From Citrifermentans bremense (GTDB lineage Bacteria > Desulfobacterota > Desulfuromonadia > Geobacterales > Geobacteraceae), in assembly GCF_014218275.1 (NCBI RefSeq), contig NZ_AP023213.1, forward strand, positions 3,140,001 to 3,204,000: 64,000 bases of DNA. The letters are read 5' to 3'. Position numbers and translations under genes: made by a program. Below are positions 1 to 64,000 of this stretch, in pieces (position 1 is the first letter of the stretch; each line of letters opens with the position of its first letter). Below the pieces are notes generated by a model, which had not been told where the DNA came from, did not search any database, and worked only from the letters and a program-made list of their open reading frames with translations.

Positions 1-2
1 GC

Positions 3-2315
3 ACCCTTGAACTGAGAAACGAGCGCATCCAGCAGGCCACGTCCTTGGTCAACCAAACAAAGGATCTTTTCGACCTGTGCGGCAATCCGGAACTGAAAAC
101 ACTCTACAGCCGCTTCGACAACCTCCTTAAAGGGCTCGAATCGAGCCAGGTCCGGCTGGCGTTCATTGGAGAATTCTCCCGCGGCAAATCTTCCTTGGTC
201 AATTCGCTCCTAGGAGTGCAGTTGCTCCAGGAGGCCCTGGAGCAGACGACCGCAATCAACACCTTCATCCATGCCCTCCCACCACAGGAGGACACTCCCT
301 TCGTGATCATACATTTCAAGGAGGAGTTGGACCGGCCTCCACTACGCCTACCCTGGAACGACGATCAGGTACTAAAGAAATGGGGAACTGAGCTAGTAAC
401 CGAGCACCGGGACGCCCGTCTGGAGGTAGACCGCATCGAGGCATTCACCCGGCACCCCCTGCTTGACAAGGGGCTCATCCTCGTGGATACCCCCGGACTC
501 CAAGGGGTGTTGAAACATCACCATGACATTACCATGGAAGCAATCGACCGGGCCCACATCGCCGTCTGGGTGCAAAGCACCACCCAGTTGGGCGGTGCAG
601 AAACGGAATGGCGTTTCCTGCGCGAAACGGTACGCAGGAATTTCAACAAGTTCATTACTGTGGTCAATATGTGGGACAAGGTATTGGAGGCCCAAGACGC
701 ACAGGATAAAAATGTTTCGCGTGAAGAGTTGGATACCCGCAAAATGGAAGTGGTTCGGCACAACTTTAGGACCCAACTGGACGCAACTCCGGAGGAACTA
801 GCGGTGCTGACCAGCAGGCGAAACCTCATGGGAGTAAGTGCCCTGTGGGGGCGTGATCCGGACCCAGATAAAAGACGATTATCCCGCATCGATGAATTGG
901 CCGAGCGTATCGCCGAGATTTGTACAGGCGAGGAGGCCCAGCAGGAAATCCTACGGAGGCCGTTAGCCACTTTGGGTGACATCCAGACCACTCTTTTAGC
1001 CACGGTTCAGGATGAAATACGCCTGTTGGAGTCTCCGCAGGACTTGAAGGAGCACAGGCGAGAGTTGGAACTGCTTGAGCAGGAAATCAGGAACCTCAAC
1101 CTCGAGCTAAAAAATGCGGAGAACGAAACACGAAGTGAGCACCACAATGCGGCCATGCACCACGCGAGAAAGGTCCGCGAGACGCTGGTTGAGCCCCTAA
1201 AGGAGTTAAGGGACCGGGTGGAGCAGTACCTGACGCCCCAGTACGTAAGGAGGCAGATTGAAAGTAGCTCAGCCCGGGGGGGAACCTGTGCGATCGGCCT
1301 ACCGGAATCCGTCCAGGAGGAGTTTGAGCGGGTGACCAAAGAAGTCGATGCTCGCTGGGAACTTCAGAAAAGTGAACTGCAGTCTGCCCTGCGGGACCTT
1401 CGGACCAATTATCAGGATGAGATGACTAGGAGGGTCAGCGAGGTCCACAACTCTCTGGACAATATAAACATCAGCCTCCCGAACCTTGACATCAGCTTCG
1501 AGATTGACCTCGTAAAAGTGGTCGAATACCAACAAAAGGCCATGGAACTGCAGGCGATGAAAGAAAACTGTGAGAGAGACATTGCCGATCTGGATGCGGA
1601 TCTTATGCAACATGGGGAGAACCACTCGAGGTTAGAGTTGGCTCGCCAAGCCCTTGAGCGGGCAGAGCGGAACATCCGCAACCTTGGCCCTCAGCCATCC
1701 CCACTCCAAGGAAACCGGAGAGAAAAGGTATCCAGCGGCGGCCTGTACAGGTCGGCTCAGTACGCCAATGTCCCCTATGCTGATGACTCCAACCTCCGCG
1801 CTTACCAGAAGGAGAGGGAAGAACTCAAGGAAGTGCTTGCCCAAAGGGAGAAGGGGTTGGAATTGGTGATAGAGGAAGAATTCAAGCGGTCCCAGAAACG
1901 GATCTCGCTGAAGGCGGCGCAGCAGAAGGTGGAGGCGGAATTACGGCGACTTGAGAGGCAGGAGAAGGAGTACCAGCAAAAAGTCGAGGCAGACAAAGTC
2001 CAGATCGCTGAGCAGATATACCAGACCCTATCAAGACGGACCGCCGGTGACCTAACGCTGCGAATAGCCTTCTTAGAAAAGCATGTCGCCTCTGCGGTTG
2101 AAAAAGTATTTAGCGACCAACTCGATTTGCTCATTGGCTGCGTAGAGGAGCAGTTTGTGGAACCTCTACGCGCCAAAGCGGGGCAGCGCGAGCAATCGCT
2201 GGAAAGTATCGGCAAAGGAGAAGAAGAGGTAGCACGCCGCCTTTGCCTGCTTCATGAGGCCTGCGGTCGATTAGAGAATGTCGCAGCACAGACGCGTGCG
2301 GCTCTTGATCAATAA
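3..2315 (+). CDS. Dynamin-like GTPase A (5' end probably outside window)
   Basis: Large GTPase of the bacterial dynamin-like type, expected to bind GTP and act on membranes. Counting from the TTG at 45, the P-loop GEFSRGKSS is at residues 42-50, the G3 motif DTPG at 148-151, and NMWDK near 208-212 stands where NKxD is expected. The remaining 500 or so residues are charged and helical with long coiled-coil stretches; no membrane segment is visible. The reading frame is open back to base 3, so the TTG at 45, which has no convincing ribosome binding site, is unlikely to be the true start and the gene is treated as 5'-partial. It is followed after 15 bp by a second GTPase, a tandem arrangement typical of bacterial dynamin pairs. 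Family placement rests on motifs and architecture; the biological role is not known. Confidence 0.8.
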   Translation, partial: TLELRNERIQQATSLVNQTKDLFDLCGNPELKTLYSRFDNLLKGLESSQVRLAFIGEFSRGKSSLVNSLLGVQLLQEALEQTTAINTFIHALPPQEDTPFVIIHFKEELDRPPLRLPWNDDQVLKKWGTELVTEHRDARLEVDRIEAFTRHPLLDKGLILVDTPGLQGVLKHHHDITMEAIDRAHIAVWVQSTTQLGGAETEWRFLRETVRRNFNKFITVVNMWDKVLEAQDAQDKNVSREELDTRKMEVVRHNFRTQLDATPEELAVLTSRRNLMGVSALWGRDPDPDKRRLSRIDELAERIAEICTGEEAQQEILRRPLATLGDIQTTLLATVQDEIRLLESPQDLKEHRRELELLEQEIRNLNLELKNAENETRSEHHNAAMHHARKVRETLVEPLKELRDRVEQYLTPQYVRRQIESSSARGGTCAIGLPESVQEEFERVTKEVDARWELQKSELQSALRDLRTNYQDEMTRRVSEVHNSLDNINISLPNLDISFEIDLVKVVEYQQKAMELQAMKENCERDIADLDADLMQHGENHSRLELARQALERAERNIRNLGPQPSPLQGNRREKVSSGGLYRSAQYANVPYADDSNLRAYQKEREELKEVLAQREKGLELVIEEEFKRSQKRISLKAAQQKVEAELRRLERQEKEYQQKVEADKVQIAEQIYQTLSRRTAGDLTLRIAFLEKHVASAVEKVFSDQLDLLIGCVEEQFVEPLRAKAGQREQSLESIGKGEEEVARRLCLLHEACGRLENVAAQTRAALDQ

Positions 2316-2330
2316 GACGAGGAGGAACTG

Positions 2331-4580
2331 ATGGATCTCGATAAGGTTATGGAACTAGTGCCGGAGAAGCTGCGGGAGTCGGCGGATGCGCTTTGCGCGA
2401 GAACCTTGCACTCGGGAGAAGCCCTCAAGGTCTGTCTCGTCGGGGCTTTTTCTTCAGGCAAGAGCAGCCTTATCAACACACTTATTGGGGAGAACATACT
2501 ACCCACCGCTCTGGAAGAGACTACAGCGCTACCGACTTTTATCGAGTACGGAGAGGAACTGGCCATGCAGTTGGTGAACCAGTCAATGGAGACCACTCCC
2601 CTCACCGTAGTGGAGTTCCAACAGTACACTATCGCTGCACCGGAGGGAGCGGCCTTTACCCTACTAAAGCTGCCACAACCCTGGTTGCAGGGGCTACTAC
2701 TCATAGATCTTCCTGGCCTAGGGGGAAGTTCGGAGGAGGCCCGCAGTTACACTCTGGCACAAATCAGACTTGCCGATGTGCTGGTCTACATGATCCCTGC
2801 AAGGGGACCAGCAAGCGAGGACCTGGAAACCCTTGCGGAGATAGGAAGCTACGGTAAAAGGATCAAAATAGTGGTCTCCCACTGGGATGAGGTTGAGGCC
2901 GCCGCGGCCGCAGGTCAGCAAGTGCCGGACCTCTCACGGTGGGCGGAACACATCCAGCAGGGGGCCGGCCTGAAGACGGTTCGCCTCGAGGGGGTAAGCA
3001 GGTTCGGGCACGGGAAGGAAGCTGTGCTGGAGTTCCTGGCACGTGCTCTTGACGATGCCAGCCTTATCAGAGAGCGTCGTTTTAAAGCAGAACTGGAGCC
3101 GTTAGTGCGCAACGCCCTCGATTCTAATCTGGAAGAGCAGGAGTGCTGCTCCGTTCAGGGTGAGGAGGCCATACAGGCGCTCCACGAACGGCTTCTTGCT
3201 TCTAAACGTGAACTCATCGAGTTAAAGACCTCTCTCTATGAGCAGCAGCACCAGGACCAGAATCGGCTCGAACAGGAGGCATCCCTGGCTCTGGAACGGA
3301 TACGTCAGGGGCTAAGTGACAAACTCGAGGCGCTACGCGCACCGCTCGAGGCACGCTTCTCAACGGAACAATGGGACGCCTTCCTGAAGCAGGCGCAGCA
3401 CCACTCGAGGGGGGCGGTGGCTGAGGCCGCCGACGCCCTCAGCTCGCATTCAGCCAGCTACGGAAAAATAAACCTTCTCGCCAGTGAGATGCAGGCGCTC
3501 AACCTGCATTTCCCTGTGCCTGAACAGGTGGAAGCTTCCGATTTCCTTGATCTAGCGCAGCTTAAGAGGCTGGAGACGGCGCTCACTGAACTGCAGGACA
3601 TGCAGAAAAGAGAACAGCAGAAGTGCGACTCCCTCCCAGTGCCGCTGGCGCAGGCGACCGAGCGAGAGCTGGAGCTGGAAGAGCTCCGAAAGCAGTACTT
3701 AAAACTACAGTCGACACCGCTGCCCCACGTGATCGAGGAAATCACCAGCAGCGGCATCGGAAGCACAGTCGGGCGCACGGTTGGGGAAATTGCCGACATA
3801 GCCCTCCTTTTTGTTAACCCCACCACCGTAGCCTCCAAGACCGCATCCATTGTCGGCAAGGGGGCCAAAGTGGTAAACATTGCTGTCGATGCAGGCAAGG
3901 TGGCCAAAACCGTCAGTAAGGGTGTCAAAACTGCGAAGGCTTTGCAGTATGGCAACAAGGTTCGCCCATTGGCAGAGAAATTCGGGGTGCTCGAGATGCT
4001 ATCGCTTGGATACTGGGGGGAGAAGATCGGCGGAATGTTCGATACCCAAAACCAAGCTTTAGAATACATCGACCCCGAGGCCCTAGCCTGTCAGCAGGCT
4101 GCGCTCAATGAGATACAAGAGCGTATGGCTGAGTTCATCCGGCAGCAAAACCGCCTTATGGACATTGAATCTGAGCGGGAACTCTCCGGCCTAGCCCTTG
4201 AACAAAGCCGACGGGAGCAGGCCGTGATCGCTCAGCGAATCGCCGCACTGAAGGAGCGGGCTGAGGCGAATGCGCAAGCGGCCAAGGAGGAGGCTGCGCG
4301 CCGGCACGAGGCGCTCAGGCAGCAGGAGACCGAAAAGGCCATCCGTCTGCTATTGCGTGCTTTCGAGCAACAAACCCGGCCCATGTTCGAACTGCTGCTG
4401 CTACGCTGCAAGCAGTACTGGCAGGACGAAGTGGAACAGACTATCTCGGAGCGGACGGCAGAAATCGAGTCGCTGACCGCGCGACTTGGAAAAAGCCCCG
4501 CAGGGCAGGAAGCTGAGCTGGCACTACTCGACGCTGAGGCGAACGACCTGCGTCAGGTACTTGGGATACTGGCCGCATGA
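2331..4580 (+). CDS. Dynamin-like GTPase B with a hydrophobic segment
   Basis: Second dynamin-like GTPase, 749 aa. P-loop GAFSSGKSS is at residues 38-46, DLPG at 126-129, and SHWD at about 183-186 sits in the G4 position instead of NKxD. Helical, coiled-coil-rich regions follow (about 270-470 and 590-700). Between them, residues of about 470-570 form a Gly/Ala/Val-rich low-charge stretch that could insert into a membrane, like the paddle or transmembrane region of bacterial dynamins such as DynA or LeoA. The ATG at 2331 has a strong GAGGAGG ribosome binding site. With GTPase A it probably forms a heteromeric pair, one soluble and one membrane-binding; this is inference from architecture. Function unproven. 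Confidence 0.82.
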   Translation: MDLDKVMELVPEKLRESADALCARTLHSGEALKVCLVGAFSSGKSSLINTLIGENILPTALEETTALPTFIEYGEELAMQLVNQSMETTPLTVVEFQQYTIAAPEGAAFTLLKLPQPWLQGLLLIDLPGLGGSSEEARSYTLAQIRLADVLVYMIPARGPASEDLETLAEIGSYGKRIKIVVSHWDEVEAAAAAGQQVPDLSRWAEHIQQGAGLKTVRLEGVSRFGHGKEAVLEFLARALDDASLIRERRFKAELEPLVRNALDSNLEEQECCSVQGEEAIQALHERLLASKRELIELKTSLYEQQHQDQNRLEQEASLALERIRQGLSDKLEALRAPLEARFSTEQWDAFLKQAQHHSRGAVAEAADALSSHSASYGKINLLASEMQALNLHFPVPEQVEASDFLDLAQLKRLETALTELQDMQKREQQKCDSLPVPLAQATERELELEELRKQYLKLQSTPLPHVIEEITSSGIGSTVGRTVGEIADIALLFVNPTTVASKTASIVGKGAKVVNIAVDAGKVAKTVSKGVKTAKALQYGNKVRPLAEKFGVLEMLSLGYWGEKIGGMFDTQNQALEYIDPEALACQQAALNEIQERMAEFIRQQNRLMDIESERELSGLALEQSRREQAVIAQRIAALKERAEANAQAAKEEAARRHEALRQQETEKAIRLLLRAFEQQTRPMFELLLLRCKQYWQDEVEQTISERTAEIESLTARLGKSPAGQEAELALLDAEANDLRQVLGILAA

Positions 4581-4605
4581 CGGCCTGGACAGCTGTGGGG
4601 GAGTT

Positions 4606-4983
4606 ATGCAAACAGATGAAGAGCTGTCGGCTGTACGCGCGACCGTGATCGGGGCTGATTTCAACGGATTCCTGGTATCGGAGGTTATCGACGGTTATCT
4701 GAAGCAGGTGGCCGAATCGGCGGTCCGGTCAGAGGCAAGGAACGCCGCACTCCAAGATGAAAACGTAAGGCTGTCTAGAGAATTAGAGAGGCTCTCCAGC
4801 GAAATGCAGCAAATTTCAGATTCTATCCGCAAAGAGATCTCCCTGCTCGATGGGCGTGTGGACGAATTAACCCAGCTCATTATCAAGACTGCCACCGCCC
4901 TCGCGATGGACCACGCCCCTCCCAACTCCTCCGACGAGAGTCACCAGTCTCGGACGCGACGGCCTAACCTTTTTGGTAGCTAA
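4606..4983 (+). CDS. Small coiled-coil protein of the GTPase operon
   Basis: A 125-residue hypothetical protein with no family I recognise. The ATG at 4606 is preceded by a GGGGGAG ribosome binding site and lies 25 bp after the stop of GTPase B. Residues of about 40-95 are a clear amphipathic helix with heptad-like leucines and isoleucines, predicted to form a coiled coil. The C-terminal 25 residues are polar, rich in Ser, Asn and Arg, and probably disordered. The next gene starts 13 bp later, so all are presumably translated from one transcript. A scaffold or adaptor between the GTPases is the simplest guess, by context only. Confidence 0.7.
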   Translation: MQTDEELSAVRATVIGADFNGFLVSEVIDGYLKQVAESAVRSEARNAALQDENVRLSRELERLSSEMQQISDSIRKEISLLDGRVDELTQLIIKTATALAMDHAPPNSSDESHQSRTRRPNLFGS

Positions 4984-4996
4984 GAGGGAGATCGCC

Positions 4997-5782
4997 GTGA
5001 CTGGTGAACTGGAGATCGCAAGTGAGGACCGGCGGGCCTTTATGATCCGTAATAGGAGCAGTGAGCCAGATTTGCCCTCCCGCTTGCGCATCACACTCAA
5101 AGAGGAGATTGACCGGATTGTGCCGGATGACGCCCCCAGGCTTGCAAGCGAGGTGAAGGCCCGACAGCGCCTAGATGACCTAGCTGAGTCGGCACCGGCT
5201 GTGCTCATCCTCCTTGCCGGCGACTTCCTCGTGGGTGAGGGCTCTTGGACTATCCTCCGGGATTGCGCAACCATCCATCTTTACGCAAGGATCCTCGATG
5301 ATGCCCTTGACGAAAACATGCCGGTGCACCGCGGCAACCTGCTACGCGCCCAGCCTATGCTATGGCGTGCAATTGGCGGGCTCGCGGCATACCACGCGAA
5401 ACTTTGGCCCGAGGCGACCCATCTAATTGACGAAACCGTAGCTGGGGTCCATGCAGACAACCAGTACACCGACGTGAGATCTTGGGGACGAAAAAACCAC
5501 CACCTGTTGCTGATCCCCTTGCTTCTCAGAGAAAACAGCCCAGAGTACCAAGCCTGCAAGACGGCATTATCCCATGGGATCTGGGTTTTACAGGCGCGGG
5601 AGGAACTGCAGCAAGTGCGGATCAGGGAAGTAGCACCCCTTGTTCTGGATTGGCTCTCTTGGTTCCTGTCCGGCCCCGGGCTCCCCTCCCTGGCTGAAAA
5701 TGGTTGGAGTCTCTTTGCCGATCGCTGCCTTTACGAGGGGCAGCAAATCATTAACCAATTGCAGTGTCTCTCGAGGGATTAA
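4997..5782 (+). CDS. Isoprenoid-synthase-like helical protein with DDxxD motif
   Basis: A 261-aa protein, mostly helical by composition. I chose GTG 4997 because it has AGAGGGAG in front and a 13-bp gap from the previous stop; a TTG at 4973 would overlap that gene. Residues 93-113 read HLYARILDDALDE followed by an HRG at 111-113. That resembles the first aspartate-rich helix of trans-isoprenyl diphosphate synthases and class I terpene synthases (DDxxD, then a basic-Gly motif a few residues later), and the following Leu/Ala-rich helix also fits. A second metal-binding motif (a second DDxxD or an NSE triad) is not evident near the C terminus, so activity is uncertain and the fold may serve a regulatory role. 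Finding such a protein between dynamin-like GTPases is unusual. Assignment is by motif only. Confidence 0.5.
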   Translation: MTGELEIASEDRRAFMIRNRSSEPDLPSRLRITLKEEIDRIVPDDAPRLASEVKARQRLDDLAESAPAVLILLAGDFLVGEGSWTILRDCATIHLYARILDDALDENMPVHRGNLLRAQPMLWRAIGGLAAYHAKLWPEATHLIDETVAGVHADNQYTDVRSWGRKNHHLLLIPLLLRENSPEYQACKTALSHGIWVLQAREELQQVRIREVAPLVLDWLSWFLSGPGLPSLAENGWSLFADRCLYEGQQIINQLQCLSRD

Positions 5783-5784
5783 GA

Positions 5785-7266
5785 ATGCCAGCGAGTACTA
5801 GCCCCATACTTTCCCGAACCATCGCCGAGTTCTGTCTCAAGATGCAGGAAGCGCGGACCTATGGGGATGCTGTAGCATCGATCCGCATCGTAGGAGAATT
5901 TTCGGCCGGAAAAACCATGTTAGTCCGCACCCTGCTGGAGGGACTGGCAGAACCTGGCCTGCTCCCCCACAGCGCTATGGAACGCGAGACATTTCTACCA
6001 CTCGAGGTTACCTACGGCCCCAGGGTGAGGCTTACGGTGCTGGAAAGGCCCACTGATGACTCCCCTTCGCGTGAGATCGCCGAACTCTGTGCCTTTCCAA
6101 ATCGACAGGAGCAGCTGACTAGGTTTCAGCGTGGGACTCACCGCCTTAGGCTTGAGGTCCCAGGCCTGGAATCCCGCGTGATATTGCCTCCAGGAGAGGA
6201 CTACCTTGACAGCGAGGAACCTCTCCGATTCTCCCTCGTTGATATGCCGGGCTGGAACTCTGGGGAGAGCAGAATGGAGGAAAACCCGCAGGAAGACCTG
6301 ATGGGGGAGTGGAACCTTGCAGCAGTATATGTGGCGAATGCCTGTCGTCTCGACTCGGCGCTCAACCAAGAACTCCTGGAGCGTTTTTGTGACGCTTCAT
6401 TTTCCAGTTTCCCCGCAGTGCTGTATTACCTCATCACTAGCTGCCCTTCGGTGGACCGTGAGCGTATTGTCGCCAGGGAACAGAAACGCGCAAGAGAATT
6501 GCTTACCAGGGTACTTAGCAGCAAGAACATGGATGAGGGAGATTTTGTACTTGTGGTAGAAGCTGTGGATTTTGAAGCCATGTCCTCAGCCGAAAAAGAA
6601 CTCTTCAGAGAAAACTTCTGGTGCGGGATCAACCGTCCCCCGCGGCGGGACGGGAACATTTGGGAAAGATTGATCTGTGAATGGCCACCGGAATGGGAGG
6701 TCAATGGGTATTTTTCTGAAGTCGGTACTGCCGTAGAGCGTGCACGGGCAACCCTGATAAAAGTTAAACGGGATGGAAGGTACCTGGCACGTCTCAACAG
6801 GACAATGCTTCTGGAGCTTAGTCCTGAGGAGAGAGCAAAGAAGGTCATGAAGACATGGCTGGAACAACTCGGAGTGGCTGACGCGGTACCTGCTTTTTTC
6901 CCGGCAACTCGTCCCCTCCCCTCAGGCCATCCGCTAAGCGCCTGGTGGTCAAATTACTTTGAACCAAGCTTGCGTGAAATACGGACCCCTTTGGAGACGC
7001 TTCTAGAGGAGGCTGCCCGAGCCATAAGCCTAATCCCCGAGGAAGCAGACATTGAAAGCTATCTCTCCGGATGCCTCGATGGCTTCCTGGTGCGGGCGGA
7101 AGAAGCACTATACTCCTCATTTGCTTCTCTTTGTTCCAACCTCACTGCCCTCTCAAAACATTCCCCCACCGAAATCATCGCCACAGCACTGACTCTCTCT
7201 GTTATGGACGGCAAATACCGTGACTACCTGTCCCAAACCTCCTTGCCTAAGCAGACGGGTTTTTAA
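5785..7266 (+). CDS. Third P-loop GTPase, dynamin-like operon
   Basis: A 493-aa protein with a GTPase N terminus: P-loop VGEFSAGKT at residues 36-44 and DMPG at 154-157, and no NKxD-like G4 motif that I can identify. The P-loop (GEFSAGK) is of the same style as in the two larger upstream GTPases, suggesting shared dynamin-family ancestry, but the protein is shorter and its C-terminal half is helical without obvious long coiled coil. ATG 5785 was preferred over GTG 5764 because GAGGG lies 8 bases upstream and it starts just after the previous stop at 5782. It probably works with the two large GTPases, possibly as a third subunit. Specific function unknown. Confidence 0.68.
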   Translation: MPASTSPILSRTIAEFCLKMQEARTYGDAVASIRIVGEFSAGKTMLVRTLLEGLAEPGLLPHSAMERETFLPLEVTYGPRVRLTVLERPTDDSPSREIAELCAFPNRQEQLTRFQRGTHRLRLEVPGLESRVILPPGEDYLDSEEPLRFSLVDMPGWNSGESRMEENPQEDLMGEWNLAAVYVANACRLDSALNQELLERFCDASFSSFPAVLYYLITSCPSVDRERIVAREQKRARELLTRVLSSKNMDEGDFVLVVEAVDFEAMSSAEKELFRENFWCGINRPPRRDGNIWERLICEWPPEWEVNGYFSEVGTAVERARATLIKVKRDGRYLARLNRTMLLELSPEERAKKVMKTWLEQLGVADAVPAFFPATRPLPSGHPLSAWWSNYFEPSLREIRTPLETLLEEAARAISLIPEEADIESYLSGCLDGFLVRAEEALYSSFASLCSNLTALSKHSPTEIIATALTLSVMDGKYRDYLSQTSLPKQTGF

Positions 7267-7365
7267 TTTTCCTTCTTTTCTCAGTTGGGACACCTAATCA
7301 TGTGACAGCACTTGTCGCTTCGGGAGCGCATACTTCTCCAAAGACTTGATTCCAGGAGGTGTAGT

Positions 7366-9540
7366 ATGGCGCGATGGCCTTTGAGACGGCAGCCCTTAGT
7401 GAAGAAACTTGACAAGGAAATGAGCAGGTACCTTCCGCTTTTCGGAATATGGCTTATAGACCTAACCATCATCTGTGGGTGGCATAGACCAACTTCGCCA
7501 AGAAGGTGGCCCGAAATCTTTGATGATGCCGATTTTTGCCTGATGACGGGGATGGAGTCGGTTAATTCTACTTCGGCCACTGATGATGAGGAGGATAACG
7601 ATGAAGAACCCATTGGCACCATCACCGTTTCGCGCTGCCGAAAGTTGCTGCACAGGCACCGCGCACTACTTATCAGGAAGAAACTATGTTCTCAGTTACC
7701 GATGTTCAAAAATATTAATTTTCTTGCTGAGTTACTAGATTTAAATGATGCCGACAAAGCCGCGCTGACCTTTGCTGCGGGGTTGAAGGTATTTCCCCAA
7801 CTTGACGGTGCGATCAGCCCGCGTGGAGAAAAAGTCTCGACCACTTCTTTTTGCAAGATTCTTGCGCGCATCACTGGGTTGCCAGAACAGGATCTTCTTT
7901 CAGCTCTCTCGCCGGACGGCCCGCTGGTAACTACGGGCTTGGTGAAAGTCAATCGGAGTGTGTGCTACCTCGAAGAGAAGATCGCATGCATCAACGGATT
8001 GGAGGACATTCTGCTTCTGGATCACAGGGACTCAGCAGAGGTTATGGAGTGTTTCCTACGGCCAGTGGATGAGCCTTCTCTTACGTTGGCAGATTTCCCC
8101 CACCTGCGTCGGGACAGCAACCTTTTAGCGGGCTACCTATCTAGCGCCTTGGACGCCAAGACGCAGGGGGTCAACATTCTCATCCATGGAAGGCCAGGAG
8201 TGGGTAAAAACCAGTATGTACAGGCTCTTGCAGCCGAGCTGAAGGTAAAGCTGTACGAAGTATCCTACTCGGACAACGATGGCAATCCCGTGAAGGGCGA
8301 GAGTCGCTTACGTGCCTACGCCCTTTGCCAGCGCTTCTTAGCCCGCGCCCCGGGGAGCATGCTGCTGTTTGACGAGGTTGAGGACGTATTCCAGGGGGGG
8401 CATAACTTCTTCAGCATGCTAATGGGCGATGAAGAACGCTCTGATGGTAATGGCAAGGCTTGGATCAACCGTACCCTGGAAGGTAACCCCATTCCCTCGA
8501 TTTGGATAAGCAACCGTGTAAACCAGATCGACAAGGCGTACCTCAGACGTTTCGACTACTCCGTCCACTTTCCGACCCCGCCGTTGGGCGTACGAGTTTC
8601 CATGGCTAAGTATCATCTGGATCAGTTCAATCCGCCTGATTCGTGGATCGAACAACTGGCGTCCAACGATGAGATCACTCCTGGACAATTTCAAAAGGCC
8701 GCTAAAGTGGGTCTCATCGGCAGCAAAGGAGACAACAAGCTGGCCCTGAATCTGGTGGAAAACGTGCTACTTCGAAGCACGTCTCTTCTTGGTCAAAGAC
8801 GCACACCAAATAGAAATATTCTCCGGACGGGTTACAGTCTGGAGTGGCTGAATACTGATGTCCCTGTAGCATCACTGGCCGAGGGAGCAAGGCTTCGTCC
8901 AAGAGGAACCTTCTGCTTTTATGGCGCCGCCGGCACTGGCAAAAGCGAACTTGCCCGTTATCTTGCCGACCAGGCGGGGAGGCCGTTGTTGGTGCAGCGC
9001 GCCTCAGACATCCTGAGCCCTTATGTAGGGGTTGCTGAGCAGAATATTGCTGAAATGTTCGATCGGGCCCGCCAGCAAGATGCGGTACTCGTCTTGGACG
9101 AGGCCGACAGCTTTCTTGCCGACAGGCGCGGTGCCCACAGGAGCTGGGAGGTGACGCAGGTGAATGAACTACTCACCCAGATGGAAGCCTTCGACGGGAT
9201 CTTCATCTGCACAACAAACCTGATGGAGAAGCTTGATCCAGCGAGCCTGAGGCGCTTCGCCTTTAAGGTACGCTTCGACCCTTTGACTCCAGACCAACGC
9301 TGGTCCATGTTTCAGTGGGAGTTATTAAGGCTCGCCGGATCTGGAGATGAGGCATGCGGCTTCGAGCAAAAGGTGCGCTGCCTTGAAGCCCTTACTCCTG
9401 GCGACTTCGCAGTGGCGGCTCGCCAATTTGATATCCTGGGTATAGCAGTTACTGCAGACGATCTTTATTGTACTTTGTTAAAAGAGTGTGAGGCAAAACG
9501 GGGCAGAATGCACAGGATTGGTTTTGAAACAACCGGGTGA
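7366..9540 (+). CDS. Tandem AAA+ ATPase
   Basis: A 724-aa protein with two AAA+ modules. The first Walker A (GRPGVGKN) is near residues 275-282 with Walker B MLLFDEVED near 331-339; the second Walker A (GAAGTGKS) is near 520-527 with Walker B VLVLDEADSF near 575-584, followed by a TTNLMEKLDPASLRRF segment resembling sensor 1 and arginine-finger regions of COG0464-type ATPases. The first module has Asn after the P-loop Lys, where Ser or Thr normally coordinates Mg, so it may bind but not hydrolyse ATP. The N-terminal 240 residues are an unassigned helical domain. ATG 7366 has AGGAGGT at 7354-7360; the in-frame TTG at 7312 lacks one. Same strand as the GTPases, after a 99-bp gap. Probably a remodelling or unfolding motor for operon partners. 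Confidence 0.82.
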   Translation: MARWPLRRQPLVKKLDKEMSRYLPLFGIWLIDLTIICGWHRPTSPRRWPEIFDDADFCLMTGMESVNSTSATDDEEDNDEEPIGTITVSRCRKLLHRHRALLIRKKLCSQLPMFKNINFLAELLDLNDADKAALTFAAGLKVFPQLDGAISPRGEKVSTTSFCKILARITGLPEQDLLSALSPDGPLVTTGLVKVNRSVCYLEEKIACINGLEDILLLDHRDSAEVMECFLRPVDEPSLTLADFPHLRRDSNLLAGYLSSALDAKTQGVNILIHGRPGVGKNQYVQALAAELKVKLYEVSYSDNDGNPVKGESRLRAYALCQRFLARAPGSMLLFDEVEDVFQGGHNFFSMLMGDEERSDGNGKAWINRTLEGNPIPSIWISNRVNQIDKAYLRRFDYSVHFPTPPLGVRVSMAKYHLDQFNPPDSWIEQLASNDEITPGQFQKAAKVGLIGSKGDNKLALNLVENVLLRSTSLLGQRRTPNRNILRTGYSLEWLNTDVPVASLAEGARLRPRGTFCFYGAAGTGKSELARYLADQAGRPLLVQRASDILSPYVGVAEQNIAEMFDRARQQDAVLVLDEADSFLADRRGAHRSWEVTQVNELLTQMEAFDGIFICTTNLMEKLDPASLRRFAFKVRFDPLTPDQRWSMFQWELLRLAGSGDEACGFEQKVRCLEALTPGDFAVAARQFDILGIAVTADDLYCTLLKECEAKRGRMHRIGFETTG

Positions 9541-9602
9541 GCCGTGAAAGGGGGCAGTTGAGTGGCAACCCTCCAGACGATTGTTGCTGCAGTAGCCGCC
9601 CC

Positions 9603-10367
9603 CTACTCCAATCGCAGTAAGGACCGGAGGAGGTCAACAGTAATCTCCAACTGGCTACCGGCCGCGAACGCCTTTAACGTAACGAGGTTCCCCTCCACCC
9701 TGCGCAGGTCGCCGGTTGTGACAGTTGCAAAATGCAGAGCTACCTCTTCCGATAAATCGAGACCGTGTTCAATAGCTTTTTTCCTTAGAAACAAGAGCCT
9801 GGTTTCCTGATCCGGTGCTTCAATTCTCACAATCACCCCACCACACAACCGGGACAACAATGCCTCATCAATTACAGCCCCCCGGTCACGCATGGTGCGG
9901 CAAGTCGCCACGACCTGCCTCCCCGCTCTCTGCAATGCCTCGATGGAATTGAAAAACTCCTCCTGGGTAGCCTCTTTCCCTGCCATGAACTGGATATCGT
10001 CGACCAGAAGGAGGTCGACCGTACGAATGCTGTTGCGGAATCGATCCATTTTATTGCCACGCAAGGCCTGAATCATCTCGTTCATGAACTGTTCACTTGA
10101 GAAGTTAAGTATGAGAGCAAGAGGATTGATCCTGATCCTTTCGTTGCCAACCGCGTGCAGCAGATGGGTCTTACCAACGCCAACGCCGCCGTATATTAGG
10201 AGGGGATGGCAGCTTCCCAACACCCCAGCGGCGACATCCCGCGCAGCAGAGCAGGCAAAACTATTGCCCGCGCCACACAGGAATGCGTTGAACGTTTGCA
10301 TTGGATTAAGGCCTGTTGATTTCATGTAACGGGCGCCCCCTGCCCCTCTTGTAATACGCAATGTCAT
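9603..10367 (-). CDS. DnaA-like AAA+ protein without domain IV
   Basis: A 254-aa protein that aligns by eye with DnaA domain III: Walker A GGVGVGKTHLL at 60-70, then SEQFMNEMI, the initiator-specific segment (GNKMDRFRNSIRTVDLLL), Walker B LLLVDDIQF at 119-127, a KEATQEEFF helix and LLSRL near 171-175 at the box VII arginine position. The C-terminal DnaA-box-binding helix-turn-helix domain and N-terminal domain I are absent. The length recalls Hda, but the initiator-specific motif makes it a DnaA derivative rather than an Hda orthologue. It overlaps the upstream gene by 4 bp. Possible roles are a DnaA antagonist or an element-specific replication factor; 11-bp tandem repeats lie about 750 bp upstream. 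Confidence 0.85.
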   Translation of the reverse strand: MTLRITRGAGGARYMKSTGLNPMQTFNAFLCGAGNSFACSAARDVAAGVLGSCHPLLIYGGVGVGKTHLLHAVGNERIRINPLALILNFSSEQFMNEMIQALRGNKMDRFRNSIRTVDLLLVDDIQFMAGKEATQEEFFNSIEALQRAGRQVVATCRTMRDRGAVIDEALLSRLCGGVIVRIEAPDQETRLLFLRKKAIEHGLDLSEEVALHFATVTTGDLRRVEGNLVTLKAFAAGSQLEITVDLLRSLLRLE

Positions 10368-10756
10368 GAACTCTCCGGTGGAGAGGGAAGGTCTATCTCA
10401 GCAGTTTCAGCCTCGTCGGGCAACCATTCAAAATACGTCAACCCGATTCGTTTCCGCCGGGATCCTTCGAGGTAACCTTCAATTGAATAAGTTGCCCCGT
10501 TGAAATCAACGGAAAAGTAGATGCTGCCACACTTGAAGAAACTATCTTCTTCGACGTTCAATTGTGATCTCAGTGGCTCCGCCCAGGCGTCATGCCCAAT
10601 ATAGCGTAACCTTCTCCGGCAGGGCCTTATTTTGAAGGCATCTCGGCACAGCCCAGGGTTTATCACAGTGGCAACCGCAATAAAAACTTTCCATCGGTGG
10701 AGATTAGCATCAATCTTTGCCACCCGGTTATGCATCTCATTCAGCAACGTCTCCAC
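10364..10756 (-). CDS. Hypothetical protein translationally coupled to the DnaA-like gene
   Basis: A 130-aa protein of no family I recognise; the stop overlaps the start of the DnaA-like gene by 4 bp, indicating coupling. I used GTG at 10756, which has GGGGAG about 6 bases upstream. The same frame stays open and protein-like for about 27 further codons upstream (acidic and hydrophobic pattern, to about 10,837), but contains no ATG, GTG or TTG there and is closed by a TAG, so the gene may have lost its 5' end or use an unusual start. The C terminus is acidic and Pro-rich. The function is unknown; context links it to the DnaA-like protein. Confidence 0.6.
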   Translation of the reverse strand: METLLNEMHNRVAKIDANLHRWKVFIAVATVINPGLCRDAFKIRPCRRRLRYIGHDAWAEPLRSQLNVEEDSFFKCGSIYFSVDFNGATYSIEGYLEGSRRKRIGLTYFEWLPDEAETAEIDLPSPPESS

Positions 10757-10902
10757 CTCGAACTCCCCGAGTGTGTATGCCTCACCTTCTTTTTCGACAT
10801 CGCGATTTATCCTTTTCGTAACTCCATACAGTGATTCAATATACTATGGGTACGACAAAACGCGTCGCATCGCGAAACTGACAAATTACAATTCCCCCTG
10901 CT

Positions 10903-11106
10903 CTACCCCTTCACTTCCTGCCAAGCCGCGGCGTCATAAATTTCCCAGACTTTGCCGTCCTCAACGTGGCATCTCGGGCTCCATCCGTCGGTTGGCGCCA
11001 AGACCATGAGGTCGGAGTAGGGACGCACGTATTTCTTTCCGAGAACATTGGTTATTTTTCTGCCAAGGTGCTCTCTAAAAGAATCTGATGAGAGGGGTAC
11101 AGGCTT
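10903..11106 (-). pseudogene. C-terminal gene remnant beside the 11-bp repeats
   Basis: An open minus-strand frame of about 67 codons with convincing protein character (for example GKKYVRPYSDLMVLAP, then a segment rich in Trp and Asp) that ends at a TAG (10,903-10,905). Upstream it runs directly into the tandem repeats, where a TGA closes the frame, and there is no credible start codon. I read it as the 3' remnant of a gene whose 5' part was lost or replaced at the repeat boundary. The parent family was not recognised. Confidence 0.4.
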
Positions 11107-11170
11107 TCACCAAACTTTCACCAAACTTTCACCAAACTTTCACCAAACTTTCACCAAACTTTCACCAAAA
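11105..11170. repeat. Six tandem copies of an 11-bp repeat
   Basis: Five perfect direct copies of TTTCACCAAAC at 11,105-11,159 followed by a sixth, TTTCACCAAAA, at 11,160-11,170, with no spacers. The 11-bp period is close to one helical turn, so a protein bound to each copy would lie on one face of the DNA, as with plasmid iterons. The array sits between the DnaA-like gene pair and the selC fragment. Iteron, integration accessory site or simple slippage product are all possible. Confidence 0.95.
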
Positions 11171-11294
11171 ACCGCGAATTGTAGTGACTCTCCCCGGTCC
11201 GCTGCGGACTCCAACAGACTGGAGAAGTGCGGCTAACAACCTATTTATACAGCATAAAACCACTAAATCACATGATGATTAAGAAAGCGGCTTG

Positions 11295-11323
11295 GTGGGT
11301 TCGATTCCCATGTGCTTCCGCCA
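11295..11323 (+). other. 3' fragment of tRNA-Sec gene (selC): probable attR of an integrated island
   Basis: The segment contains a T stem GTGGG, loop TTCGATT and stem CCCAT (11,295-11,311), then GTGCTTCC, discriminator G and CCA (11,312-11,323). The 3' acceptor strand is 8 nt, which is diagnostic of selenocysteine tRNA rather than the usual 7; E. coli selC likewise ends in CTTCCGCCA. No D arm, anticodon arm or 5' acceptor is found upstream; the DNA there is the repeat array and AT-richer sequence. A lone tRNA 3' end followed by its terminator is the classical distal junction of an element integrated into a tRNA gene, so intact selC should lie left of the window. Confidence 0.82.
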
Positions 11324-11355
11324 TTAACCATTTCAAACCATTTCAAGGTATTGCT

Positions 11356-11382
11356 AAACCCGCCAAATTGGCGGGTTTTTTT
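11356..11382 (+). terminator. Rho-independent terminator, probably original to selC
   Basis: Stem AACCCGCC/GGCGGGTT (11,357-11,364 with 11,370-11,377), loop AAATT, then a run of seven T. It lies 33 bp after the CCA of the selC fragment and is most simply the native terminator of that tRNA gene, now separated from its promoter and 5' part. Confidence 0.85.
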
Positions 11383-11417
11383 ATTCACAAGGGTGCGGTC
11401 AAGAGGCCTCTCAGTAC

Positions 11418-12190
11418 ATGAAACTACCATTTCCGTTCGGCATGATGATGGTCGCCTTGTGCTTTGTGGCGGGACTACGGCACAGAAGACGCCCAACGAT
11501 GCGGTGACGATCCGGATTGGCGGTGGCGACGCTGCATTGACCGAGGTGATCGCTCCGGGGAAGGAGACGTTCGAGGAGGAAACCCCGTCGCTGCGCCTGG
11601 TTACGGTGCAGAGCAGGCCCGGAACGGAGCTCGCGAATCTGGGAAACGGCTCCCTCGATGCCGTCGTCACCGTGAGCCTGGAACGACTGTCCAGCGCGTG
11701 GCTGAGACCGGACCGGCACCGGCCGGGGGGCTTTTCCGGGAGGTCCCCATCGGCAGGAATCAGACGGTCATCTTTCTCAACGACATCAAGATCTAGAAGG
11801 GACCAAGAAGCAGCTGAAGGCTATCTTCACCGGCAAGATCACCAAACTGGGAAAAGTCGGCGGCCCCAACCGGCGCATCGTCGTCTGGTCCCCGGCGTCT
11901 GAGGGAAAGAACGAGCTCTTCATCAAGGAAATCCTCCAGGGCGAGCGCGTCGTGTCCAGTTTCGCCCCTGTCGCCGCCGAGGAGATGAGAAAGAAAGAAA
12001 GTACTGGAGACTCCCGACGCCATCGGCATAGGTCCCAATGCCTTGGTTTCTTGCGGCGTGCGCGTCCCCGGCAGCCCGAAGCTCGCCTCCTCCGTGGTGC
12101 TGATTACCAAGTGGGAGCCTGCGCCGAACGTGCAAAAGCGTGTAGACCTCATCAAGGAAGTAGCCTTTCTCCCCGGACCGGCCCACGCCC
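11418..12190 (+). pseudogene. Decayed PstS-like phosphate-binding protein gene
   Basis: Pieces of a periplasmic phosphate-binding-like protein are found in different plus-strand frames. There is a signal-peptide-like start at ATG 11,418 (MKLPFPFGMMMVALCFVAG), then in another frame IRIGGGDAALTEVIAP, then QLKAIFTGKI with a VWSP segment, and finally a DAIGIGP segment and an NVQKRVDLIKE end. The order matches the intact PstS-like protein at 49,946-50,707 (IKVGGGGASISAIFTPVK, QLKGLFTGKIVNWK, EAIGIDPFG, RVQKVLDYIK). At least three frameshifts break it. It lies immediately beyond the island junction and is probably nonfunctional; the exact 3' end is uncertain. Confidence 0.75.
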
Positions 12191-12343
12191 AGTTTAAGCC
12201 ACATCCCCCCTCAATACCCGCCTTGCATCGGGAAAACAGCAACGCCCTGAGTCTCCTTTGGCTTTATCAGGAAGATTTCGCTTCTGATTGCTTTCACACG
12301 TTACTGACACAGCGAAAAGCCGTTAAGAGTATTAGAAGAAAGT

Positions 12344-12371
12344 TTGCATCGGGGCCTGTACTCAATATAAT
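12344..12371 (+). promoter_or_regulatory. Candidate sigma-70 promoter for the PhnD-like/kinase pair
   Basis: TTGCAT at 12,344-12,349 and a perfect TATAAT at 12,366-12,371, spaced 16 bp, lie about 125 bp upstream of the PhnD-like gene. I see nothing else in the gap 12,191-12,497. Matched by eye only. Confidence 0.4.
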
Positions 12372-12497
12372 GCAACTGCAGCTATGCAGGTCACATCTGT
12401 CAGTGAGGAGTGTTTCAAGTTCTCCTGAAAATATCCGAAGCTATATGCAGAAGATTACAGCCTGTCTCGGGCATCCCCATCTCAGGAGGACCCAATC

Positions 12498-13424
12498 ATG
12501 CTGACCAGCCGGTTCATATCGTTGCTGATGGCTCTGGCTTTCCTTGTTGCTCCAGGATGCAGCAAAGAAGAGCCTAAGAAAATCGACCTGGGCAAAAGGG
12601 AAGTCCTGAAGAACGCTGACAGAGCGAAAACTGGGGTGATCCGGATCGCGGTAGGCGGTATGATAACTCCCAAGGAGGGGCTCGCCTACTACCGCGAATT
12701 CCTCGACTACATTGGCGACGAACTCGGCAAGCCCGTGGAATACGTGGACATCCCGAGCTACGAGGAAACCAACAAGATGCTGGAGAACCGGAACATCGAT
12801 GCCGCCATCGTCTGCAGCGGCCCCTATGTCGACGGTCACAAGAAGTTCGGCCTGGAACTTTTGGCCGCACCCAAAGCCTTTGGCGCTGCCGTTTATTATT
12901 CCTACATCATCGTTCCGAAAGAGAGCTCCGCGAAGGCCCTGGACGACCTGAAAGGGAAGACGTTCGCTTTCACGGATCCCCTCTCCAACAGCGGAAAGCT
13001 GGTGCCTGAGTACCTCCTCGCGAAGAAGGGGTACAGCTCAAGCACCTTTTTCAGCAAGACCGTCTATTCGGGCTCTCACGACAAGTCGATACAGGCCGTG
13101 GCCGGCGCGCTGGTCGACGGAGCTGCCGTGGACAGCCTCATCTGGGAATACCTCGCCAGGACCAAGCCCGAAATGACGGCGAAGACGCGGATCATCCTCA
13201 GGTCCGAGCCTTACACCACCCCGCCCTTCGTGGCCCACCCGGCGATGAATCCCTCAGTCAAGGAAAAGCTCCGCACCATCCTGCTCACCGCCCACACCAC
13301 CCCTAAGGGGAGAGAAATCCTGGAAAAGATGATGACCGAACGCTATGTGGCGGTTGAAGACAGGGACTACGATTCGGTTCGCGACATGAAGAAATGGGTG
13401 TCGGGTCGGCAAAAGGAACGGTAG
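12498..13424 (+). CDS. PhnD-like periplasmic substrate-binding lipoprotein
   Basis: A 308-aa protein with a signal peptide ending in a lipobox-like APGC, so probably anchored as a lipoprotein. The body matches the phosphate/phosphite/phosphonate-binding PhnD family: an early IRIAVGGMITPKEGLAYY, then YVDIPSYEETNKML and an AFTDPLSNSGKLVPEY segment, and a late YDSVRDMKKW. ATG 12,498 has AGGAGGA upstream. No ABC permease or ATPase follows; instead a membrane histidine kinase starts 7 bp after the stop. It therefore probably presents its ligand to that sensor rather than feeding a transporter. Ligand unknown; oxyanion or phosphonate by family. Confidence 0.85.
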   Translation: MLTSRFISLLMALAFLVAPGCSKEEPKKIDLGKREVLKNADRAKTGVIRIAVGGMITPKEGLAYYREFLDYIGDELGKPVEYVDIPSYEETNKMLENRNIDAAIVCSGPYVDGHKKFGLELLAAPKAFGAAVYYSYIIVPKESSAKALDDLKGKTFAFTDPLSNSGKLVPEYLLAKKGYSSSTFFSKTVYSGSHDKSIQAVAGALVDGAAVDSLIWEYLARTKPEMTAKTRIILRSEPYTTPPFVAHPAMNPSVKEKLRTILLTAHTTPKGREILEKMMTERYVAVEDRDYDSVRDMKKWVSGRQKER

Positions 13425-13431
13425 CCAAGAC

Positions 13432-16092
13432 ATGCGAAAGCCGGCCCTCAACCTGAGATCGAAGATACTCGCCATATTCCTGGCCATCTCCCTGGTGACC
13501 ATAACCGGCATGATCGTGATCGCCCTGCTGTTCATCAAGCCGCTTCTGGAAGCGAAGCTTGAAAAGCGCGGCCAGTCGATAGCCCACGCCATCTCTTACC
13601 AGTGCATAACTCCGGTCCTCTCCAGGGATTTCCTGCAACTGGACCTGTTTTTACGCGAGTACGCCAACTCCGAAAACGACGTCTCCTACATCTATGTCAC
13701 CACAGCTGAAGGCGAGGTCATCGCCCACTCCTTCGGCCGTACCTTCCCGGTGGCGCTGAAGGAGTTGAGCCGGCGGGCCGGGAAGGAGGCCAACGACATC
13801 ACAAGGCTCCAGACGACGGAAGGGGACATAATACAGATATCCGAACCGATCCTCGACGGACACCTGGGCAGGCTGCATGTCGGAATGTCCCTCGCTCCGA
13901 TACAAAAGGACATCAACGAGATCATCATGTCCCTCATAAGCTTCGCCGCCCTGTTTTTCTTCTCGTCTTTGCTGCTGTTACTGTTCATCGACAGGTGGAT
14001 TGTAAGCCCCATATTCCTGATCAGGTCCGCCTCGCTGAAGGTCAAAGCGGGCGACATCGACAGCAGGGTTGCGGTGCGCTCCAGGGATGAGATCGGAGGC
14101 CTCGCCGAGGATTTCAACGGCATGCTCGACGCTATGAAGGAGTCCAGGGCATCGCTGGTTCAGGAGAAGCAACTGCTGGCCGAAAGCGAAAACAGGTTGA
14201 GGAAAATCATCCAGCAAAGCCCCTTATCCATGGCCCTTGTCAACCCGGACGGCGCCATAGAGTACATAAACGACTACGCCGTGCAGACCTTCGGTTACCA
14301 GCCTCAGGACATCCCCCACATCAAAGAGTGGTGGCTCAAGGCATTCCCCGATCCCGAGTACCGCAAGCAGGTGACCGGCCAGTGGACGGCACTCATGAAA
14401 AAAGCCGCCGCCGAAAACGGGTACATCGAGCGCCGGGAATACCAGGTCACCTGCAAGGACGGCACGCAGAAGACGATCCTCATTTTTGGGCTTTTGATCG
14501 ACAACGAGGTCTTCGTCGTCTTCGAGGACATCAGTGCCCTGAAGCAGGTCGAGAAGGAGTTGAGAGCGTCGAAAGAGCACTTGGACGCCACTATCAACGC
14601 ACTGCCCGATCTCCTGTTCAGGATCGACCGGGAAGGTCACATCTACGAAGCCCGCTATTCCAGCGCGAACCAGCTCTACCTCGCGCCGGAGCTCTTCCTA
14701 GGCAGGCGGCTGACAGAGGTACTGCCACCTGAGGCTGCAGCCGTCATAATGACCGCCCTTGGCGAGGCCGTCGCCAAGGGAAGCCATCGCGGCGCGATCT
14801 ATTCGCTCCCCCTCCCCCAAGGAGAGCGGTGGTACGAACTCTCGTTGGCAGCGATGGGAAGGCCGGATCACCCGCAGACCCAATTCATCGTGCTTGCCCG
14901 CGACATCACGGAAAGGAGGCTTGCCGAGCAGGACCGGCTGAAACTCGAACAGCAACTGCTCCACGCCCAGAAGCTTGAGAGCCTGGGGGTACTGGCTGGG
15001 GGGATCGCCCATGACTTCAACAACCTGCTGACCGCCATCGTCGGCAACACAGATTTAGCCTTGATGCGCCTCGCCCCGGAGTCACCGGTACGGGACAACC
15101 TGCAACGCATCGAGCAGGCAGCCGGCCGTGCGGCGGATCTTTCCAAGCAGATGCTAGCGTACTCCGGCAAAGGGAGGTTCGTGATAGAAACAATCGATCT
15201 GAACCGGCTGATCAGGGAAATGACGCACATGCTGGAAGTTTCCATCACCAAGAAGGCCGTCCTCAACTTCAAACTTACCGACCCGCTGCCGACCATCGAG
15301 GCGGATGCCACGCAGTTGCACCAGATCATCATGAACCTGATCATCAACGCCTCCGAAGCCATCGACACGGAGAGCGGGGTCATCTCGATAGCTACCGGCA
15401 GCATGCAGTGCGACAGGAACTACTTGAACAGCATCTGGATGCACGAGCAGCTTGCCGAGGGGCTCTACGTCTGGCTTGAGATAACCGACACCGGTTGCGG
15501 AATGGACGCTGAAACGGTAGGGAAAATGTTCGATCCCTTCTTCACCACCAAGTTCACAGGCCGGGGACTCGGCATGGCCGCGGTGCTCGGCATCATCCGC
15601 GGCCACAAAGGGGCGATCACGGTCAAAAGCGAACCGGGCCGCGGCGCCGCCTTCAGGGTTTTCCTCCCTGCCGGCGGCAAGCCAAAGGACCCCGCAAACG
15701 GTGGAAATCGCGATGAGGCGGGTTGGAGAGGCAAGGGAACAGTGCTGCTCGTCGACGATGAACAGACGGTCCTCGATATAGGCGGCGAGATGCTGAAGGA
15801 ACTGGGATTCGAGGTCGTGACGGCGATGGACGGCAGCGAGGCGCTGGAGCTCTTCAAACAGGACGTAGAGAGATTTTCCTTCATCATTCTCGACCTGACC
15901 ATGCCGCGCCTGGACGGCGAGCAGACCTATCGGCAGATGAGACAGCTAAAGCCCGACGTCAAGGTGGTCATGTCCAGCGGCTACAACGAGCAGGAGATCA
16001 ACCAGCGTCTAGGGGGGACGGGGCTCGCCGGTTTCCTGCAAAAACCTTACAACCTCTCCACGCTCAGAGACGTCATAAAGGAGATGAAGTGA
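13432..16092 (+). CDS. Membrane hybrid histidine kinase (HAMP-PAS-PAS-HisKA-HATPase-REC)
   Basis: An 886-aa sensor kinase. A transmembrane segment at about 10-35, a periplasmic part to about 165 and a second transmembrane segment near 165-190 are followed by HAMP (to about 240), two PAS-like regions (about 255-370 and 385-500), a HisKA H-box with phospho-acceptor His527 in GGIAHDFNNLL, an HATPase domain (N box MNLIINASEAI, G boxes DTGCGM and GRGLGMA) and a C-terminal receiver with Asp821 in ILDLTMPRLDGE. It sits 7 bp behind the PhnD-like lipoprotein, a likely extracytoplasmic input partner. No DNA-binding response regulator is adjacent. The stop overlaps the start of the next gene by 4 bp. 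Confidence 0.9.
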   Translation: MRKPALNLRSKILAIFLAISLVTITGMIVIALLFIKPLLEAKLEKRGQSIAHAISYQCITPVLSRDFLQLDLFLREYANSENDVSYIYVTTAEGEVIAHSFGRTFPVALKELSRRAGKEANDITRLQTTEGDIIQISEPILDGHLGRLHVGMSLAPIQKDINEIIMSLISFAALFFFSSLLLLLFIDRWIVSPIFLIRSASLKVKAGDIDSRVAVRSRDEIGGLAEDFNGMLDAMKESRASLVQEKQLLAESENRLRKIIQQSPLSMALVNPDGAIEYINDYAVQTFGYQPQDIPHIKEWWLKAFPDPEYRKQVTGQWTALMKKAAAENGYIERREYQVTCKDGTQKTILIFGLLIDNEVFVVFEDISALKQVEKELRASKEHLDATINALPDLLFRIDREGHIYEARYSSANQLYLAPELFLGRRLTEVLPPEAAAVIMTALGEAVAKGSHRGAIYSLPLPQGERWYELSLAAMGRPDHPQTQFIVLARDITERRLAEQDRLKLEQQLLHAQKLESLGVLAGGIAHDFNNLLTAIVGNTDLALMRLAPESPVRDNLQRIEQAAGRAADLSKQMLAYSGKGRFVIETIDLNRLIREMTHMLEVSITKKAVLNFKLTDPLPTIEADATQLHQIIMNLIINASEAIDTESGVISIATGSMQCDRNYLNSIWMHEQLAEGLYVWLEITDTGCGMDAETVGKMFDPFFTTKFTGRGLGMAAVLGIIRGHKGAITVKSEPGRGAAFRVFLPAGGKPKDPANGGNRDEAGWRGKGTVLLVDDEQTVLDIGGEMLKELGFEVVTAMDGSEALELFKQDVERFSFIILDLTMPRLDGEQTYRQMRQLKPDVKVVMSSGYNEQEINQRLGGTGLAGFLQKPYNLSTLRDVIKEMK

Positions 16093-16595
16093 GCCTTGCC
16101 ATCAGAAAAGAAGCTCCCGCCGATGTAGCCGCCATTGAGGCGGTCACCATTGCCGCCTTTCTAAACACCCCGTACACGAGCCACACCGAGCAGTTCATCG
16201 TCAACGCGCTACGCAAAGCCGGCAAACTCACCGTCTCTTTAGTCGCAGAAGAAGGCGGTGAAATCGTGGGTCATGTCGCCGTATCACCGGTCTCTGTTTC
16301 GGATCGGACAACCGGCTGGTTTGGCTTGGGACCTATTTCCGTTCTCCCGGAATGGCAGGGGCGCGGGATCGGTTCAGCTCTTATGCAGGAAGCTTTGAGG
16401 GTGCTTGAAGAGGAAGGAGCCGCAGGATGCGTGCTGCTCGGCGAGCCCGAATACTATGGACGCTTCGGCTTCCGTGCCGAGCCGAATCTGGTCCTCCCCG
16501 ACGTCCCGCCGGAATACTTCCAGGCGCTCGTCTTCAGGCCGCCCCTCCCCTGCGGAACCGTTTCTTATGACAAAGCGTTCAACGCTCAGGAGTGA
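16089..16595 (+). CDS. GNAT family N-acetyltransferase
   Basis: A 168-aa acetyltransferase of the GNAT fold, transferring an acetyl group from acetyl-CoA to an unidentified substrate. The core motif A is visible as LGPISVLPEWQGRGIGSALM, with the Q/R-x-x-G-x-G/A pattern QGRGIG that binds CoA pyrophosphate, and a later GEPEYYGRFGF segment typical of the YhbS-like subgroup. The GTG start overlaps the kinase stop by 4 bp, so it is probably translated from the same message, although a functional link is not obvious. Full length for the family. Confidence 0.88.
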   Translation: MSLAIRKEAPADVAAIEAVTIAAFLNTPYTSHTEQFIVNALRKAGKLTVSLVAEEGGEIVGHVAVSPVSVSDRTTGWFGLGPISVLPEWQGRGIGSALMQEALRVLEEEGAAGCVLLGEPEYYGRFGFRAEPNLVLPDVPPEYFQALVFRPPLPCGTVSYDKAFNAQE

Positions 16596-16611
16596 GAGGA
16601 AAATGCTTCGT

Positions 16612-16986
16612 TCAGGCAGCCTTTCTGGGGGGGGTAAGTACCGATAGTGCCAGATCGCTCGACTGGAAAGCAGATCTCCCTAATTTCTGAAAGGCCCTGG
16701 GACCTCCACCGATCAAAAGCCCCGCGGCCTCCTGGGTAAGATGCAGCTTCTTTCTGATGCGGCGGATTTCCTCCGGCAGAAGGAGTCCCTCATAGAGGGC
16801 CTTGAGGTGGTTCAACATGCGGTCGGAAACCTCCAAATCCTCCCCGGTATGAACACTCTCCTCCGACTCATCACAGTACCACCCCGGCATGTCGAAGGTC
16901 ACCGATTCCCCCTTATAGGTGAGGGTCATGGGGCGCGCGTCCCGGTACATCGGCACCCCTGTTTCGGGACAGACAGGGTTACTCAT
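16612..16986 (-). CDS. MqsA/YgiT-like antitoxin, no toxin partner seen
   Basis: A 124-aa protein. Its C-terminal half carries the MqsA-type helix-turn-helix: LLPEEIRRIRKKLHLTQEAA followed by IGGGPRAFQKLGRS, the usual G-G-x-x-x-F motif of this antitoxin family. The N-terminal half corresponds to the MqsA zinc region but keeps few cysteines (a single C near CPETG and one in GWYCDES), so metal binding is doubtful. Start 16,986 has AAGGAG upstream; a longer start at 17,031 is less likely. In typical systems an MqsR toxin lies just upstream, but here that side holds only a fragment of an unrelated plus-strand gene, so this looks like an orphan regulator. Confidence 0.75.
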   Translation of the reverse strand: MSNPVCPETGVPMYRDARPMTLTYKGESVTFDMPGWYCDESEESVHTGEDLEVSDRMLNHLKALYEGLLLPEEIRRIRKKLHLTQEAAGLLIGGGPRAFQKLGRSAFQSSDLALSVLTPPRKAA

Positions 16987-17025
16987 GAACCTTCTCCTTG
17001 AACGACAGCAGCAGAAATTCCGTAA

Positions 17026-17136
17026 CGACAAGCCGGCTATCTCAAGGCGGATACCCGCGACTGGCTCCCCTCACACTTCGATACCGCCAGCTACAAATCC
17101 AAACGGCGCAAGTACTTCGCCTCGCCGAAAAAGTAG
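17026..17136 (+). pseudogene. Short C-terminal gene fragment, unknown
   Basis: An open frame of 36 codons with protein-like composition (a TRDWLPSHFDTASYKSKRRK stretch) ending in TAG at 17,134-17,136 and closed upstream by TAA, with no start codon. It lies between the antitoxin and the amidase-like gene and is probably a remnant of a deleted gene. No family recognised. Confidence 0.3.
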
Positions 17137-17197
17137 GCCGGAAAGACAAAGAAGAGCCGGTGGATCGCGGAGGCATCGCCCCAAAAGGAGGTTGCTC

Positions 17198-17884
17198 ATG
17201 TACAAAGTGAAATTCTACCGTGGCGACTACATCGAGAGACAGCGTCAGGCCAACAGCGACAATTGCGTCGCTTACGTAGAGCAGCATTTCAACAGCTACA
17301 CGGGCACAGACGACTACAGTGTGGTGGTAACCGGCTCCAACGCATCCCCCACCAGCAAAAACTGGGGGCGCTGGTATGCGGCGGCGGTGGCACGCGAATT
17401 CAACTCCCATGTGGGAGGGGATAACGGCATCAAGGTTGGAGGCTATGACGGCAGGGGAGACGGCAACCTCCGATACACCAAAATGCCCGCCATCCTGCTC
17501 GAACCGCTGTTCGCCAGCAACCCGCATCAGGCCGAGCTTATCCGCTCCGAAAGCGGGCAAGAGCGGCTGGCCCGAATCCTGTGCGAAAGCATCCAACGTT
17601 TCTTCCAGGACGGAGGAACCATAGGATTCAGCGTAGGGCACAAATACAAGACCTCCAATCCCAGCGACCGAGGAGTCCCCTTGGTGGGCGGAGGTTTGGA
17701 GGCAGACTTCGCCGAAAAAGTCCTGATCAAGGCGAAGGAGATGCTGGAGGCAATAGACGCTCCCGTAGAAGAGCGGCAACTGAGGGTCATGAAAGGCGGC
17801 GAACTGCTGTGGTCCGGCACGGTAGACGCCGACAGCGACGTACGCTGGGATCCAGTCAGAGGAGTGCTGCAAATCGAGGCGTAG
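17198..17884 (+). CDS. Amidase_3-like protein, N-terminal zinc ligands not seen
   Basis: A 228-aa protein resembling the second half of N-acetylmuramoyl-L-alanine amidase family 3. RQRQANSDNCVAYVEQHFNS resembles the R..AN...AD..iSIHxNA motif with a candidate zinc His, and MPAILLEPLFASNPHQAELI matches the MPAvLvE-gFisN catalytic-Glu motif. The usual N-terminal GHGG and following Glu ligands are absent, because the protein begins just before the RxxAN motif. It may be a shortened cell-wall amidase or an inactive relative. A C-terminal extension of about 70 residues is unassigned. ATG 17,198 has AAAGGAGG upstream. No signal peptide. Confidence 0.6.
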   Translation: MYKVKFYRGDYIERQRQANSDNCVAYVEQHFNSYTGTDDYSVVVTGSNASPTSKNWGRWYAAAVAREFNSHVGGDNGIKVGGYDGRGDGNLRYTKMPAILLEPLFASNPHQAELIRSESGQERLARILCESIQRFFQDGGTIGFSVGHKYKTSNPSDRGVPLVGGGLEADFAEKVLIKAKEMLEAIDAPVEERQLRVMKGGELLWSGTVDADSDVRWDPVRGVLQIEA

Positions 17885-18131
17885 CTGGGTCCCCCTGCCC
17901 TGCCCCATCAAACCGTGCATGGCAGGGGGCAGAGACCAATGCCTTTCGCGCTCTTCAGGGATCTTACACTTGGAGCCGAGTACGACATAGGAGAAAAAGC
18001 TTTTTCCACCGACTCCGTTGACCTATACCTCGTGGCGCCCTTGTACCTGGGATCTACATGGAAATCCCCTCTCTTTGTCAAATCCCACTTAGGCCCATGG
18101 ACCGGCTAACGAATTACACGAATCATTGCGT

Positions 18132-18151
18132 TTCCATGTGCTCCGCCATTA
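18132..18151. repeat. Imperfect second copy of the selC 3' end (att-like)
   Basis: The segment reads TTCCATGTGCTCCGCCATTA. It matches the selC end at 11,306-11,327 (TTCCCATGTGCTTCCGCCATTA) with one C and one T missing, including the four bases after CCA. No T arm or stem is preserved upstream. It lies in an otherwise gene-free 415-bp stretch (17,885-18,300) in which I see nothing else. It could be the eroded outer boundary of an older insertion. Confidence 0.5.
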
Positions 18152-18300
18152 CCCCCCCTACCCCCTCACCTATTTGTGCTAATCAGGTCTATCCCCTCTA
18201 TCAATCGAACAAATACCTCAAGGGCCATGCCTTGGTGCCGATACCCTTACTGTGCTGTTGCCACAACCTTTCTGATGCAAATAAGACTTACGGAGAAGCC

Positions 18301-18522
18301 ATGAAGCTCTTGTTGTGCATAGCTATTGATCTAGCAGGTATGGGAACTTATGCGGTCCCTGGTGCAGGCGAACTCGGGGACATTGCTTGGGCACCGGTCG
18401 CTGCAGTCCTGGTCAGGATGTTGTGTGGCAACGGAGCTAAACTCGCCTTTACTGAAGAATTACTGCCATTCACCGACATCATTCCGTCCGCCACAATCAG
18501 TTATTTCAGATCCAGATCCTAA
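18301..18522 (+). CDS. Small conserved-type membrane protein
   Basis: A 73-aa protein starting at ATG 18,301 with GGAGAAG upstream. It has two hydrophobic segments separated by the GAGELGDIAWAPVAAVLV region and ends with a PFTDIIPSATISYF segment. The pattern of Gly, Asp and Pro at helix ends looks like a small two-helix membrane protein under constraint rather than random sequence. It lies 25 bp upstream of the exported FlgT-like protein, so may be coexpressed. Function unknown. Confidence 0.6.
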   Translation: MKLLLCIAIDLAGMGTYAVPGAGELGDIAWAPVAAVLVRMLCGNGAKLAFTEELLPFTDIIPSATISYFRSRS

Positions 18523-18547
18523 ACTCCAATTTGCAGGGGGAGAAAAC

Positions 18548-19717
18548 ATGCTTAAGTCTCTTGCCGCCTTTATCACCATGTTGCTGCTGGTTGTGTCGGT
18601 TGCTGCAGCCGGTCCCGTCCCCGAAAAAACTGAGACGGTAATTGTGACCGGTGTCGGGATGACCGCCGACGCGGCACGGCAAAACGCAGTCCGCAACGCT
18701 GTAGAACAAGTCGTCGGGACCTACATCAAGTCCGAGACCGCGGTAAGCAACAGCGTTTTGATCAAGGATGAAATCCTGAGCCACAGCGGGGGCTATGCAC
18801 AGGAAACGAAGGTCCTGTCGACAAATAAGACAGATGACGGTTTAATCTCGGTTCAGCTCCAAGCAACTATCATCAGCACGAAGCTGGTCCGTAAATTGAA
18901 CGAGCTCAACATTGCCACGAAGACGGTTGATGAAGGTCTCTTCGCGAAGGCTTTGTCAAAACTCGATACCGACAGGAGCAAGAACGAGGAATCCGTGGCA
19001 GGCAAGGCCCTATTGGACGACGTGGTGAAGAAGTTTCCCTCTCAGGCTTACCGCATCTCCATCGGCGAGGTGTCCTTGGAATCTGTGAGCGACGCCACCA
19101 AAACTGCGACGGTCAGGATTCCGCTTAAAATAACTTGGGACCACGACTTCGTCGGCGAGCTCATACAGACGATGAAGCAGACTTCCAAGTTTTCCAGCGA
19201 CTTTGAGGATCTCATCGCACTCAACAAACGTTTCAGGCAGGAGCCGTCCAACGGCCAGTTCGAGCAGCTTTACTGTTTCACCGAAAAGTCCGCCCTGGCT
19301 GACCTTACTCCGGAATACTGCGGCGTAGTCTCCAGTCCTTCAAGCGCCTCGTACAGAAGTTCCTCAATTTATCAGTTCATGAAACTTACGCGCGGAGGGC
19401 ACAATGTTCCCGTCAAGGTCAGGCTGACCTATAAGGCTGCTGATGGCCGGAAGCTAAAGGTGACCTACAACGAACTCAAGTCGGACAACTACAAGCAGCA
19501 AGGATTAGACAAGGTCAGATTGAAGAAGATAGGTTCGCCGAGCTCTCTCACCTTTACCCCTCCAAGCGGCAACGTTCCCAATGCCATCGCCGGTCCTTAC
19601 GCAGAAATGATACTGGTAGATGGCGAGTACAACATGAACGTTGAAGACAACCTACCGATGGTTCAGTTGCAAAAGGTGAAGAGCATCGAGGCGATAGTGG
19701 AGCAACTAAAAGATTAG
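18548..19717 (+). CDS. Exported protein with FlgT/LPP20-like N-terminal domain
   Basis: A 389-aa protein. Signal peptide at 1-21 (LAAFITMLLLVVSVAAA), then a domain whose VIVTGVGMTADAARQNAVRN motif and EQVVGTYIKSET segment match the FlgT N-terminal/LPP20 pattern (V-x-G-x-G with helix AxxxAxRxAVxxxxG). The FlgT domain is known in the Vibrio flagellar H-ring, but similar domains occur in nonflagellar lipoproteins. The C-terminal 250 residues are unassigned, with a mix of beta-like and charged segments. ATG 18,548 has GGGGGAG upstream. No flagellar genes are nearby; the next gene encodes an exported FtsZ-like protein. Periplasmic or outer-membrane location is inferred. Confidence 0.7.
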   Translation: MLKSLAAFITMLLLVVSVAAAGPVPEKTETVIVTGVGMTADAARQNAVRNAVEQVVGTYIKSETAVSNSVLIKDEILSHSGGYAQETKVLSTNKTDDGLISVQLQATIISTKLVRKLNELNIATKTVDEGLFAKALSKLDTDRSKNEESVAGKALLDDVVKKFPSQAYRISIGEVSLESVSDATKTATVRIPLKITWDHDFVGELIQTMKQTSKFSSDFEDLIALNKRFRQEPSNGQFEQLYCFTEKSALADLTPEYCGVVSSPSSASYRSSSIYQFMKLTRGGHNVPVKVRLTYKAADGRKLKVTYNELKSDNYKQQGLDKVRLKKIGSPSSLTFTPPSGNVPNAIAGPYAEMILVDGEYNMNVEDNLPMVQLQKVKSIEAIVEQLKD

Positions 19718-19789
19718 CCATCGCCGAAAGACGGACGAATACTGGCGGGGACGTAGGTGCTGGTTGAGTTACGGCCCTCACTATCCTTT

Positions 19790-19808
19790 AGCGACACATT
19801 GTGTCGCT
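19790..19808. promoter_or_regulatory. Perfect 8-bp hairpin upstream of the FtsZ-like gene
   Basis: AGCGACAC-ATT-GTGTCGCT (19,790-19,808) forms an 8-bp stem with a 3-nt loop. It lies 33 bp before ATG 19,842 and 72 bp after the previous stop. It is followed by TTCTCC rather than a full T run, so it could be a weak terminator, an RNA-processing site or a protein-binding palindrome. Confidence 0.5.
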
Positions 19809-19841
19809 TTCTCCTGTTACATTTGGGCAGGAGGAAGAGTC

Positions 19842-20756
19842 ATGAAACGTCGCGAGTTTTTACAGGAGATGGGGACTGGGCTCCTCACAGCTGCGATAAT
19901 GCCAGGTCTCATGGGCCAACTGCTCATTCGGCAGGTTGGAAGAGGAACACAGCTCCCCACGTTGGGTGCTGCCGCCCATTGCGAGGGTACCCGTATAGTC
20001 GCAATAGGAATCGGCCCAACTGCGGCAGGCATCACCACTATTCTCTCCCATGGCACGCCAGAGATCTCATGCCATCAAGTCGTCTTCGACTCGACCGGAA
20101 AAGGAAGCGCTCTCGCAGAATTGCTCGCGCTGGTACGTTCGTGCGACTTGCTGTTCCTCCTCACCTGTTTCGACGACCCCGCCTGCCTGCCTGTTTTCGA
20201 AGCCATGGGTGCCTCCGCCCGCGAGTGTGATGTTTTTACCATAGGCATCGTCCCGGATCCAACGATCCTGCGACCGGACCCAAAGGTGGTGTCGTCCCTA
20301 TGGAATGTCTCGTTCCAAGCTCTTGCCGCAACCCCTCCCGCTGGTGGCGGCAAAACAACCGGATGGAACGGGTATGCGATGAGACATCTCCCCGCCACAG
20401 TCGTCGACATCATCCTGCATCACTCACTTATCTGCGTGGATTTTGCCGACGTTAGATCCGTCATGACAGCGGGCTCCATGGGGAGAATGGGCGTGGCGGT
20501 GGCCCCCATTGAAAGTGCGCCGCTTGCGGCAATTGGCGCTTTCAAGCGCTTGCAAGGGCAAGAATTCAGAATTGATACAGCTTCCGGTTTCCTTGTCTGC
20601 GTACGCAGTTCCAGCGCAATCACTATGGATGATTTCGACAGGGCAGCCGCGGTCATACACGAATGGGTACCGAGCGAAGCGGATCTTATAATTAGCCTCG
20701 TGATGGATGAAGCAATGGGAGGCAACGTCAAAGCAACCATCTTGGCGGTCACTTAA
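19842..20756 (+). CDS. Divergent FtsZ-like protein with Tat-type leader
   Basis: A 304-aa protein. The C-terminal half follows FtsZ: CVDFADVRSVMTAGSMGRMG at 198-217 corresponds to the FtsZ synergy (T7) loop NVDFADVRTVM, with both aspartates (D200, D203) retained, and then comes an FtsZ-like C-terminal subdomain to the LVMDEAMGGNVKATILAV end. The N-terminal half keeps an IVAIGIGPTAAG start like the FtsZ G1 strand, but the tubulin signature GGGTGTG is replaced around residues 109-116 by CFDDPACL, so GTP binding is doubtful. The first 25 residues, MKRREFLQEMGTGLLTAAIM, look like a twin-arginine leader. ATG 19,842 has AGGAGGAAG upstream. It is too short and too divergent to be the cell-division FtsZ. 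Confidence 0.72.
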   Translation: MKRREFLQEMGTGLLTAAIMPGLMGQLLIRQVGRGTQLPTLGAAAHCEGTRIVAIGIGPTAAGITTILSHGTPEISCHQVVFDSTGKGSALAELLALVRSCDLLFLLTCFDDPACLPVFEAMGASARECDVFTIGIVPDPTILRPDPKVVSSLWNVSFQALAATPPAGGGKTTGWNGYAMRHLPATVVDIILHHSLICVDFADVRSVMTAGSMGRMGVAVAPIESAPLAAIGAFKRLQGQEFRIDTASGFLVCVRSSSAITMDDFDRAAAVIHEWVPSEADLIISLVMDEAMGGNVKATILAVT

Positions 20757-20935
20757 GTAGAGGTAAAGGGGATCAGGATTAGCACCTGTAGATTTCGTGA
20801 TTGGAATCAACAGAGAGACTGGATTAGTGACCAGCATCCCCGCTCCCTAGAGTACGAATGCATATTAGCAATTTCGGTCAGGATTCTCTCTTGAGATTGG
20901 GGTAGGATGTGCCACGAATCGAGAGGGGAGATGAG

Positions 20936-21796
20936 ATGGACAAGGCACAGGCATACGCGGAAAGGTTCGATAAGGTCTTGCGCTACATCGAGCGGCACCT
21001 GGACGAGCCGTTGACGGTGGAGCGGTTGAGCCGCGTGGCGCATTTCTCGAAGTTCCACTACCACAGGCAATTCTCGCTCTACAGCGGCATCGGGGTCTTC
21101 GCCTATATCCGGCTGCTGCGGCTTAAGCATGCTTCATACCGGCTTGCCTACCGCCGGGAGGAGCGCATCATCGACATTGCCCTCGACGCCGGATTCCACA
21201 GCCCGGAAGCGTTTGCCCGCGCTTTCAAGCAGATGTTCGGTCATTCCCCCTCTCAATTCAGAAAATCACCCAAATGGCAGCCCTGGAGGGAGCGCTTCCG
21301 GCTGCCGCCCATCGAAAGGAGAGGAGACATGGACGTGAAAATTGTGGAGTTCCCGGAGACGCGGATCGCGATATTAGCCCACCGGGGCGCGCCGGAGAAG
21401 CTGGACGATTCGGCGCTGAAATTCATCGAGTGGCGCAAGCAAAGCGGGCTTTCACCGGTGAAGCAGTGCCGCACCTTCGGCCTGGTCTACGACGATCCCG
21501 CGATTGTCGAACCGGAAGAGTTCCGCTTTGACATCTGCGGTGAAGTGTTGCAGGAGGTGCCGGAGAACCCGCAAGGAGTGTTCAACGGCCTGATCCCCGG
21601 CGGCCGGTGCGCGGTGGCGCGGCACCTAGGCTCCCACGACCGGATCGGTGACAGCGTTTATCCGCTCTACCGCGACTGGTTCCCCAAAAGCGGCGAGGAG
21701 CTACGGGACTTCCCGCTCTTCTTCCACTACCAGAACCTGATGCCCGAGGTGGCCGAGCACGAGTTGATAACCGACATCTACCTGCCGCTCAAGTAG
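20936..21796 (+). CDS. AraC-family regulator with GyrI-like effector domain
   Basis: A 286-aa transcription factor. Residues of about 8-115 form a double helix-turn-helix of the AraC/XylS type (FSKFHYHRQFSLYSG, then IIDIALDAGFHSPEAFARAF and GHSPSQFRK). About residues 130-285 match the GyrI-like/SOUL-type small-molecule-binding domain (VKIVEFPETRIAILAHRG, then a YPLYRDWFPKSGEEL segment), as in the Rob and SbmC group. ATG 20,936 follows GAGGGGAG. Such proteins usually respond to amphipathic compounds and activate efflux or stress genes; no obvious target is adjacent. Confidence 0.9.
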   Translation: MDKAQAYAERFDKVLRYIERHLDEPLTVERLSRVAHFSKFHYHRQFSLYSGIGVFAYIRLLRLKHASYRLAYRREERIIDIALDAGFHSPEAFARAFKQMFGHSPSQFRKSPKWQPWRERFRLPPIERRGDMDVKIVEFPETRIAILAHRGAPEKLDDSALKFIEWRKQSGLSPVKQCRTFGLVYDDPAIVEPEEFRFDICGEVLQEVPENPQGVFNGLIPGGRCAVARHLGSHDRIGDSVYPLYRDWFPKSGEELRDFPLFFHYQNLMPEVAEHELITDIYLPLK

Positions 21797-21820
21797 CACC
21801 TCCTACCGCCGGTACTTGCA

Positions 21821-21849
21821 ATAGTGGGGGGGGCGCATCCCCCCACTAT
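21821..21849. terminator. 11-bp hairpin after the AraC-type gene
   Basis: ATAGTGGGGGG/CCCCCCACTAT (21,821-21,831 with 21,839-21,849) with a 7-nt loop starts 24 bp after the regulator stop. No T run follows, so termination is plausible but not certain. The remainder of the 318-bp gap to 22,115 shows no gene. Confidence 0.5.
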
Positions 21850-22114
21850 CTGTGTCGCTCCCCCGTTCCATGTGCTGGTGATAGTCATACATCATCCGCC
21901 TCCTTTATCCTGCTGCAATAAAGACGTCCATTCCCTCAACCTTGGCACAATCCGTTTCAGATAGGCATGAACGCGGGCTCGTATTCAGCTATTTCAGTCA
22001 GTTAAAACGCAGTGATCTGCATTTGCTTGGATTACTACAAAATCCGGTGTAGAATGCGCCAATCATGGAACACCACTGTGTTTCCGATTCGATAGCATCC
22101 CAGGCGGAGGATTG

Positions 22115-25100
22115 ATGAAACTTTTCCGGCAGATTGTTCTCGCCCTGGCACTGGCATCGCTGATCTGCATCCTCACCTACACTGCTGTTTCCCAATACGT
22201 GGTGCAAAAGGCCGAGGAGAACCTCCGCAGTATCATGCTCTCCCACCGCGGCTTCCATGCCTACATCCAGCGCGTCATGCATCCGACCTACTATAAAGCG
22301 CGCGACAAGGGGATGATAGACCAGAACTTCTACGCACCGGAGATCCTTTCCTCCTCTTACATCACACGCGTCATGCACGATTTCTTCAACGAGGCGCGGG
22401 TCAAGGAGGGGCTCCCTCCCGTCTACTACAAGCTCGCCTCCAACAACCCGCGCAACCCCGTGAGCCGTGCCGACGAGCAGGAAGAGGCGCTGATCAGGCT
22501 GTTCAACTCCAACCGCAGCCTCAAGGAGTACAGCAAGGTGGTCACCGTCAACGGCCACAGGCAGTTGATCTACGCCAAGCCTTTCCTGGAAACCAATCAG
22601 CCCTGCCTGCGCTGCCACGGAAAGCGTGAGGACGCCCCGAGCGGACTGCAGGCGCTCTACCAGGGCGAAGGGGGATTTAACGAGAAGGCGGGTGTCATTC
22701 GCGCCATCGAATCGATCCGGATCCCCATCGATGATGACCTTCTGGCCGCGCTGGTCGCCGCCAGCTTCTCGCTGTCGGCCGTCATCATCCTCGCCCTGCT
22801 CTACCTGTTCAACCAAAACCTGCGCCAGAAAGTGCGGGAGGGGACGGAGGCACTGCAAGGTGAGATAGAGGAGCGCAAGGCGATACAGGAGGCACTGGCC
22901 ACAAGCGAGGAGAATTACCGTCAGTTCACGGCGCTGACCTCGGACTACGTGCACCGGTGCTCGCGTAAACTGGGGGCTCCCTATCGGATCGAGTGGATCG
23001 GTGGGGCGCTCGGCAGCATATCCGGCTACGACATCGAGGAGATGTACCAACTCGGTTGCTGGATGCCTTTGGTGCACCCGGCGGACAGGGAATCGACGGC
23101 GGCAGAACTGGAGAGCCTGCGTCCCGGGGAGACCAGGGAATTGACCTTCCGGATCATCGCCAAAGACCAGAGCGTGCGCTGGATCTCAGACACCTGCCGC
23201 TGCGAGCTGGGGAGTTGCCAGGACGAGTTGATTGTCTACGGGGCCGCGTCGGACGTCACGGAGCGTGTGCTGGCCGAGGAGATGCTGCAGTTAACCCGGG
23301 TCACGGTGAACGCCGTCTCGGATGCCATCTTCTGGGCCGCACCGGACGGGCGCGTGGTCGATGTGAACGAGGCGGCCTGCCTCAAACTTGGCTACACCCG
23401 CGAGGAACTGCTCGGCATGACCATTCCTGAGATCGACCCGGGGGAGAGCCTGGAGGAGTTGCAGCAGCAATTCCAGGAGCTGCGCCAGGTTGGGACGGTC
23501 TGTTTCGAATCCACTCACCGTGCCAAGGATGGCAGGCTCATTCCGGTGGAGGTGAGCGTCAACTACGTGCGGCACGGGGATGTCGAGCGCAACTGCGGCA
23601 TCGCCCGCGACATCTCGGAACGCAAGGCGATGGAAGAGGCGCTGCGCCAAAGCGAGGAGAGCTTCCGCAGCATCGTTGAGTCCTCCCCGCTGGCTATGCA
23701 TTTCTACCAGCTGGCGGCGTCTGGCGAACTGGTGTTCAACGGCGGCAACCCGAGCGCGGACAGGATGTTCAGGATCTCCCATGGCGACCTTATCGGCAAG
23801 ACACTCGAGGAGGCATTCCCGCTTCTGGCGGCCAGCGACTTTTCGGAGCTCTGCCGCAAGGTGGCAAAGGGCGAACTCGGGCAGCAATCGTTTGAAAGGA
23901 GCTTCGACGACAACTTAATCCGTGGCACCTATAGCGTGCAGATGTACCGCAGCAGTCCGGCGATGCTGGTGGTCGATTTCATGGACATCACCGAACGCAA
24001 GCGGGGCGAAGAGGAGCGATTGAACCTGGAGAAGCAGCTTTTGCACGCCCAGAAGCTGGAGAGCCTGGGCGTTTTGGCAGGGGGAATCGCCCACGATTTC
24101 AACAATCTGTTGACATCAATCATGGGGCACACGGACCTCGCCTTGCTGCGGCTGAATCGCGAATCGCCGGTGCGCGAGAACCTGCACCAGGTCGAACTGG
24201 CGGCAACGCGCGCCGCAGATCTCGCCAAGCAGATGCTCGCCTATTCCGGAAGGGGAAAGTTCCTCGTTGAGCCAATCGATTTGAACCGCCTGGTCGAGGA
24301 GATGACCAAGATGCTGGAGATCTCCATCTCTAAGCGCTGCGTCCTGCGTTTCAACTTGGCCGCCAGGATTCCCATGATCGACGCTGACGCGACGCAACTG
24401 CGCCAGATCATAATGAACCTGGTGATCAACGCCTCCGAGGCCATAGGGGAGAAAAGCGGCGTCATCGCAGTGAGCACCGGGTGCATGCAGTGCGACCGGA
24501 GGTATCTGAACAGTTTCTGGCTCAACGAGCAGATTCCGGAGGGGCTCTACATCTGGTTCGAGATCGCCGACACCGGCTGCGGCATGGACAAGGAAACGGT
24601 GGCGAAGATCTTCGATCCTTTCTTCACCACCAAGTTCACCGGCCGAGGGCTCGGCATGGCGGCTGTACTTGGCATAGTCAGGGGGCACAAGGGGGCGATC
24701 AAGGTGTACAGCGAAGTTGGACAGGGAACGTCCTTCAAGGTGCTCCTCCCGGCCGGGGAGAGAGTTAAGGAGTTCCTTGAGGCTTACGGCGACAACGAGG
24801 ACGGCTGGAAGGGAAAGGGGACCGTGCTCCTGGTGGACGACGAGGAGACGGTGATCGGGATTGGGAGCGAGATGCTGAAGGAACTGGGCTTTGAGGTGCT
24901 CACCGCGCTGGATGGCAGGGAGGGGCTGGAGCTCTTCAAACAGCAGAAGGAGAGGATCGTTGCTGTCCTCCTCGATCTGACCATGCCGCACCTGGACGGG
25001 GAGCAGACCTTCCGGGAGCTGCGCCTGCTCGACCCGGAGGTGAAAGTGATCATGTCCAGCGGCTACAACGAGCAGGAGGTGACCCAGCGATTCGCCGGCA

Positions 25101-25180
25101 AGGGGCTGGCCGGCTTCATCCAGAAGCCGTACAAGCTCTCTACCTTAAAAGGCGTGATCAGCGGTTTGTTCCAGAATTAA
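22115..25180 (+). CDS. Haem-containing (DUF3365-like) PAS hybrid histidine kinase
   Basis: A 1021-aa sensor kinase. The N-terminal transmembrane segment (about 5-27) is followed by a periplasmic DUF3365/Tll0287-like domain with a single c-type haem motif CLRCH at residues 164-168, then a second transmembrane segment (about 210-235). The cytoplasmic part has three PAS-like regions (about 270-390, 395-510 and 520-630), HisKA with His660 in GGIAHDFNNLL, an HATPase domain with DTGCGM, and a C-terminal receiver with Asp954 in LLDLTMPHLDGE. The kinase-receiver half is strikingly similar to that of the 13,432 gene, so the two are paralogues with different sensors. The haem suggests sensing of redox, oxygen or NO. 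ATG 22,115 follows GGAGG. Confidence 0.9.
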   Translation: MKLFRQIVLALALASLICILTYTAVSQYVVQKAEENLRSIMLSHRGFHAYIQRVMHPTYYKARDKGMIDQNFYAPEILSSSYITRVMHDFFNEARVKEGLPPVYYKLASNNPRNPVSRADEQEEALIRLFNSNRSLKEYSKVVTVNGHRQLIYAKPFLETNQPCLRCHGKREDAPSGLQALYQGEGGFNEKAGVIRAIESIRIPIDDDLLAALVAASFSLSAVIILALLYLFNQNLRQKVREGTEALQGEIEERKAIQEALATSEENYRQFTALTSDYVHRCSRKLGAPYRIEWIGGALGSISGYDIEEMYQLGCWMPLVHPADRESTAAELESLRPGETRELTFRIIAKDQSVRWISDTCRCELGSCQDELIVYGAASDVTERVLAEEMLQLTRVTVNAVSDAIFWAAPDGRVVDVNEAACLKLGYTREELLGMTIPEIDPGESLEELQQQFQELRQVGTVCFESTHRAKDGRLIPVEVSVNYVRHGDVERNCGIARDISERKAMEEALRQSEESFRSIVESSPLAMHFYQLAASGELVFNGGNPSADRMFRISHGDLIGKTLEEAFPLLAASDFSELCRKVAKGELGQQSFERSFDDNLIRGTYSVQMYRSSPAMLVVDFMDITERKRGEEERLNLEKQLLHAQKLESLGVLAGGIAHDFNNLLTSIMGHTDLALLRLNRESPVRENLHQVELAATRAADLAKQMLAYSGRGKFLVEPIDLNRLVEEMTKMLEISISKRCVLRFNLAARIPMIDADATQLRQIIMNLVINASEAIGEKSGVIAVSTGCMQCDRRYLNSFWLNEQIPEGLYIWFEIADTGCGMDKETVAKIFDPFFTTKFTGRGLGMAAVLGIVRGHKGAIKVYSEVGQGTSFKVLLPAGERVKEFLEAYGDNEDGWKGKGTVLLVDDEETVIGIGSEMLKELGFEVLTALDGREGLELFKQQKERIVAVLLDLTMPHLDGEQTFRELRLLDPEVKVIMSSGYNEQEVTQRFAGKGLAGFIQKPYKLSTLKGVISGLFQN

Positions 25181-25295
25181 CGCAATCCATCAATGCGCAA
25201 TTTTTGTCAAAAGGCAGCAGGGTTTCTGAATAAATGAGATATACTCGGTCACATCAAGATTAAGCAGCCGGAAGACCCCAATTCGGAGGCGCGTC

Positions 25296-26030
25296 ATGAA
25301 GCATATATTTTATGCACTCTTCGCAGTTGTGACACTTGTTGCCCTCCCGGCATCCGCTTGCGCCGGTTTCATGGACACACTGACCCAAGGAATAGAAAAG
25401 TTCCGCGGCACAGGGAGCGGCCTGGATGATTCCACCATCGTCAAGGGCCTCAAGGAGGCGCTCGCCACCGGCACCGCCAGGGCGGTCAAATCGGTCTCCC
25501 AGCGCGACGGCTACTTCGGCAACGAGGCAATCAAGATTCTCGTCCCCGAGAAACTACGCACCGCCACGAGCCTCTTAGGCAGGTTCGGATTTCAGCAACA
25601 GGTGGACGATCTCGAGTTGCGAATGAACCGCGCTGCTGAGAAGGCGGCTCCCATGGCCACTGACTACTTCGTTTCGGCGCTGAAGCAGATGACTTTCGAC
25701 GATGCCCGCCAGATCCTGAACGGCGGCAATACCGCCGCCACGGAATACTTCCGAAGCAAGACCGGTGACAAGATCTTCGCCGCCTTTAAGCCGGTGGTGA
25801 CCTCCAATATGCAGGATGTCGGTGTCGCCAACAGCTATGGGCTGGTCCTCAAGAAACTCCAGGCCGTCCCCTTCGGTTCCGCGGCGGTCGAGTCGCTGGA
25901 CCTCGACAGCTACGTCACCGGCAAGGCCGTTGACGGCCTATTTACCATGCTTGGGGAAGAGGAGAAGAAGATACGGACCGACCCGGCGGCCAGGGGAACG
26001 GAATTGCTGCGGAAGGTGTTCGGGAAATAG
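25296..26030 (+). CDS. DUF4197 exported protein
   Basis: A 244-aa protein with a cleavable signal peptide (residues 1-24, ending ASACAG). The mature part is the DUF4197 family: [19 protein letters not shown], a [17 protein letters not shown] segment, [19 protein letters not shown] and a late [16 protein letters not shown]. Members are periplasmic or outer-membrane associated and of unknown function. Full length for the family. It follows the haem kinase by 115 bp and could have its own promoter. Confidence 0.88.
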
Positions 26031-26387
26031 CCCCCCCCCGCGAGCCGGGATGGTCGGATGATGCCGTTTTAGAGACCCGTGCCCGGTTCATCCAGCAGTT
26101 CACCGGCGAGGGGGTGTGCAGAGAGTACCGGCCAGTTCTGAGGGGACATCACGCTCTGGGCGAAGATCAATGAACTGGCTGATCGCGAGCCTCCGTTGGT
26201 GAGGATCGAGGGGCCAGACGCGAGGCTGCCGCAGTGGCAGGGAGGGCCCGAGTTGAAGTTGTTCAAGCTGAGAGGGGGGAGTAAAATAAAGTCCCGCCGC
26301 AACAAGGGGTTGATGTTCCGCGCCAAACCAGCTAATCTTCCACTTTCTTTTCCCCCCAACGCCCAATTTTAAAAGGATCACGAGAAG
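26031..26387. other. Intergenic 357 bp with a possible gene remnant
   Basis: No complete gene. On the plus strand, an open frame from about 26,144 to 26,372 has protein-like content (ITLWAKINELADREPPLVRI and later LKLFKLRGGSKIKSRRNKG) but is closed upstream by TGA and has no good start, so it may be a decayed gene end. A C-rich run at about 26,031-26,039 follows the DUF4197 stop. Nothing else seen. Confidence 0.3.
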
Positions 26388-27122
26388 GTGCATAAGAAAA
26401 CCGATGATATCTTTGCTGCCCCCCTGCGGGAAATGATCGATTTCAAATTCGATGAACGGGTAGTCGCAGTCTTTCCTGACATGATACAGCGCTCAGTCCC
26501 AGGCTACGGGATGATCATATCCAACATCGGCATCCTCGCCGCCAAGTACGCCCAGCCCGGGAGCCACTGCTACGATCTCGGCTGCTCCCTAGGCGCAGCC
26601 ACCCTCTCCATGCGCCAGCGGATCAAACAGCCGGAGTGCGACATCATCGCCGTCGATAACTCCCCGGCCATGATCGAGCGCGGCCGAGAACTCTTGGCGC
26701 GCGATTGCGTGCCAACCGTTCCGGTGACGCTTCTTTGTGCCGACATCAAGGACGTCACAATCGACAACGCCTCGGTAGTAGTCCTCAACTTCACGCTGCA
26801 GTTCATCCCCCCGGCGCAGCGCCTAGCGCTGATCAAACGGATCCATGCAGGGCTCAACCCCGGCGGCATCCTCATCCTCTCCGAAAAGATTGCCTACAGC
26901 GACCCGGAGCGGCAGCATTTCCACGTAGAACTGCATCACGACTTCAAACGGGCCAATGGCTACAGCGATTTAGAAATCAGTCAGAAGCGCTCGGCTCTTG
27001 AAAACGTGATGATCCCCGAGACCGTCGCGTGTCACCAGGAGCGGCTGCAGGAAGGCGGATTTTCGTCCTCAGAACTTTGGTTCCAATGCTTCAACTTTGC
27101 CTCGATGGTCGCATTTAAATGA
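26388..27122 (+). CDS. cmoA: Carboxy-S-adenosyl-L-methionine synthase CmoA
   Basis: A 244-aa enzyme that makes carboxy-SAM from SAM and prephenate, the donor used for 5-carboxymethoxyuridine at tRNA position 34. Diagnostic CmoA features are the [20 protein letters not shown] start, [14 protein letters not shown], the SAM-binding [26 protein letters not shown] and an acidic SEKIAYSD strand end. The GTG start at 26,388 follows a weak AAGG-type site. The stop overlaps the start of cmoB by 4 bp, the usual arrangement. Full length. Confidence 0.95.
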
Positions 27123-28090
27123 AAAGCTACGACGCCCTCTATTCACAACTCGCAGCAATGGGTCAGGAGCGCTGGGCAGAGCAGTTGCAAGGCACCCTGC
27201 CGGAGAAACTGGCACCGGAAAGCACAGCCAAGATGGGGGGCTGGCTGAGCGCCATGAGCTCTCTGCCGGAGATACGCCCGTCCCGGGTCGAGCTGCGAGA
27301 AAACGTCACCATCGGCAACAGCGACGATCTAGGCGAAGTCAAAAGCGAAGAGTTGATCGCATTACTCCAGGCATTTCACCCCTGGCGCAAAGGCCCCTAC
27401 AATTTCTTCGGCATCGACATTGATACCGAATGGCGGTCCGACTGGAAGTGGGAGCGCCTTTTGCCGCACATTCAGCCCCTGGCGGGACGCAGGGTCCTAG
27501 ATGTCGGCTGCGGCAACGGCTATCACGGCTGGCGCATGCGCGGCAACGGCGCCGAATTCGTGCTCGGCATCGAACCGTTCCTGCTTTCGGTGCAGCAGTT
27601 CCAGGTGATGCAACGCTACCTTAGCGATCCGCAGCATCATGTCATCCCCATAGGCATAGAGGAGGTCCCACCAAATCTCGCCTGTTTCGACAGCGTCTTC
27701 TCCATGGGTGTCCTCTACCATCGCCGCTCCCCCTTGGATCATCTTTTCGAGCTCAAGGGGTGCCTGCGCCCGGGGGGAGAGCTGATTCTGGAGACGCTGA
27801 TCGTTGAAGGGGATCAGGAACACATCTTCATGCCGCCTGGTCGTTACGCAAAGATGCGCAACGTGTGGTTCATACCCTCGAGTGCGGCGGTGACCTTGTG
27901 GCTTAAGCGCTGCGGGTTCACCGACATTGCATGCGTCGACACCAACCGCACCAGCCGCCAAGAACAGCGCTCGACCGGGTGGATGCGCTTTGAGTCGCTG
28001 GCGGATTTTCTTGATCCGGATGATGCGGCAAAGACGATCGAAGGACACCCTGCGCCGCTAAGAGCGATCTTTACAGCAAGGAAGCTCTAG
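27119..28090 (+). CDS. cmoB: tRNA U34 carboxymethyltransferase CmoB
   Basis: A 323-aa enzyme that transfers the carboxymethyl group from carboxy-SAM to 5-hydroxyuridine 34 of tRNA. CmoB hallmarks are [20 protein letters not shown], the Rossmann motif [40 protein letters not shown] and [17 protein letters not shown]. It overlaps cmoA by 4 bp (ATGA), consistent with translational coupling of consecutive pathway steps. Full length, no anomaly. Confidence 0.96.
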
Positions 28091-28339
28091 GTGGTTTAGC
28101 GAGAGTTACTCCCCTTTTACCACTGACGGTTTTTTTTACACATGCATCTCACAGCCTCCCCTCCAATGTTTACCTACCTTTTCCGCTTATCGGCCTTTTG
28201 AGCGCAGGGAGCCCACTGTCGCCATTCTTTACAGTAGACGCATCCTGTATGACGGTTCTTCGTGAATTCCATAGGTTATCAGCATGGCGCGAGGTATGCA
28301 TCCTAGCATTATCAACTAAATGAAAAGGGAGGAGCCACC

Positions 28340-28903
28340 ATGAAAGCGTTCTTTATCACTCTTATTGCAGCGCTGTCGTTGGCCAGCACCGTGTACGCAG
28401 TGCCAATCACCCTTACCGACACCACGCAATTCACGGCGACCGGCACCATTGCCACTGAAGATCTTAAGGCATTCGGGACAGGAACCGTCAACAAACTCGA
28501 CGGCACCGGAGACTTCGTCACCTGGACACACTCTTTCACCTTTGCTCCGCCTGCAGAGCAAATCATGCTAGGGACACTGACGCTTGCCCTGTATGACGAC
28601 GAGGTGGACAGGTTGCTCAATCCGTTCAGCTGGGAGTTGGGCATTGGATTCGCTGAAGATGGGCAATGGGATATCGGGGCCGTCGACACAGGTCTTTACC
28701 AGTATGGGCTGGACGTTTCAGCGTTGAAGGATGGGGAATTCGAGGTTACCGTCGCCTCCTTGCTGGGAGACTTCTACATAGTGCAATCGGACCTCACGGT
28801 GACTTATGAGCCAGTGCCCGAGCCCTCAACCATTCTCCTGCTGGGGGTAGGGCTGCTTGGGGCGGGGGTCTTCACACGCAGGCGTAAGACGTCCGCACAT
28901 TAG
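28340..28903 (+). CDS. PEP-CTERM sorted exported protein
   Basis: A 187-aa protein with an N-terminal signal peptide (to about residue 20, ending ASTVYA), a beta-rich middle part, and a C-terminal PEP-CTERM tail: VPEPSTILLLGVGLLGAGVF followed by an Arg-rich end (TRRRK). The tail is recognised by exosortase for surface or exopolysaccharide-associated sorting. No exosortase or EPS genes are in the window, so processing enzymes must be elsewhere. GGGAGGAG precedes ATG 28,340. A terminator follows at 28,936. Ligand or role unknown. Confidence 0.9.
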   Translation: MKAFFITLIAALSLASTVYAVPITLTDTTQFTATGTIATEDLKAFGTGTVNKLDGTGDFVTWTHSFTFAPPAEQIMLGTLTLALYDDEVDRLLNPFSWELGIGFAEDGQWDIGAVDTGLYQYGLDVSALKDGEFEVTVASLLGDFYIVQSDLTVTYEPVPEPSTILLLGVGLLGAGVFTRRRKTSAH

Positions 28904-28935
28904 CGAAGGGCCTTTTACATCTTTCAATATGTGTT

Positions 28936-28974
28936 AAAAGAAAAGCCTCCCTGGATCAGGGAGGCTTTTCTTTT
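28936..28974. terminator. Bidirectional terminator
   Basis: A-run, AAGCCTCCCTG, short loop, CAGGGAGGCTT, T-run. It sits between the convergent PEP-CTERM and RelA/SpoT-like genes and has a poly-A/poly-T arrangement suitable for both strands; the last bases of the minus-strand gene overlap it. Confidence 0.9.
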
Positions 28975-30070
28975 ACTTGTTGCAGGAAATTGCAGTAACA
29001 GGCTGCACCTGGTTTGTTTTCAGCCATGCCGCAAAGCGTTCCCTGTTTCTTCTAGACAGGATCCGCTCGAACTTGTCTTGGTTGTAGAGATAAAGACAGT
29101 GTCTTATCGAGGTATAGGCGGTGAACGTGCGGTTAGGGTTCTCCGCCTTTACCTGCTCGCTATATTCCCTCACAAGTTTCAGATTTTCGTTCAGACACCG
29201 GTGCAGATCGGCCTTTTGCAATGTAGCGTCCCGCTCCAGTATATCTTGGACGAAATCGTCGACTTTCTCGTCGTCAAAGGGAAAATCCCTGAAGAAATGC
29301 CCCGCTATTGGGAGGAAGTTGAAGGCATTGATCGTTTTAACGCCGAATGTCACCGCCTGCCCTGACGCTTCCACGACGCCATCGGCTGACTCTATCTGGG
29401 TCACTGTCGCCTGCTGCATAAGGTCGAGTGTGGCGTTCCTGATCTCCTTAAATTCCCTATCGGCCAGTTCAAATAGCGCGGCAAGGACATTTATCCTGCG
29501 CTTGAGATCTGTCGGTATCGATCTCTTGTATTTGATCTTGTGGTCTAGCATGCTCCAGGCGTCCTGTATCAGGGACCTGATCTGCACCTCGAAGCAAATC
29601 TCGGGAATTGCCGTGGATTTGGCGTGGTAAGCGATATCCGGATGAACCGTCAGATCCATGTGCAGGCCTTTGTAGCCGAAGGAGTCCTCCGTACTCTCCA
29701 CCGCAGAGGTCTTGTCGGTAACGTTCAGTATCGTGAAATGCCGCTGGAGCAATTCCGACACCACGGGAACCTCGTCTTCATACAGGCAGACGATCCTTAC
29801 TCCTATGAGGTCCGATATGAAGTCTCGAATCTGGTAAGGTTGTTCGTCGGCCTCAAGTTTACCTTGGTACTTACGCTGGAACTTCTTGATGCATTCCTCT
29901 TTGTCCTTGACGCGCCCTTCTATCTTGGTAGCCTCGCCGACACCGCTTTCACTGATCAGCGTCCTGATCATGCCGACATAAGCGTCCTTGGCTTCGATTA
30001 ACTGATCGTGGTTGTTTTCGTAGTATTTCCTAAAGAGAATTTTTTCCTGCTCGAAATCAAGTGACGCCAT
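28973..30070 (-). CDS. Stand-alone RelA/SpoT-domain (p)ppGpp synthetase
   Basis: A 365-aa protein with an alarmone synthetase domain and no HD hydrolase, TGS or ACT domains. Visible motifs are DLIGVRIVCLYEDEV, SFGYKGLHM (substrate-binding Tyr), and CFEVQIRSLIQDAWSMLDHK with the catalytic ExQxR Glu; KYKR follows. The roughly 150-residue C-terminal extension is helical and unassigned. The family (COG2357) makes ppGpp or related nucleotides; some relatives are toxins or phage-defence effectors, for example CapRel-type proteins, but no antitoxin-like partner is adjacent. The ATG at 30,070 lies in a region with only a weak GAGG site. Confidence 0.85.
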   Translation of the reverse strand: MASLDFEQEKILFRKYYENNHDQLIEAKDAYVGMIRTLISESGVGEATKIEGRVKDKEECIKKFQRKYQGKLEADEQPYQIRDFISDLIGVRIVCLYEDEVPVVSELLQRHFTILNVTDKTSAVESTEDSFGYKGLHMDLTVHPDIAYHAKSTAIPEICFEVQIRSLIQDAWSMLDHKIKYKRSIPTDLKRRINVLAALFELADREFKEIRNATLDLMQQATVTQIESADGVVEASGQAVTFGVKTINAFNFLPIAGHFFRDFPFDDEKVDDFVQDILERDATLQKADLHRCLNENLKLVREYSEQVKAENPNRTFTAYTSIRHCLYLYNQDKFERILSRRNRERFAAWLKTNQVQPVTAISCNK

Positions 30071-30258
30071 GTATCATTTCCTCATTTTCAAACTCCGCGC
30101 TTTCCACGCCGAAGAGCGAAATACTTTACCCTGTTATCCAGCCAATTGCCAGCGGTTTTGCCCCTGAGGTCTCCTCCCTCTCTGGACGAAAAGGGGAAAA
30201 CCTGTCGGCAGAGCAGGCCTCCCCCGCGTCGATAAAACCTGTTAGACAGCAGCTATGA

Positions 30259-30393
30259 CTATCTACCCGAAGAATTCTCTATCGCTCTCCCACCGCTTTG
30301 CATGTCCTCGCCGACACCTTTTACAGTATGGCAGGCTGACAAGGTAACGATATAGGCCACGAAAATGATTGCACCAGCTATTTTGCGTTTCAT
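30259..30393 (-). CDS. Entericidin-type small lipoprotein
   Basis: A 44-aa lipoprotein: MKRKIAGAIIFVAYIVTL is a signal peptide leading to a lipobox LSAC with Cys21, followed by the entericidin A/B-like HTVKGVGEDMQSGGRAIE. ATG 30,393 has AAAGGAG on the minus strand. Entericidins are small envelope lipoproteins; in E. coli ecnAB is a stress-related antidote/toxin pair, here there is only one. It lies alone between the synthetase gene (divergent side) and a long noncoding stretch. Confidence 0.85.
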   Translation of the reverse strand: MKRKIAGAIIFVAYIVTLSACHTVKGVGEDMQSGGRAIENSSGR

Positions 30394-30984
30394 ACCTTTC
30401 TCCTTTTAGCGTATCGTGCTGCCAACGCAGGCTAGCTTATTAGTTTCACCTTATTTGCATTATACAATTATTAAGGATCAAGCTGCAACGCTTGCCGGCT
30501 ATCCCCCAACGGTCCGCCAGGGAACCCATTCATTAAGTTGCACCAGTTGGTCTCAACGTGAATAGATTCGAAATGTAGTAAATTTTATTTATTTCTCATC
30601 TCTTTACGTTCGATCAAACAAGGAGGATCCATAAATAAGCACTTGCATGATTACATGCGGTACCGTCACCCATATGATTGAGGACCGGTATCGACGGAAG
30701 TATAACGTCGAGGTCAGCGCTGGCACGACGATAAGCCCCGGCATCACCCATGGCAGCGCCAGCAACGTAGGACTAAAGGTGAGTGGACCTGGCTGCACCC
30801 TCTTCAACTGTAGATCTTCGCCCCCCTTAACAAGTTGAAGGCAACGCTGAGTCTTCAAGAAGGGTGTGCTGTATTTTTTTCACGTCCTGCGAATCATCTC
30901 TTGAATTCTGCCCCCCTGGATAGTATGTTTCAGATCCTTTACCGGTCTGGGAAGCTGAAAAGATCCGCCAGTGAACAGGAGAAA
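30394..30984. other. 591-bp gap without a convincing gene
   Basis: The stretch is AT-richer than its neighbours between about 30,400 and 30,640. A 63-codon plus-strand frame at 30,647-30,838 and a longer frame entering azlC from 30,835 are open, but they lack ribosome binding sites or recognisable content. AAGGAGGATCC at about 30,621 looks like a ribosome binding site but is followed by ATA rather than a start codon. I see no clear RNA structure. Confidence 0.4.
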
Positions 30985-31704
30985 ATGTCCATGAAGGCCG
31001 ATTTCTGCAGGGGTGCCACCGCCAACGCCCCTATGGCGGCGAGCGTTGCGGCTTACGGCAGCGTGCTGGGAATGCTTGCCGCTCAAAAGGGGCTTTCCTG
31101 GCTCGACCTGCTGTTCATGAACTCAGCGGTATTCGCTGGTTCTGCGCAGTTCGTGATGGTGGACATGTGGTCGCAGCACCTGCCGGTCATCGAGATGGCA
31201 CTGGCAGTCCTAGTTATCAACCTGCGTTACCTTTTGGTGGGTGCTTCGCTCGGTCCCCTTTTCCGCGGGCGGAGCCTTCTGTGCAAGGTCTTACTGATGC
31301 ACCTGGTCGCGGACGAAAACTGGGCGGTAACCATGTCGGAGCAGCGCAAGGGAACAGCAAGCGTGTGGTTTCTTTTCGGCGGCGGCGTGATGGTCTTCCT
31401 CTGCTGGTGCGGCGGCACCATGGCCGGACTAATGGGGGGAGGCTTGGTCTCCCGCCCGGAATACTACGCCCTCGACTTCGCCTTCACCGCCATATTCACA
31501 GCGCTCGCCGTAGGTATGTTCCAAGGGAAGAAGGACATCCCTCCCTGGCTCGTAGCCGGTGTACTGGCGCTCCTGGCCCACCAGTTCCTCCCAGGCAAGT
31601 GGTACATTGTGATCGGAGGGGTGGGAGGGGCCATCACCGCCATGCTGGCAGCGCCGGACGAGACGCCGGATTTGAAGGAGGGCGCGCGTGCTTCCGCGAC
31701 TTGA
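30985..31704 (+). CDS. azlC: AzlC-family branched-chain amino acid exporter subunit
   Basis: A 239-aa integral membrane protein, the large subunit of the AzlCD exporter for branched-chain amino acids. Family features are ATANAPMAASVAAYGSVLG, FMNSAVFAGSAQFV, VINLRYLLVGASL, HLVADENWAV and five or more hydrophobic helices. ATG 30,985 follows CAGGAGAA; upstream in-frame starts are not supported. The gene overlaps azlD by 17 bp. Confidence 0.92.
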   Translation: MSMKADFCRGATANAPMAASVAAYGSVLGMLAAQKGLSWLDLLFMNSAVFAGSAQFVMVDMWSQHLPVIEMALAVLVINLRYLLVGASLGPLFRGRSLLCKVLLMHLVADENWAVTMSEQRKGTASVWFLFGGGVMVFLCWCGGTMAGLMGGGLVSRPEYYALDFAFTAIFTALAVGMFQGKKDIPPWLVAGVLALLAHQFLPGKWYIVIGGVGGAITAMLAAPDETPDLKEGARASAT

Positions 31705-31999
31705 AACGCAGGTTGTCCTGGCAATAGCGTTGGCCGCCCTGGTGACCTACTCGCTGCGCCTGGGCGGTCTGCTTCTTTCGGCGCGCTTCCCGCGGACGGG
31801 GCGCTTCCGCCAGGGGATGAACGCGTTGCCAGGGTCGCTTTTGTTCGCGCTGGTGTTCCCTTCGATTGTCGCAGAGGGGACATGGGGGATAGTTGCTGCC
31901 GGCCTGACTGCCGCGGTCATGCTGAGGAGCCGCAACACGCTTTTTGCCATGTTGCTGGGGATGGCGGTGGTCTTCGCGGCGCGCAGGCTTACGCTGTGA
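31688..31999 (+). CDS. azlD: AzlD-family exporter subunit
   Basis: A 103-aa membrane protein, the small partner of AzlC. It has three to four hydrophobic helices and the typical YSLRLGGLLL, the MNALPGSLLFALVFP segment and an RSRNTLFAMLLGMAVVF end. The GTG start lies inside the end of azlC (17-bp overlap), so translation is coupled and the two presumably form one complex in the inner membrane. Confidence 0.9.
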   Translation: MLPRLETQVVLAIALAALVTYSLRLGGLLLSARFPRTGRFRQGMNALPGSLLFALVFPSIVAEGTWGIVAAGLTAAVMLRSRNTLFAMLLGMAVVFAARRLTL

Positions 32000-32016
32000 G
32001 GGGTTGGTGAGAGCTG

Positions 32017-32925
32017 ATGGAGAATTTTGCGCTGATTGGAGTCTTTGTCGTTTTGGGGATGTTCTTTCGACGCCTCCCTGCTTTTCCCAAGGATTCAGCA
32101 CAAGCGTTCAACATCTTCGCCCTTTATGTATCATTGCCGGCGGTGATACTCCTCAAGGTGCCGCAAATAGTCTTTTCTCCCGAGGTCGCCATTGCCGCGG
32201 CAATCCCTTGGGGAATGCTGGCCTTCTCCGCTGCGCTGGTGCTTTTGGCGGCGCGCCTTTCGGGGTGGGAGCGGTCAGTCACCGGGGTACTGCTGCTGGT
32301 CGTGCCACTGGGAAATACTTCGTTTCTCGGTATACCCATGATACAGGCTTTCTTTGGACCGTCAGGGCTTCCCTACCTGATCATCTACGACCAGATCGGC
32401 ACCATGGTGATCATGGCGACTTATGGTTCCTTCATCCTTGCCACCTACGGCAAGCAGGGCGCACTCAACCTCTCCGCCGTGGCAAGAAAAGCCGTGCTTT
32501 TCCCGCCCACCCTGGCCCTTATAGTCGGCCTTGCCACCCGTTCCTGGCCCTACCCGGAAAAACTCGTGCAGTGCCTGCAGAGCGTCGCCACAACGCTGGT
32601 CCCTGTGGTCATGACAGCGATCGGGCTGCAGCTCCGGTTCAGGCTCCCACCGAGGGTCTTCACCCCCCTTGCATTCGGGCTAACCGTAAAGCTTTTGCTC
32701 GCGCCCCTGCTCGCCTTGCTGGTTTGCCGCTTCTTAGAGGTGAATGGGATGGTGGTTGATGTCTCGATACTAGAATCCGCCATGCCTCCTATGGTTACTG
32801 CAGGCGCCTTGGCGGTTGTCGCCGGTATGGATTCCGACCTGGCCGTGGCGATGATCGGGATCGGTATCATCCTCTCTTTCGGCACCATCCCGACGATATA
32901 CTGGCTGACGAGGCTTTTTGCCTAA
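32017..32925 (+). CDS. AEC-family transporter (auxin efflux carrier-like)
   Basis: A 302-aa protein with about ten hydrophobic helices in two repeated halves, typical of bacterial AEC permeases for organic or amino acids. Motifs include LPAVILLKVPQI, VPLGNTSFLGIPMIQAFFG (Asn/Gly/Pro discontinuous helix) and LESAMPPMVTAGALA in the second half. It starts 17 bp after azlD and is probably in the same operon; substrate not deducible. Confidence 0.88.
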   Translation: MENFALIGVFVVLGMFFRRLPAFPKDSAQAFNIFALYVSLPAVILLKVPQIVFSPEVAIAAAIPWGMLAFSAALVLLAARLSGWERSVTGVLLLVVPLGNTSFLGIPMIQAFFGPSGLPYLIIYDQIGTMVIMATYGSFILATYGKQGALNLSAVARKAVLFPPTLALIVGLATRSWPYPEKLVQCLQSVATTLVPVVMTAIGLQLRFRLPPRVFTPLAFGLTVKLLLAPLLALLVCRFLEVNGMVVDVSILESAMPPMVTAGALAVVAGMDSDLAVAMIGIGIILSFGTIPTIYWLTRLFA

Positions 32926-32930
32926 AAAAA

Positions 32931-32953
32931 GGGGCTGTCTTTCTGGCAGCCCC
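32931..32953. terminator. Terminator after the AEC transporter gene
   Basis: GGGGCTG, 9-nt loop, CAGCCCC, with an A-run before and CCCCTTTTAT after. It separates the convergent transporter operon and the minus-strand YtxH gene, so it may work in both directions. Confidence 0.85.
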
Positions 32954-33001
32954 TCCCCTTTTATCTGCCGCTACCTGCGGTCAGCGGCTGGCCTTTAGCT
33001 G

Positions 33002-33274
33002 CTAGTGGTATAGCTCCTCTTTGGATTCAGAGAATTCGGCCGCTTTTTCCTCGGCGAACTCACGCCCTCTCTGCATTTTCTGGCTAAATTTCTCCTGTGC
33101 CTCGGCGGTCATGCCTTTCATTTTGGCGATGGCGTCGCCGGTGACGTCCGACACCTTCTCGCGCATCTCCTGCCCAGTCTTGGGTGCGTACAAGAGGGCT
33201 AGCCCTGCTCCCACCAACGCCCCGGCTGAAAAGCTGACCACCTCAGCCGTCGTGCTTGTATGATGCCTTCTCAT
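33002..33274 (-). CDS. YtxH-domain protein
   Basis: A 90-aa protein. A Gly/Ala-rich hydrophobic segment (FSAGALVGAGLALLYAPKTG) is the YtxH/gas-vesicle-protein-like signature, followed by a charged helical tail (EMREKVSDVTGDAIAKMKGM) likely to form coiled coil. Relatives are small general-stress proteins on the inner membrane. ATG 33,274 follows GGAGGT. Third gene of a minus-strand trio that begins at 34,285. Confidence 0.88.
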   Translation of the reverse strand: MRRHHTSTTAEVVSFSAGALVGAGLALLYAPKTGQEMREKVSDVTGDAIAKMKGMTAEAQEKFSQKMQRGREFAEEKAAEFSESKEELYH

Positions 33275-33320
33275 GGCTACCTCCCCGGCGATCTCCCTCG
33301 CCGATCATCTGCTACCGGTC

Positions 33321-33920
33321 TTAAACCCTGCGCTCCCTGTGGCCGTACCAGCCCGTGCCCAAGGCCGCGCCAATGGCGTCGGCCAAGCTTCGCCACGCCT
33401 GCTTCCTGCCCGGACGGGTGGTGCCGCTTTTCCTCGAGTTCCGGGCTCCGTTTAAAAATGCCTTTGCGGCAGTAGCCGCGAGGGCGACCCCACCTATCGG
33501 CCGTTCCTTCTGCTCTATGAGCCCCCTCTTGGCCAGCACCCTGCGCAACAGCATGCCTAGCGCGCTCACGCCCAGCGCCTTCGCGGCGCTTCCGGCGCTC
33601 TCCATGGCTGCATGCTTCACCTGCTCTTCTTTGTGTCTCCTACTGCTCCTTCTCAACACGACCACGGCTGCAGTCGCTGCAGTCGTCGCTCCCAAGAGCG
33701 ACAATTGGAGCGGCCGTTGCTGCATAAGTTCCATTACCCTCGCCGCGCCACGCCAGGCCACCGCTTTCGCCTTGCGTACCCCCTGCCGTCGCAAATTGGC
33801 CGGTGAGAGCCTCTGCTCTATACTCTGCACCGTTTCCGTTATATCGCTTTCCGTATGTCGGATCTGCTCCCGAAGCTTGTCCGCCGATGACTGCTCGTTG
33901 ATTTTAATGTTTTCGCCCAT
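33321..33920 (-). CDS. DUF3618 membrane protein
   Basis: A 199-aa protein. The N terminus (KLREQIRHTESDITETVQSI, then EQRLSPANL) is the DUF3618 pattern; a hydrophobic helix follows at about residues 70-95 (LSLLGATTAATAAVVVL) and the C-terminal part carries a second Ala-rich helix. Its start lies 82 bp inside the upstream holin-like gene, and it uses AAGGAGA as ribosome binding site. DUF3618 proteins commonly occur with YtxH and holin-superfamily proteins in envelope-stress operons, as here. Confidence 0.85.
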   Translation of the reverse strand: MGENIKINEQSSADKLREQIRHTESDITETVQSIEQRLSPANLRRQGVRKAKAVAWRGAARVMELMQQRPLQLSLLGATTAATAAVVVLRRSSRRHKEEQVKHAAMESAGSAAKALGVSALGMLLRRVLAKRGLIEQKERPIGGVALAATAAKAFLNGARNSRKSGTTRPGRKQAWRSLADAIGAALGTGWYGHRERRV

Positions 33921-34285
33921 TTTGCCGTCTCCTTCACGCTTTCCGCCGTCTGTTCAGGGGTGAATTTTAGGTGCACGAGATCCTTCTGTCCCTTAAGAAC
34001 CAGCGCTATACCCGATGCAATGCAGGCCACCGCGACCAGAAGCGCCGCACCCCAAGCGGGCATCACCGTCGCCAAGCCAAGCACGACCGCCGCCAGCAGC
34101 ACCAGCAATCCCGAATAAAGGAGAACCCCGCCTACGCCCATTGCGACCGCGTCCTTTGCAACGTGGATAGCTTTTCCCTTCATTTCGACAGTGAAAAGCT
34201 CCATCTCCTGCCTGAACAGCATGCGCACTTCCTGCGTCAACTCAGATATCAATTCGCCTATTGTTTTTTCACCCTTTTCTGGCAT
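33839..34285 (-). CDS. Phage_holin_3_6 (DUF1469) superfamily membrane protein
   Basis: A 148-aa protein with two transmembrane helices (about 47-72 and 77-101, for example VGGVLLYSGLLVLLAAVVLG) and the KTIGELISELTQEVRMLFRQEMELFTVEMK amphipathic N terminus (shortened here to its key residues Q15, R18, E22) typical of this nonphage holin-like family. The tail overlaps the DUF3618 gene by 82 bp. Despite the name it is a chromosomal envelope protein; no lysin or phage genes surround it. Confidence 0.88.
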   Translation of the reverse strand: MPEKGEKTIGELISELTQEVRMLFRQEMELFTVEMKGKAIHVAKDAVAMGVGGVLLYSGLLVLLAAVVLGLATVMPAWGAALLVAVACIASGIALVLKGQKDLVHLKFTPEQTAESVKETAKWAKTLKSTSSHRRTSFGSRSDIRKAI

Positions 34286-34548
34286 GGCTGCCTCCGTTTG
34301 TCACCTTGAGCACCACAACACTCAGCTTTTTTCTTTACACAGTCTAATGTTAGAATTTTTCACTTGGCTTTGCAAGGCTTACTGTCAGGGAGACTGCTCA
34401 GTCCATTCCCGTGCGCAGTTTGTCGCCGCCGTTTTTGATGCTACTATCACTGTTGTCCAGGCGGCACCTATTCCCGCATCTGCGCTCAATTTTTTGAGCT
34501 ATGTGCCGATTAAATCTGAACTGCTTGCAATCAGCTCTGGAGGAAACA

Positions 34549-37092
34549 GTGCCACAGAGAGCTCCAGATTCGGAAAGAAGCGGCGTCTCACAGAGCAAAT
34601 CGCGCTCGCTTGGCCTGTGGCTGAGCCCCTTATTGATGCTGGGCGCTTTGCTGCTGGTGTTCGCCCTGATCGTCTGGTTCATCGAGGGGAACGATCGGAA
34701 GAGCAAGCAGAGTGACCTGAGCGCAAGGGCGAAGACAATAAGCGGGACGGCACAACTCACGCTGGAGGGGAACGAGAGCTACCTGACCTTGCTCGCCCTG
34801 GAGCGGGCCACAGGCAAACTGAACCAGAGCCTGTTCCAACAACGGGCCAGCCGATACATCCACGAACACCCCGAAATGATCAATATCACCTGGGTAGACG
34901 CAGACCTGTATATCAGGGACGTGTCCCCCTTGGCCCAGAACCAGCAGATCCTGGGGCTGCATGTGGACCTCCCGGAGCCCAAACGGGCCTCCCTCCTGGC
35001 TAAAGACCTGCGTCTGCCGGTCTATACCCGTCCCTTCCAGGCCATACAAGGAGTCACTTCCTTCGAAATCTGGGTCCCCGTCTACCGGGACGACACCTTC
35101 CTCGGCCTCTTCGCCGGGGTCTACTCCTGTGACAAGCTTTTGCAACAGCTTATCTGGCAGGTTCGCCCGCGCTCGTACCACCTGAGCCTGGTGGACGGGC
35201 GCGGGTCGATCCTGGCCTCCTATCCCGCCGAAAAAGACCTGGACCAGAATCTATTCAAGGAGATACGTATTACCCCAGAAGACAGCGGGGTCACGCTGCG
35301 CATCGACAGGTACGAGACCGGCAGCGAGTGGCGCCTGGTCATTTTGAAACTCCTCTCGCTGGTGCTGGTGGTGGGACTGGGCTATGCCCTTTGGAACCTA
35401 AAGCGCGAGATGGACGAGCGGAGGCGGGTCGAGGAGGCTCTCAAGGAGCAGGCCAAAACGCTGGAGCAGGAGGTAAGGGAGCGCAAGGCGGCACAGGAGC
35501 ACCTGCAGGACCAAGCGGTCCTTTTGGAGGAGCAGATCGACGAACGTTGGCAGGCTGAAGAAGCCCTGAGGGCGAGCGAAGAAAGACTGCGCCTGCTGCT
35601 CGATTCGACGGGAGAGGCGATCTACGGCATCGACCTTGACGGGAACTGCACCTTTTGCAACAGGGCCTGCGTCAGGATGCTCGGGGGAGATTCACCGGAC
35701 CAGTACCTGGGGCAAAACATGCACGACATCATCCACCACTCCTACCCCGACGGCACGCCGATGCCCCGCAGTGCCTGCATGGTGCACCAGACCTTGCAGG
35801 AAGAGCAGGGAAGCCATGTAAACGACGAGGTCTTCTGGCGCGCGGACGGGAGTAGTTTCCCGGTCGAATACTGGTCCCATCCTCAGGTTAAGGAGGGAAA
35901 GGTGATAGGCGCCGTAGTTGCTTTCATCGACATCAGCGACCGTAAGCGCCTGGAAGAGCAGTACCGCCAGTCGCAGAAGATGGAGTCGGTGGGACGGCTC
36001 GCCGGAGGGGTCGCGCACGATTTCAACAATATGTTGAGCGTCATCGTGGGGGCGGCGGAGCTTGGCAAGCGCAAGCTCGAGGAGGGCGAGCCGATAGAGC
36101 CTTATCTGGAGGTGATCACCAACGCAGCCAAGCGCTCCAGCGACATCACCAGGCAGCTCTTGGCCTTTTCTCGCAAGGAGGTGATCTCGCCCCGCCCGGT
36201 GGACCTGAACCAGTTGATCCGCGAGTCCAACAAGATCCTGGCCAGGCTGATCAGCGAGGACGTCGAGCTCGTCTTCCGCCCCGACCAAGGGTTGTGGGCC
36301 GTCTCCATCGACCCCTCCCAGGTCGACCAGATACTGATGAATCTGGCGGTGAACGCCCGCGACGCCATGCCCAACGGCGGCAGGCTCACCATCGAAACCA
36401 GAAACCTGCAGCTAAGCGGCTGCAGCCACGTCCACCCCGACGCGCACCCAGGCGATTACGTGCAGCTTTCCGTGAGCGACACCGGGGAGGGTATGGAAAG
36501 GGCCACCATGGAGCACATCTTCGAGCCCTTTTTCACCACCAAGGAACTGGGCAAGGGGACGGGGCTCGGGCTTGCCACCGTTTACGGCATCGTCAAGCAA
36601 AACAAGGGTTTCATCAACGTGTACAGCGAACCCGGCCACGGGTCCGTGTTCAGGATCCACCTGCCGCGGCTGGCGGACCCAAACGCCTTGGGGGCCGCGC
36701 CGGAGAGCTCGGCGCCGTCGCTGTCGGGAACGGTACTGCTCGTAGAGGACGAGGAGATGCTGCTCTGGCTGGCGACACAGCTTCTGGAGGAACTGGGGTT
36801 CAGCGTGATCCAGGCGCAGGGGCCGCGCGAGGCCATCGCCATCTGCGAGGATCCGGGGCGCAACATAGACCTCATCCTGACAGACGTGGTGATGCCGGAG
36901 ATGAACGGCAGGGAGATGGTGGAGAAGATCAGAGAGAAGCGCCCTGAGCAGAAGGTGCTCTTCATGTCCGGGTACACCTCAGATCACGTGGTGCAGCGCG
37001 GCATCCTGGAACAGGGCGTGCAGTACATTCCGAAACCGCTGGACATGCGGAGCCTGGGCGAGAAGATCGCCGAGGTCCTGGCGGGAAAGTAA
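34549..37092 (+). CDS. Membrane hybrid histidine kinase (sensor domain-PAS-HisKA-HATPase-REC)
   Basis: An 847-aa sensor kinase. I chose GTG 34,549, which has GGAGG 5 bases upstream, over ATG 34,501. Transmembrane segments at about 22-47 and 260-285 bracket a periplasmic sensor (CHASE/Cache-like, with a WVPVYRDDTFLGLFAGVYSC-like core) and are followed by a coiled coil, one PAS domain (about 345-470), HisKA with His490 in GGVAHDFNNML, an HATPase domain (MNLAVNARDAMP, GKGTGLGLATVYG) and a receiver with Asp779 in LILTDVVMPEMNG. It precedes cheD by 37 bp, a possible link to chemotaxis. No separate output regulator is adjacent. Confidence 0.9.
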   Translation: MPQRAPDSERSGVSQSKSRSLGLWLSPLLMLGALLLVFALIVWFIEGNDRKSKQSDLSARAKTISGTAQLTLEGNESYLTLLALERATGKLNQSLFQQRASRYIHEHPEMINITWVDADLYIRDVSPLAQNQQILGLHVDLPEPKRASLLAKDLRLPVYTRPFQAIQGVTSFEIWVPVYRDDTFLGLFAGVYSCDKLLQQLIWQVRPRSYHLSLVDGRGSILASYPAEKDLDQNLFKEIRITPEDSGVTLRIDRYETGSEWRLVILKLLSLVLVVGLGYALWNLKREMDERRRVEEALKEQAKTLEQEVRERKAAQEHLQDQAVLLEEQIDERWQAEEALRASEERLRLLLDSTGEAIYGIDLDGNCTFCNRACVRMLGGDSPDQYLGQNMHDIIHHSYPDGTPMPRSACMVHQTLQEEQGSHVNDEVFWRADGSSFPVEYWSHPQVKEGKVIGAVVAFIDISDRKRLEEQYRQSQKMESVGRLAGGVAHDFNNMLSVIVGAAELGKRKLEEGEPIEPYLEVITNAAKRSSDITRQLLAFSRKEVISPRPVDLNQLIRESNKILARLISEDVELVFRPDQGLWAVSIDPSQVDQILMNLAVNARDAMPNGGRLTIETRNLQLSGCSHVHPDAHPGDYVQLSVSDTGEGMERATMEHIFEPFFTTKELGKGTGLGLATVYGIVKQNKGFINVYSEPGHGSVFRIHLPRLADPNALGAAPESSAPSLSGTVLLVEDEEMLLWLATQLLEELGFSVIQAQGPREAIAICEDPGRNIDLILTDVVMPEMNGREMVEKIREKRPEQKVLFMSGYTSDHVVQRGILEQGVQYIPKPLDMRSLGEKIAEVLAGK

Positions 37093-37129
37093 CGGCGGAC
37101 AACAGGGCGCAAAGGCCCGGGCGGGCATC

Positions 37130-37726
37130 GTGAAGATAGAAAAGTATCAAAATGGGGAGCGGGCGATCATCTCGCCGGGCGAATATTACGTGATGTCGAA
37201 GCCCGGCGTCATCTCCACACTGCTAGGCTCCTGCATCGCCGTCTGCCTCTATGACCGCAGCCGTCGCCTGATCGGCATGAACCACTTCATGCTTAGCAAC
37301 CCGCGCTACTCCCGGGAGCTGCCGATCAACATCTCAGAGGCGGGACGCTACGGTATCCACGCCATGGATCTGCTGATCAACGCCATGATGAAAAGGGGAA
37401 CCTCACGCCACGAGTTGCGGGCCAAGGTCTTCGGCGGCGCCACCATCATGAACCCGGACGCCGCGCGAGACAACTTCTTCTGCGTGGGACAGGTGAACTG
37501 CAGGTTCATCCTGCAGTACCTGGAGAAGGAGGCGATCCCGGTGGACGCCATGGACCTGGGTGGGGATTTCGGACGGGTAATTCATTTCTCCAACGGGGAT
37601 TTCGCCGTGCACCGTAGAAAGGTCGATTCACGCCGCAGCGACAAACTGGCCAAGCGCGACAGGTACTGCTGGCAGAAGGCGATCGAGCAGCAACAGGCAG
37701 CGCTCACCGAGATCGACCTCTGGTGA
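37130..37726 (+). CDS. cheD: Chemoreceptor glutamine deamidase CheD
   Basis: A 198-aa CheD: deamidates glutamines on methyl-accepting chemoreceptors and interacts with CheC. The catalytic triad pattern is visible: Thr and Cys in STLLGSCIAVCLYD and His in GMNHFML. KVFGGATIMNP and the VDAMDLGGDFGRVIHFSNGD segment complete the family signature. The GTG start has only weak Shine-Dalgarno-like sequence. The terminal 23 bp overlap the convergent THUMP gene. A chemoreceptor gene occurs later in the window (47,408), but the main che cluster is absent. Confidence 0.93.
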   Translation: MKIEKYQNGERAIISPGEYYVMSKPGVISTLLGSCIAVCLYDRSRRLIGMNHFMLSNPRYSRELPINISEAGRYGIHAMDLLINAMMKRGTSRHELRAKVFGGATIMNPDAARDNFFCVGQVNCRFILQYLEKEAIPVDAMDLGGDFGRVIHFSNGDFAVHRRKVDSRRSDKLAKRDRYCWQKAIEQQQAALTEIDLW

Positions 37727-38255
37727 GATGCAGAAGCGGATAACGCTTAAGGTCCTGCCTGCTCCAAAGCGAGAGCCCGGCGTGACCGCCGACGGTCTCC
37801 ACGGCTATGACGGCATCCGGATCATCGAAGCCGATCCTCCCCCCCTCCCCCGCCAGTTCCAGTGCCTCGATGAGATAGCGATCCAACTGCTGCTCCTGCT
37901 CAAGGCTGGACAGCTTCCCCTTGAAACCCCGACGGTGCATCCGCACGTGGAAACTCTTCCCGCCCAGTACCGGGAGCCAGGCGCAGGACGCCTGCCGCGA
38001 CTTCTCCTCGAACTCCGCCGGGGTTTGGAAGGAGAAGGTCTGGATCACCGGCACCACCCCCGCTAGGCAATGGACAAGCTGCGGATCGCGCTCCCCTTCC
38101 GCATGCAGTTCCTCGATGAATTGCCGATAGTCCGGGACTCTCAGCGTCAGCACGTTGAAATACTCCGTCCTTCCCACCTCGCCGAACTGCCTCAGCACCT
38201 TGAGCGCCTCTTGATAGCCACCTTCCTGCACGGTCACCACAACGTTCCATCCCAT
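37704..38255 (-). CDS. THUMP-domain-like protein
   Basis: A 183-aa cytoplasmic protein of THUMP/tRNA-binding type by overall pattern: WNVVVTVQEGGYQEALKVL with GRTEYFNVLTLRV, a central FHVRMHRRGFKGKL strand-turn segment, and a late DPDAVIAVETVGGHAGLSLW. The THUMP domain binds tRNA acceptor arms, but here it is not fused to a methyltransferase or sulfurtransferase catalytic domain. Start 38,255 has GGGAGGA upstream. Overlaps cheD convergently by 23 bp. Confidence 0.72.
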   Translation of the reverse strand: MGWNVVVTVQEGGYQEALKVLRQFGEVGRTEYFNVLTLRVPDYRQFIEELHAEGERDPQLVHCLAGVVPVIQTFSFQTPAEFEEKSRQASCAWLPVLGGKSFHVRMHRRGFKGKLSSLEQEQQLDRYLIEALELAGEGGRIGFDDPDAVIAVETVGGHAGLSLWSRQDLKRYPLLHLTRGRSR

Positions 38256-38429
38256 GGCTAATCCTCCCGGACGGCACGGCAAAAAGATGAACAACGTTTT
38301 AGCACAGTTCCCTGCGGATGCAATTAGACCTCGCCCGGGGGGCCATCGTAGAAGGGTAAGCTGCCCAATAAATATGCAAAAAGGTAAAAAAGCAAGATCT
38401 ATGGCGGGATATGGCAAACCAGACAAAAG

Positions 38430-38450
38430 TTATCCACACAGTTATCCACC
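38430..38450. promoter_or_regulatory. Two tandem DnaA boxes
   Basis: TTATCCACA (38,430-38,438, perfect consensus) and TTATCCACC (38,442-38,450, one mismatch) lie in the same orientation 12 bp apart. The gap 38,256-38,747 has no gene; other AT-rich or iteron-like parts of an origin are not evident, so a DnaA-controlled regulatory site or DnaA titration site is more likely than oriC. Confidence 0.6.
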
Positions 38451-38747
38451 CAATTGTGCATAGCGAAGCCGCGTTGAGCTTGCAGCTAGCTTAAGGCCGG
38501 CAAAATTATGCACTTTCTTGGCGGTTTTCGACGTCGCGACACTTTATTGACGATTTTTAATCTTTTACGCCGAGACAAGACGTCTGCTGCTACGGCCACG
38601 GAGCCGGTGCGGCGTTTCCGGACAAAGGGCCAACGGGAAAGCGGAGTTGAGGGGGAGGGAAACCATGGTAACATTGGCATCGACTAATCAAACTGATGCC
38701 CGGATGCAAACACCGCGCACAACCGGCAACGGCAAGGAGATACCAGC

Positions 38748-39596
38748 ATGGCTTGGGAGCGGATGAGCATAGAGGAATACGCCGCCTTCAAGCGCAATGG
38801 CGGCGACCGCGTAGTGAAGATCAAAGGCACCTGGTGGGTGGAAGCGCGCCCCTTCTTTTTCAGACCCCTTTTCCCGTTGAGCCGCGTTGCCCCCGGGCTG
38901 GCGAACTACCCGGCTACCTCGATCGTGGGTGGCGTGCTGCACCTGATCCCGGAAAGGATGCAGGCCAACAGCAGCATGAACCTCTTCCTCTACGAGGACC
39001 TCGCAGGCTACAGCTTGGAGTCGATGGACAAAAAGTCCCGGTGGACGGTGCGCAAGTCGATGGAGCATTTCCATGCCGAACGGTTGACCGACGTGGAACT
39101 CTTCGTCAGGCAGGCGTACCCGGTATACCGCTCCTTCTACGACAGGACCAAGTACTTCTACAAGAGCGAGCGGACCGCCGAGCGCATTTTTGCACAGTGG
39201 GCCAGGACGATATTCAGCACACCGAAGGTGAAGGTTACGGGAGGGTACCGGCAGGACAGACTCTGCGCCGTGGACATCTCCTACCAGGTCGAGGATCTCG
39301 TCATCGAGGACGTCTTCTTCTCCGATTCCCTGAGTCAGCAATTGAGAGTCACCGACTTCATGCTGCACGTCCTAAGGGAGCAGGCGAGCCGCAGCGACGC
39401 GCGCATGCTCTTCAGGGGGTTTCCCAGCGGCAAGGAGAGCCTCGACCGCTCCAAGATATCGAGAGGGTGCCGGCTGCTGGCACTGCCGGCGCACTGCAGG
39501 ATAAACCCGCTGGCGCTCTACCTGGGCAAGTCGGTAATGAACGACAGTTATGGGAAGCTTGCGGCCATGACCGCGCCGCAGAGCGCAGAGAAATAG
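38748..39596 (+). CDS. GNAT-like fold protein of unknown function
   Basis: A 282-aa protein, ATG 38,748 with AAGGAGA upstream. The central part resembles FemAB/GNAT-type acyltransferases: KSRWTVRKSMEHFHAERLTD, FYDRTKYFYKSERTAERIF, GGYRQDRLCAVDISYQVEDL and VTDFMLHVLREQ, i.e. alternating strands and helices ending in a FRGFPSGKESLDRSK segment. No signal peptide or membrane segment. Divergent context (a transaldolase gene on the other strand) gives no pathway clue. Family assignment is weak. Confidence 0.6.
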   Translation: MAWERMSIEEYAAFKRNGGDRVVKIKGTWWVEARPFFFRPLFPLSRVAPGLANYPATSIVGGVLHLIPERMQANSSMNLFLYEDLAGYSLESMDKKSRWTVRKSMEHFHAERLTDVELFVRQAYPVYRSFYDRTKYFYKSERTAERIFAQWARTIFSTPKVKVTGGYRQDRLCAVDISYQVEDLVIEDVFFSDSLSQQLRVTDFMLHVLREQASRSDARMLFRGFPSGKESLDRSKISRGCRLLALPAHCRINPLALYLGKSVMNDSYGKLAAMTAPQSAEK

Positions 39597-39607
39597 CTTA
39601 CGGGGGA

Positions 39608-40717
39608 TCAGCCGAGAAAGGTCTGGCGCTTGAGTTCGATGTTGCGCAAAAGACTTTCGTACAGGCGCGCTGCGCGCTCCACCCCTTCGTTCTCCAGCCG
39701 CTGAGCCAACCGGCTCAGATCGACACCAAGCTCATGAAGTCGCTCCAGCGTGGCGAGAGCCTCCTGCACCCCTTCGTCGAGACATCCGGCCGGCCGGCTT
39801 CCGTGGTCTCTCAAGGCGGCGATCGCCTCCAGCGGCAGGGCGTCGACCGTCCCCGGACCCAGAAGGGCTTCCGCTCTCCCCGCCCCGCCGGCATCCCCCC
39901 CGAAAACCAGCCGCTGCTGCCTCGCGCCGTGCGCGGCCAGCGCAAGGTACCGGCCACCGGAGTGCACCTCGATGTTTGCCTGACGCAAAACCTTCGCGCA
40001 AGCCATTCCCACCTCCCCTTTGAGCGCCGCAGCCATCCTTTCACCCCCACCCTCTCTCTGCGCCAGACTGCAGAGGATCGGATCCACGAGAGCGTCGATG
40101 CGGCCTACGGCAACGGTGGCCGCCGAGGCGACCCCCGCGAGCGCGAGCCCTCGGGCCGCGCGCTCGGAAAGTCCGTCCTGGTAAGCCCTTGCCACGGCAA
40201 GGTAACGGGGGAGTGCAAAGACGAGGGTCGCGTTGACGTTGATCCCCTCACGCACCAACTGGCGCAGGGCCGCCACCCCTTCCCGAGTGCCGGGGATACC
40301 GACCAGGAGGTTAGGGCGATCCACCCGCTCCCACAGCCGTCTCGCCTCTGACAGCATCCCGACGCCGTCGTGCGCCAGATGGGGAGAGACACCGAGGCTT
40401 ACGAAGCCGTCCCTGCCGTGTAGCCGCAGGTACAAAGGGTGCAGCAGGTCGGCGGCGAGCCGCAGATCCTCGGTCAGCAGCGTCTCGTAGATCTTCTGGG
40501 CGTTTTGCCCCTGCCGCGCCAAAAAGGCTATGGCGCCGTCGTAGTCGCTAGTGCCGGCGATGCTCCTCTCAAGCAGGGACAGGTTGGAGGTGACACCGGT
40601 GATCCCATCCTGAACCAGCGAGATCAGCTCCCCTGAGAGCAGCAGCTGACGGACGACGCCGTCTAGCCAGACGCTCTGCCCGCACTGCACCAGTGTGGCA
40701 AGGGGGGTGTTTTCCAT
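39608..40717 (-). CDS. Transaldolase-like protein lacking the Schiff-base lysine
   Basis: A 369-aa protein of the long transaldolase type (Tal of actinobacterial style): QSVWLDGVVRQLLLSGELI, GVTSNLSLLERSI, EGINVNATLVFALPRYLAVA and LGPGTVDALP. In active enzymes the Schiff-base Lys lies in a KIP(G/A)T motif; here the sequence is NLLVGIPGTREG, with Gly instead of Lys. The usual Glu in VS-E-V-P is also Gly (VSLGVSPHLA), and WASTGTK is replaced by a Gly-rich segment. Start 40,717 has AGGAGAG upstream. It lies 10 bp after a normal transketolase, so may be regulatory or catalyse something else. Confidence 0.8.
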   Translation of the reverse strand: MENTPLATLVQCGQSVWLDGVVRQLLLSGELISLVQDGITGVTSNLSLLERSIAGTSDYDGAIAFLARQGQNAQKIYETLLTEDLRLAADLLHPLYLRLHGRDGFVSLGVSPHLAHDGVGMLSEARRLWERVDRPNLLVGIPGTREGVAALRQLVREGINVNATLVFALPRYLAVARAYQDGLSERAARGLALAGVASAATVAVGRIDALVDPILCSLAQREGGGERMAAALKGEVGMACAKVLRQANIEVHSGGRYLALAAHGARQQRLVFGGDAGGAGRAEALLGPGTVDALPLEAIAALRDHGSRPAGCLDEGVQEALATLERLHELGVDLSRLAQRLENEGVERAARLYESLLRNIELKRQTFLG

Positions 40718-40727
40718 GCTCTCTCTC

Positions 40728-42863
40728 CTACGATGGGGGGGAACTCCTGCCGGATCTTTCCTGCTGCGGCGCGCCCCCCCAAGGAGCTGCGCCCTGCACG
40801 AGCCCGAGTGCCAAGTCGCAGACCCGGTCCACCGTGAACCCGTACTCTTTCAATACCACGTCTCCCGGGGCGGAAGCGCCGAAACCGTCCACTGACAGCA
40901 CGCCCCCCCCCGATCCTACGTACCGATGCCATCCCTGGCTTGAGCCTGCCTCGATCGCCAGCCGCGCGGTCACCTGCGGCGGGAGCACCAAGTCACGGTA
41001 CTCCTCGGGCTGCTCGTCGAAGAGCTCCCAACTGGGGAGGGAGACCACCCTGACCGGTATGCCCCCCTCTTCCAGCGCAGTTCGCGCAGCCAAGGCCAGC
41101 GAGAGCTCGGACCCGGTGGCGATGAGTATCAGACGCGGCGCAACACCTCGCGCCTCAGCAAGGACGTACCCCCCCCGCAGTACCCCGGCCGCCCCGCCCA
41201 GCGCCTCACGGTCCAAGGTCGGCACTGCCTGGCGCGAGAGCACCAATGCCACCGGCCGCCCCTCGATCTGGAGCGCCGCGCGCCAGGCGGCCGCGCATTC
41301 GTTGGCATCGCCCGGCCTAAGCAGCACAAGGTTCGGTATGGCGCGCAGCGACGCAAGCTGCTCCACCGGCTGGTGCGTCGGGCCGTCTTCCCCCAGAGCG
41401 ATGGAGTCGTGGGTGAAGATGTGGATCACCTTGAGCCGCGACAGCGCCGCCAGCCTGAGGGCGGGACGGAGGTAATCGGAGAAGGTGAGGAAGGTGGCGC
41501 CGAAGGGGAGCGTGCCGCCGTGGGCGGCCATGCCGTTCAGGATCGCCCCCATGGCGTGCTCGCGGACGCCGAAGTGCAGGTTGGCGCCGGCGCGCCCCCA
41601 TGTTCCTCCCACCGCCCCCTGTCGGTCCCCTGGCTCAAAGTCCTCGCTCTGGAAATCTCCCCTGCCGGCAAGCGCGGTGAGCGTCGAGGGGTTTAGATCG
41701 GCGGAGCCGCCGATAAGCTGTGGCACCCTCTGGGCCAGTGCGTTCAGCACCTTTGCCGAGGCTGCCCGCGTCGCCATCCCCTTGGCGTCGGCGGGGAAGA
41801 CCGGCAGCGCCTCCTGCCACCCTTGCGGCAGTTCCCCCGCCAGCACCAGCTTCAGTTCGGCGCTCTCAGCAGGGTACTCCCGGGCGTAACCTGCCATAAG
41901 CGACTCCCAGGCCCGCTCCTTGGCGGCGCCAGCCTCAACCGCTTCCCGAAACCGCGCCAGCGCCTCGGGCGGCACGTGGAAGCGCGGCTCCTGCGGCCAA
42001 CCGAGCGCGTCCTTGGTGCGTCGAACCTCCTCCACCCCGAGGGGCGCCCCGTGCGCCTCGAAGCTGTCCTGTTTCTGCGGTGAGCCGAAGCCGATCCGGG
42101 TGCGCACCATGACCAGCGAGGGGCGCTCTTTGTCCCCTCGCGCCTCCTCCAGTGCCCGGCCGAGCGCCTCCAGGTCGTTTCCGTCAGACACCTCGAGCAC
42201 CTGCCATCCGCAGGCTCTGAAGCGCGCGCCGCGGTCCTCGGTGAAGCTAAGATCGGTTGATGCGGCGAGCGTGATGCGGTTGTCGTCGTAGAGGCAGATA
42301 AGCTTCCCGAGGCGCAGGTGACCGGCAAGCGAGGCCGCCTCGGCGGCAACTCCCTCCATGAGGTCGCCGTCCCCGGCAAGTACGTAGGTGAAGTGGTCAA
42401 CGAGCTCGAACCCCGGCCGGTTGTAGCGCGCGGCAAGATGGGATTCCGCGATCGCCATGCCGACGGCGTTGCCAAAGCCCTGTCCCAAGGGGCCAGTGGT
42501 CAGCTCCACCCCCGGGGTGACCCCACGCTCCGGGTGCCCGGGGGTAAGGCTTCCCCACTGCCGGAAGCGTTTGAGCTCCGACAGGGGGAGGTCATAGCCG
42601 GTAAGGTGCAGCAACGAGTAGAGCAGCATCGAGCCGTGCCCCGCGGATAGGACGAAGCGGTCGCGGTCAAACCACTGCGGTGAGGCGGGGTTGTGCCTCA
42701 GGAAACGGGTCCAGAGCAGGTAGGCCATGGGGGCTGCCCCCATCGGCATGCCGGGGTGGCCGCTGTTGGCTTCCTGTATGGCGTCGACCGCCAGGAAGCG
42801 CAGGGTGTTGATGCAGAGCTGGTCCAGGTTTGCGGCGCGGGCCGGATCGAGGTCGGTGTTCAT
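40728..42863 (-). CDS. tkt: Transketolase
   Basis: A 711-aa thiamine-diphosphate enzyme of the nonoxidative pentose phosphate pathway, moving two-carbon ketol units. N-terminal features are [30 protein letters not shown] and the ThDP motif [18 protein letters not shown]; in the middle the [16 protein letters not shown] segment and in the last third [20 protein letters not shown]. All expected catalytic histidines appear in place. ATG 42,863 has AAGGAG upstream. Same strand as the transaldolase-like gene 10 bp downstream, so both are likely cotranscribed. Confidence 0.95.
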
Positions 42864-42968
42864 GTCGCTGCTCCTTCACATGAGGTCTGAGGCGGCCAGC
42901 TTCATCCCTGGACCGCCGCCTGGGACACTATAGCAAAGTGATGGAGCAAAGGTGAAAGATATCTTGGA

Positions 42969-43964
42969 CTACTCGGTGCTGTCGATGAAGCGCAGCGCCT
43001 CTTCCTGGTAGCGCTCCCCCGCCACCTTGAAGCAGTTGACCGAGCGGTCGAGGTCCGCCCAGACCTCCTCGGAGAGCTTCAGCCCCACAGCCTGGGCGTT
43101 TTCCTCCAGGTAGCGCAGATGCTTCGTCCCCGGTATGGGGACCAGGTCGGCGCCGCGACGCAGTATCCAAGCGAGCGCCACCTGGGCCGGGGTGGCGTCG
43201 TGGGCGCGCGCTATGTCGTTCACCATGGAGACCAGCCTGAAGTTGTGGCTCAGGTTTTCCGCCAGAAAACGCGGGTTCTTGCGGCGCCAGTCGCAGGGCT
43301 CGAGGTCGTCGGGAGTCCTTATCTTGCCGGCGAGAAAACCGCGCCCCATCGGGCTGTAGGCGACGAAGCCGATGCCTAGCTCCCGCAGGACCGGCAGGAG
43401 CTTATCCTCCACCCCCCGCTCCCAAAGCGAGAACTCGGACTGGACCGCGCTCAAAGGATGCACCGCGTGCGCCCGGCGCACGATCCCAGGGCCCACCTCG
43501 GAAAGGCCTATGTAACGGACCTTTCCCTGCTTGACCAGTTCAGCCAGGGCACCTACCGTCTCCTCTATGGGAACGGCGGGATCGAGCCGGTGCTGGTAGT
43601 AGAGGTCGATGTAGTCGGTGCCGAGCCTCTTGAGCGACCCGTCGATGGCGCGGCGCACCTGGGCGGGGCTGCTGTCCAGGCCGATCTGCCGGCCGTGGGG
43701 GCCGAACCTCCAGGCGAACTTGGTGGCCAGAACGAGCCTCTGGCGCGGCACCTCCTTCAGCACGCGCCCCAAAAGCTGCTCGTTGCAGAAAGGACCGTAG
43801 ACCTCGGCGGTGTCCCAGAAGGTGATGCCGAGCTCCACCGCCCTGCGCAGGACCTTGATCGATGCGGCGTCGTCCCTGTGGCCGTAGTCGTAGGACATCC
43901 CCATGCAGCCAAGCCCCAGCGCCGGAACTTCCAGCCCCTGCTGCCCCAGTTTCCGTTTGTGCAT
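42969..43964 (-). CDS. Aldo/keto reductase
   Basis: A 331-residue NADPH-dependent reductase of the AKR superfamily (tas/yajO type). The catalytic tetrad pattern is visible: Asp and Tyr in FWDTAEVYGPFCNEQLL, Lys in VLATKFAW and His in YIDLYYQHRLDP; the coenzyme loop VPIPGTKHLRYLEENA is present. I chose ATG 43,964 because CAGGAGG lies just upstream; the frame is open further back to 44,018. It follows a small membrane-protein gene on the same strand by 31 bp. Substrate unknown. Confidence 0.92.
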   Translation of the reverse strand: MHKRKLGQQGLEVPALGLGCMGMSYDYGHRDDAASIKVLRRAVELGITFWDTAEVYGPFCNEQLLGRVLKEVPRQRLVLATKFAWRFGPHGRQIGLDSSPAQVRRAIDGSLKRLGTDYIDLYYQHRLDPAVPIEETVGALAELVKQGKVRYIGLSEVGPGIVRRAHAVHPLSAVQSEFSLWERGVEDKLLPVLRELGIGFVAYSPMGRGFLAGKIRTPDDLEPCDWRRKNPRFLAENLSHNFRLVSMVNDIARAHDATPAQVALAWILRRGADLVPIPGTKHLRYLEENAQAVGLKLSEEVWADLDRSVNCFKVAGERYQEEALRFIDSTE

Positions 43965-43995
43965 AACCGCCTCCTGACCAAAGCTGTCCCTGGTA

Positions 43996-44194
43996 CTAGC
44001 ACCTCTTGTCAAACACAAGCCTCATGAGCGGGATGGTGCTGGCGGCCCCGGCCAGGAACAGCCCCCACCCGAGCGCCCTGCGCTCCCTGGGGCTGAACCT
44101 GTCGGCGAAAAGCAGCCCGAGCCCCCCCTCCCAGCACCACCCTGGTCGCCGCAATGGCGGAAAGCTGCGGCAGGGTCAACCTGGCTTTTTTCAT
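43996..44194 (-). pseudogene. Small membrane protein gene broken at a G7 run
   Basis: ATG 44,194 with GGAGGT upstream begins MKKARLTLPQLSAIAATRVV, which is followed by a run of seven G (minus strand, about 44,121-44,127). With six G, the frame would continue as a plausible two-helix membrane protein (FADRFSPRERRALGWGLFL, then an ASTIPLMRLVFDKRC end) of about 65 aa stopping at 43,996. As given, the frame shifts and reads on as an Arg/Pro/Gly-rich sequence. It could be a real mutation, phase variation at the G run, or a sequencing error. Lies directly upstream of the aldo/keto reductase. Confidence 0.6.
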
Positions 44195-44214
44195 CGCTAC
44201 CTCCGGTTAAGGAC

Positions 44215-44269
44215 ACGGTGCCAACGAAGATAGCCCATAAACGTCTATGGGCTATCTTCGTGGCACCGT
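44215..44269. repeat. Long inverted repeat (24-25 bp arms)
   Basis: Left arm 44,215-44,239 (beginning ACGGTGCCAACGAAGATAGC) and right arm 44,246-44,269 are complementary over 24 of 25 positions with one bulged base, separated by 6 nt. It lies between the OmpA-like gene stop (44,329) and the small membrane-protein start (44,194). No T run follows on the minus strand, so it is not a standard terminator; a miniature mobile repeat or a strong processing hairpin are alternatives. Confidence 0.9.
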
Positions 44270-44328
44270 GGTTACCGTTGCCAGGGGCCAGAGTGCTGCG
44301 GAGTACCCGGTTGCACTTGGCCTTGTGG

Positions 44329-45735
44329 CTACTTCGTGACGACGCAGTCGATGACGGCGTTGATCCTGCGGTTTTTCTGGCGACCTTCAGGCGTGTTGTT
44401 GTAGCTGATGCGGCGGGTCGCGCCGTACCCCTTGGCGGAAAGCCGGCTGCGCTCGATGCCGAAGTTGTCCACCAGGTAGTTGACCACGTTCTGGGCGCGC
44501 TGCTGCGAAAGCTTCATGTTCTGGTCCGGGGACCCGGTGTTGTCGGTATGCCCCTCGATCACGGCGGTGGTGGTGTTGTAGCGTTTCATGTAATCGGCCA
44601 CTTTGGCGATCTCATTGCGGTACTGCGGCTTCACCTCGGCCTTGCCGGGGTCGAAATCGAGCACGAGCGACATGCAGAGCCTTTCCGGAGGAGTCACCTG
44701 CTGCACGTCGAAGGCGCAGTCGATGACTGCCTCGATGCGACGGTTTTTCTGTTTCCCCTCATCGGTCGCGTTGTCAGCGATCGGGCGGGTGAAACCGTAC
44801 CCTTTGGCGGAGAGGCGGGAGCGCTCGATCCCGTACTGCTCGACCAGGTAGTTCACCACCGCTTCGGCGCGGCGCTGGGAGAGGTCCATGTTGTGGTTGT
44901 AGGAGCCGACGTTGTCGGTGTGCCCTTCGATGACGGCGGTGGTGGTCGGGTACTTCTTCATGAAGTTGCCGACCTGGGCGATCTCGTCCTTATACTCGGG
45001 ACGGATAACCGCCTTGTCGATGTCGAACTCACCCTGCAGGGTGATGCAGTACTTGTAGTGGCCCGGCATCGGCTCGGCTGCCGGTACCTCGAGCGGGGGC
45101 TCGGGGGCAGGGGCGGGAGTGACCGCAGCCGGTTGCTCGGCCGGAGCGGCAGCGGCCTTGGCGGGAGCCGCAGCGCGTTCCCTGCCGCCGAAGAGCCAGC
45201 TAAGACCGAGAGAATATTCCCAGTTACGGGCATGGTCGCGGCTTAGGTGGTTGCTTTGAAAGTCGACGATATGACGGGCATCCGCCCTCAGGGCGAAATC
45301 GTCAGTCATGAAGAACTTCACGCCGCCCCCCGCGTCGACGGTGCCGTCATGGGAGTTGGGGCCCCTTTGCCTGATGGTGGTTCCGCCGCCGCCGAAAGCA
45401 AGGTAGGGGACGATGGGAGAGTCGGCCAGGATGTTGTAGAGGAGGTCGAGACGGTAGGAGTAGACGCCGACGTTGTGCTCCGTCGCCTTGTATTCCCCTT
45501 TCATGTAAGTACCCACCAACTCCGCCGCGAAATGATCGGTGAAGTCATAACCCAACCGCAAGCCGCCCAGGGGGCGATTCTGCCGGAACCAGGCCTGGTC
45601 GTTGTCATCGAAGACGTAGCCGCCGACAAAGGGGGATATGGAAAATGCCCCCGCCCTTTCCCCGGCCTGCGCGGTGCTGGCCAGCGCCATCACGGCCAGG
45701 ACCATCATGCAGATACAGCTGGTAATTTTTTTCAT
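44329..45735 (-). CDS. OmpA-family outer membrane protein with two OmpA domains
   Basis: A 468-aa outer-membrane protein. Signal peptide 1-24 (ends ASTAQA), an eight-strand-like beta-barrel of about 160 residues (SISPFVGGYVFDDNDQAWF to SLGLSWLFGG), an Ala/Pro-rich linker, then two consecutive peptidoglycan-binding OmpA C-terminal domains, each with the TAVIEGHTDN motif and an SQRRAEAVVNYLVEQYGIE-type helix. Duplication of the OmpA domain is uncommon and could bind peptidoglycan more tightly or cross-bridge. Start 45,735 has AGGAGG upstream. It is the first gene after a 243-bp upstream region. Confidence 0.92.
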   Translation of the reverse strand: MKKITSCICMMVLAVMALASTAQAGERAGAFSISPFVGGYVFDDNDQAWFRQNRPLGGLRLGYDFTDHFAAELVGTYMKGEYKATEHNVGVYSYRLDLLYNILADSPIVPYLAFGGGGTTIRQRGPNSHDGTVDAGGGVKFFMTDDFALRADARHIVDFQSNHLSRDHARNWEYSLGLSWLFGGRERAAAPAKAAAAPAEQPAAVTPAPAPEPPLEVPAAEPMPGHYKYCITLQGEFDIDKAVIRPEYKDEIAQVGNFMKKYPTTTAVIEGHTDNVGSYNHNMDLSQRRAEAVVNYLVEQYGIERSRLSAKGYGFTRPIADNATDEGKQKNRRIEAVIDCAFDVQQVTPPERLCMSLVLDFDPGKAEVKPQYRNEIAKVADYMKRYNTTTAVIEGHTDNTGSPDQNMKLSQQRAQNVVNYLVDNFGIERSRLSAKGYGATRRISYNNTPEGRQKNRRINAVIDCVVTK

Positions 45736-45978
45736 CCTGTTTCCTCCTTGGTTTAGGAAGGATCTCATGATCCTCCCGGTAATTTTTGAGCTCCGCCAAA
45801 ACGACGGACCCGGTTTCGTTTTTCCGCCCCTTGCGGACCGGCAGCTGACAATTACCTGAAAGAGTTCCGGGGCTTACGGCAAAAAGATAGGCCCGAGAAA
45901 ATTAACGTTTACCAATATATCCTCATTCCTTGAGGTGTCAACCCCTACATGAGCAACGACTAAGGTCCCCGTTCATTA

Positions 45979-46347
45979 CTAAAGGCCGCGCGACCGGGTC
46001 ATCTCCCGCCCCTGCTCGATCTCGTCGACCGGAAGCCCAGCCGCAAGGTAGGCATTCTTCCCGCCCGACAGAACGTGGGCTTCAAGGCCGCGCTCAGTTA
46101 GGGCCCGAGCCAGTTCCAGCGCGGGCTCGTCTCCAGGCGCCGCGCTGCAGACCACCACGGTGCGCCCCTCAGGCACCTCGGGGGGATGCCTGCGTGCCTC
46201 GTCGTCGGTCAACTGCAGGGCTTCCCGTACCTTGAACAAGGTGAGGTCGACGTCGCCAGCTCGCCGTAGTTCAATCAGGAACAGCGCTTCGCCCGCCTTG
46301 ATCCGCTCCCGGAGCCACTCCGCGCTCACAGCCAGATCGCGATTCAT
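45979..46347 (-). CDS. Rhodanese-like domain protein
   Basis: A 122-aa single rhodanese domain, expected to handle sulfane sulfur. The early VSAEWLRERIKAGEALFLIE matches the domain start; the candidate active-site Cys lies in VVVCSAAPGDEPA, and the typical GLEAHVLSGGKNAYLAAGLP tail follows. GGGAGGAAGG precedes ATG 46,347. Same strand and 9 bp after the small membrane-protein gene at 46,357-46,569. Confidence 0.85.
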   Translation of the reverse strand: MNRDLAVSAEWLRERIKAGEALFLIELRRAGDVDLTLFKVREALQLTDDEARRHPPEVPEGRTVVVCSAAPGDEPALELARALTERGLEAHVLSGGKNAYLAAGLPVDEIEQGREMTRSRGL

Positions 46348-46356
46348 CCTTCCCTC

Positions 46357-46569
46357 CTAATCCTCTCCCTCGTCTCCCGCTTTTTCGTCCACGTGTCTGG
46401 GTCCTCTTTTGCGCCTGATATTGAGATAAACGACACAGAAGATGGCCAGGATGATGAACAAGGTGAGACTCAGAGCGAAAGTTCCAAAAGAATGCTGCTT
46501 CACAACATGAACCGGTGGTTGTGTCTGCGTCTGGGTCTGTGTCTGCGGTTGTGCCTGGGTCTCTGGCAT
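46357..46569 (-). CDS. Small single-pass membrane protein with Gln/Thr-rich N terminus
   Basis: A 70-aa protein. Start ATG 46,569 has AAGGAGG upstream; the frame is open further but not supported. The N-terminal 20 residues are a low-complexity Gln-Thr-Pro tract, then one transmembrane helix (TFALSLTLFIILAIFCVVYL, about residues 28-48) and a basic, then acidic cytoplasmic tail (RRKRGPRHVDEKAGDEGED). No family recognised; likely cotranscribed with the rhodanese. Confidence 0.65.
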   Translation of the reverse strand: MPETQAQPQTQTQTQTQPPVHVVKQHSFGTFALSLTLFIILAIFCVVYLNIRRKRGPRHVDEKAGDEGED

Positions 46570-47054
46570 CGCCGGCCTCCTTGACAGATACTGCTGCTCC
46601 GCCCTCTGGCTGTTGCCGTCGGCGCACCAAGCGCCATTGTCTCTGCCAAAATGTGAAGGGAGCGATGCAGTGTTGGTAGAAAGTGCTGTGACTGAAATGC
46701 CTGTTACTTCCCTGCCTCCAGTCGCAGACACCCAACAAAAATAGCTTAAAGAAATTTAATGTCAAGCCGGAAAGCCATATCCTCCGCGGCTGGTTGGCAA
46801 GTCACTTCCCGCAGTTAGACAAGCTGAGGCAGCAACGGGTATTACTTGCAGCCAGTCCTGTCGGCAGCGGGGAGGCCTGGTGTAGAGTGGCAGGAGTCAA
46901 GGAGGGTCTAGAAGGCACAACAGCCGCGCAGGAAGAAGCCGGTGGAGGAAAAGTGGCGGAAATATCATGAAAGAAAAAACAGTGGGATTTTAACGGCAAA
47001 AGGCATACGATTTCCAGAGAATCGCCTTTTAACCATGGAAAAGAGAGAACCAGC
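46570..47054. other. 485-bp region without a gene
   Basis: It lies between the divergent small membrane-protein and FlgM-like genes, so promoters for both should be here. I found no convincing sigma-28 or sigma-54 match and no structured RNA. The last part reads ATGGAAAAGAGAGAACC, providing the ribosome binding site for the FlgM-like gene. Confidence 0.5.
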
Positions 47055-47327
47055 ATGAACATTGTCGATCAAACAGGGCTCACGCCGCTGCAGCAGGTAC
47101 AGGAAAAGGAAGCAAAGTCAGCAGCGGCCAAGGGTAGTACGGCTGTGCACCGCCAGGGAGTAGACGTGGTCGAGATCTCGTCGGCGCTGGAGCAGCAGAA
47201 CACCGTGCAGTTGGAACAGCTGCAGGAGCAGCGGATAGCGTCGATCAAATCGCAGCTCCAGGCAGGCAGCTACCAGGTTGATTCCAGGCTGGTGGCGCAG
47301 AAGATGCTTTCAGGAGACTCGATCTAA
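47055..47327 (+). CDS. FlgM-like anti-sigma-28 factor
   Basis: A 90-aa protein resembling FlgM: a flexible N terminus, then VDVVEISSALEQQNTVQLEQ, RIASIKSQLQAGSYQVD and SRLVAQKMLSGDSI, matching the FlgM C-terminal pattern (R-x-x-x-I-K-x-x-I-xx-G-x-Y-x-v-D-xxx-I-A-xx-l) that binds the flagellar sigma factor FliA. Other flagellar genes are not nearby, so it may be a second copy or a relocated flgM. ATG 47,055 follows GAGAGAACC. A strong terminator comes 20 bp after the stop. Confidence 0.75.
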   Translation: MNIVDQTGLTPLQQVQEKEAKSAAAKGSTAVHRQGVDVVEISSALEQQNTVQLEQLQEQRIASIKSQLQAGSYQVDSRLVAQKMLSGDSI

Positions 47328-47346
47328 CAGCAAAAGTTTGCAAGGC

Positions 47347-47384
47347 AAAAGGGCGCGTCACTCAACTATGTGACGCGCCCTTTT
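47347..47384. terminator. Bidirectional terminator between FlgM-like and chemoreceptor genes
   Basis: AAAAGGGCGCGTCA, 10-nt loop, TGACGCGCCCTTTT, then GTTTTT. Perfect 14-bp inverted repeat between the convergent genes. Confidence 0.92.
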
Positions 47385-47407
47385 GTTTTTGATTCAGTGG
47401 CGACCGG

Positions 47408-49909
47408 CTATGCTACCGCCTGCTGCCGAAACCACGAGGCCATGCCGGAGAGTTCGTCGGCTATCTGCTGCAGATCCGCAGAGCACGCCCTCACCTCCTG
47501 AGTCGAACTCTCCGAACGGCGCGTGATCTGCGCCATGTCGTCCATGCTGGCAGATATCTGCACCACCGCGGTCGACTGCTCTTCGGCAGCTGCCGCGATG
47601 CGCTCGGCCATCTCGGCGCCGCGGTTGCACACTTCGAGTACCTCCTGCAAAGAGAGATTCGCCTCCCTGGCCAGACGCACCCCCATCGCCACATTCTCGT
47701 CCCCGGCCCTCATGGCTTGCACCGAACGGGAGGTCCCCTCCTGGATATCACGGATCATGGCGGTGATTTCGGAGGTCGCCTCGGTGGTGCGGGCGGCGAG
47801 CTTTCTTACCTCGTCGGCCACGACCGCAAACCCCATTCCCATCTCGCCGGCACGAGCGGCCTCTATGGAAGCGTTGAGCGCCAGCAGGCTGGTCTGGTCG
47901 GCGATGTCGTTGATGATGCCGATGATGGAGCCTACCTGCTCCGAACGCTCCCCGAGGTTTTGCACGAGCACCGCCGCCTCGCGCACGGACGAGGCGATGC
48001 TCTCCATCCCCTGGGCGGTGCTGGTCACGATTTCGCCGCCGCGCCCCGCCGTTTCCAGGGCCTGCTGCGAAGAGTCCGCGGCATGGGCGGCGCTGCCGGC
48101 CACCTCGTTTATGCTCTGGGAGATCTGGGTCATGGCGGAGGCGGACTGCTCCGTAGCCATGGCCTGCTCGCGCGCTCCCTGTGACAGCTCCTCGGCGGTT
48201 ACCGAGAGCCGGCGCGCATGGTCGGCTAGGTTGGCGATGGCCCGGGTGAGCCCGCCGGTTATCTCGCCGAGCCGGTCGGTGGCGTGGTTGAAATGGTGCG
48301 CCAATTCGCCGAACTCGTCCTTGCGCGCGGCGTCCAGCTTGCCGCTGAAATCGCCGTTGCCGAAAGCCGCGGCAAGCACCCCCAGTTGCTGTACCGGTCT
48401 GGTGATGGAACGGGCGAGAAGCAGGCTCGTCACCAGCCCGAACACCATCATGCCGAGCCCCAGGAGCGACACGACGATGACGAAGCTGCGTACCATCTGG
48501 TTCACCGACCCGACCGCCTTCTCCTGCTCGGACTGCGCCGCCGTTACGCCACGTTTTCCCTGCTCGTTCTGCTCGGCCACAAGCTCCTTCAGCTTCAGGT
48601 TCAGGGCTCCTGCCTTCGCCCGCACCTCGATAACCTGCCGCAGTTTGCCAGCTACCCCATTTGTACCCAGAAGCTGGGTCCTGAGGGTGTTCAGCCGCCC
48701 GGCCACTCCGTGCAGCACCCCCAGCTCAACACTGCTTTTGCCGCCCGAAAGCGAGGCGGCCATCCGTTTTTGGACCGCGTCGGCGGCTGAGAACCTGCTG
48801 GCAAGCTCCCCCGAGAGGCGCGTCAGCTCCTCTACGGTTCTGGCCGCGAAGAGTTCCCTGATGCTGCTCTTAATGTCCAGCCCCAGAGAGATCAGCGTCC
48901 CGTTCATGCCGAGCACGTCGCCTGCCGCGTTGGAACCCTTCAGCGAGTCGTCGTGGCTGCGGCTTTCCTGGTTGTACCTGCCGGTGGCAAGCGTTACCGA
49001 CTGCTCGATCTCGATGACGGCGCTGGCGAGCTTGCTACCGACGCTTTGGGCGAGTTGGTCGTACTCGGCGGGGGGCGCCTCCCCCGCCGGCTTGGCGAGC
49101 GCTGCCCCCTTCAGATCCAGAAGCCCCTTGGGGCCGTTTACCAGTTTCCTTACCTCGGCCACCAACTCGGCGGGTACCTTCACGCTCGGGTCCGATGCCT
49201 GCACCAGCCGGTTCTTGGAGAACTCGTTGAGCGCGGCGTCCAGTTTCCCCCTGGCGATGATCACCCCTCTCTTGCCGCTGGCCTTCAGCAGTTCGGAGAG
49301 GGCGAAATTGGCATCCTTGAGAAAATCGCGGGCGGTGGTGAGGCTCATGAGCTTCTGGGTGATTTCGCTGGCCGAGCCGCTGGAGGCCGAGAGCTGCCGT
49401 GCGGACGACTTCTGCCGCTTCTGGATGGAGTTGTCCAGCTCGGAGAGCTTCCTGGTGATCTCCTGCAGTTCCGCTTTCATCGCCTGGTCGGCCACCCGCC
49501 CGGCCTCCTCGGCGGCGATCCTCGCCTGGGTGGTGCTGAACATCTCGCTGGTCAACTGCTCCAAGCGCTCCGCCTGGTTCCCTCCACCCTCCCCGCTCTC
49601 TCCCGCCTTGAGCGCGGCAAGCTCCTTTCCCACCCGCTGCAGGTCGGCCAGGGTCCGCTCCGCGTTGCCGCGGGCGGCCTTGAGGTCGCCGGCCGTTGCG
49701 GAGAAGGCGACCTCAAGCAGGTTTGCCGTGTGTTCCTGGAGCGAGCGCTGCATTTCGATGGTCTTCAACTGGAACGGGGTGGAGCGCTCGGTGAGGACGT
49801 AGAGCTTCCCTTGGACGAACTTCATCCCCAGCAGGCTCACCCCGCCGATGATGGCGATCCCCGTCAGGGTGAGAAGGGCATTGAAAATAAGCTTCTTTTT
49901 AATGGTCAT
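47408..49909 (-). CDS. Methyl-accepting chemotaxis protein
   Basis: An 833-aa membrane chemoreceptor. N-terminal transmembrane helix (about 10-30), a long helical periplasmic region of about 440 residues with several sub-repeats, a second transmembrane helix near 475-500 ([20 protein letters not shown]), HAMP, and the conserved signalling hairpin tip with [20 protein letters not shown], then [20 protein letters not shown]. No C-terminal CheR-binding pentapeptide. It starts 36 bp after a PstS-like binding protein gene, suggesting the two form a ligand-binding/receptor pair. Cognate Che proteins are elsewhere. Confidence 0.93.
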
Positions 49910-49945
49910 TTGGCACCCTGTTCACTTTAAGCTTGGGGAGAAAGG

Positions 49946-50707
49946 CTACTTCTTGACGTACTTGCTGCCGTCGCCCTTGATGTAGTCCAGCACCTTCTGC
50001 ACCCGCGCGGAAGGTTTCCCCTGGGTTATGGCCAGGATGGGGCTGGTAAGGACCGGGCTTTCCACGACCTTCACGGTGGCATCGGCGAGGCCGAAGGGGT
50101 CGATGCCGATCGCCTCAGGGGTAGCCGATACGCTCTCCTTGATCTTCGCGTAGTTGGTGGTGTCGAGGATGTCTTTGGTCACCGGTTCGCCATCCAGCAC
50201 CTCTTTCAGGAACTGCGCGTTCTGCCCCGGCGTCCCCTTCCCCCAGACCACGATGACGTCCTTGTCATCGCCACCCACCTCTTTCCAGTTCACGATCTTG
50301 CCGGTGAAGAGACCTTTGAGCTGTTCCTTCGAGAGGGCGGAGACCTTATTGGAGGGGTGGACGAAGACGGCGGTGCGGTTGGACCCTACCTGCTGTACCA
50401 CGAGGCTCCCCTTGTCCACTTTAACCCCATCCTTCTCCGCGCCGGCGATCATGGAATCAACAGGCACGGCTCCGGTCGCCAAGTCCACCTTCCCTTTCAA
50501 CAGGTCGACCAGGCCGTCCTTGGGAGAGGACTGCAGGATGAAGAGCGTGTCCCCTGTGGCCTTCTCGTAGGGAGCCTTCACCGGTGTAAAGATGGCGCTG
50601 ATGGAGGCGCCGCCGCCGCCGACCTTGATCTCCTCGCCATAGGCTGCCGCCGTGCCGAGCAATAGAAAACCGCAAAGAAGACGAACCGTAGTTGCTGCCT
50701 TTTTCAT
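49946..50707 (-). CDS. PstS-like phosphate (or oxyanion) binding protein
   Basis: A 253-aa periplasmic substrate-binding protein. Signal peptide 1-24, then IKVGGGGASISAIFTPVK, SPKDGLVDLLKGKVDLATG, LSKEQLKGLFTGKIVNWKEV and EAIGIDPFGLADATV, as in PstS-like proteins. A short conserved region of the sequence (GGDDKDVIVVWGKGTPGQN) may be a ligand loop. No ABC transporter genes adjoin; the next gene on the strand is a chemoreceptor. Shortened relative to classical PstS (about 330 aa). The decayed copy near 11,418 is its paralogue. Confidence 0.88.
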   Translation of the reverse strand: MKKAATTVRLLCGFLLLGTAAAYGEEIKVGGGGASISAIFTPVKAPYEKATGDTLFILQSSPKDGLVDLLKGKVDLATGAVPVDSMIAGAEKDGVKVDKGSLVVQQVGSNRTAVFVHPSNKVSALSKEQLKGLFTGKIVNWKEVGGDDKDVIVVWGKGTPGQNAQFLKEVLDGEPVTKDILDTTNYAKIKESVSATPEAIGIDPFGLADATVKVVESPVLTSPILAITQGKPSARVQKVLDYIKGDGSKYVKK

Positions 50708-51063
50708 GAGTACCTCCGGGATTTTTTTCGACTATTCGGTGGGAGTTTTCAAAACCTTACCCCCTTTTTTTCCCGTGCCCCCCCACGAGGGGCGAACCGC
50801 GCTCGGGTAAGCGAGGCGATAAATCGCCGATTCGCGTAGTCCGGGCAAGAAAGCGCCATGCCGCAGCGAGGGGCCTGCAACGCATATCTTCTTTAATTAT
50901 GAATTGTTATCTAATAAAACAGGGAGTGGCGGACCGCTGATGTGAAACGGTCCTTAAAGCGATAAGGCGTGATGGCGGAGGAAAAACCGACGCTGCGCGA
51001 AGGCTAAACATTAATTAAAAATAATATACAAGAGAGGCGGCACCCTAAGCAGTGCCGGCCTGA
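50708..51063. other. 356-bp intergenic region with palindromes
   Basis: No gene seen. It contains GGCGATAAATCGCC (50,817-50,830, inverted repeat) within a larger partly complementary stretch, a C-rich run near 50,776 and an AT-rich end at about 51,010-51,031. It should contain the promoter of the PstS-like/chemoreceptor operon. No riboswitch class recognised. Confidence 0.4.
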
Positions 51064-52584
51064 CTACAAGGTGGAGGCTTTCGCCTCGGTTCCCCCTTCC
51101 AGCTTGCGGATGTCGTATTCGAGGTGCTGGTAGTCCGGGAGGCGCCAGGCGCCGCCCCAGTAAAAGCCGCGCTGCCCGAAGCTGGATAAAAGCGGGTCTC
51201 CGGTCTGCAGCATGCCCGTCCGCAGGTTCCGCCGGTCCAGGAAGGGAGCCGAAGCGGCTGGTTGTATCCGGCACAAAGACGCGGCACTCCGGCAAAAATC
51301 CGCCGCGGCCGCGGCCGCCTCCCCCGCGCCGCCCCAGGAAACGTCCCGGGGCAAAGCCTGTTGCCCCTCCCGGTTCACCTCCAGGTGGGGGTTCTGCAAG
51401 GGGTTTACGTCGATGGCGGCGCCGTAGCTGTGCTTGGAGAAGACGCCGGGACGTCCGGGGACCTCGCGGCAGTTGAAGGCGGAGGTGTTGTTGGCCGCCA
51501 TCGAAAGGGAGTCGTCGTCGAATGCCTCCACCAGCTCCATCCGCTCTATGGGGAAGCGGCCGTTGAAAGCGTGGTGCAGGGAGTCGATGACGAAGGCTGA
51601 AACGGAGGCATGAACCACCAGTTCGCCGTAGTGCGGTCGGCCGTCGAAGCCCCAGTACGAGGTGACCAGGTAAGCCAGCTGCTCCATGGGTACCGGGCAC
51701 TCCGGGCGCCAGGACCCCTTTTCAACCATCCGCTCCCTCACCTGCGGGGGTAGCATTGACGCGGCGGCAAAGAAACCGCTCCCCCTGCGCAATGCCAGCA
51801 GGCGCGGGGCGTCCTCCAGGCGCCGGGCCATCTCCGGGGGAAGCTCGTCCGGAAGCTGGCTCTTGATGCCGCGGGTTGCCAGTTCCAACGCAGGCGCCGT
51901 CGCCACCAGCAGTTGCGGCTCCTGAGCCGTGTCGAGCCACTGCATCACCTGAACCAGCTTCTTTTCCGGCAGCGAGATGCACCCAGAGGTTTCTTTCCTC
52001 CTTTCCCCTTCCACGTGGATGAAGATGGCACTCCCCAGATCCCGCACCACCGGTGCCTCGTTGTACCCCGGCACCAGCGCGTGTTCGTAAAGGGGGTCGG
52101 AACGGAGCAGTTCCTCGTAGGAGGAGGCCCTGGTCTGGCCGCGCCAGACCCAGCGGTTGTAATCGGGAGAGTGCACGTCATCGACCCAGAGGTCCTGGCT
52201 GTCAACGCGCTGATAGGGAATCCTCCCCTGGAAGTCACCTCGGTAGCCGAACCCCTGGCGCAACGGGAACAGCCCAGAGGGGGTGCGCCCGTCTCCCTCG
52301 CGCTTCTCGAAAGGGGGTGCCACGCCGCTTCTACCCAAGTTCACCAGAACCGGCGGCAAGGCGAGCTTCCATCCCAGAAGGCTCCGCTCCAGCGGGTAAA
52401 GGGTCGCTTGCGTTGAAGAGGCGCTGCCGGTGTCGACGAAGAGCAGTTGCTGAGTCTTCCCCAGGGAGGCCGCATCCAGGTCCTGCCGGATCCGGCGCGG
52501 CAGTTCACCCGGGCTGGCGCACCCAGCGGAAAGGTAAAGGGCGGCGACTGCAAAAATCCCGAAAACGGCGCACAAAGGTCTCAT
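51064..52584 (-). CDS. Lipoprotein fusing L,D-transpeptidase and M15 peptidase domains
   Basis: A 506-aa lipoprotein (lipobox near residues 17-21, LSAGC). About residues 40-230 contain an L,D-transpeptidase (YkuD) domain with catalytic IFIHVEGERRKETSGCISLP: His and Cys of the HxxG..-SGC motif. About residues 300-490 contain an M15 D,D-peptidase-like domain with FSKHSYGAAIDVNPLQNPH (zinc ligands of the SxHxxGxAxD motif) and a late HLEYDIRKLEGG His-containing end. The combination can remodel peptidoglycan crosslinks and trim stems. Start 52,584 has GGAGCC upstream. Function inferred from domain chemistry. Confidence 0.85.
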   Translation of the reverse strand: MRPLCAVFGIFAVAALYLSAGCASPGELPRRIRQDLDAASLGKTQQLLFVDTGSASSTQATLYPLERSLLGWKLALPPVLVNLGRSGVAPPFEKREGDGRTPSGLFPLRQGFGYRGDFQGRIPYQRVDSQDLWVDDVHSPDYNRWVWRGQTRASSYEELLRSDPLYEHALVPGYNEAPVVRDLGSAIFIHVEGERRKETSGCISLPEKKLVQVMQWLDTAQEPQLLVATAPALELATRGIKSQLPDELPPEMARRLEDAPRLLALRRGSGFFAAASMLPPQVRERMVEKGSWRPECPVPMEQLAYLVTSYWGFDGRPHYGELVVHASVSAFVIDSLHHAFNGRFPIERMELVEAFDDDSLSMAANNTSAFNCREVPGRPGVFSKHSYGAAIDVNPLQNPHLEVNREGQQALPRDVSWGGAGEAAAAAADFCRSAASLCRIQPAASAPFLDRRNLRTGMLQTGDPLLSSFGQRGFYWGGAWRLPDYQHLEYDIRKLEGGTEAKASTL

Positions 52585-52680
52585 CGGTGGCTCCTTCCGC
52601 ACAGACATTAGAATCGTCTATACGAAGTCGCCCATAAAGGCAAGCAAAACTTCGCCTTTGCAGCGAACCAGGCGCGGGAG

Positions 52681-55600
52681 CTAGAAGTCGGCCAGACCGA
52701 CTATCCTGCGCAGCAGCACCAGGATGTCGCCGACGTCGATGACGCCATCGGGCTGCGGCCGGCCGTTCACCAGCGGGGCCAGGTCGCCATGCGCGAGCAG
52801 CTCGAAGTCGACCGGTATGAGCCCGAGCGACACCCTGAGCAGCAGGGAGGCGTCCTGGATGTCGATGCTGCCGTTGCCGTCCAGGTCGCCCGGTATGCGC
52901 TCAAACCGGATCAGGTTCCTCTGCGCCAGGACCTGCTCTCCAGAGCCGCCTGCAGTCCTCGCTCTGATGCGGATCTCGCCGGTATGCGCAAGCGTAACCT
53001 GCTGCTCAAAGCTGCCGCCCGAGATCTCGGGGATGAACTGTGCGCCATCCACCTCGAGCCTGACGCTTCCAGGCTGCTGCAGATTGGTGGAGCCGCGGAT
53101 GGTGAGCGACTGCAGCTCAGTGCGCAGGTCCTGTGCCGGCTCCGTGATCGCGAGGGCGGCTCCTCCTGGCGCAAGGGTGACGCTCCGCTTCACCCGGGAG
53201 CTCCGCCCGGAGAGCTCCGCCGCGAGCTCGATGGTGTTGACTCCCTCGACGAGGTAGGCGCTGCCGGTGAAGCTCCCTTCTTGCACGGCAAGGAGCTGCG
53301 AGGAGGAGCCGTTCACCCAGAGGGTGACAGTGCTCCCCGGTGTGACGCTCCCCTTCAGGGTGCAGGTGGGGAGATCGGTGACACTGTTGTCCGGAGGTAT
53401 TGGCACCGAGAGCTCCGGCGCCAGGGGATCAAGGGTTATGCTAAGGGTCCGGGTGGTCCGATTACCTGCCCCGTCGAGGGCGGAGAGAGTTACCGTGTTC
53501 GCCCCGACAGCGAGAGGGAGCGCGGAGCTGAAAGACGCTGCCTCGGCGGTCAGGTCCTCCCCGTTCACCGTGAGGGAGGCGATGCCGGAGGGATCGCTTG
53601 CTTGTCCCATGAGGTTGAGCACCGGGTTCGCGGTGACGGCGCCACCGGAAAGCGTCGACAGGGAGAGCGCCGGCGGCTCACCCTCGCTGGCCACCATGAG
53701 CGACTGTGAGACCGGTAAAGCGGCCTCGAAGTCGTTGTCGCCGCTCTGCAGGGCGGTGATGACGCAGGTACCGGCACCGACGATGGTGACCAGGTTCCCC
53801 GAAACGGCGGCTACGCTTGGGTCAGAGCTCGCATAGCTCACGGGCAGGCCGCTGGTGGCGGTTGCCGCCAGGGTGAAGGGAGGATCCCCGACCACCTTCT
53901 GGGCCAGCGAGGAAAAGACCACCCCCTGCCCGCTCTTGTGCACTACAAGGGTCTGCGATCTCTCCGGCGCCCCCTCGAGGTCCCCCGTTCCCAGCTGCGA
54001 CGCCGTGATCACCGCGCTCCCGGCACCGGTTATAGTGATCACCTGCCCGTTCACCTGCGCCACCTCGGGGTTCGAACTCACGAGGGTCAAGGCGAGCCCG
54101 CTGCACGCGGAGGCGACGATCTCGAAGGGCGGGTCGCCGAAGGTCCGTTCCGGAATGGCAGGGAAGTAGATCTCCTGGCAGGATTTGAAGATCCGCAGTG
54201 TCCCGTTGACCGGGAGGAAGCGGTAGTTGTGCGCCGACAGCGTGCCGGCGGTTGCCGCGATGGGGTACTCCCCGATGCCGCTATCGAGGGTGGCGGCGGT
54301 GGAGAGCGAGGGACTCCCCGACAGGACGGAGGTCCCCTCCCCCTTGACGAACCCGTCGTAGCTGGCGGTGAGCGCTGGGTTCGGAGTCAGGTAAGCCCGG
54401 GCCTGATCGTCGGCTATGACCTTGAGAGGGGCCCTGGCAACGGTGAAGGGGACGCTGACGGCTGCCGCTGGATCGTAGTTGCCGTCCCCCACCTGCCAGG
54501 CGCTGATGGTGGTGGTCCCGGCACCGACAATGCGGATCTGGTTCCCCACGACGACGGCGACCTCCGGGGCTGAACTGGCATAGGTCAGCGGCAGACCGCT
54601 CGTGGAACTCCAACCGAGGCTGAAGTCCGGGTCGCCGTAGGTACGTTCCGCAATCGGGGAGAAGATGATCGATTGGCCGGACTTGGACACGTGCAGGCTG
54701 CCGTCGACCGGCACGAAGCGGTAGTTGCGGGCGGAGAGGGTGTTGACCGCTACGACGATAGGGTAGGTCCCGACGCCGCTATCGAGGGTGGCGCCGGTTG
54801 AGAGCGAGGGGCTACCCGACAGGACGGAAGTCCCCTCCCCCTTGACGAACCCCTTATGGCTCGCGGTGAGCGCCGGGTTCGGGGTCAGGTAGGCGCGATA
54901 CTGGTCGTCGGCTATCACCCTGAGCGGCGCCTTCGCTACGGTGAAGGAGACCTTCACGTCTTCCGCCGGTTCGTAGTTGTCGTCCCCCTCCTGCGAGACG
55001 GTAATGGTGGCGGTCCCTGCGCCGACGATCCGGATCTCGTCTCCCGCCGCGACGGCGACAGCGGGATCGGAACTGGCATAGGTGACCGGCAGCCCGCTGG
55101 TGGCGTATCCGCCGGGGAAGAAGTCCAGGTCGCCGTAGGTCTTGTCGGTGATGTCACCCGGATCGATGGTCTGTGGCTGCTTGGCCGCAGTCGGGGTCAG
55201 GTAGAAGACGCGGATAGTCTCGACCATGGGGCCGGCCCCGCCCCTGTGGTTCGTTATGTACCCCCTGGCACGCAGGAAGCGGTTGGTAAGCGTGCCGGAA
55301 GCTGTCAGGTCGAGGCCGTTGCCGGTGAGTTCCCAGTTCGCCGTCCCCGGGACCCTCTCTACCGGCCCCAGGCTCTCCCAGGTCACCCCGTTCGTAGAAT
55401 GCTCGAAGGTGACGCGGGCGAACTCCGGCCCCGCACCGCGCCGCTCCCACCGCACCGCCTTTCCGTCAGGCTGCACCACCACCTCCTGCGGCGCCCATCC
55501 GTCGCTGAATCGCTCCAACAACCGTTTCTGGGGATCGCCGTCCAAGCTGCGGAAGGCGCCCGCCAGCACCAGTTTCCCGTCCAGCTGCTTGCCGACCGCG

Positions 55601-57963
55601 TTCACCATGTTGAGGTTGTACTCGTCGCTGGTGCCTTTGAGGAAACCGTAGTCGAAGTCGGGGTCGAGCACCCCCTCCGGGCTAAGCCGGGCGATGTGCC
55701 ATCTCGTAGCCGTGGTTTCCTTGCCGTCTTTGATCCTGTTGAACGTCCCGGATACCAACATGTTGCCGTCGGTCTGCACGGCGATCGCATAGAAGGAACC
55801 GTCTATCCCCCATCCGTCGGGCGTTTCGTAGATAGTCTCGACGTTGAAGGTGTCGTCTATGACGCCGCTGTCATCGACCCGGATAATGTGCCTGTTCCAG
55901 CTCTTCCCGTCGTCGCTGGTATAGGTGGAGGTGAAGGTTCCGGCTATCATCAGTTTGCCGCCGGCCGTCTGCTGAATGGTGTTGACCATGCCATAACCAA
56001 GCTGCAGCTCGGTGAAGGAGTCGTCTTTGGTCCCGTCGGCGTTCAGGCGCAGCACCACCCCCTGGGTGGTTCCCACCAGGATCTTATCCCCCTGCACCAT
56101 GAGAGCGGTGATCTGCCCGCCGATCAGGGAAAGCGGCAAGGCGTAGACGTTGGCCGCAAAGGTGGCGTCCAGATCGCCTGCATGGTTCAGCTTCGCCAGG
56201 AAAAAACGGGGGATCAGCTCGATCTCGTTCTCCCAGTCCCACTCGGGATCGGAGCTGCCGCCGGCGATGAAATGGACCATCTCCGGCGTTTGGTCCGGGA
56301 GCGTGTTCCCCGTCGGCATCATCCCGACTGCACGGGTCACCCACAGACCGGGTCTCCCGCCCCCCTCGGTCAGCAGGTTTATCCTCGAGTTGAAATCGGC
56401 ATCTAGAGAGCCATCGGATTTAAGGCGGAGCACCGATCTTTGCAGCACCCCGTCTATGTCGCCGAACTGTCCGGTGACGAGGAGGTCTCCGTTTAGATAG
56501 GGAGCTATCACCAGCACGCCGTTACCCAGGTTGAGGTCCCCCGGCGGGGAGCTATCGAGGCTCCAGTCCGTTTTCAGCCTGGCAAAGCGTGCCCTCAACT
56601 CGTCCCCTATGTTGCTGAAGAGCCCGCCGATGTCGATGCTGCCGTCCTGGTGGGCGTAGAAGGTGAGAATATCGGCGCCTAAATCCTCCGTTCCGAAGAG
56701 CGAGACTATCGTGGTGCCGATCGCGATGGCGTCGTCGTCCAGGCCCCCCTCCGGGTAGAAGCGCGCCAGTTTCGTGCGGGGCCTGCCGGCGGCGTTGTGG
56801 AAGTCGCCGGCGATGAGGATCTTGCCATCCAACTGCACCAGGGCCGCATGCACCTTGAGGTCCGCGTTCGGGTCGAAGCCGGGATCCAGGGAGCCGTCCA
56901 TATTGAGCCGGGCCGCGTGGTTGCGGGCGGGAGCAGGAAGGGCCGGGGTGAACACGCCGCCGGCCAACTCCGGTTTCGCGATCTTGGTGAATTCCCCCCC
57001 GATGACGATCTTGCCGTCGGGCTGCAGCGCGACGGCGGCGACGCTGCCGTCGGGAGCGGGGTCGAGGTCGTCTATGGTCCCGTTGTCGCTGGTGCGCGCC
57101 AGGTGCTCGCGGGGGTGGAATATCTTCGCAGCGCCGATCGCGATGCCGGTGAACTCCCCCCCTATCACCAGCCGGCCGTCCACCTGCACCGCCAGCGCCC
57201 GGACCGCCCCGTTTGGATAGGCGTAGAAGCCGGGATCCGGCAGACCGGTACTGGTGAAACGGGCCAGATACCCGGTGAAACTTCCACCCGCGACCAGCTT
57301 CCCGTTTTGCAGGGCGATGGTGAAAACTTCGCCGCCGCTCACCCCGCCCGAAAAGCCGGATTTGAGACTCCCGTCGTCGAGCGAGATAGTGGCGATGTTG
57401 CCGCAGGGGGAGGTATGGGAGACCTCGCTGAAGCTCCCGCCCACGATGATGTCGCTGGAGCCGGGGGGCAGGACCAGCGCGTTCACCACTGCCGCGGGCG
57501 AGGTGAGCGGGTCGAAGCTCTCCAGAGTACCGTCGCCGCTTCTGATGCGGGCCATGGCGTTGCGATCCACGTCCCCCTCCGGTGTCGCGATCTTCTGGAA
57601 CGCTCCCCCGATCACGATGGAGCTCTGGGCGGCATCGGCCTGGTTCCACTGGATGGCGATGGCGTTCACGCTCCCCTGCGGGTTGTGATTGAGGGATGGG
57701 TCAAGAGTGCCGTCGGTGTTCAACCGGGCCAGGTTCACCCTGGTGGTCTCGGGAGTGCCGCCGGTCAGGGTGAAGGAGCCGCCGATGATCACCTTGCCGT
57801 CCCAGGGCTGCACCGCGATCGACCGGATCCCGGCGCCGCTTATCTTGACGCTGCTGTAAATGTCGAAGCCGTCGCGCAACGACGAGACGGCGGCCTGGGC
57901 GCGACCGGGGCAAAGCGAGATAAAGAGTAAAAGCAGCAGGATCAAAAGCGGCCTTGGCTTCAT
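52681..57963 (-). CDS. Giant delta-60-repeat, MBG/Ig-like and dockerin surface protein
   Basis: A 1760-aa exported protein. After a signal peptide (about 1-25), about 800 residues contain delta-60-repeat blades (for example LNTDGTLDPSLN, LQPDGKIVIGGEFT, LNADGTKDDSFT). The middle has two near-identical MBG/YDG modules of about 80 residues (YLTPNPALTAS, GEGTSVLSGSPSLST) alternating with TYGDLDF/TYGDPDF segments, followed by bacterial Ig-like domains, and it ends with a type I dockerin-like pair (GDLDGNGSIDIQDASLLLR and DGVIDVGDILVLLRRIVG) with Ca-binding Asp/Asn. It starts 24 bp after PilY1 on the same strand. Probably a surface or secreted adhesin/structural protein. Confidence 0.85.
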   Translation of the reverse strand: MKPRPLLILLLLLFISLCPGRAQAAVSSLRDGFDIYSSVKISGAGIRSIAVQPWDGKVIIGGSFTLTGGTPETTRVNLARLNTDGTLDPSLNHNPQGSVNAIAIQWNQADAAQSSIVIGGAFQKIATPEGDVDRNAMARIRSGDGTLESFDPLTSPAAVVNALVLPPGSSDIIVGGSFSEVSHTSPCGNIATISLDDGSLKSGFSGGVSGGEVFTIALQNGKLVAGGSFTGYLARFTSTGLPDPGFYAYPNGAVRALAVQVDGRLVIGGEFTGIAIGAAKIFHPREHLARTSDNGTIDDLDPAPDGSVAAVALQPDGKIVIGGEFTKIAKPELAGGVFTPALPAPARNHAARLNMDGSLDPGFDPNADLKVHAALVQLDGKILIAGDFHNAAGRPRTKLARFYPEGGLDDDAIAIGTTIVSLFGTEDLGADILTFYAHQDGSIDIGGLFSNIGDELRARFARLKTDWSLDSSPPGDLNLGNGVLVIAPYLNGDLLVTGQFGDIDGVLQRSVLRLKSDGSLDADFNSRINLLTEGGGRPGLWVTRAVGMMPTGNTLPDQTPEMVHFIAGGSSDPEWDWENEIELIPRFFLAKLNHAGDLDATFAANVYALPLSLIGGQITALMVQGDKILVGTTQGVVLRLNADGTKDDSFTELQLGYGMVNTIQQTAGGKLMIAGTFTSTYTSDDGKSWNRHIIRVDDSGVIDDTFNVETIYETPDGWGIDGSFYAIAVQTDGNMLVSGTFNRIKDGKETTATRWHIARLSPEGVLDPDFDYGFLKGTSDEYNLNMVNAVGKQLDGKLVLAGAFRSLDGDPQKRLLERFSDGWAPQEVVVQPDGKAVRWERRGAGPEFARVTFEHSTNGVTWESLGPVERVPGTANWELTGNGLDLTASGTLTNRFLRARGYITNHRGGAGPMVETIRVFYLTPTAAKQPQTIDPGDITDKTYGDLDFFPGGYATSGLPVTYASSDPAVAVAAGDEIRIVGAGTATITVSQEGDDNYEPAEDVKVSFTVAKAPLRVIADDQYRAYLTPNPALTASHKGFVKGEGTSVLSGSPSLSTGATLDSGVGTYPIVVAVNTLSARNYRFVPVDGSLHVSKSGQSIIFSPIAERTYGDPDFSLGWSSTSGLPLTYASSAPEVAVVVGNQIRIVGAGTTTISAWQVGDGNYDPAAAVSVPFTVARAPLKVIADDQARAYLTPNPALTASYDGFVKGEGTSVLSGSPSLSTAATLDSGIGEYPIAATAGTLSAHNYRFLPVNGTLRIFKSCQEIYFPAIPERTFGDPPFEIVASACSGLALTLVSSNPEVAQVNGQVITITGAGSAVITASQLGTGDLEGAPERSQTLVVHKSGQGVVFSSLAQKVVGDPPFTLAATATSGLPVSYASSDPSVAAVSGNLVTIVGAGTCVITALQSGDNDFEAALPVSQSLMVASEGEPPALSLSTLSGGAVTANPVLNLMGQASDPSGIASLTVNGEDLTAEAASFSSALPLAVGANTVTLSALDGAGNRTTRTLSITLDPLAPELSVPIPPDNSVTDLPTCTLKGSVTPGSTVTLWVNGSSSQLLAVQEGSFTGSAYLVEGVNTIELAAELSGRSSRVKRSVTLAPGGAALAITEPAQDLRTELQSLTIRGSTNLQQPGSVRLEVDGAQFIPEISGGSFEQQVTLAHTGEIRIRARTAGGSGEQVLAQRNLIRFERIPGDLDGNGSIDIQDASLLLRVSLGLIPVDFELLAHGDLAPLVNGRPQPDGVIDVGDILVLLRRIVGLADF

Positions 57964-57987
57964 CTTGTTGTCTCCGTTTTCCAAGGG

Positions 57988-60900
57988 TCAGCGTTCCTGA
58001 ATGTGGATGATCTTCTTCAGCGGACGCAGCCCGCTGTTGGTCACAAGCTTGATGCCGCCGGGCTTGCCGTCCACTCCGCCGGTGCGCCTGTTGTCCTTCT
58101 GCGTGAACCCTCCTCCCAGGTCCATAGGCTGGAGGGCGCCTGTCGCCACTCGCACCAGCGCTCTCCCCTTTACGAGGCCATTCGGCACCTCAAGACCGGT
58201 GTTGTAGGTGACGCGCCAGAGCGAGGAGGCGCCGAACTGGCAGGGGTTGTAGCTGGGCTTAAAGGTGCTGAAGAAGACGGCCCCGCTGGTGCTGGCAGTC
58301 GCGGTGGTAAGGAGCCTCTCGTCCCCCAGCTCGCCTGAACCGCCATCCAGGGCGATGCGCCATCCCGGATCCTCCGGTTTAACCTTCTTCTCCAGGGTCC
58401 CGTCACTTTGGTCCACCAGCGCGGAGGCAAGAACTTTTGTCTTCTCTCCCGGCTGGGTAAGGCAGGTTGCGTCGAACCTGTCCTGTTTCGAGGTTCCCTC
58501 CACCTTCGGATAACAGGGTTCCTTCACCCCGTACAGGGCGAGCCTCCGGTTCTCCGGCGCCTTTAGGTCGTCTTCCTTGAAGAAGTACCTCCCCCCCCCG
58601 AAGAAAAGCCATAGGTTCTGCTTACTGCGGTCCTGAAGCCGGGCTATACCGCTGGTTACCGGGCCGATGCCGTCCATGAGCGGGTTCCAGACCCAGTCGG
58701 CTGGATTGGAACTCTCCTTGGTGGCAATCCGCCCCACCCCCCCGTCGCTCCAAAGCTCCTTGGTCCCGAGCCTCTTGGTGTAGCCTACGTAGAGGGCGTC
58801 GTCCTGGTAGTTGCCGGGGTTGGTGGTGGGTGAGAACGGGTGCCATTTGTCTGCGTCGATCCCTCCCCCGCTCAAGGAGCCGGCAAAGGCCTCCGCAATC
58901 CCGGTATCGATGGTCCGCAAAGGGGTTCCGGTGGCAAGATCAAGGACGAAGAACCTGAGGGGCTGGCTGGAGTGCCCGAGAAACTGCTGCGAAGCTGTGT
59001 CGATCGGACCGGTCGGCCCTGAGCCCAACACAGCGAACCACTTGTCGCCAGAGCGAAGGATGGCGCTGCCGGCCGTGGCGAAGCCAAGCCGCGGATCGCT
59101 GAACTCCCAGAGCAGCTTCGGAGCTTCCGGGTCGGTGACATCCAGGGCGAAGTAGGAGGAATATCCTACCTTGTCGGAGGCGGTGGCGGAGGGCAAGGTA
59201 ACGCAGTCTTTACCACTGGCGCAACTCGCCCCCCCAAGCCCCATCCCCCCGATGAGAACGGTACGCCAACTGTCGATACCAGCACCGCTGCCGATCCGGA
59301 CATCGGCAAGGGTGAGGCCGCCGTCGACGTAGTAGAGGTGGCGGTAGTTGGGATGGCCCAGGTACTTGAGGTAGGGAAGCGCGTTCTTGGGGACGAAAGC
59401 CCACTCCTCCCGGCCCAGGCTATCCCCCTCAAGACGAGCCACGGTGTCCCCGGTGACGTTGGGAGCGAGCGTCCCCAGCCGGAACGCGTGCAGCATCCCG
59501 TCGTTGGCCCCCACGTACACCATGCCGCGATCTTTATAGGACTCGGTGCCTATGAATTCACCGTAGGTTGTGTCGCCGTACCCCCTGGGCACCGGCAGGT
59601 GATAGCTCCCCAGCGGCACCGCGGACTGCATCTGCGGGGAAGAGGAGATGATGTCACCCAGCTTCCAGACCGAGGCATGATCCTGGTTCACCCCCGGCAC
59701 GACCACGCTGCGGCTTCTGTACCCGGGGATATTTGCTCCCCTGACGTAGTTGATTATGTTGTTTGCTTCCTGCTCACCGGATGCCTGCAAAAGATCGTTG
59801 ATCCCGGCACGGTTCGAGGATGTGTCGAGGCCTGTGCTGGTGAAATCGACGAGTTCCCCCGAGAGCTGGGTGTATATGGTGCGATGCGACGAGCTCCTAA
59901 GCCAAAGGCTCCGCCCGGCCCGCCAAAGGCTGCGCAGGTCGTCCGGCGAGACCTCGGCAGGCTGGTCGGTGATGAATCTGTCCTCGTGTGCGGGGTTACT
60001 GTCGCCGATGCCGTCGCCGTTGCTGTCCTTGAGGAGATAGGCATGGCTTTCGTTTCTGGAGCTGTCGAAAACGAAGTTCACCACCAGGTTTTCCTTGAGC
60101 TTCAGCGTCTTTTGCTCCGGTGTGTCCTCCCTGACGGTGCTCCCCTCCCCGGTCATGCTCCCGAGCAGCGGATCGATGTAGTACCAAAGCGCCTGCATCT
60201 CGCCGATCCAGGCAGCGGACGTCTTCCCACCGTCGAAGCTCTTCAACGGGTGAAACTCGTCCTGCAGATAAAGGGCACCGTTGCGCTCGCCGGTAGAGAG
60301 CATGGCGGGCGAGGTGCCGGAGCCTCCCGCTATGTCCTGCATCATCCCGCGCAGCGCCTTTTCCAACGTCTCCAGGTCCTGGGCGTTGGCGATCTTCCCC
60401 CCACCGTTGAGGGCGGTGAGCTGCATCATTTTCTCAGCCACGCTCTCATCGCCCAGGCACACGCCGGTTTTGTCCCGGGACGCGCAGGGGGGGCCGGTAT
60501 AGACCACGTAGGTGGAGATGTAGTCCTTGTTGGATGCCGGCACCTGCGAGAAGTCGGCAAGGCTCCTGTTCCTGGCAATCCAGGCGAGGTCATCCAGGTT
60601 GTAGCTCCCCTGGAACAGGGGAAGTGGATCGCCGGAGACAGTCGTCTTCGAGTCGGGCATCCCTCCTCCGTTCCCCCAGCGCGTCACCGCGTCGGCGACG
60701 AAATCGTTCACCGCCTTATGGCGATCGGCTGAAGAGGTCCCGTCGGTGAGGATGAGGACGTTGTTCTTTTGGCAGCTGTAGTTGGAGGGGCTCGTCCTGA
60801 AATCCCCACTTTGCAGGCGCATGTCGGTGCGGCCAGAGAAGTAGCCCATTGCGTTGTAAAAGGATTCAGCAAGAGGGGTCCAGGCATCGGCCCTGATCCG

Positions 60901-62490
60901 GTCGAGGGTCGCGATCAGCCCGGAGCTGTGATCCCCTACGTTGGAGTCGACGGCGGCGGCGATCCTCCCCCCGTCGCTTCCCGCAGGAAGTTCAACGCAG
61001 CCGTACCCCGGGTCGCAATCGGCGGAGCTAACACACGTGCTTCCAGAGTCCACTCCCGACTTCAGGCAGTGCTTGACCTTTCGGCAGGGGATCGCCCCAA
61101 AGGGGACCTCCTCCGCCTTGCACTCGGAAGCGGCACCGCTGTCGTTAAAGATCATGGCTCCGAAGTTGATGGCGGAGGCAAATTCCTGGATCACCCCGGA
61201 CGGCGCCGAAGGGACCACGACCCGTGCCTGCAGCGTCGCCGTCACCGCCCCCAGGTTCAAAAGCCCCAACTCCAGGAGGTATGCGGGGACTTCCATGTTT
61301 CCCGACATACTCGCGCTGTCCAGCGGATCGGTGGCGGGCGCCTTTTTTATCGCCTCACGGCAGAACTCGCGTGCCTCGTTTTCCGCCCCCACTCCGCCGC
61401 TTATGCCGTGCCCGTCCCAGAACTCACCCAGGTAGCCCGATTCGTCTAGGTAACGCGGATGCTTGATATTTCTGCCGCAGATACGGTCATAGGCCCCGGG
61501 AATCAGGCTTATTCTTTCAGGTTGCTGGTGATAGATGTTGTAGATCCTGAGGTTGCAGTCGCCCGCGATGACGGGGTTGAAGACCTTGGTGGGGTCGAGA
61601 AAACAGTTGGCCATGGCGTCGTTGTAGGTCTTATAGGCGCTGGGAATGTCTTTGCCATCTTGACTTTTTCCCTCCCACCAGTTGCTTTCTCCCAGGCAGT
61701 TCGCCCCTCCCTTGCGGAGCAGATTCTTGTTCCCTGCCTGGAAATCGCTCACCGCCTTGGCGCACTCCTTCACGTTGTACTGCTTGTCATAGACCTCGAT
61801 CCTGGTCAGTCCGCCAGCATGCTCAGCGTCCAGATAGTCAGGATCGGTGGCGGCAGGGCCACGCACCGCGAAGGTGACCTGGGGGGCATCCGAGGTAATC
61901 TTCATGTACTTCTCCCCCCGGCAGCCGCGGCTTTCAGCCAGAAGCATCCCGGAGCCTGCGGCCGCCAGATATTTCCCGCCGGTCAGCACCTTTTTTTCCA
62001 GGTCCAGCTTGGACATGGTCAGCCAGTTGAGGAACCTGCCGCTGGCGAGGAAGCGGTTCACGGTGCGATTTTTTGCCGGAGCAACGGCAGGCGCCATACC
62101 GACACAGAGGTAGCCGTTGTCCACCGTGTCGCACCCCGCCGGCAGCGTGCCGGCGGATGCCTTGAAGCTGCCGGAAATGAAGTCGTAGCTGTAGACAGTA
62201 CCTTCCTCGAAGTATCCGGGGTAGGAGTTGGCGTTGGAGTAGGTGTCGTCGATGCAGTAGGCGCTGGGGTCCGTATATGCGAGATCGTAGAGGCTCCCGG
62301 AATTGTCCAGCATGAGCAGCAGGTTGGGCTTTACCCCGGCTCCCGCCGAAGGGGGGACGCTGCACCAGGGCAGTCCCGGAAAAGCTTCGGCCGCAAGGAG
62401 TTTCCCCGCGGCCGCCAGCAGGCAGAGATTCAGGATGCAGAGCCAAAAAAGGATGCGCGGCAACGCGCTGGGCACTCTACCTTTTCTCAT
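57988..62490 (-). CDS. PilY1-type type IV pilus tip-associated protein
   Basis: A 1500-aa exported protein. The N-terminal von Willebrand A-like region has a MIDAS-type [16 protein letters not shown] (DxSxS). The C-terminal half contains a PilC/PilY1 beta-propeller, visible as [49 protein letters not shown] and [40 protein letters not shown] resembles a Ca-binding loop. PilY1 proteins modulate pilus retraction and adhesion. ATG 62,490 follows GAGGGAG. Cotranscribed with the delta-60-repeat protein. Minor pilins are not nearby. Confidence 0.88.
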   Translation of the reverse strand: [1500 protein letters not shown]

Positions 62491-62752
62491 GACGCTCCCT
62501 CTTATCAGGACGCTACCGGCCCGGCGGTTCCCATTAGGAACAGAGTCGGCCGGACCTTAAATTATAATTTTCTAAGCATAACAGCCATAATCGGAAAAAA
62601 AAGTTGCAGCAACTCTAATTTGACACGCCACCTGAGCGGGTTAACATACAACTAGCTGGATTATCGAGCCGGAAACCTTCTGCCTCGCGAGCCACCCCAC
62701 CGCAGATCGTCTCCGTTCATAGAACCGGTCCAAGGCCGGATGGAGCTGGGAC

Positions 62753-63943
62753 ATGAAAGATCTTCAGCAGTGGCGCGACGGCGACAGTTTCGGAGATTTG
62801 CTGAAACGGCGGGGGGTGACACGGCGAGAATTTCTCACCTTCTGCGGCAAGATGGCGGCGCTCATCGGCGTCGGCGGGGTCTTCGGGGGAAGCAAGACCG
62901 CATTTGCGCAGGAGCTCGCGGGGAGGCTTGAGGCGGCACGGCGCCCGAGCGTGGTCTACCTGCAGTTGCAGGAGTGCACCGGCTGCGTCGAGAGCCTGCT
63001 CCGCTCGGCGAGCACCCCGGTCGAGGAACTGGTCCTGGAACAGATCTCGCTCGACTACAACGAGCTCCTGATGGCTCCCTCGGGAGAGGCGGCCGAACAG
63101 GCGCTCGCCTCAGCGCAGACAAAGCCGCACCTCCTCTTGGTGAACGGCTCGGTGCCGCTTAAAGACGGTGGCGTCTACTGCACCATCGGCGGCCGCTCCG
63201 CGCGCGACGTATTGGAGCGTGCCGCGGCCAACGCCACAGCGGTCGTCGCCATCGGTGCCTGCGCCGAGTACGGCTGCGTCCAGGCAGCCTCCCCCAACCC
63301 CACCGGCGCGGTGGGAGTAGCGGACGTGATCAGGGACCGCCCCGTGGTGAACATCAGCGGCTGTCCCCCCATCGCCGAGACCATCAGCGCCACCCTCACC
63401 TATTTCCTCGCCTATGGCCACACCCCTCCGCTCGACGGGCTAGGGCGCCCGCTTTTCGCATACGGCCAGCGCATCCACGACAAGTGCCCGCGGCGCGCAA
63501 GCTTCGACGCAGGGCAGTTCGCCGAGCGCTTCGACGACCAGAACGCCCGCCTGGGGCACTGCCTCTACAAGCTGGGGTGCAAGGGCCCCGCCACCTTCGC
63601 CCCCTGCGCCACCATCGAATGGAACGATGGGGTGAGTTTCCCCATCAAGGCCGGACACCCCTGCCTTGGCTGCACCGAGCGCCACTTCTACGACCGCATG
63701 ACCCCGTTCTACCGGCGCCTCCCCGGCATTACCGTCCCGGGGCTCGGCGTGGAGGCCACCGCCAACACCATCGGCGTTGCGGCCGTCGCAGCCTCGGTCG
63801 CCGCGGTCGCGGTCCACTCCGCGGCAACCGTGATAGCCAAGCACCGGGCCCGCCGGGCCGAACCCGAAAGCCTGCCGCTGGCGGTACTGGGGGACCGGGA
63901 AGAACCAGGCGTTAAGCAGAAGGAAAAGGAGAAGGATTCCTAA
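62753..63943 (+). CDS. NiFe-hydrogenase small subunit (Tat-exported)
   Basis: A 396-aa small subunit carrying the electron-transfer Fe-S clusters of a periplasmic, membrane-anchored uptake hydrogenase. Tat motif TRREFLTFCGKM in the leader, LQECTGCVESLLRS (proximal cluster), GACAEYGCVQAA and ISGCPP, then KLGCKGPATFAPCATIEWN, HPCLGCTERHFYDRMTPFY. A hydrophobic C-terminal helix (TANTIGVAAVAASVAAVAVHS) anchors it. The operon presumably continues past the window with the large subunit. ATG 62,753 has GAGCTGGG upstream. Confidence 0.94.
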   Translation: MKDLQQWRDGDSFGDLLKRRGVTRREFLTFCGKMAALIGVGGVFGGSKTAFAQELAGRLEAARRPSVVYLQLQECTGCVESLLRSASTPVEELVLEQISLDYNELLMAPSGEAAEQALASAQTKPHLLLVNGSVPLKDGGVYCTIGGRSARDVLERAAANATAVVAIGACAEYGCVQAASPNPTGAVGVADVIRDRPVVNISGCPPIAETISATLTYFLAYGHTPPLDGLGRPLFAYGQRIHDKCPRRASFDAGQFAERFDDQNARLGHCLYKLGCKGPATFAPCATIEWNDGVSFPIKAGHPCLGCTERHFYDRMTPFYRRLPGITVPGLGVEATANTIGVAAVAASVAAVAVHSAATVIAKHRARRAEPESLPLAVLGDREEPGVKQKEKEKDS

Positions 63944-63954
63944 GCAAATCCCCC

Positions 63955-63982
63955 CTGTCCCCCCTTCGCAAAGGGGGGACAG
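63955..63982. repeat. 12-bp perfect hairpin after the hydrogenase gene
   Basis: CTGTCCCCCCTT-CGCA-AAGGGGGGACAG (63,955-63,982). It has a stable stem but no T run, within an operon that presumably continues; a REP-like intergenic hairpin that modulates mRNA stability or partial termination is more likely than a full terminator. Similar G/C-run hairpins occur at 21,821. Confidence 0.75.
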
Positions 63983-64000
63983 TCAGGGCTGGCGCAGCGC

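Follow-up and report, generated by a model that had tools for sequence, protein, structure and literature searches.

Two adjacent gene modules, one Zorya-like and one dynamin-based, at the right end of a selC island in Citrifermentans bremense

An 11-gene run near the right end of a selC island

The DNA analyzed here (the window) is a stretch of 64,000 nucleotides from Citrifermentans bremense (contig NZ_AP023213.1, positions 3,140,001 to 3,204,000), for which a search for the nearest E. coli DNA gave no match. At its left edge lie six open reading frames, all on the plus strand and without internal stops. The first two, dyn1 (window 1..2315, 782 aa) and dyn2 (2331..4580, 749 aa), encode large dynamin-like GTPases (Pfam Dynamin_N, 1e-20 and 5e-19, respectively), and they are followed by cc (4606..4983), encoding a short coiled-coil or adaptor-like protein of 125 aa with coiled-coil matches only; by a gene labeled "prenyl" (4997..5782), whose 261-aa product has a DDAxDE motif and no family match; by gtp3 (5785..7266, 493 aa), for a third, diverged GTPase of the dynamin superfamily (Dynamin_N 1e-4, below the cut-off); and by aaa2 (7366..9540, 724 aa), for a tandem AAA+ ATPase with two AAA modules (3.6e-39). 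RBS-supported starts were placed at window -33 for dyn1 (its ATG lies 34 bp upstream of the window start) and at 2331, 4606, 4997 (a GTG), 5785 and 7366 for the others, leaving gaps of 15, 25, 13, 2 and 99 bp. The original prediction, which described six same-strand genes with 2-25 bp between them and 99 bp before the ATPase, and which called two of the products dynamin-like GTPases and another a third GTPase, was confirmed on the layout and also on the GTPases, the third of them with the sub-threshold score given above.

The cluster begins before these six genes, and the six do not form a single unit. The co-directional run already starts ~5.5 kb ahead of the window, where another five genes on this strand precede dyn1 (given here in the coordinates of L002, in which window position 1 is 18001): an orphan gene of 219 aa (L002 12507-13166), aaa1, encoding an AAA+ ATPase of 341 aa (13225-14250), a gene for a 422-aa helical protein with the working label "pore" (14286-15554), a zorA-like gene (15551-17269, 572 aa; PADLOC ZorA 4.9e-9) and a zorB-like gene (17266-17898, 210 aa; PADLOC ZorB 7.7e-18, OmpA domain 4.5e-9). 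From the orphan to the zorB-like gene the gaps are 58, 35, -4 and -4 bp, and 68 bp then separate the zorB-like gene from dyn1; all 11 genes are co-directional in the C. bremense genome, and the coding strand showed no terminator-like site in the intergenic gaps of the run. The interpretation first placed on the six genes was partly supported; it missed the Zorya-like quartet that lies directly upstream, outside the window. The orphan had no Pfam match above the cut-off and no PDB match; its His-Gly and Gly-x-Cys motifs resemble those of caspase-fold proteases, and a relative in Dickeya, found in one of 23 genomes searched, stands alone among chromosomal genes. Upstream again (L002 8769-12169) is a dual-specificity phosphatase and ADP-ribosylglycohydrolase gene that a transposase insertion (9380-10932) has cut in two; relatives of it, as matched by tblastn, occur near the quartet in four other loci (L038, L053, L056 and L059), and a longer ADP-ribosylglycohydrolase is encoded elsewhere in the island (L156 15774-17399).

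The cluster is near the right end of an island of ~95 kb integrated at the gene for tRNA-Sec, selC, and the suspicion of a selC island in the original prediction was well founded, with a tRNA, an integrase, a repeat and an empty site in two relatives all in evidence. The intact tRNA-Sec gene (G000:C1:3056311-3056408; RF01852, 74.9 bits) has a tyrosine integrase gene beside it (Phage_integrase 1.3e-12, Arm-DNA-bind_2 6.5e-15), the two together occupying G000:C1:3056311-3057751, 95 kb upstream, and the right attachment site (window 11294..11324, plus strand) is identical over 31 bp to the 3' end of tRNA-Sec. No tRNA was found in the window by ARAGORN or by Rfam at its gathering threshold, the 3' fragment alone being present. 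Five direct repeats of ACTTTCACCA (window 11114..11167, plus strand) may be arm sites for the integrase; at the other island end two more copies lie beside selC, and one further copy in the window is inside aaa2 on the minus strand (7940-7949). A query made of the joined flanks matched through the junction in two members of the genus, G457 and G458 (221 bp, 91.4% and 89.6%), and since no more than 8 bp separate the aligned flanks in G457, its selC site is empty; the same empty site was seen in both sister genomes.

Nine of the 10 large island proteins scanned matched PADLOC defence models at 1e-5, among them a DruE-like helicase (a partial frame), a type IIG restriction enzyme-methyltransferase, a DrmD-like protein, a ZacC-family protein (1131 bits) and a NERD-UvrD protein. 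Genes for helicases and methyltransferases, along with BREX/DISARM/Druantia-like ones and the gene for the ZacC-family protein, make up a large block of the island (G000:C1:3059565-3091053). The gene cluster stops ~1.8 kb short of the island's right end, and directly inside that end, on the minus strand (window 9603-10367), is a gene for a 254-aa protein consisting of the DnaA ATPase domain alone (Bac_DnaA 9e-45; TIGR00362 below its cut-off), which might serve in replication or mobility of the island. Trp and Leu leaders suggested near 11.3 kb were set aside, as the Rfam matches were below gathering scores and overlapped the tRNA fragment and its terminator-like hairpin.

The Zorya-like quartet

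The order aaa1, helical protein, zorA-like, zorB-like was first matched on a plasmid of Paraburkholderia sp. PGU19 (aaa1 50% and zorB 37% identity), and when genome contigs were scanned with aligned aaa1 sequences, at least 80 loci were obtained. We took as quartet loci the 29 of these with 46-59% aaa1 identity and added the PGU19 plasmid and one E. coli genome, which gave 31, some of them near-duplicates (e.g., L056/L059 and L041/L045/L150). The complete ordered quartet was present in 28 of the 31, all Beta- or Gammaproteobacterial, and the three without it (L033, L034 and L035) run off contig ends. In the other 51 loci (34-45% aaa1 identity) there was no match to the helical protein or ZorA and a single ZorB-type hit; only 33 of them have downstream DNA of 5 kb or longer, so absence from the rest means little. 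Conservation extends to single residues, as Asp14 of ZorB, which aligns with an Asp of canonical ZorB1, is invariant (25/25), as are the ZorA motif GLLGTF-G (26/26) and Gly2 of the helical protein (26/26, after four of 30 ORFs of odd length had been dropped), whose N-terminus is rich in small residues, amphipathic and helical in appearance.

With Zorya types I-III the quartet shares an adjacent pair of ZorA (MotA-like) and ZorB (MotB-like) genes, the transmembrane aspartate and OmpA-like domain of ZorB, and a long ZorA C-terminal region that matches ZorA models. It differs from them in having an AAA+ ATPase and the helical protein before zorA, and its ZorB is only 23-25% identical to canonical ZorB1. 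None of the 11 genes of the C. bremense cluster matched a PADLOC model for ZorC, ZorD, ZorE, ZorF or ZorG, the last two of which, as DUF3348 and DUF2894, respectively, define Zorya III in the portion of PMC8565338 available. The quartet has the look of a Zorya-like system that has no name yet and is present in many Proteobacteria; if active, it would be one more way of arranging the ZorAB motor, here with no recognized nuclease or helicase as partner.

In E. coli the quartet covered most of the query in one of 5,426 genomes, the other matches listed being short and within IS3-family transposase sequence; in that genome (NZ_LR536430.1) the quartet is preceded by an IS3-family element and followed directly by a gene for a tyrosine recombinase, a type I restriction system lies ~7 kb away, and the annotation of the quartet goes no further than "ATP-binding protein", "hypothetical" and "OmpA/MotB family". 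A gene of the phage-integrase family (checked with Pfam in L041) belongs to a cluster seen in six quartet loci. Half of the large neighbors of quartets that were scanned (5/10, from four loci, hand-picked and without a control) matched PADLOC at 1e-10 and the other half had no match. In Alishewanella a canonical Zorya I ZorA (755 bits) is encoded just downstream of the quartet; there (L051 16347-19372) the canonical zorA and a 263-aa ORF that is zorB-like by position and BLAST follow directly, placing two ZorAB sets side by side. Plasmid tblastn searches with the helical protein and the zorA-like protein gave no match, nor did a scan of viral contigs with the helical protein.

The dynamin quintet and the tandem ATPase

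A concatenated query was run against 23 genomes, comprising 22 from the 29 genome-contig quartet loci and the Parcubacteria genome of L070, and prenyl together with gtp3 was matched in one, a Malikia MAG. There (L114), dyn1, dyn2, several small proteins, a long frame, prenyl and gtp3 form one operon, with identities to the C. bremense proteins of 42% (dyn1), 42% (dyn2), 40% (prenyl) and 36% (gtp3); the gtp3 homolog, like gtp3 itself, matched Dynamin_N below the cut-off (6e-5). The Malikia small proteins occupy the same place as cc and by eye share an N-terminal motif, and homology to cc was not established, as BLASTP E values were ~0.3-0.4. Five of the six genes of the block thus recur together in an unrelated genome, cc by position alone, but aaa2 was not matched in the Malikia quintet region. 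Relatives of aaa2 are found in 93 plasmid records, and relatives with 35-40% identity over most of the length lie in unrelated contexts on plasmids (L025, L026 and L027, the first a defence island), and a long match near the quartet was seen in one of the 31 loci (Pseudomonas lactucae). For these reasons we left aaa2 out of the dynamin module, in which the original prediction had included it; it is probably a separate, widespread and mobile passenger. Like aaa1 it shares its AAA domain with IetA of IetAS (IetA models 1.1e-33 for aaa2 and 2.9e-29 for aaa1), but aaa2 scored 109 against a cut-off of 510 for the IteA/IetA equivalog, and no subtilase-family (IetS-type) hit was listed among the 11 genes.

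Sampling indicated that the quintet is rare. A two-sequence profile (A5) of prenyl and gtp3 was applied to four genome sets, partly overlapping and drawn from larger groups (1,330 entries, with the first few candidates scored per genome): in the sets of 399, 398 and 269 genomes it matched C. bremense or Malikia alone, and in the set of 264, which contained no known positive, it gave no match, an outcome that by itself carries no weight. Three marginal P-loop hits (G720, G964 and G1161; E 4e-4 to 7e-4) covered the GTPase region alone and were not counted. A search with prenyl matched only its own genome among 297, and a class-wide search with dyn1 matched 39 of 277 genomes including its own, the others being local matches of 25-34%, mostly to the GTPase domain. 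Plasmid searches with dyn1 of either genome found generic dynamins alone (23-34% identity), plasmid tblastn with prenyl and with Malikia prenyl and gtp3 found no match, and scans of viral contigs with dyn2 and with prenyl, whether run as single sequences or as alignments, were likewise empty. These distributions bear on whether the genes could be for maintenance under envelope stress, i.e., membrane repair, and be on the island by chance. Membrane surveillance and repair roles are ascribed to bacterial DLPs in the available parts of PMC8844932 and PMC6104087, and by eye the Malikia operon is near ordinary chromosomal genes with no evident defence island; the genes are rare, however, are island-borne in C. 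bremense and were not found in the other 18 members of the genus, and we consider chance residence of a repair function quite unlikely.

Among structures, dyn2 matched PDB 5owv (1.5e-10), the Campylobacter DLP pair. The quintet resembles paired bacterial dynamins (Cj-DLP1/2, LeoABC and DynA) in its two adjacent dynamin genes with similar GTPase domains, and differs from them by the addition of a third GTPase, a coiled-coil protein and the DDxxDE protein. Most bacterial dynamins are encoded as pairs, and a pair of them tethers membranes, according to the excerpted text of PMC6104087. Because dyn1 partly resembles LeoA (PADLOC 1.3e-16), and because LeoABC is reported to affect periplasmic release (PMC4159319, in part), a LeoABC-like function in membrane vesicles or secretion, instead of defence, deserved consideration. 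It appears very improbable: dyn1 scored 31.9 bits for the NCBIfam LeoA/HP0731 family against a cut-off of 325, there is no split LeoB/LeoC, and the large proteins of the island match defence models in the proportion given above. The placing of LeoA itself on a selC-inserted island in the original prediction found no backing in the available text of PMC4159319, which names neither selC nor tRNA. The remark in that prediction that it knew of no described system with such a make-up was borne out, as the gene set is absent from the portions consulted of the literature on ZorAB with dynamins and on further Zorya types.

The DDxxDE protein had been called isoprenoid-synthase-like. Its DDAxDE motif is invariant in both homologs and that much of the description stood, but family-level similarity did not: prenyl matched no isoprenoid-synthase family in Pfam, NCBIfam or a PDB profile search, and in hhalign comparisons with two polyprenyl synthase groups it reached a probability of 0.1-0.2% and so did not outscore ten unrelated families, whereas a two-sequence profile of one synthase group, the positive control, found the other at 99%. 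The best short stretch of one such comparison spanned 28 columns and took in the DD motif of prenyl, without being significant. We therefore dropped the label and kept the motif, and a distant fold relation to isoprenoid synthases is possible.

Two modules or one machine

Two stacked modules are the most economical reading of the cluster, and we lean, if cautiously, towards two adjacent envelope-acting modules, probably anti-phage, at the right end of the selC defence island. Every functional step of both is one that we infer. The quartet would form an ion-driven motor of the ZorA/ZorB type that is anchored to peptidoglycan and triggered by envelope disturbance upon infection, with aaa1 and the helical protein as an effector arm replacing ZorCD, ZorE or ZorFG; in Zorya, the available part of PMC11890865 reports that defence requires ZorB D24 and peptidoglycan binding and proposes that ZorAB is triggered through peptidoglycan upon infection. 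In the quintet, Dyn1 and Dyn2 would act as a pair on the inner membrane, gtp3 and the coiled-coil protein might control dynamin assembly, the DDxxDE protein might act on or sense a membrane component, and the outcome could be membrane sealing or delayed lysis. The quintet is known from two genomes, one of them a MAG, and its putative defence role is suggested by the island location and by DynA, which delays lysis (PMC8844932, excerpt), rather than by its own genes. It nonetheless represents a defined multi-gene set of partners for bacterial dynamins, here on a mobile defence island, and with such a set the part that dynamins are proposed to play in phage tolerance can be put to the test.

The 11 co-directional genes, the lack of a terminator-like site in their gaps and the joint presence of quintet and quartet in Malikia favor some coupling between the modules. 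They could be one integrated machine, in which the motor, aaa1 and the helical protein would sense infection and recruit or power the dynamin pair, and a single run with gaps of -4 to 99 bp and only 68 bp between the modules speaks for this, as does the carriage of a quartet by the only other genome with a quintet. The quintet occurred in one of 22 other quartet genomes searched versus no further genome in the sampling (rough Fisher p = 0.016), a result that is only a hint, because the background genomes may themselves include carriers of a quartet and the genome sets overlap. In the Parcubacteria contig (L070 2907-8237), an aaa1-like ATPase is followed by two dynamin-like GTPases, possibly an independent AAA-dynamin pairing, but the contig had no match to the other quartet genes. 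Moreover, the modules are separable: no dynamin, prenyl or gtp3 match at E <= 1e-6 was found in the DNA of the 31 quartet loci, and in Malikia the quintet and quartet are on different contigs (lengths 228,214 and 104,726), at least ~118 kb apart from their positions on these, with no quartet gene within 19 kb upstream of dyn1. We regard one integrated machine as rather unlikely. Slightly less probable again is a version in which an ion-driven Zorya-type motor at the envelope of the infected cell would be linked, via aaa1 and a helical protein that inserts into the membrane, to heterotypic dynamins, with membrane remodeling as the effector; if true, sensing by a peptidoglycan-anchored motor would be executed by membrane remodeling, not by DNA cleavage.

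The long frame of the Malikia operon (L114 8472-11534) seemed Hsp70- or actin-like by eye, a resemblance that is unproven, Pfam having returned Lcl_C alone and below its cut-off. Before it lies the row of small proteins (L114 6043-8119), which have a common motif by eye and are otherwise different; two of them matched Biotin_lipoyl below the cut-off (E 0.001-0.006) and one matched OST-HTH/LOTUS (1.4e-5), and as a group they look like interchangeable adaptors.
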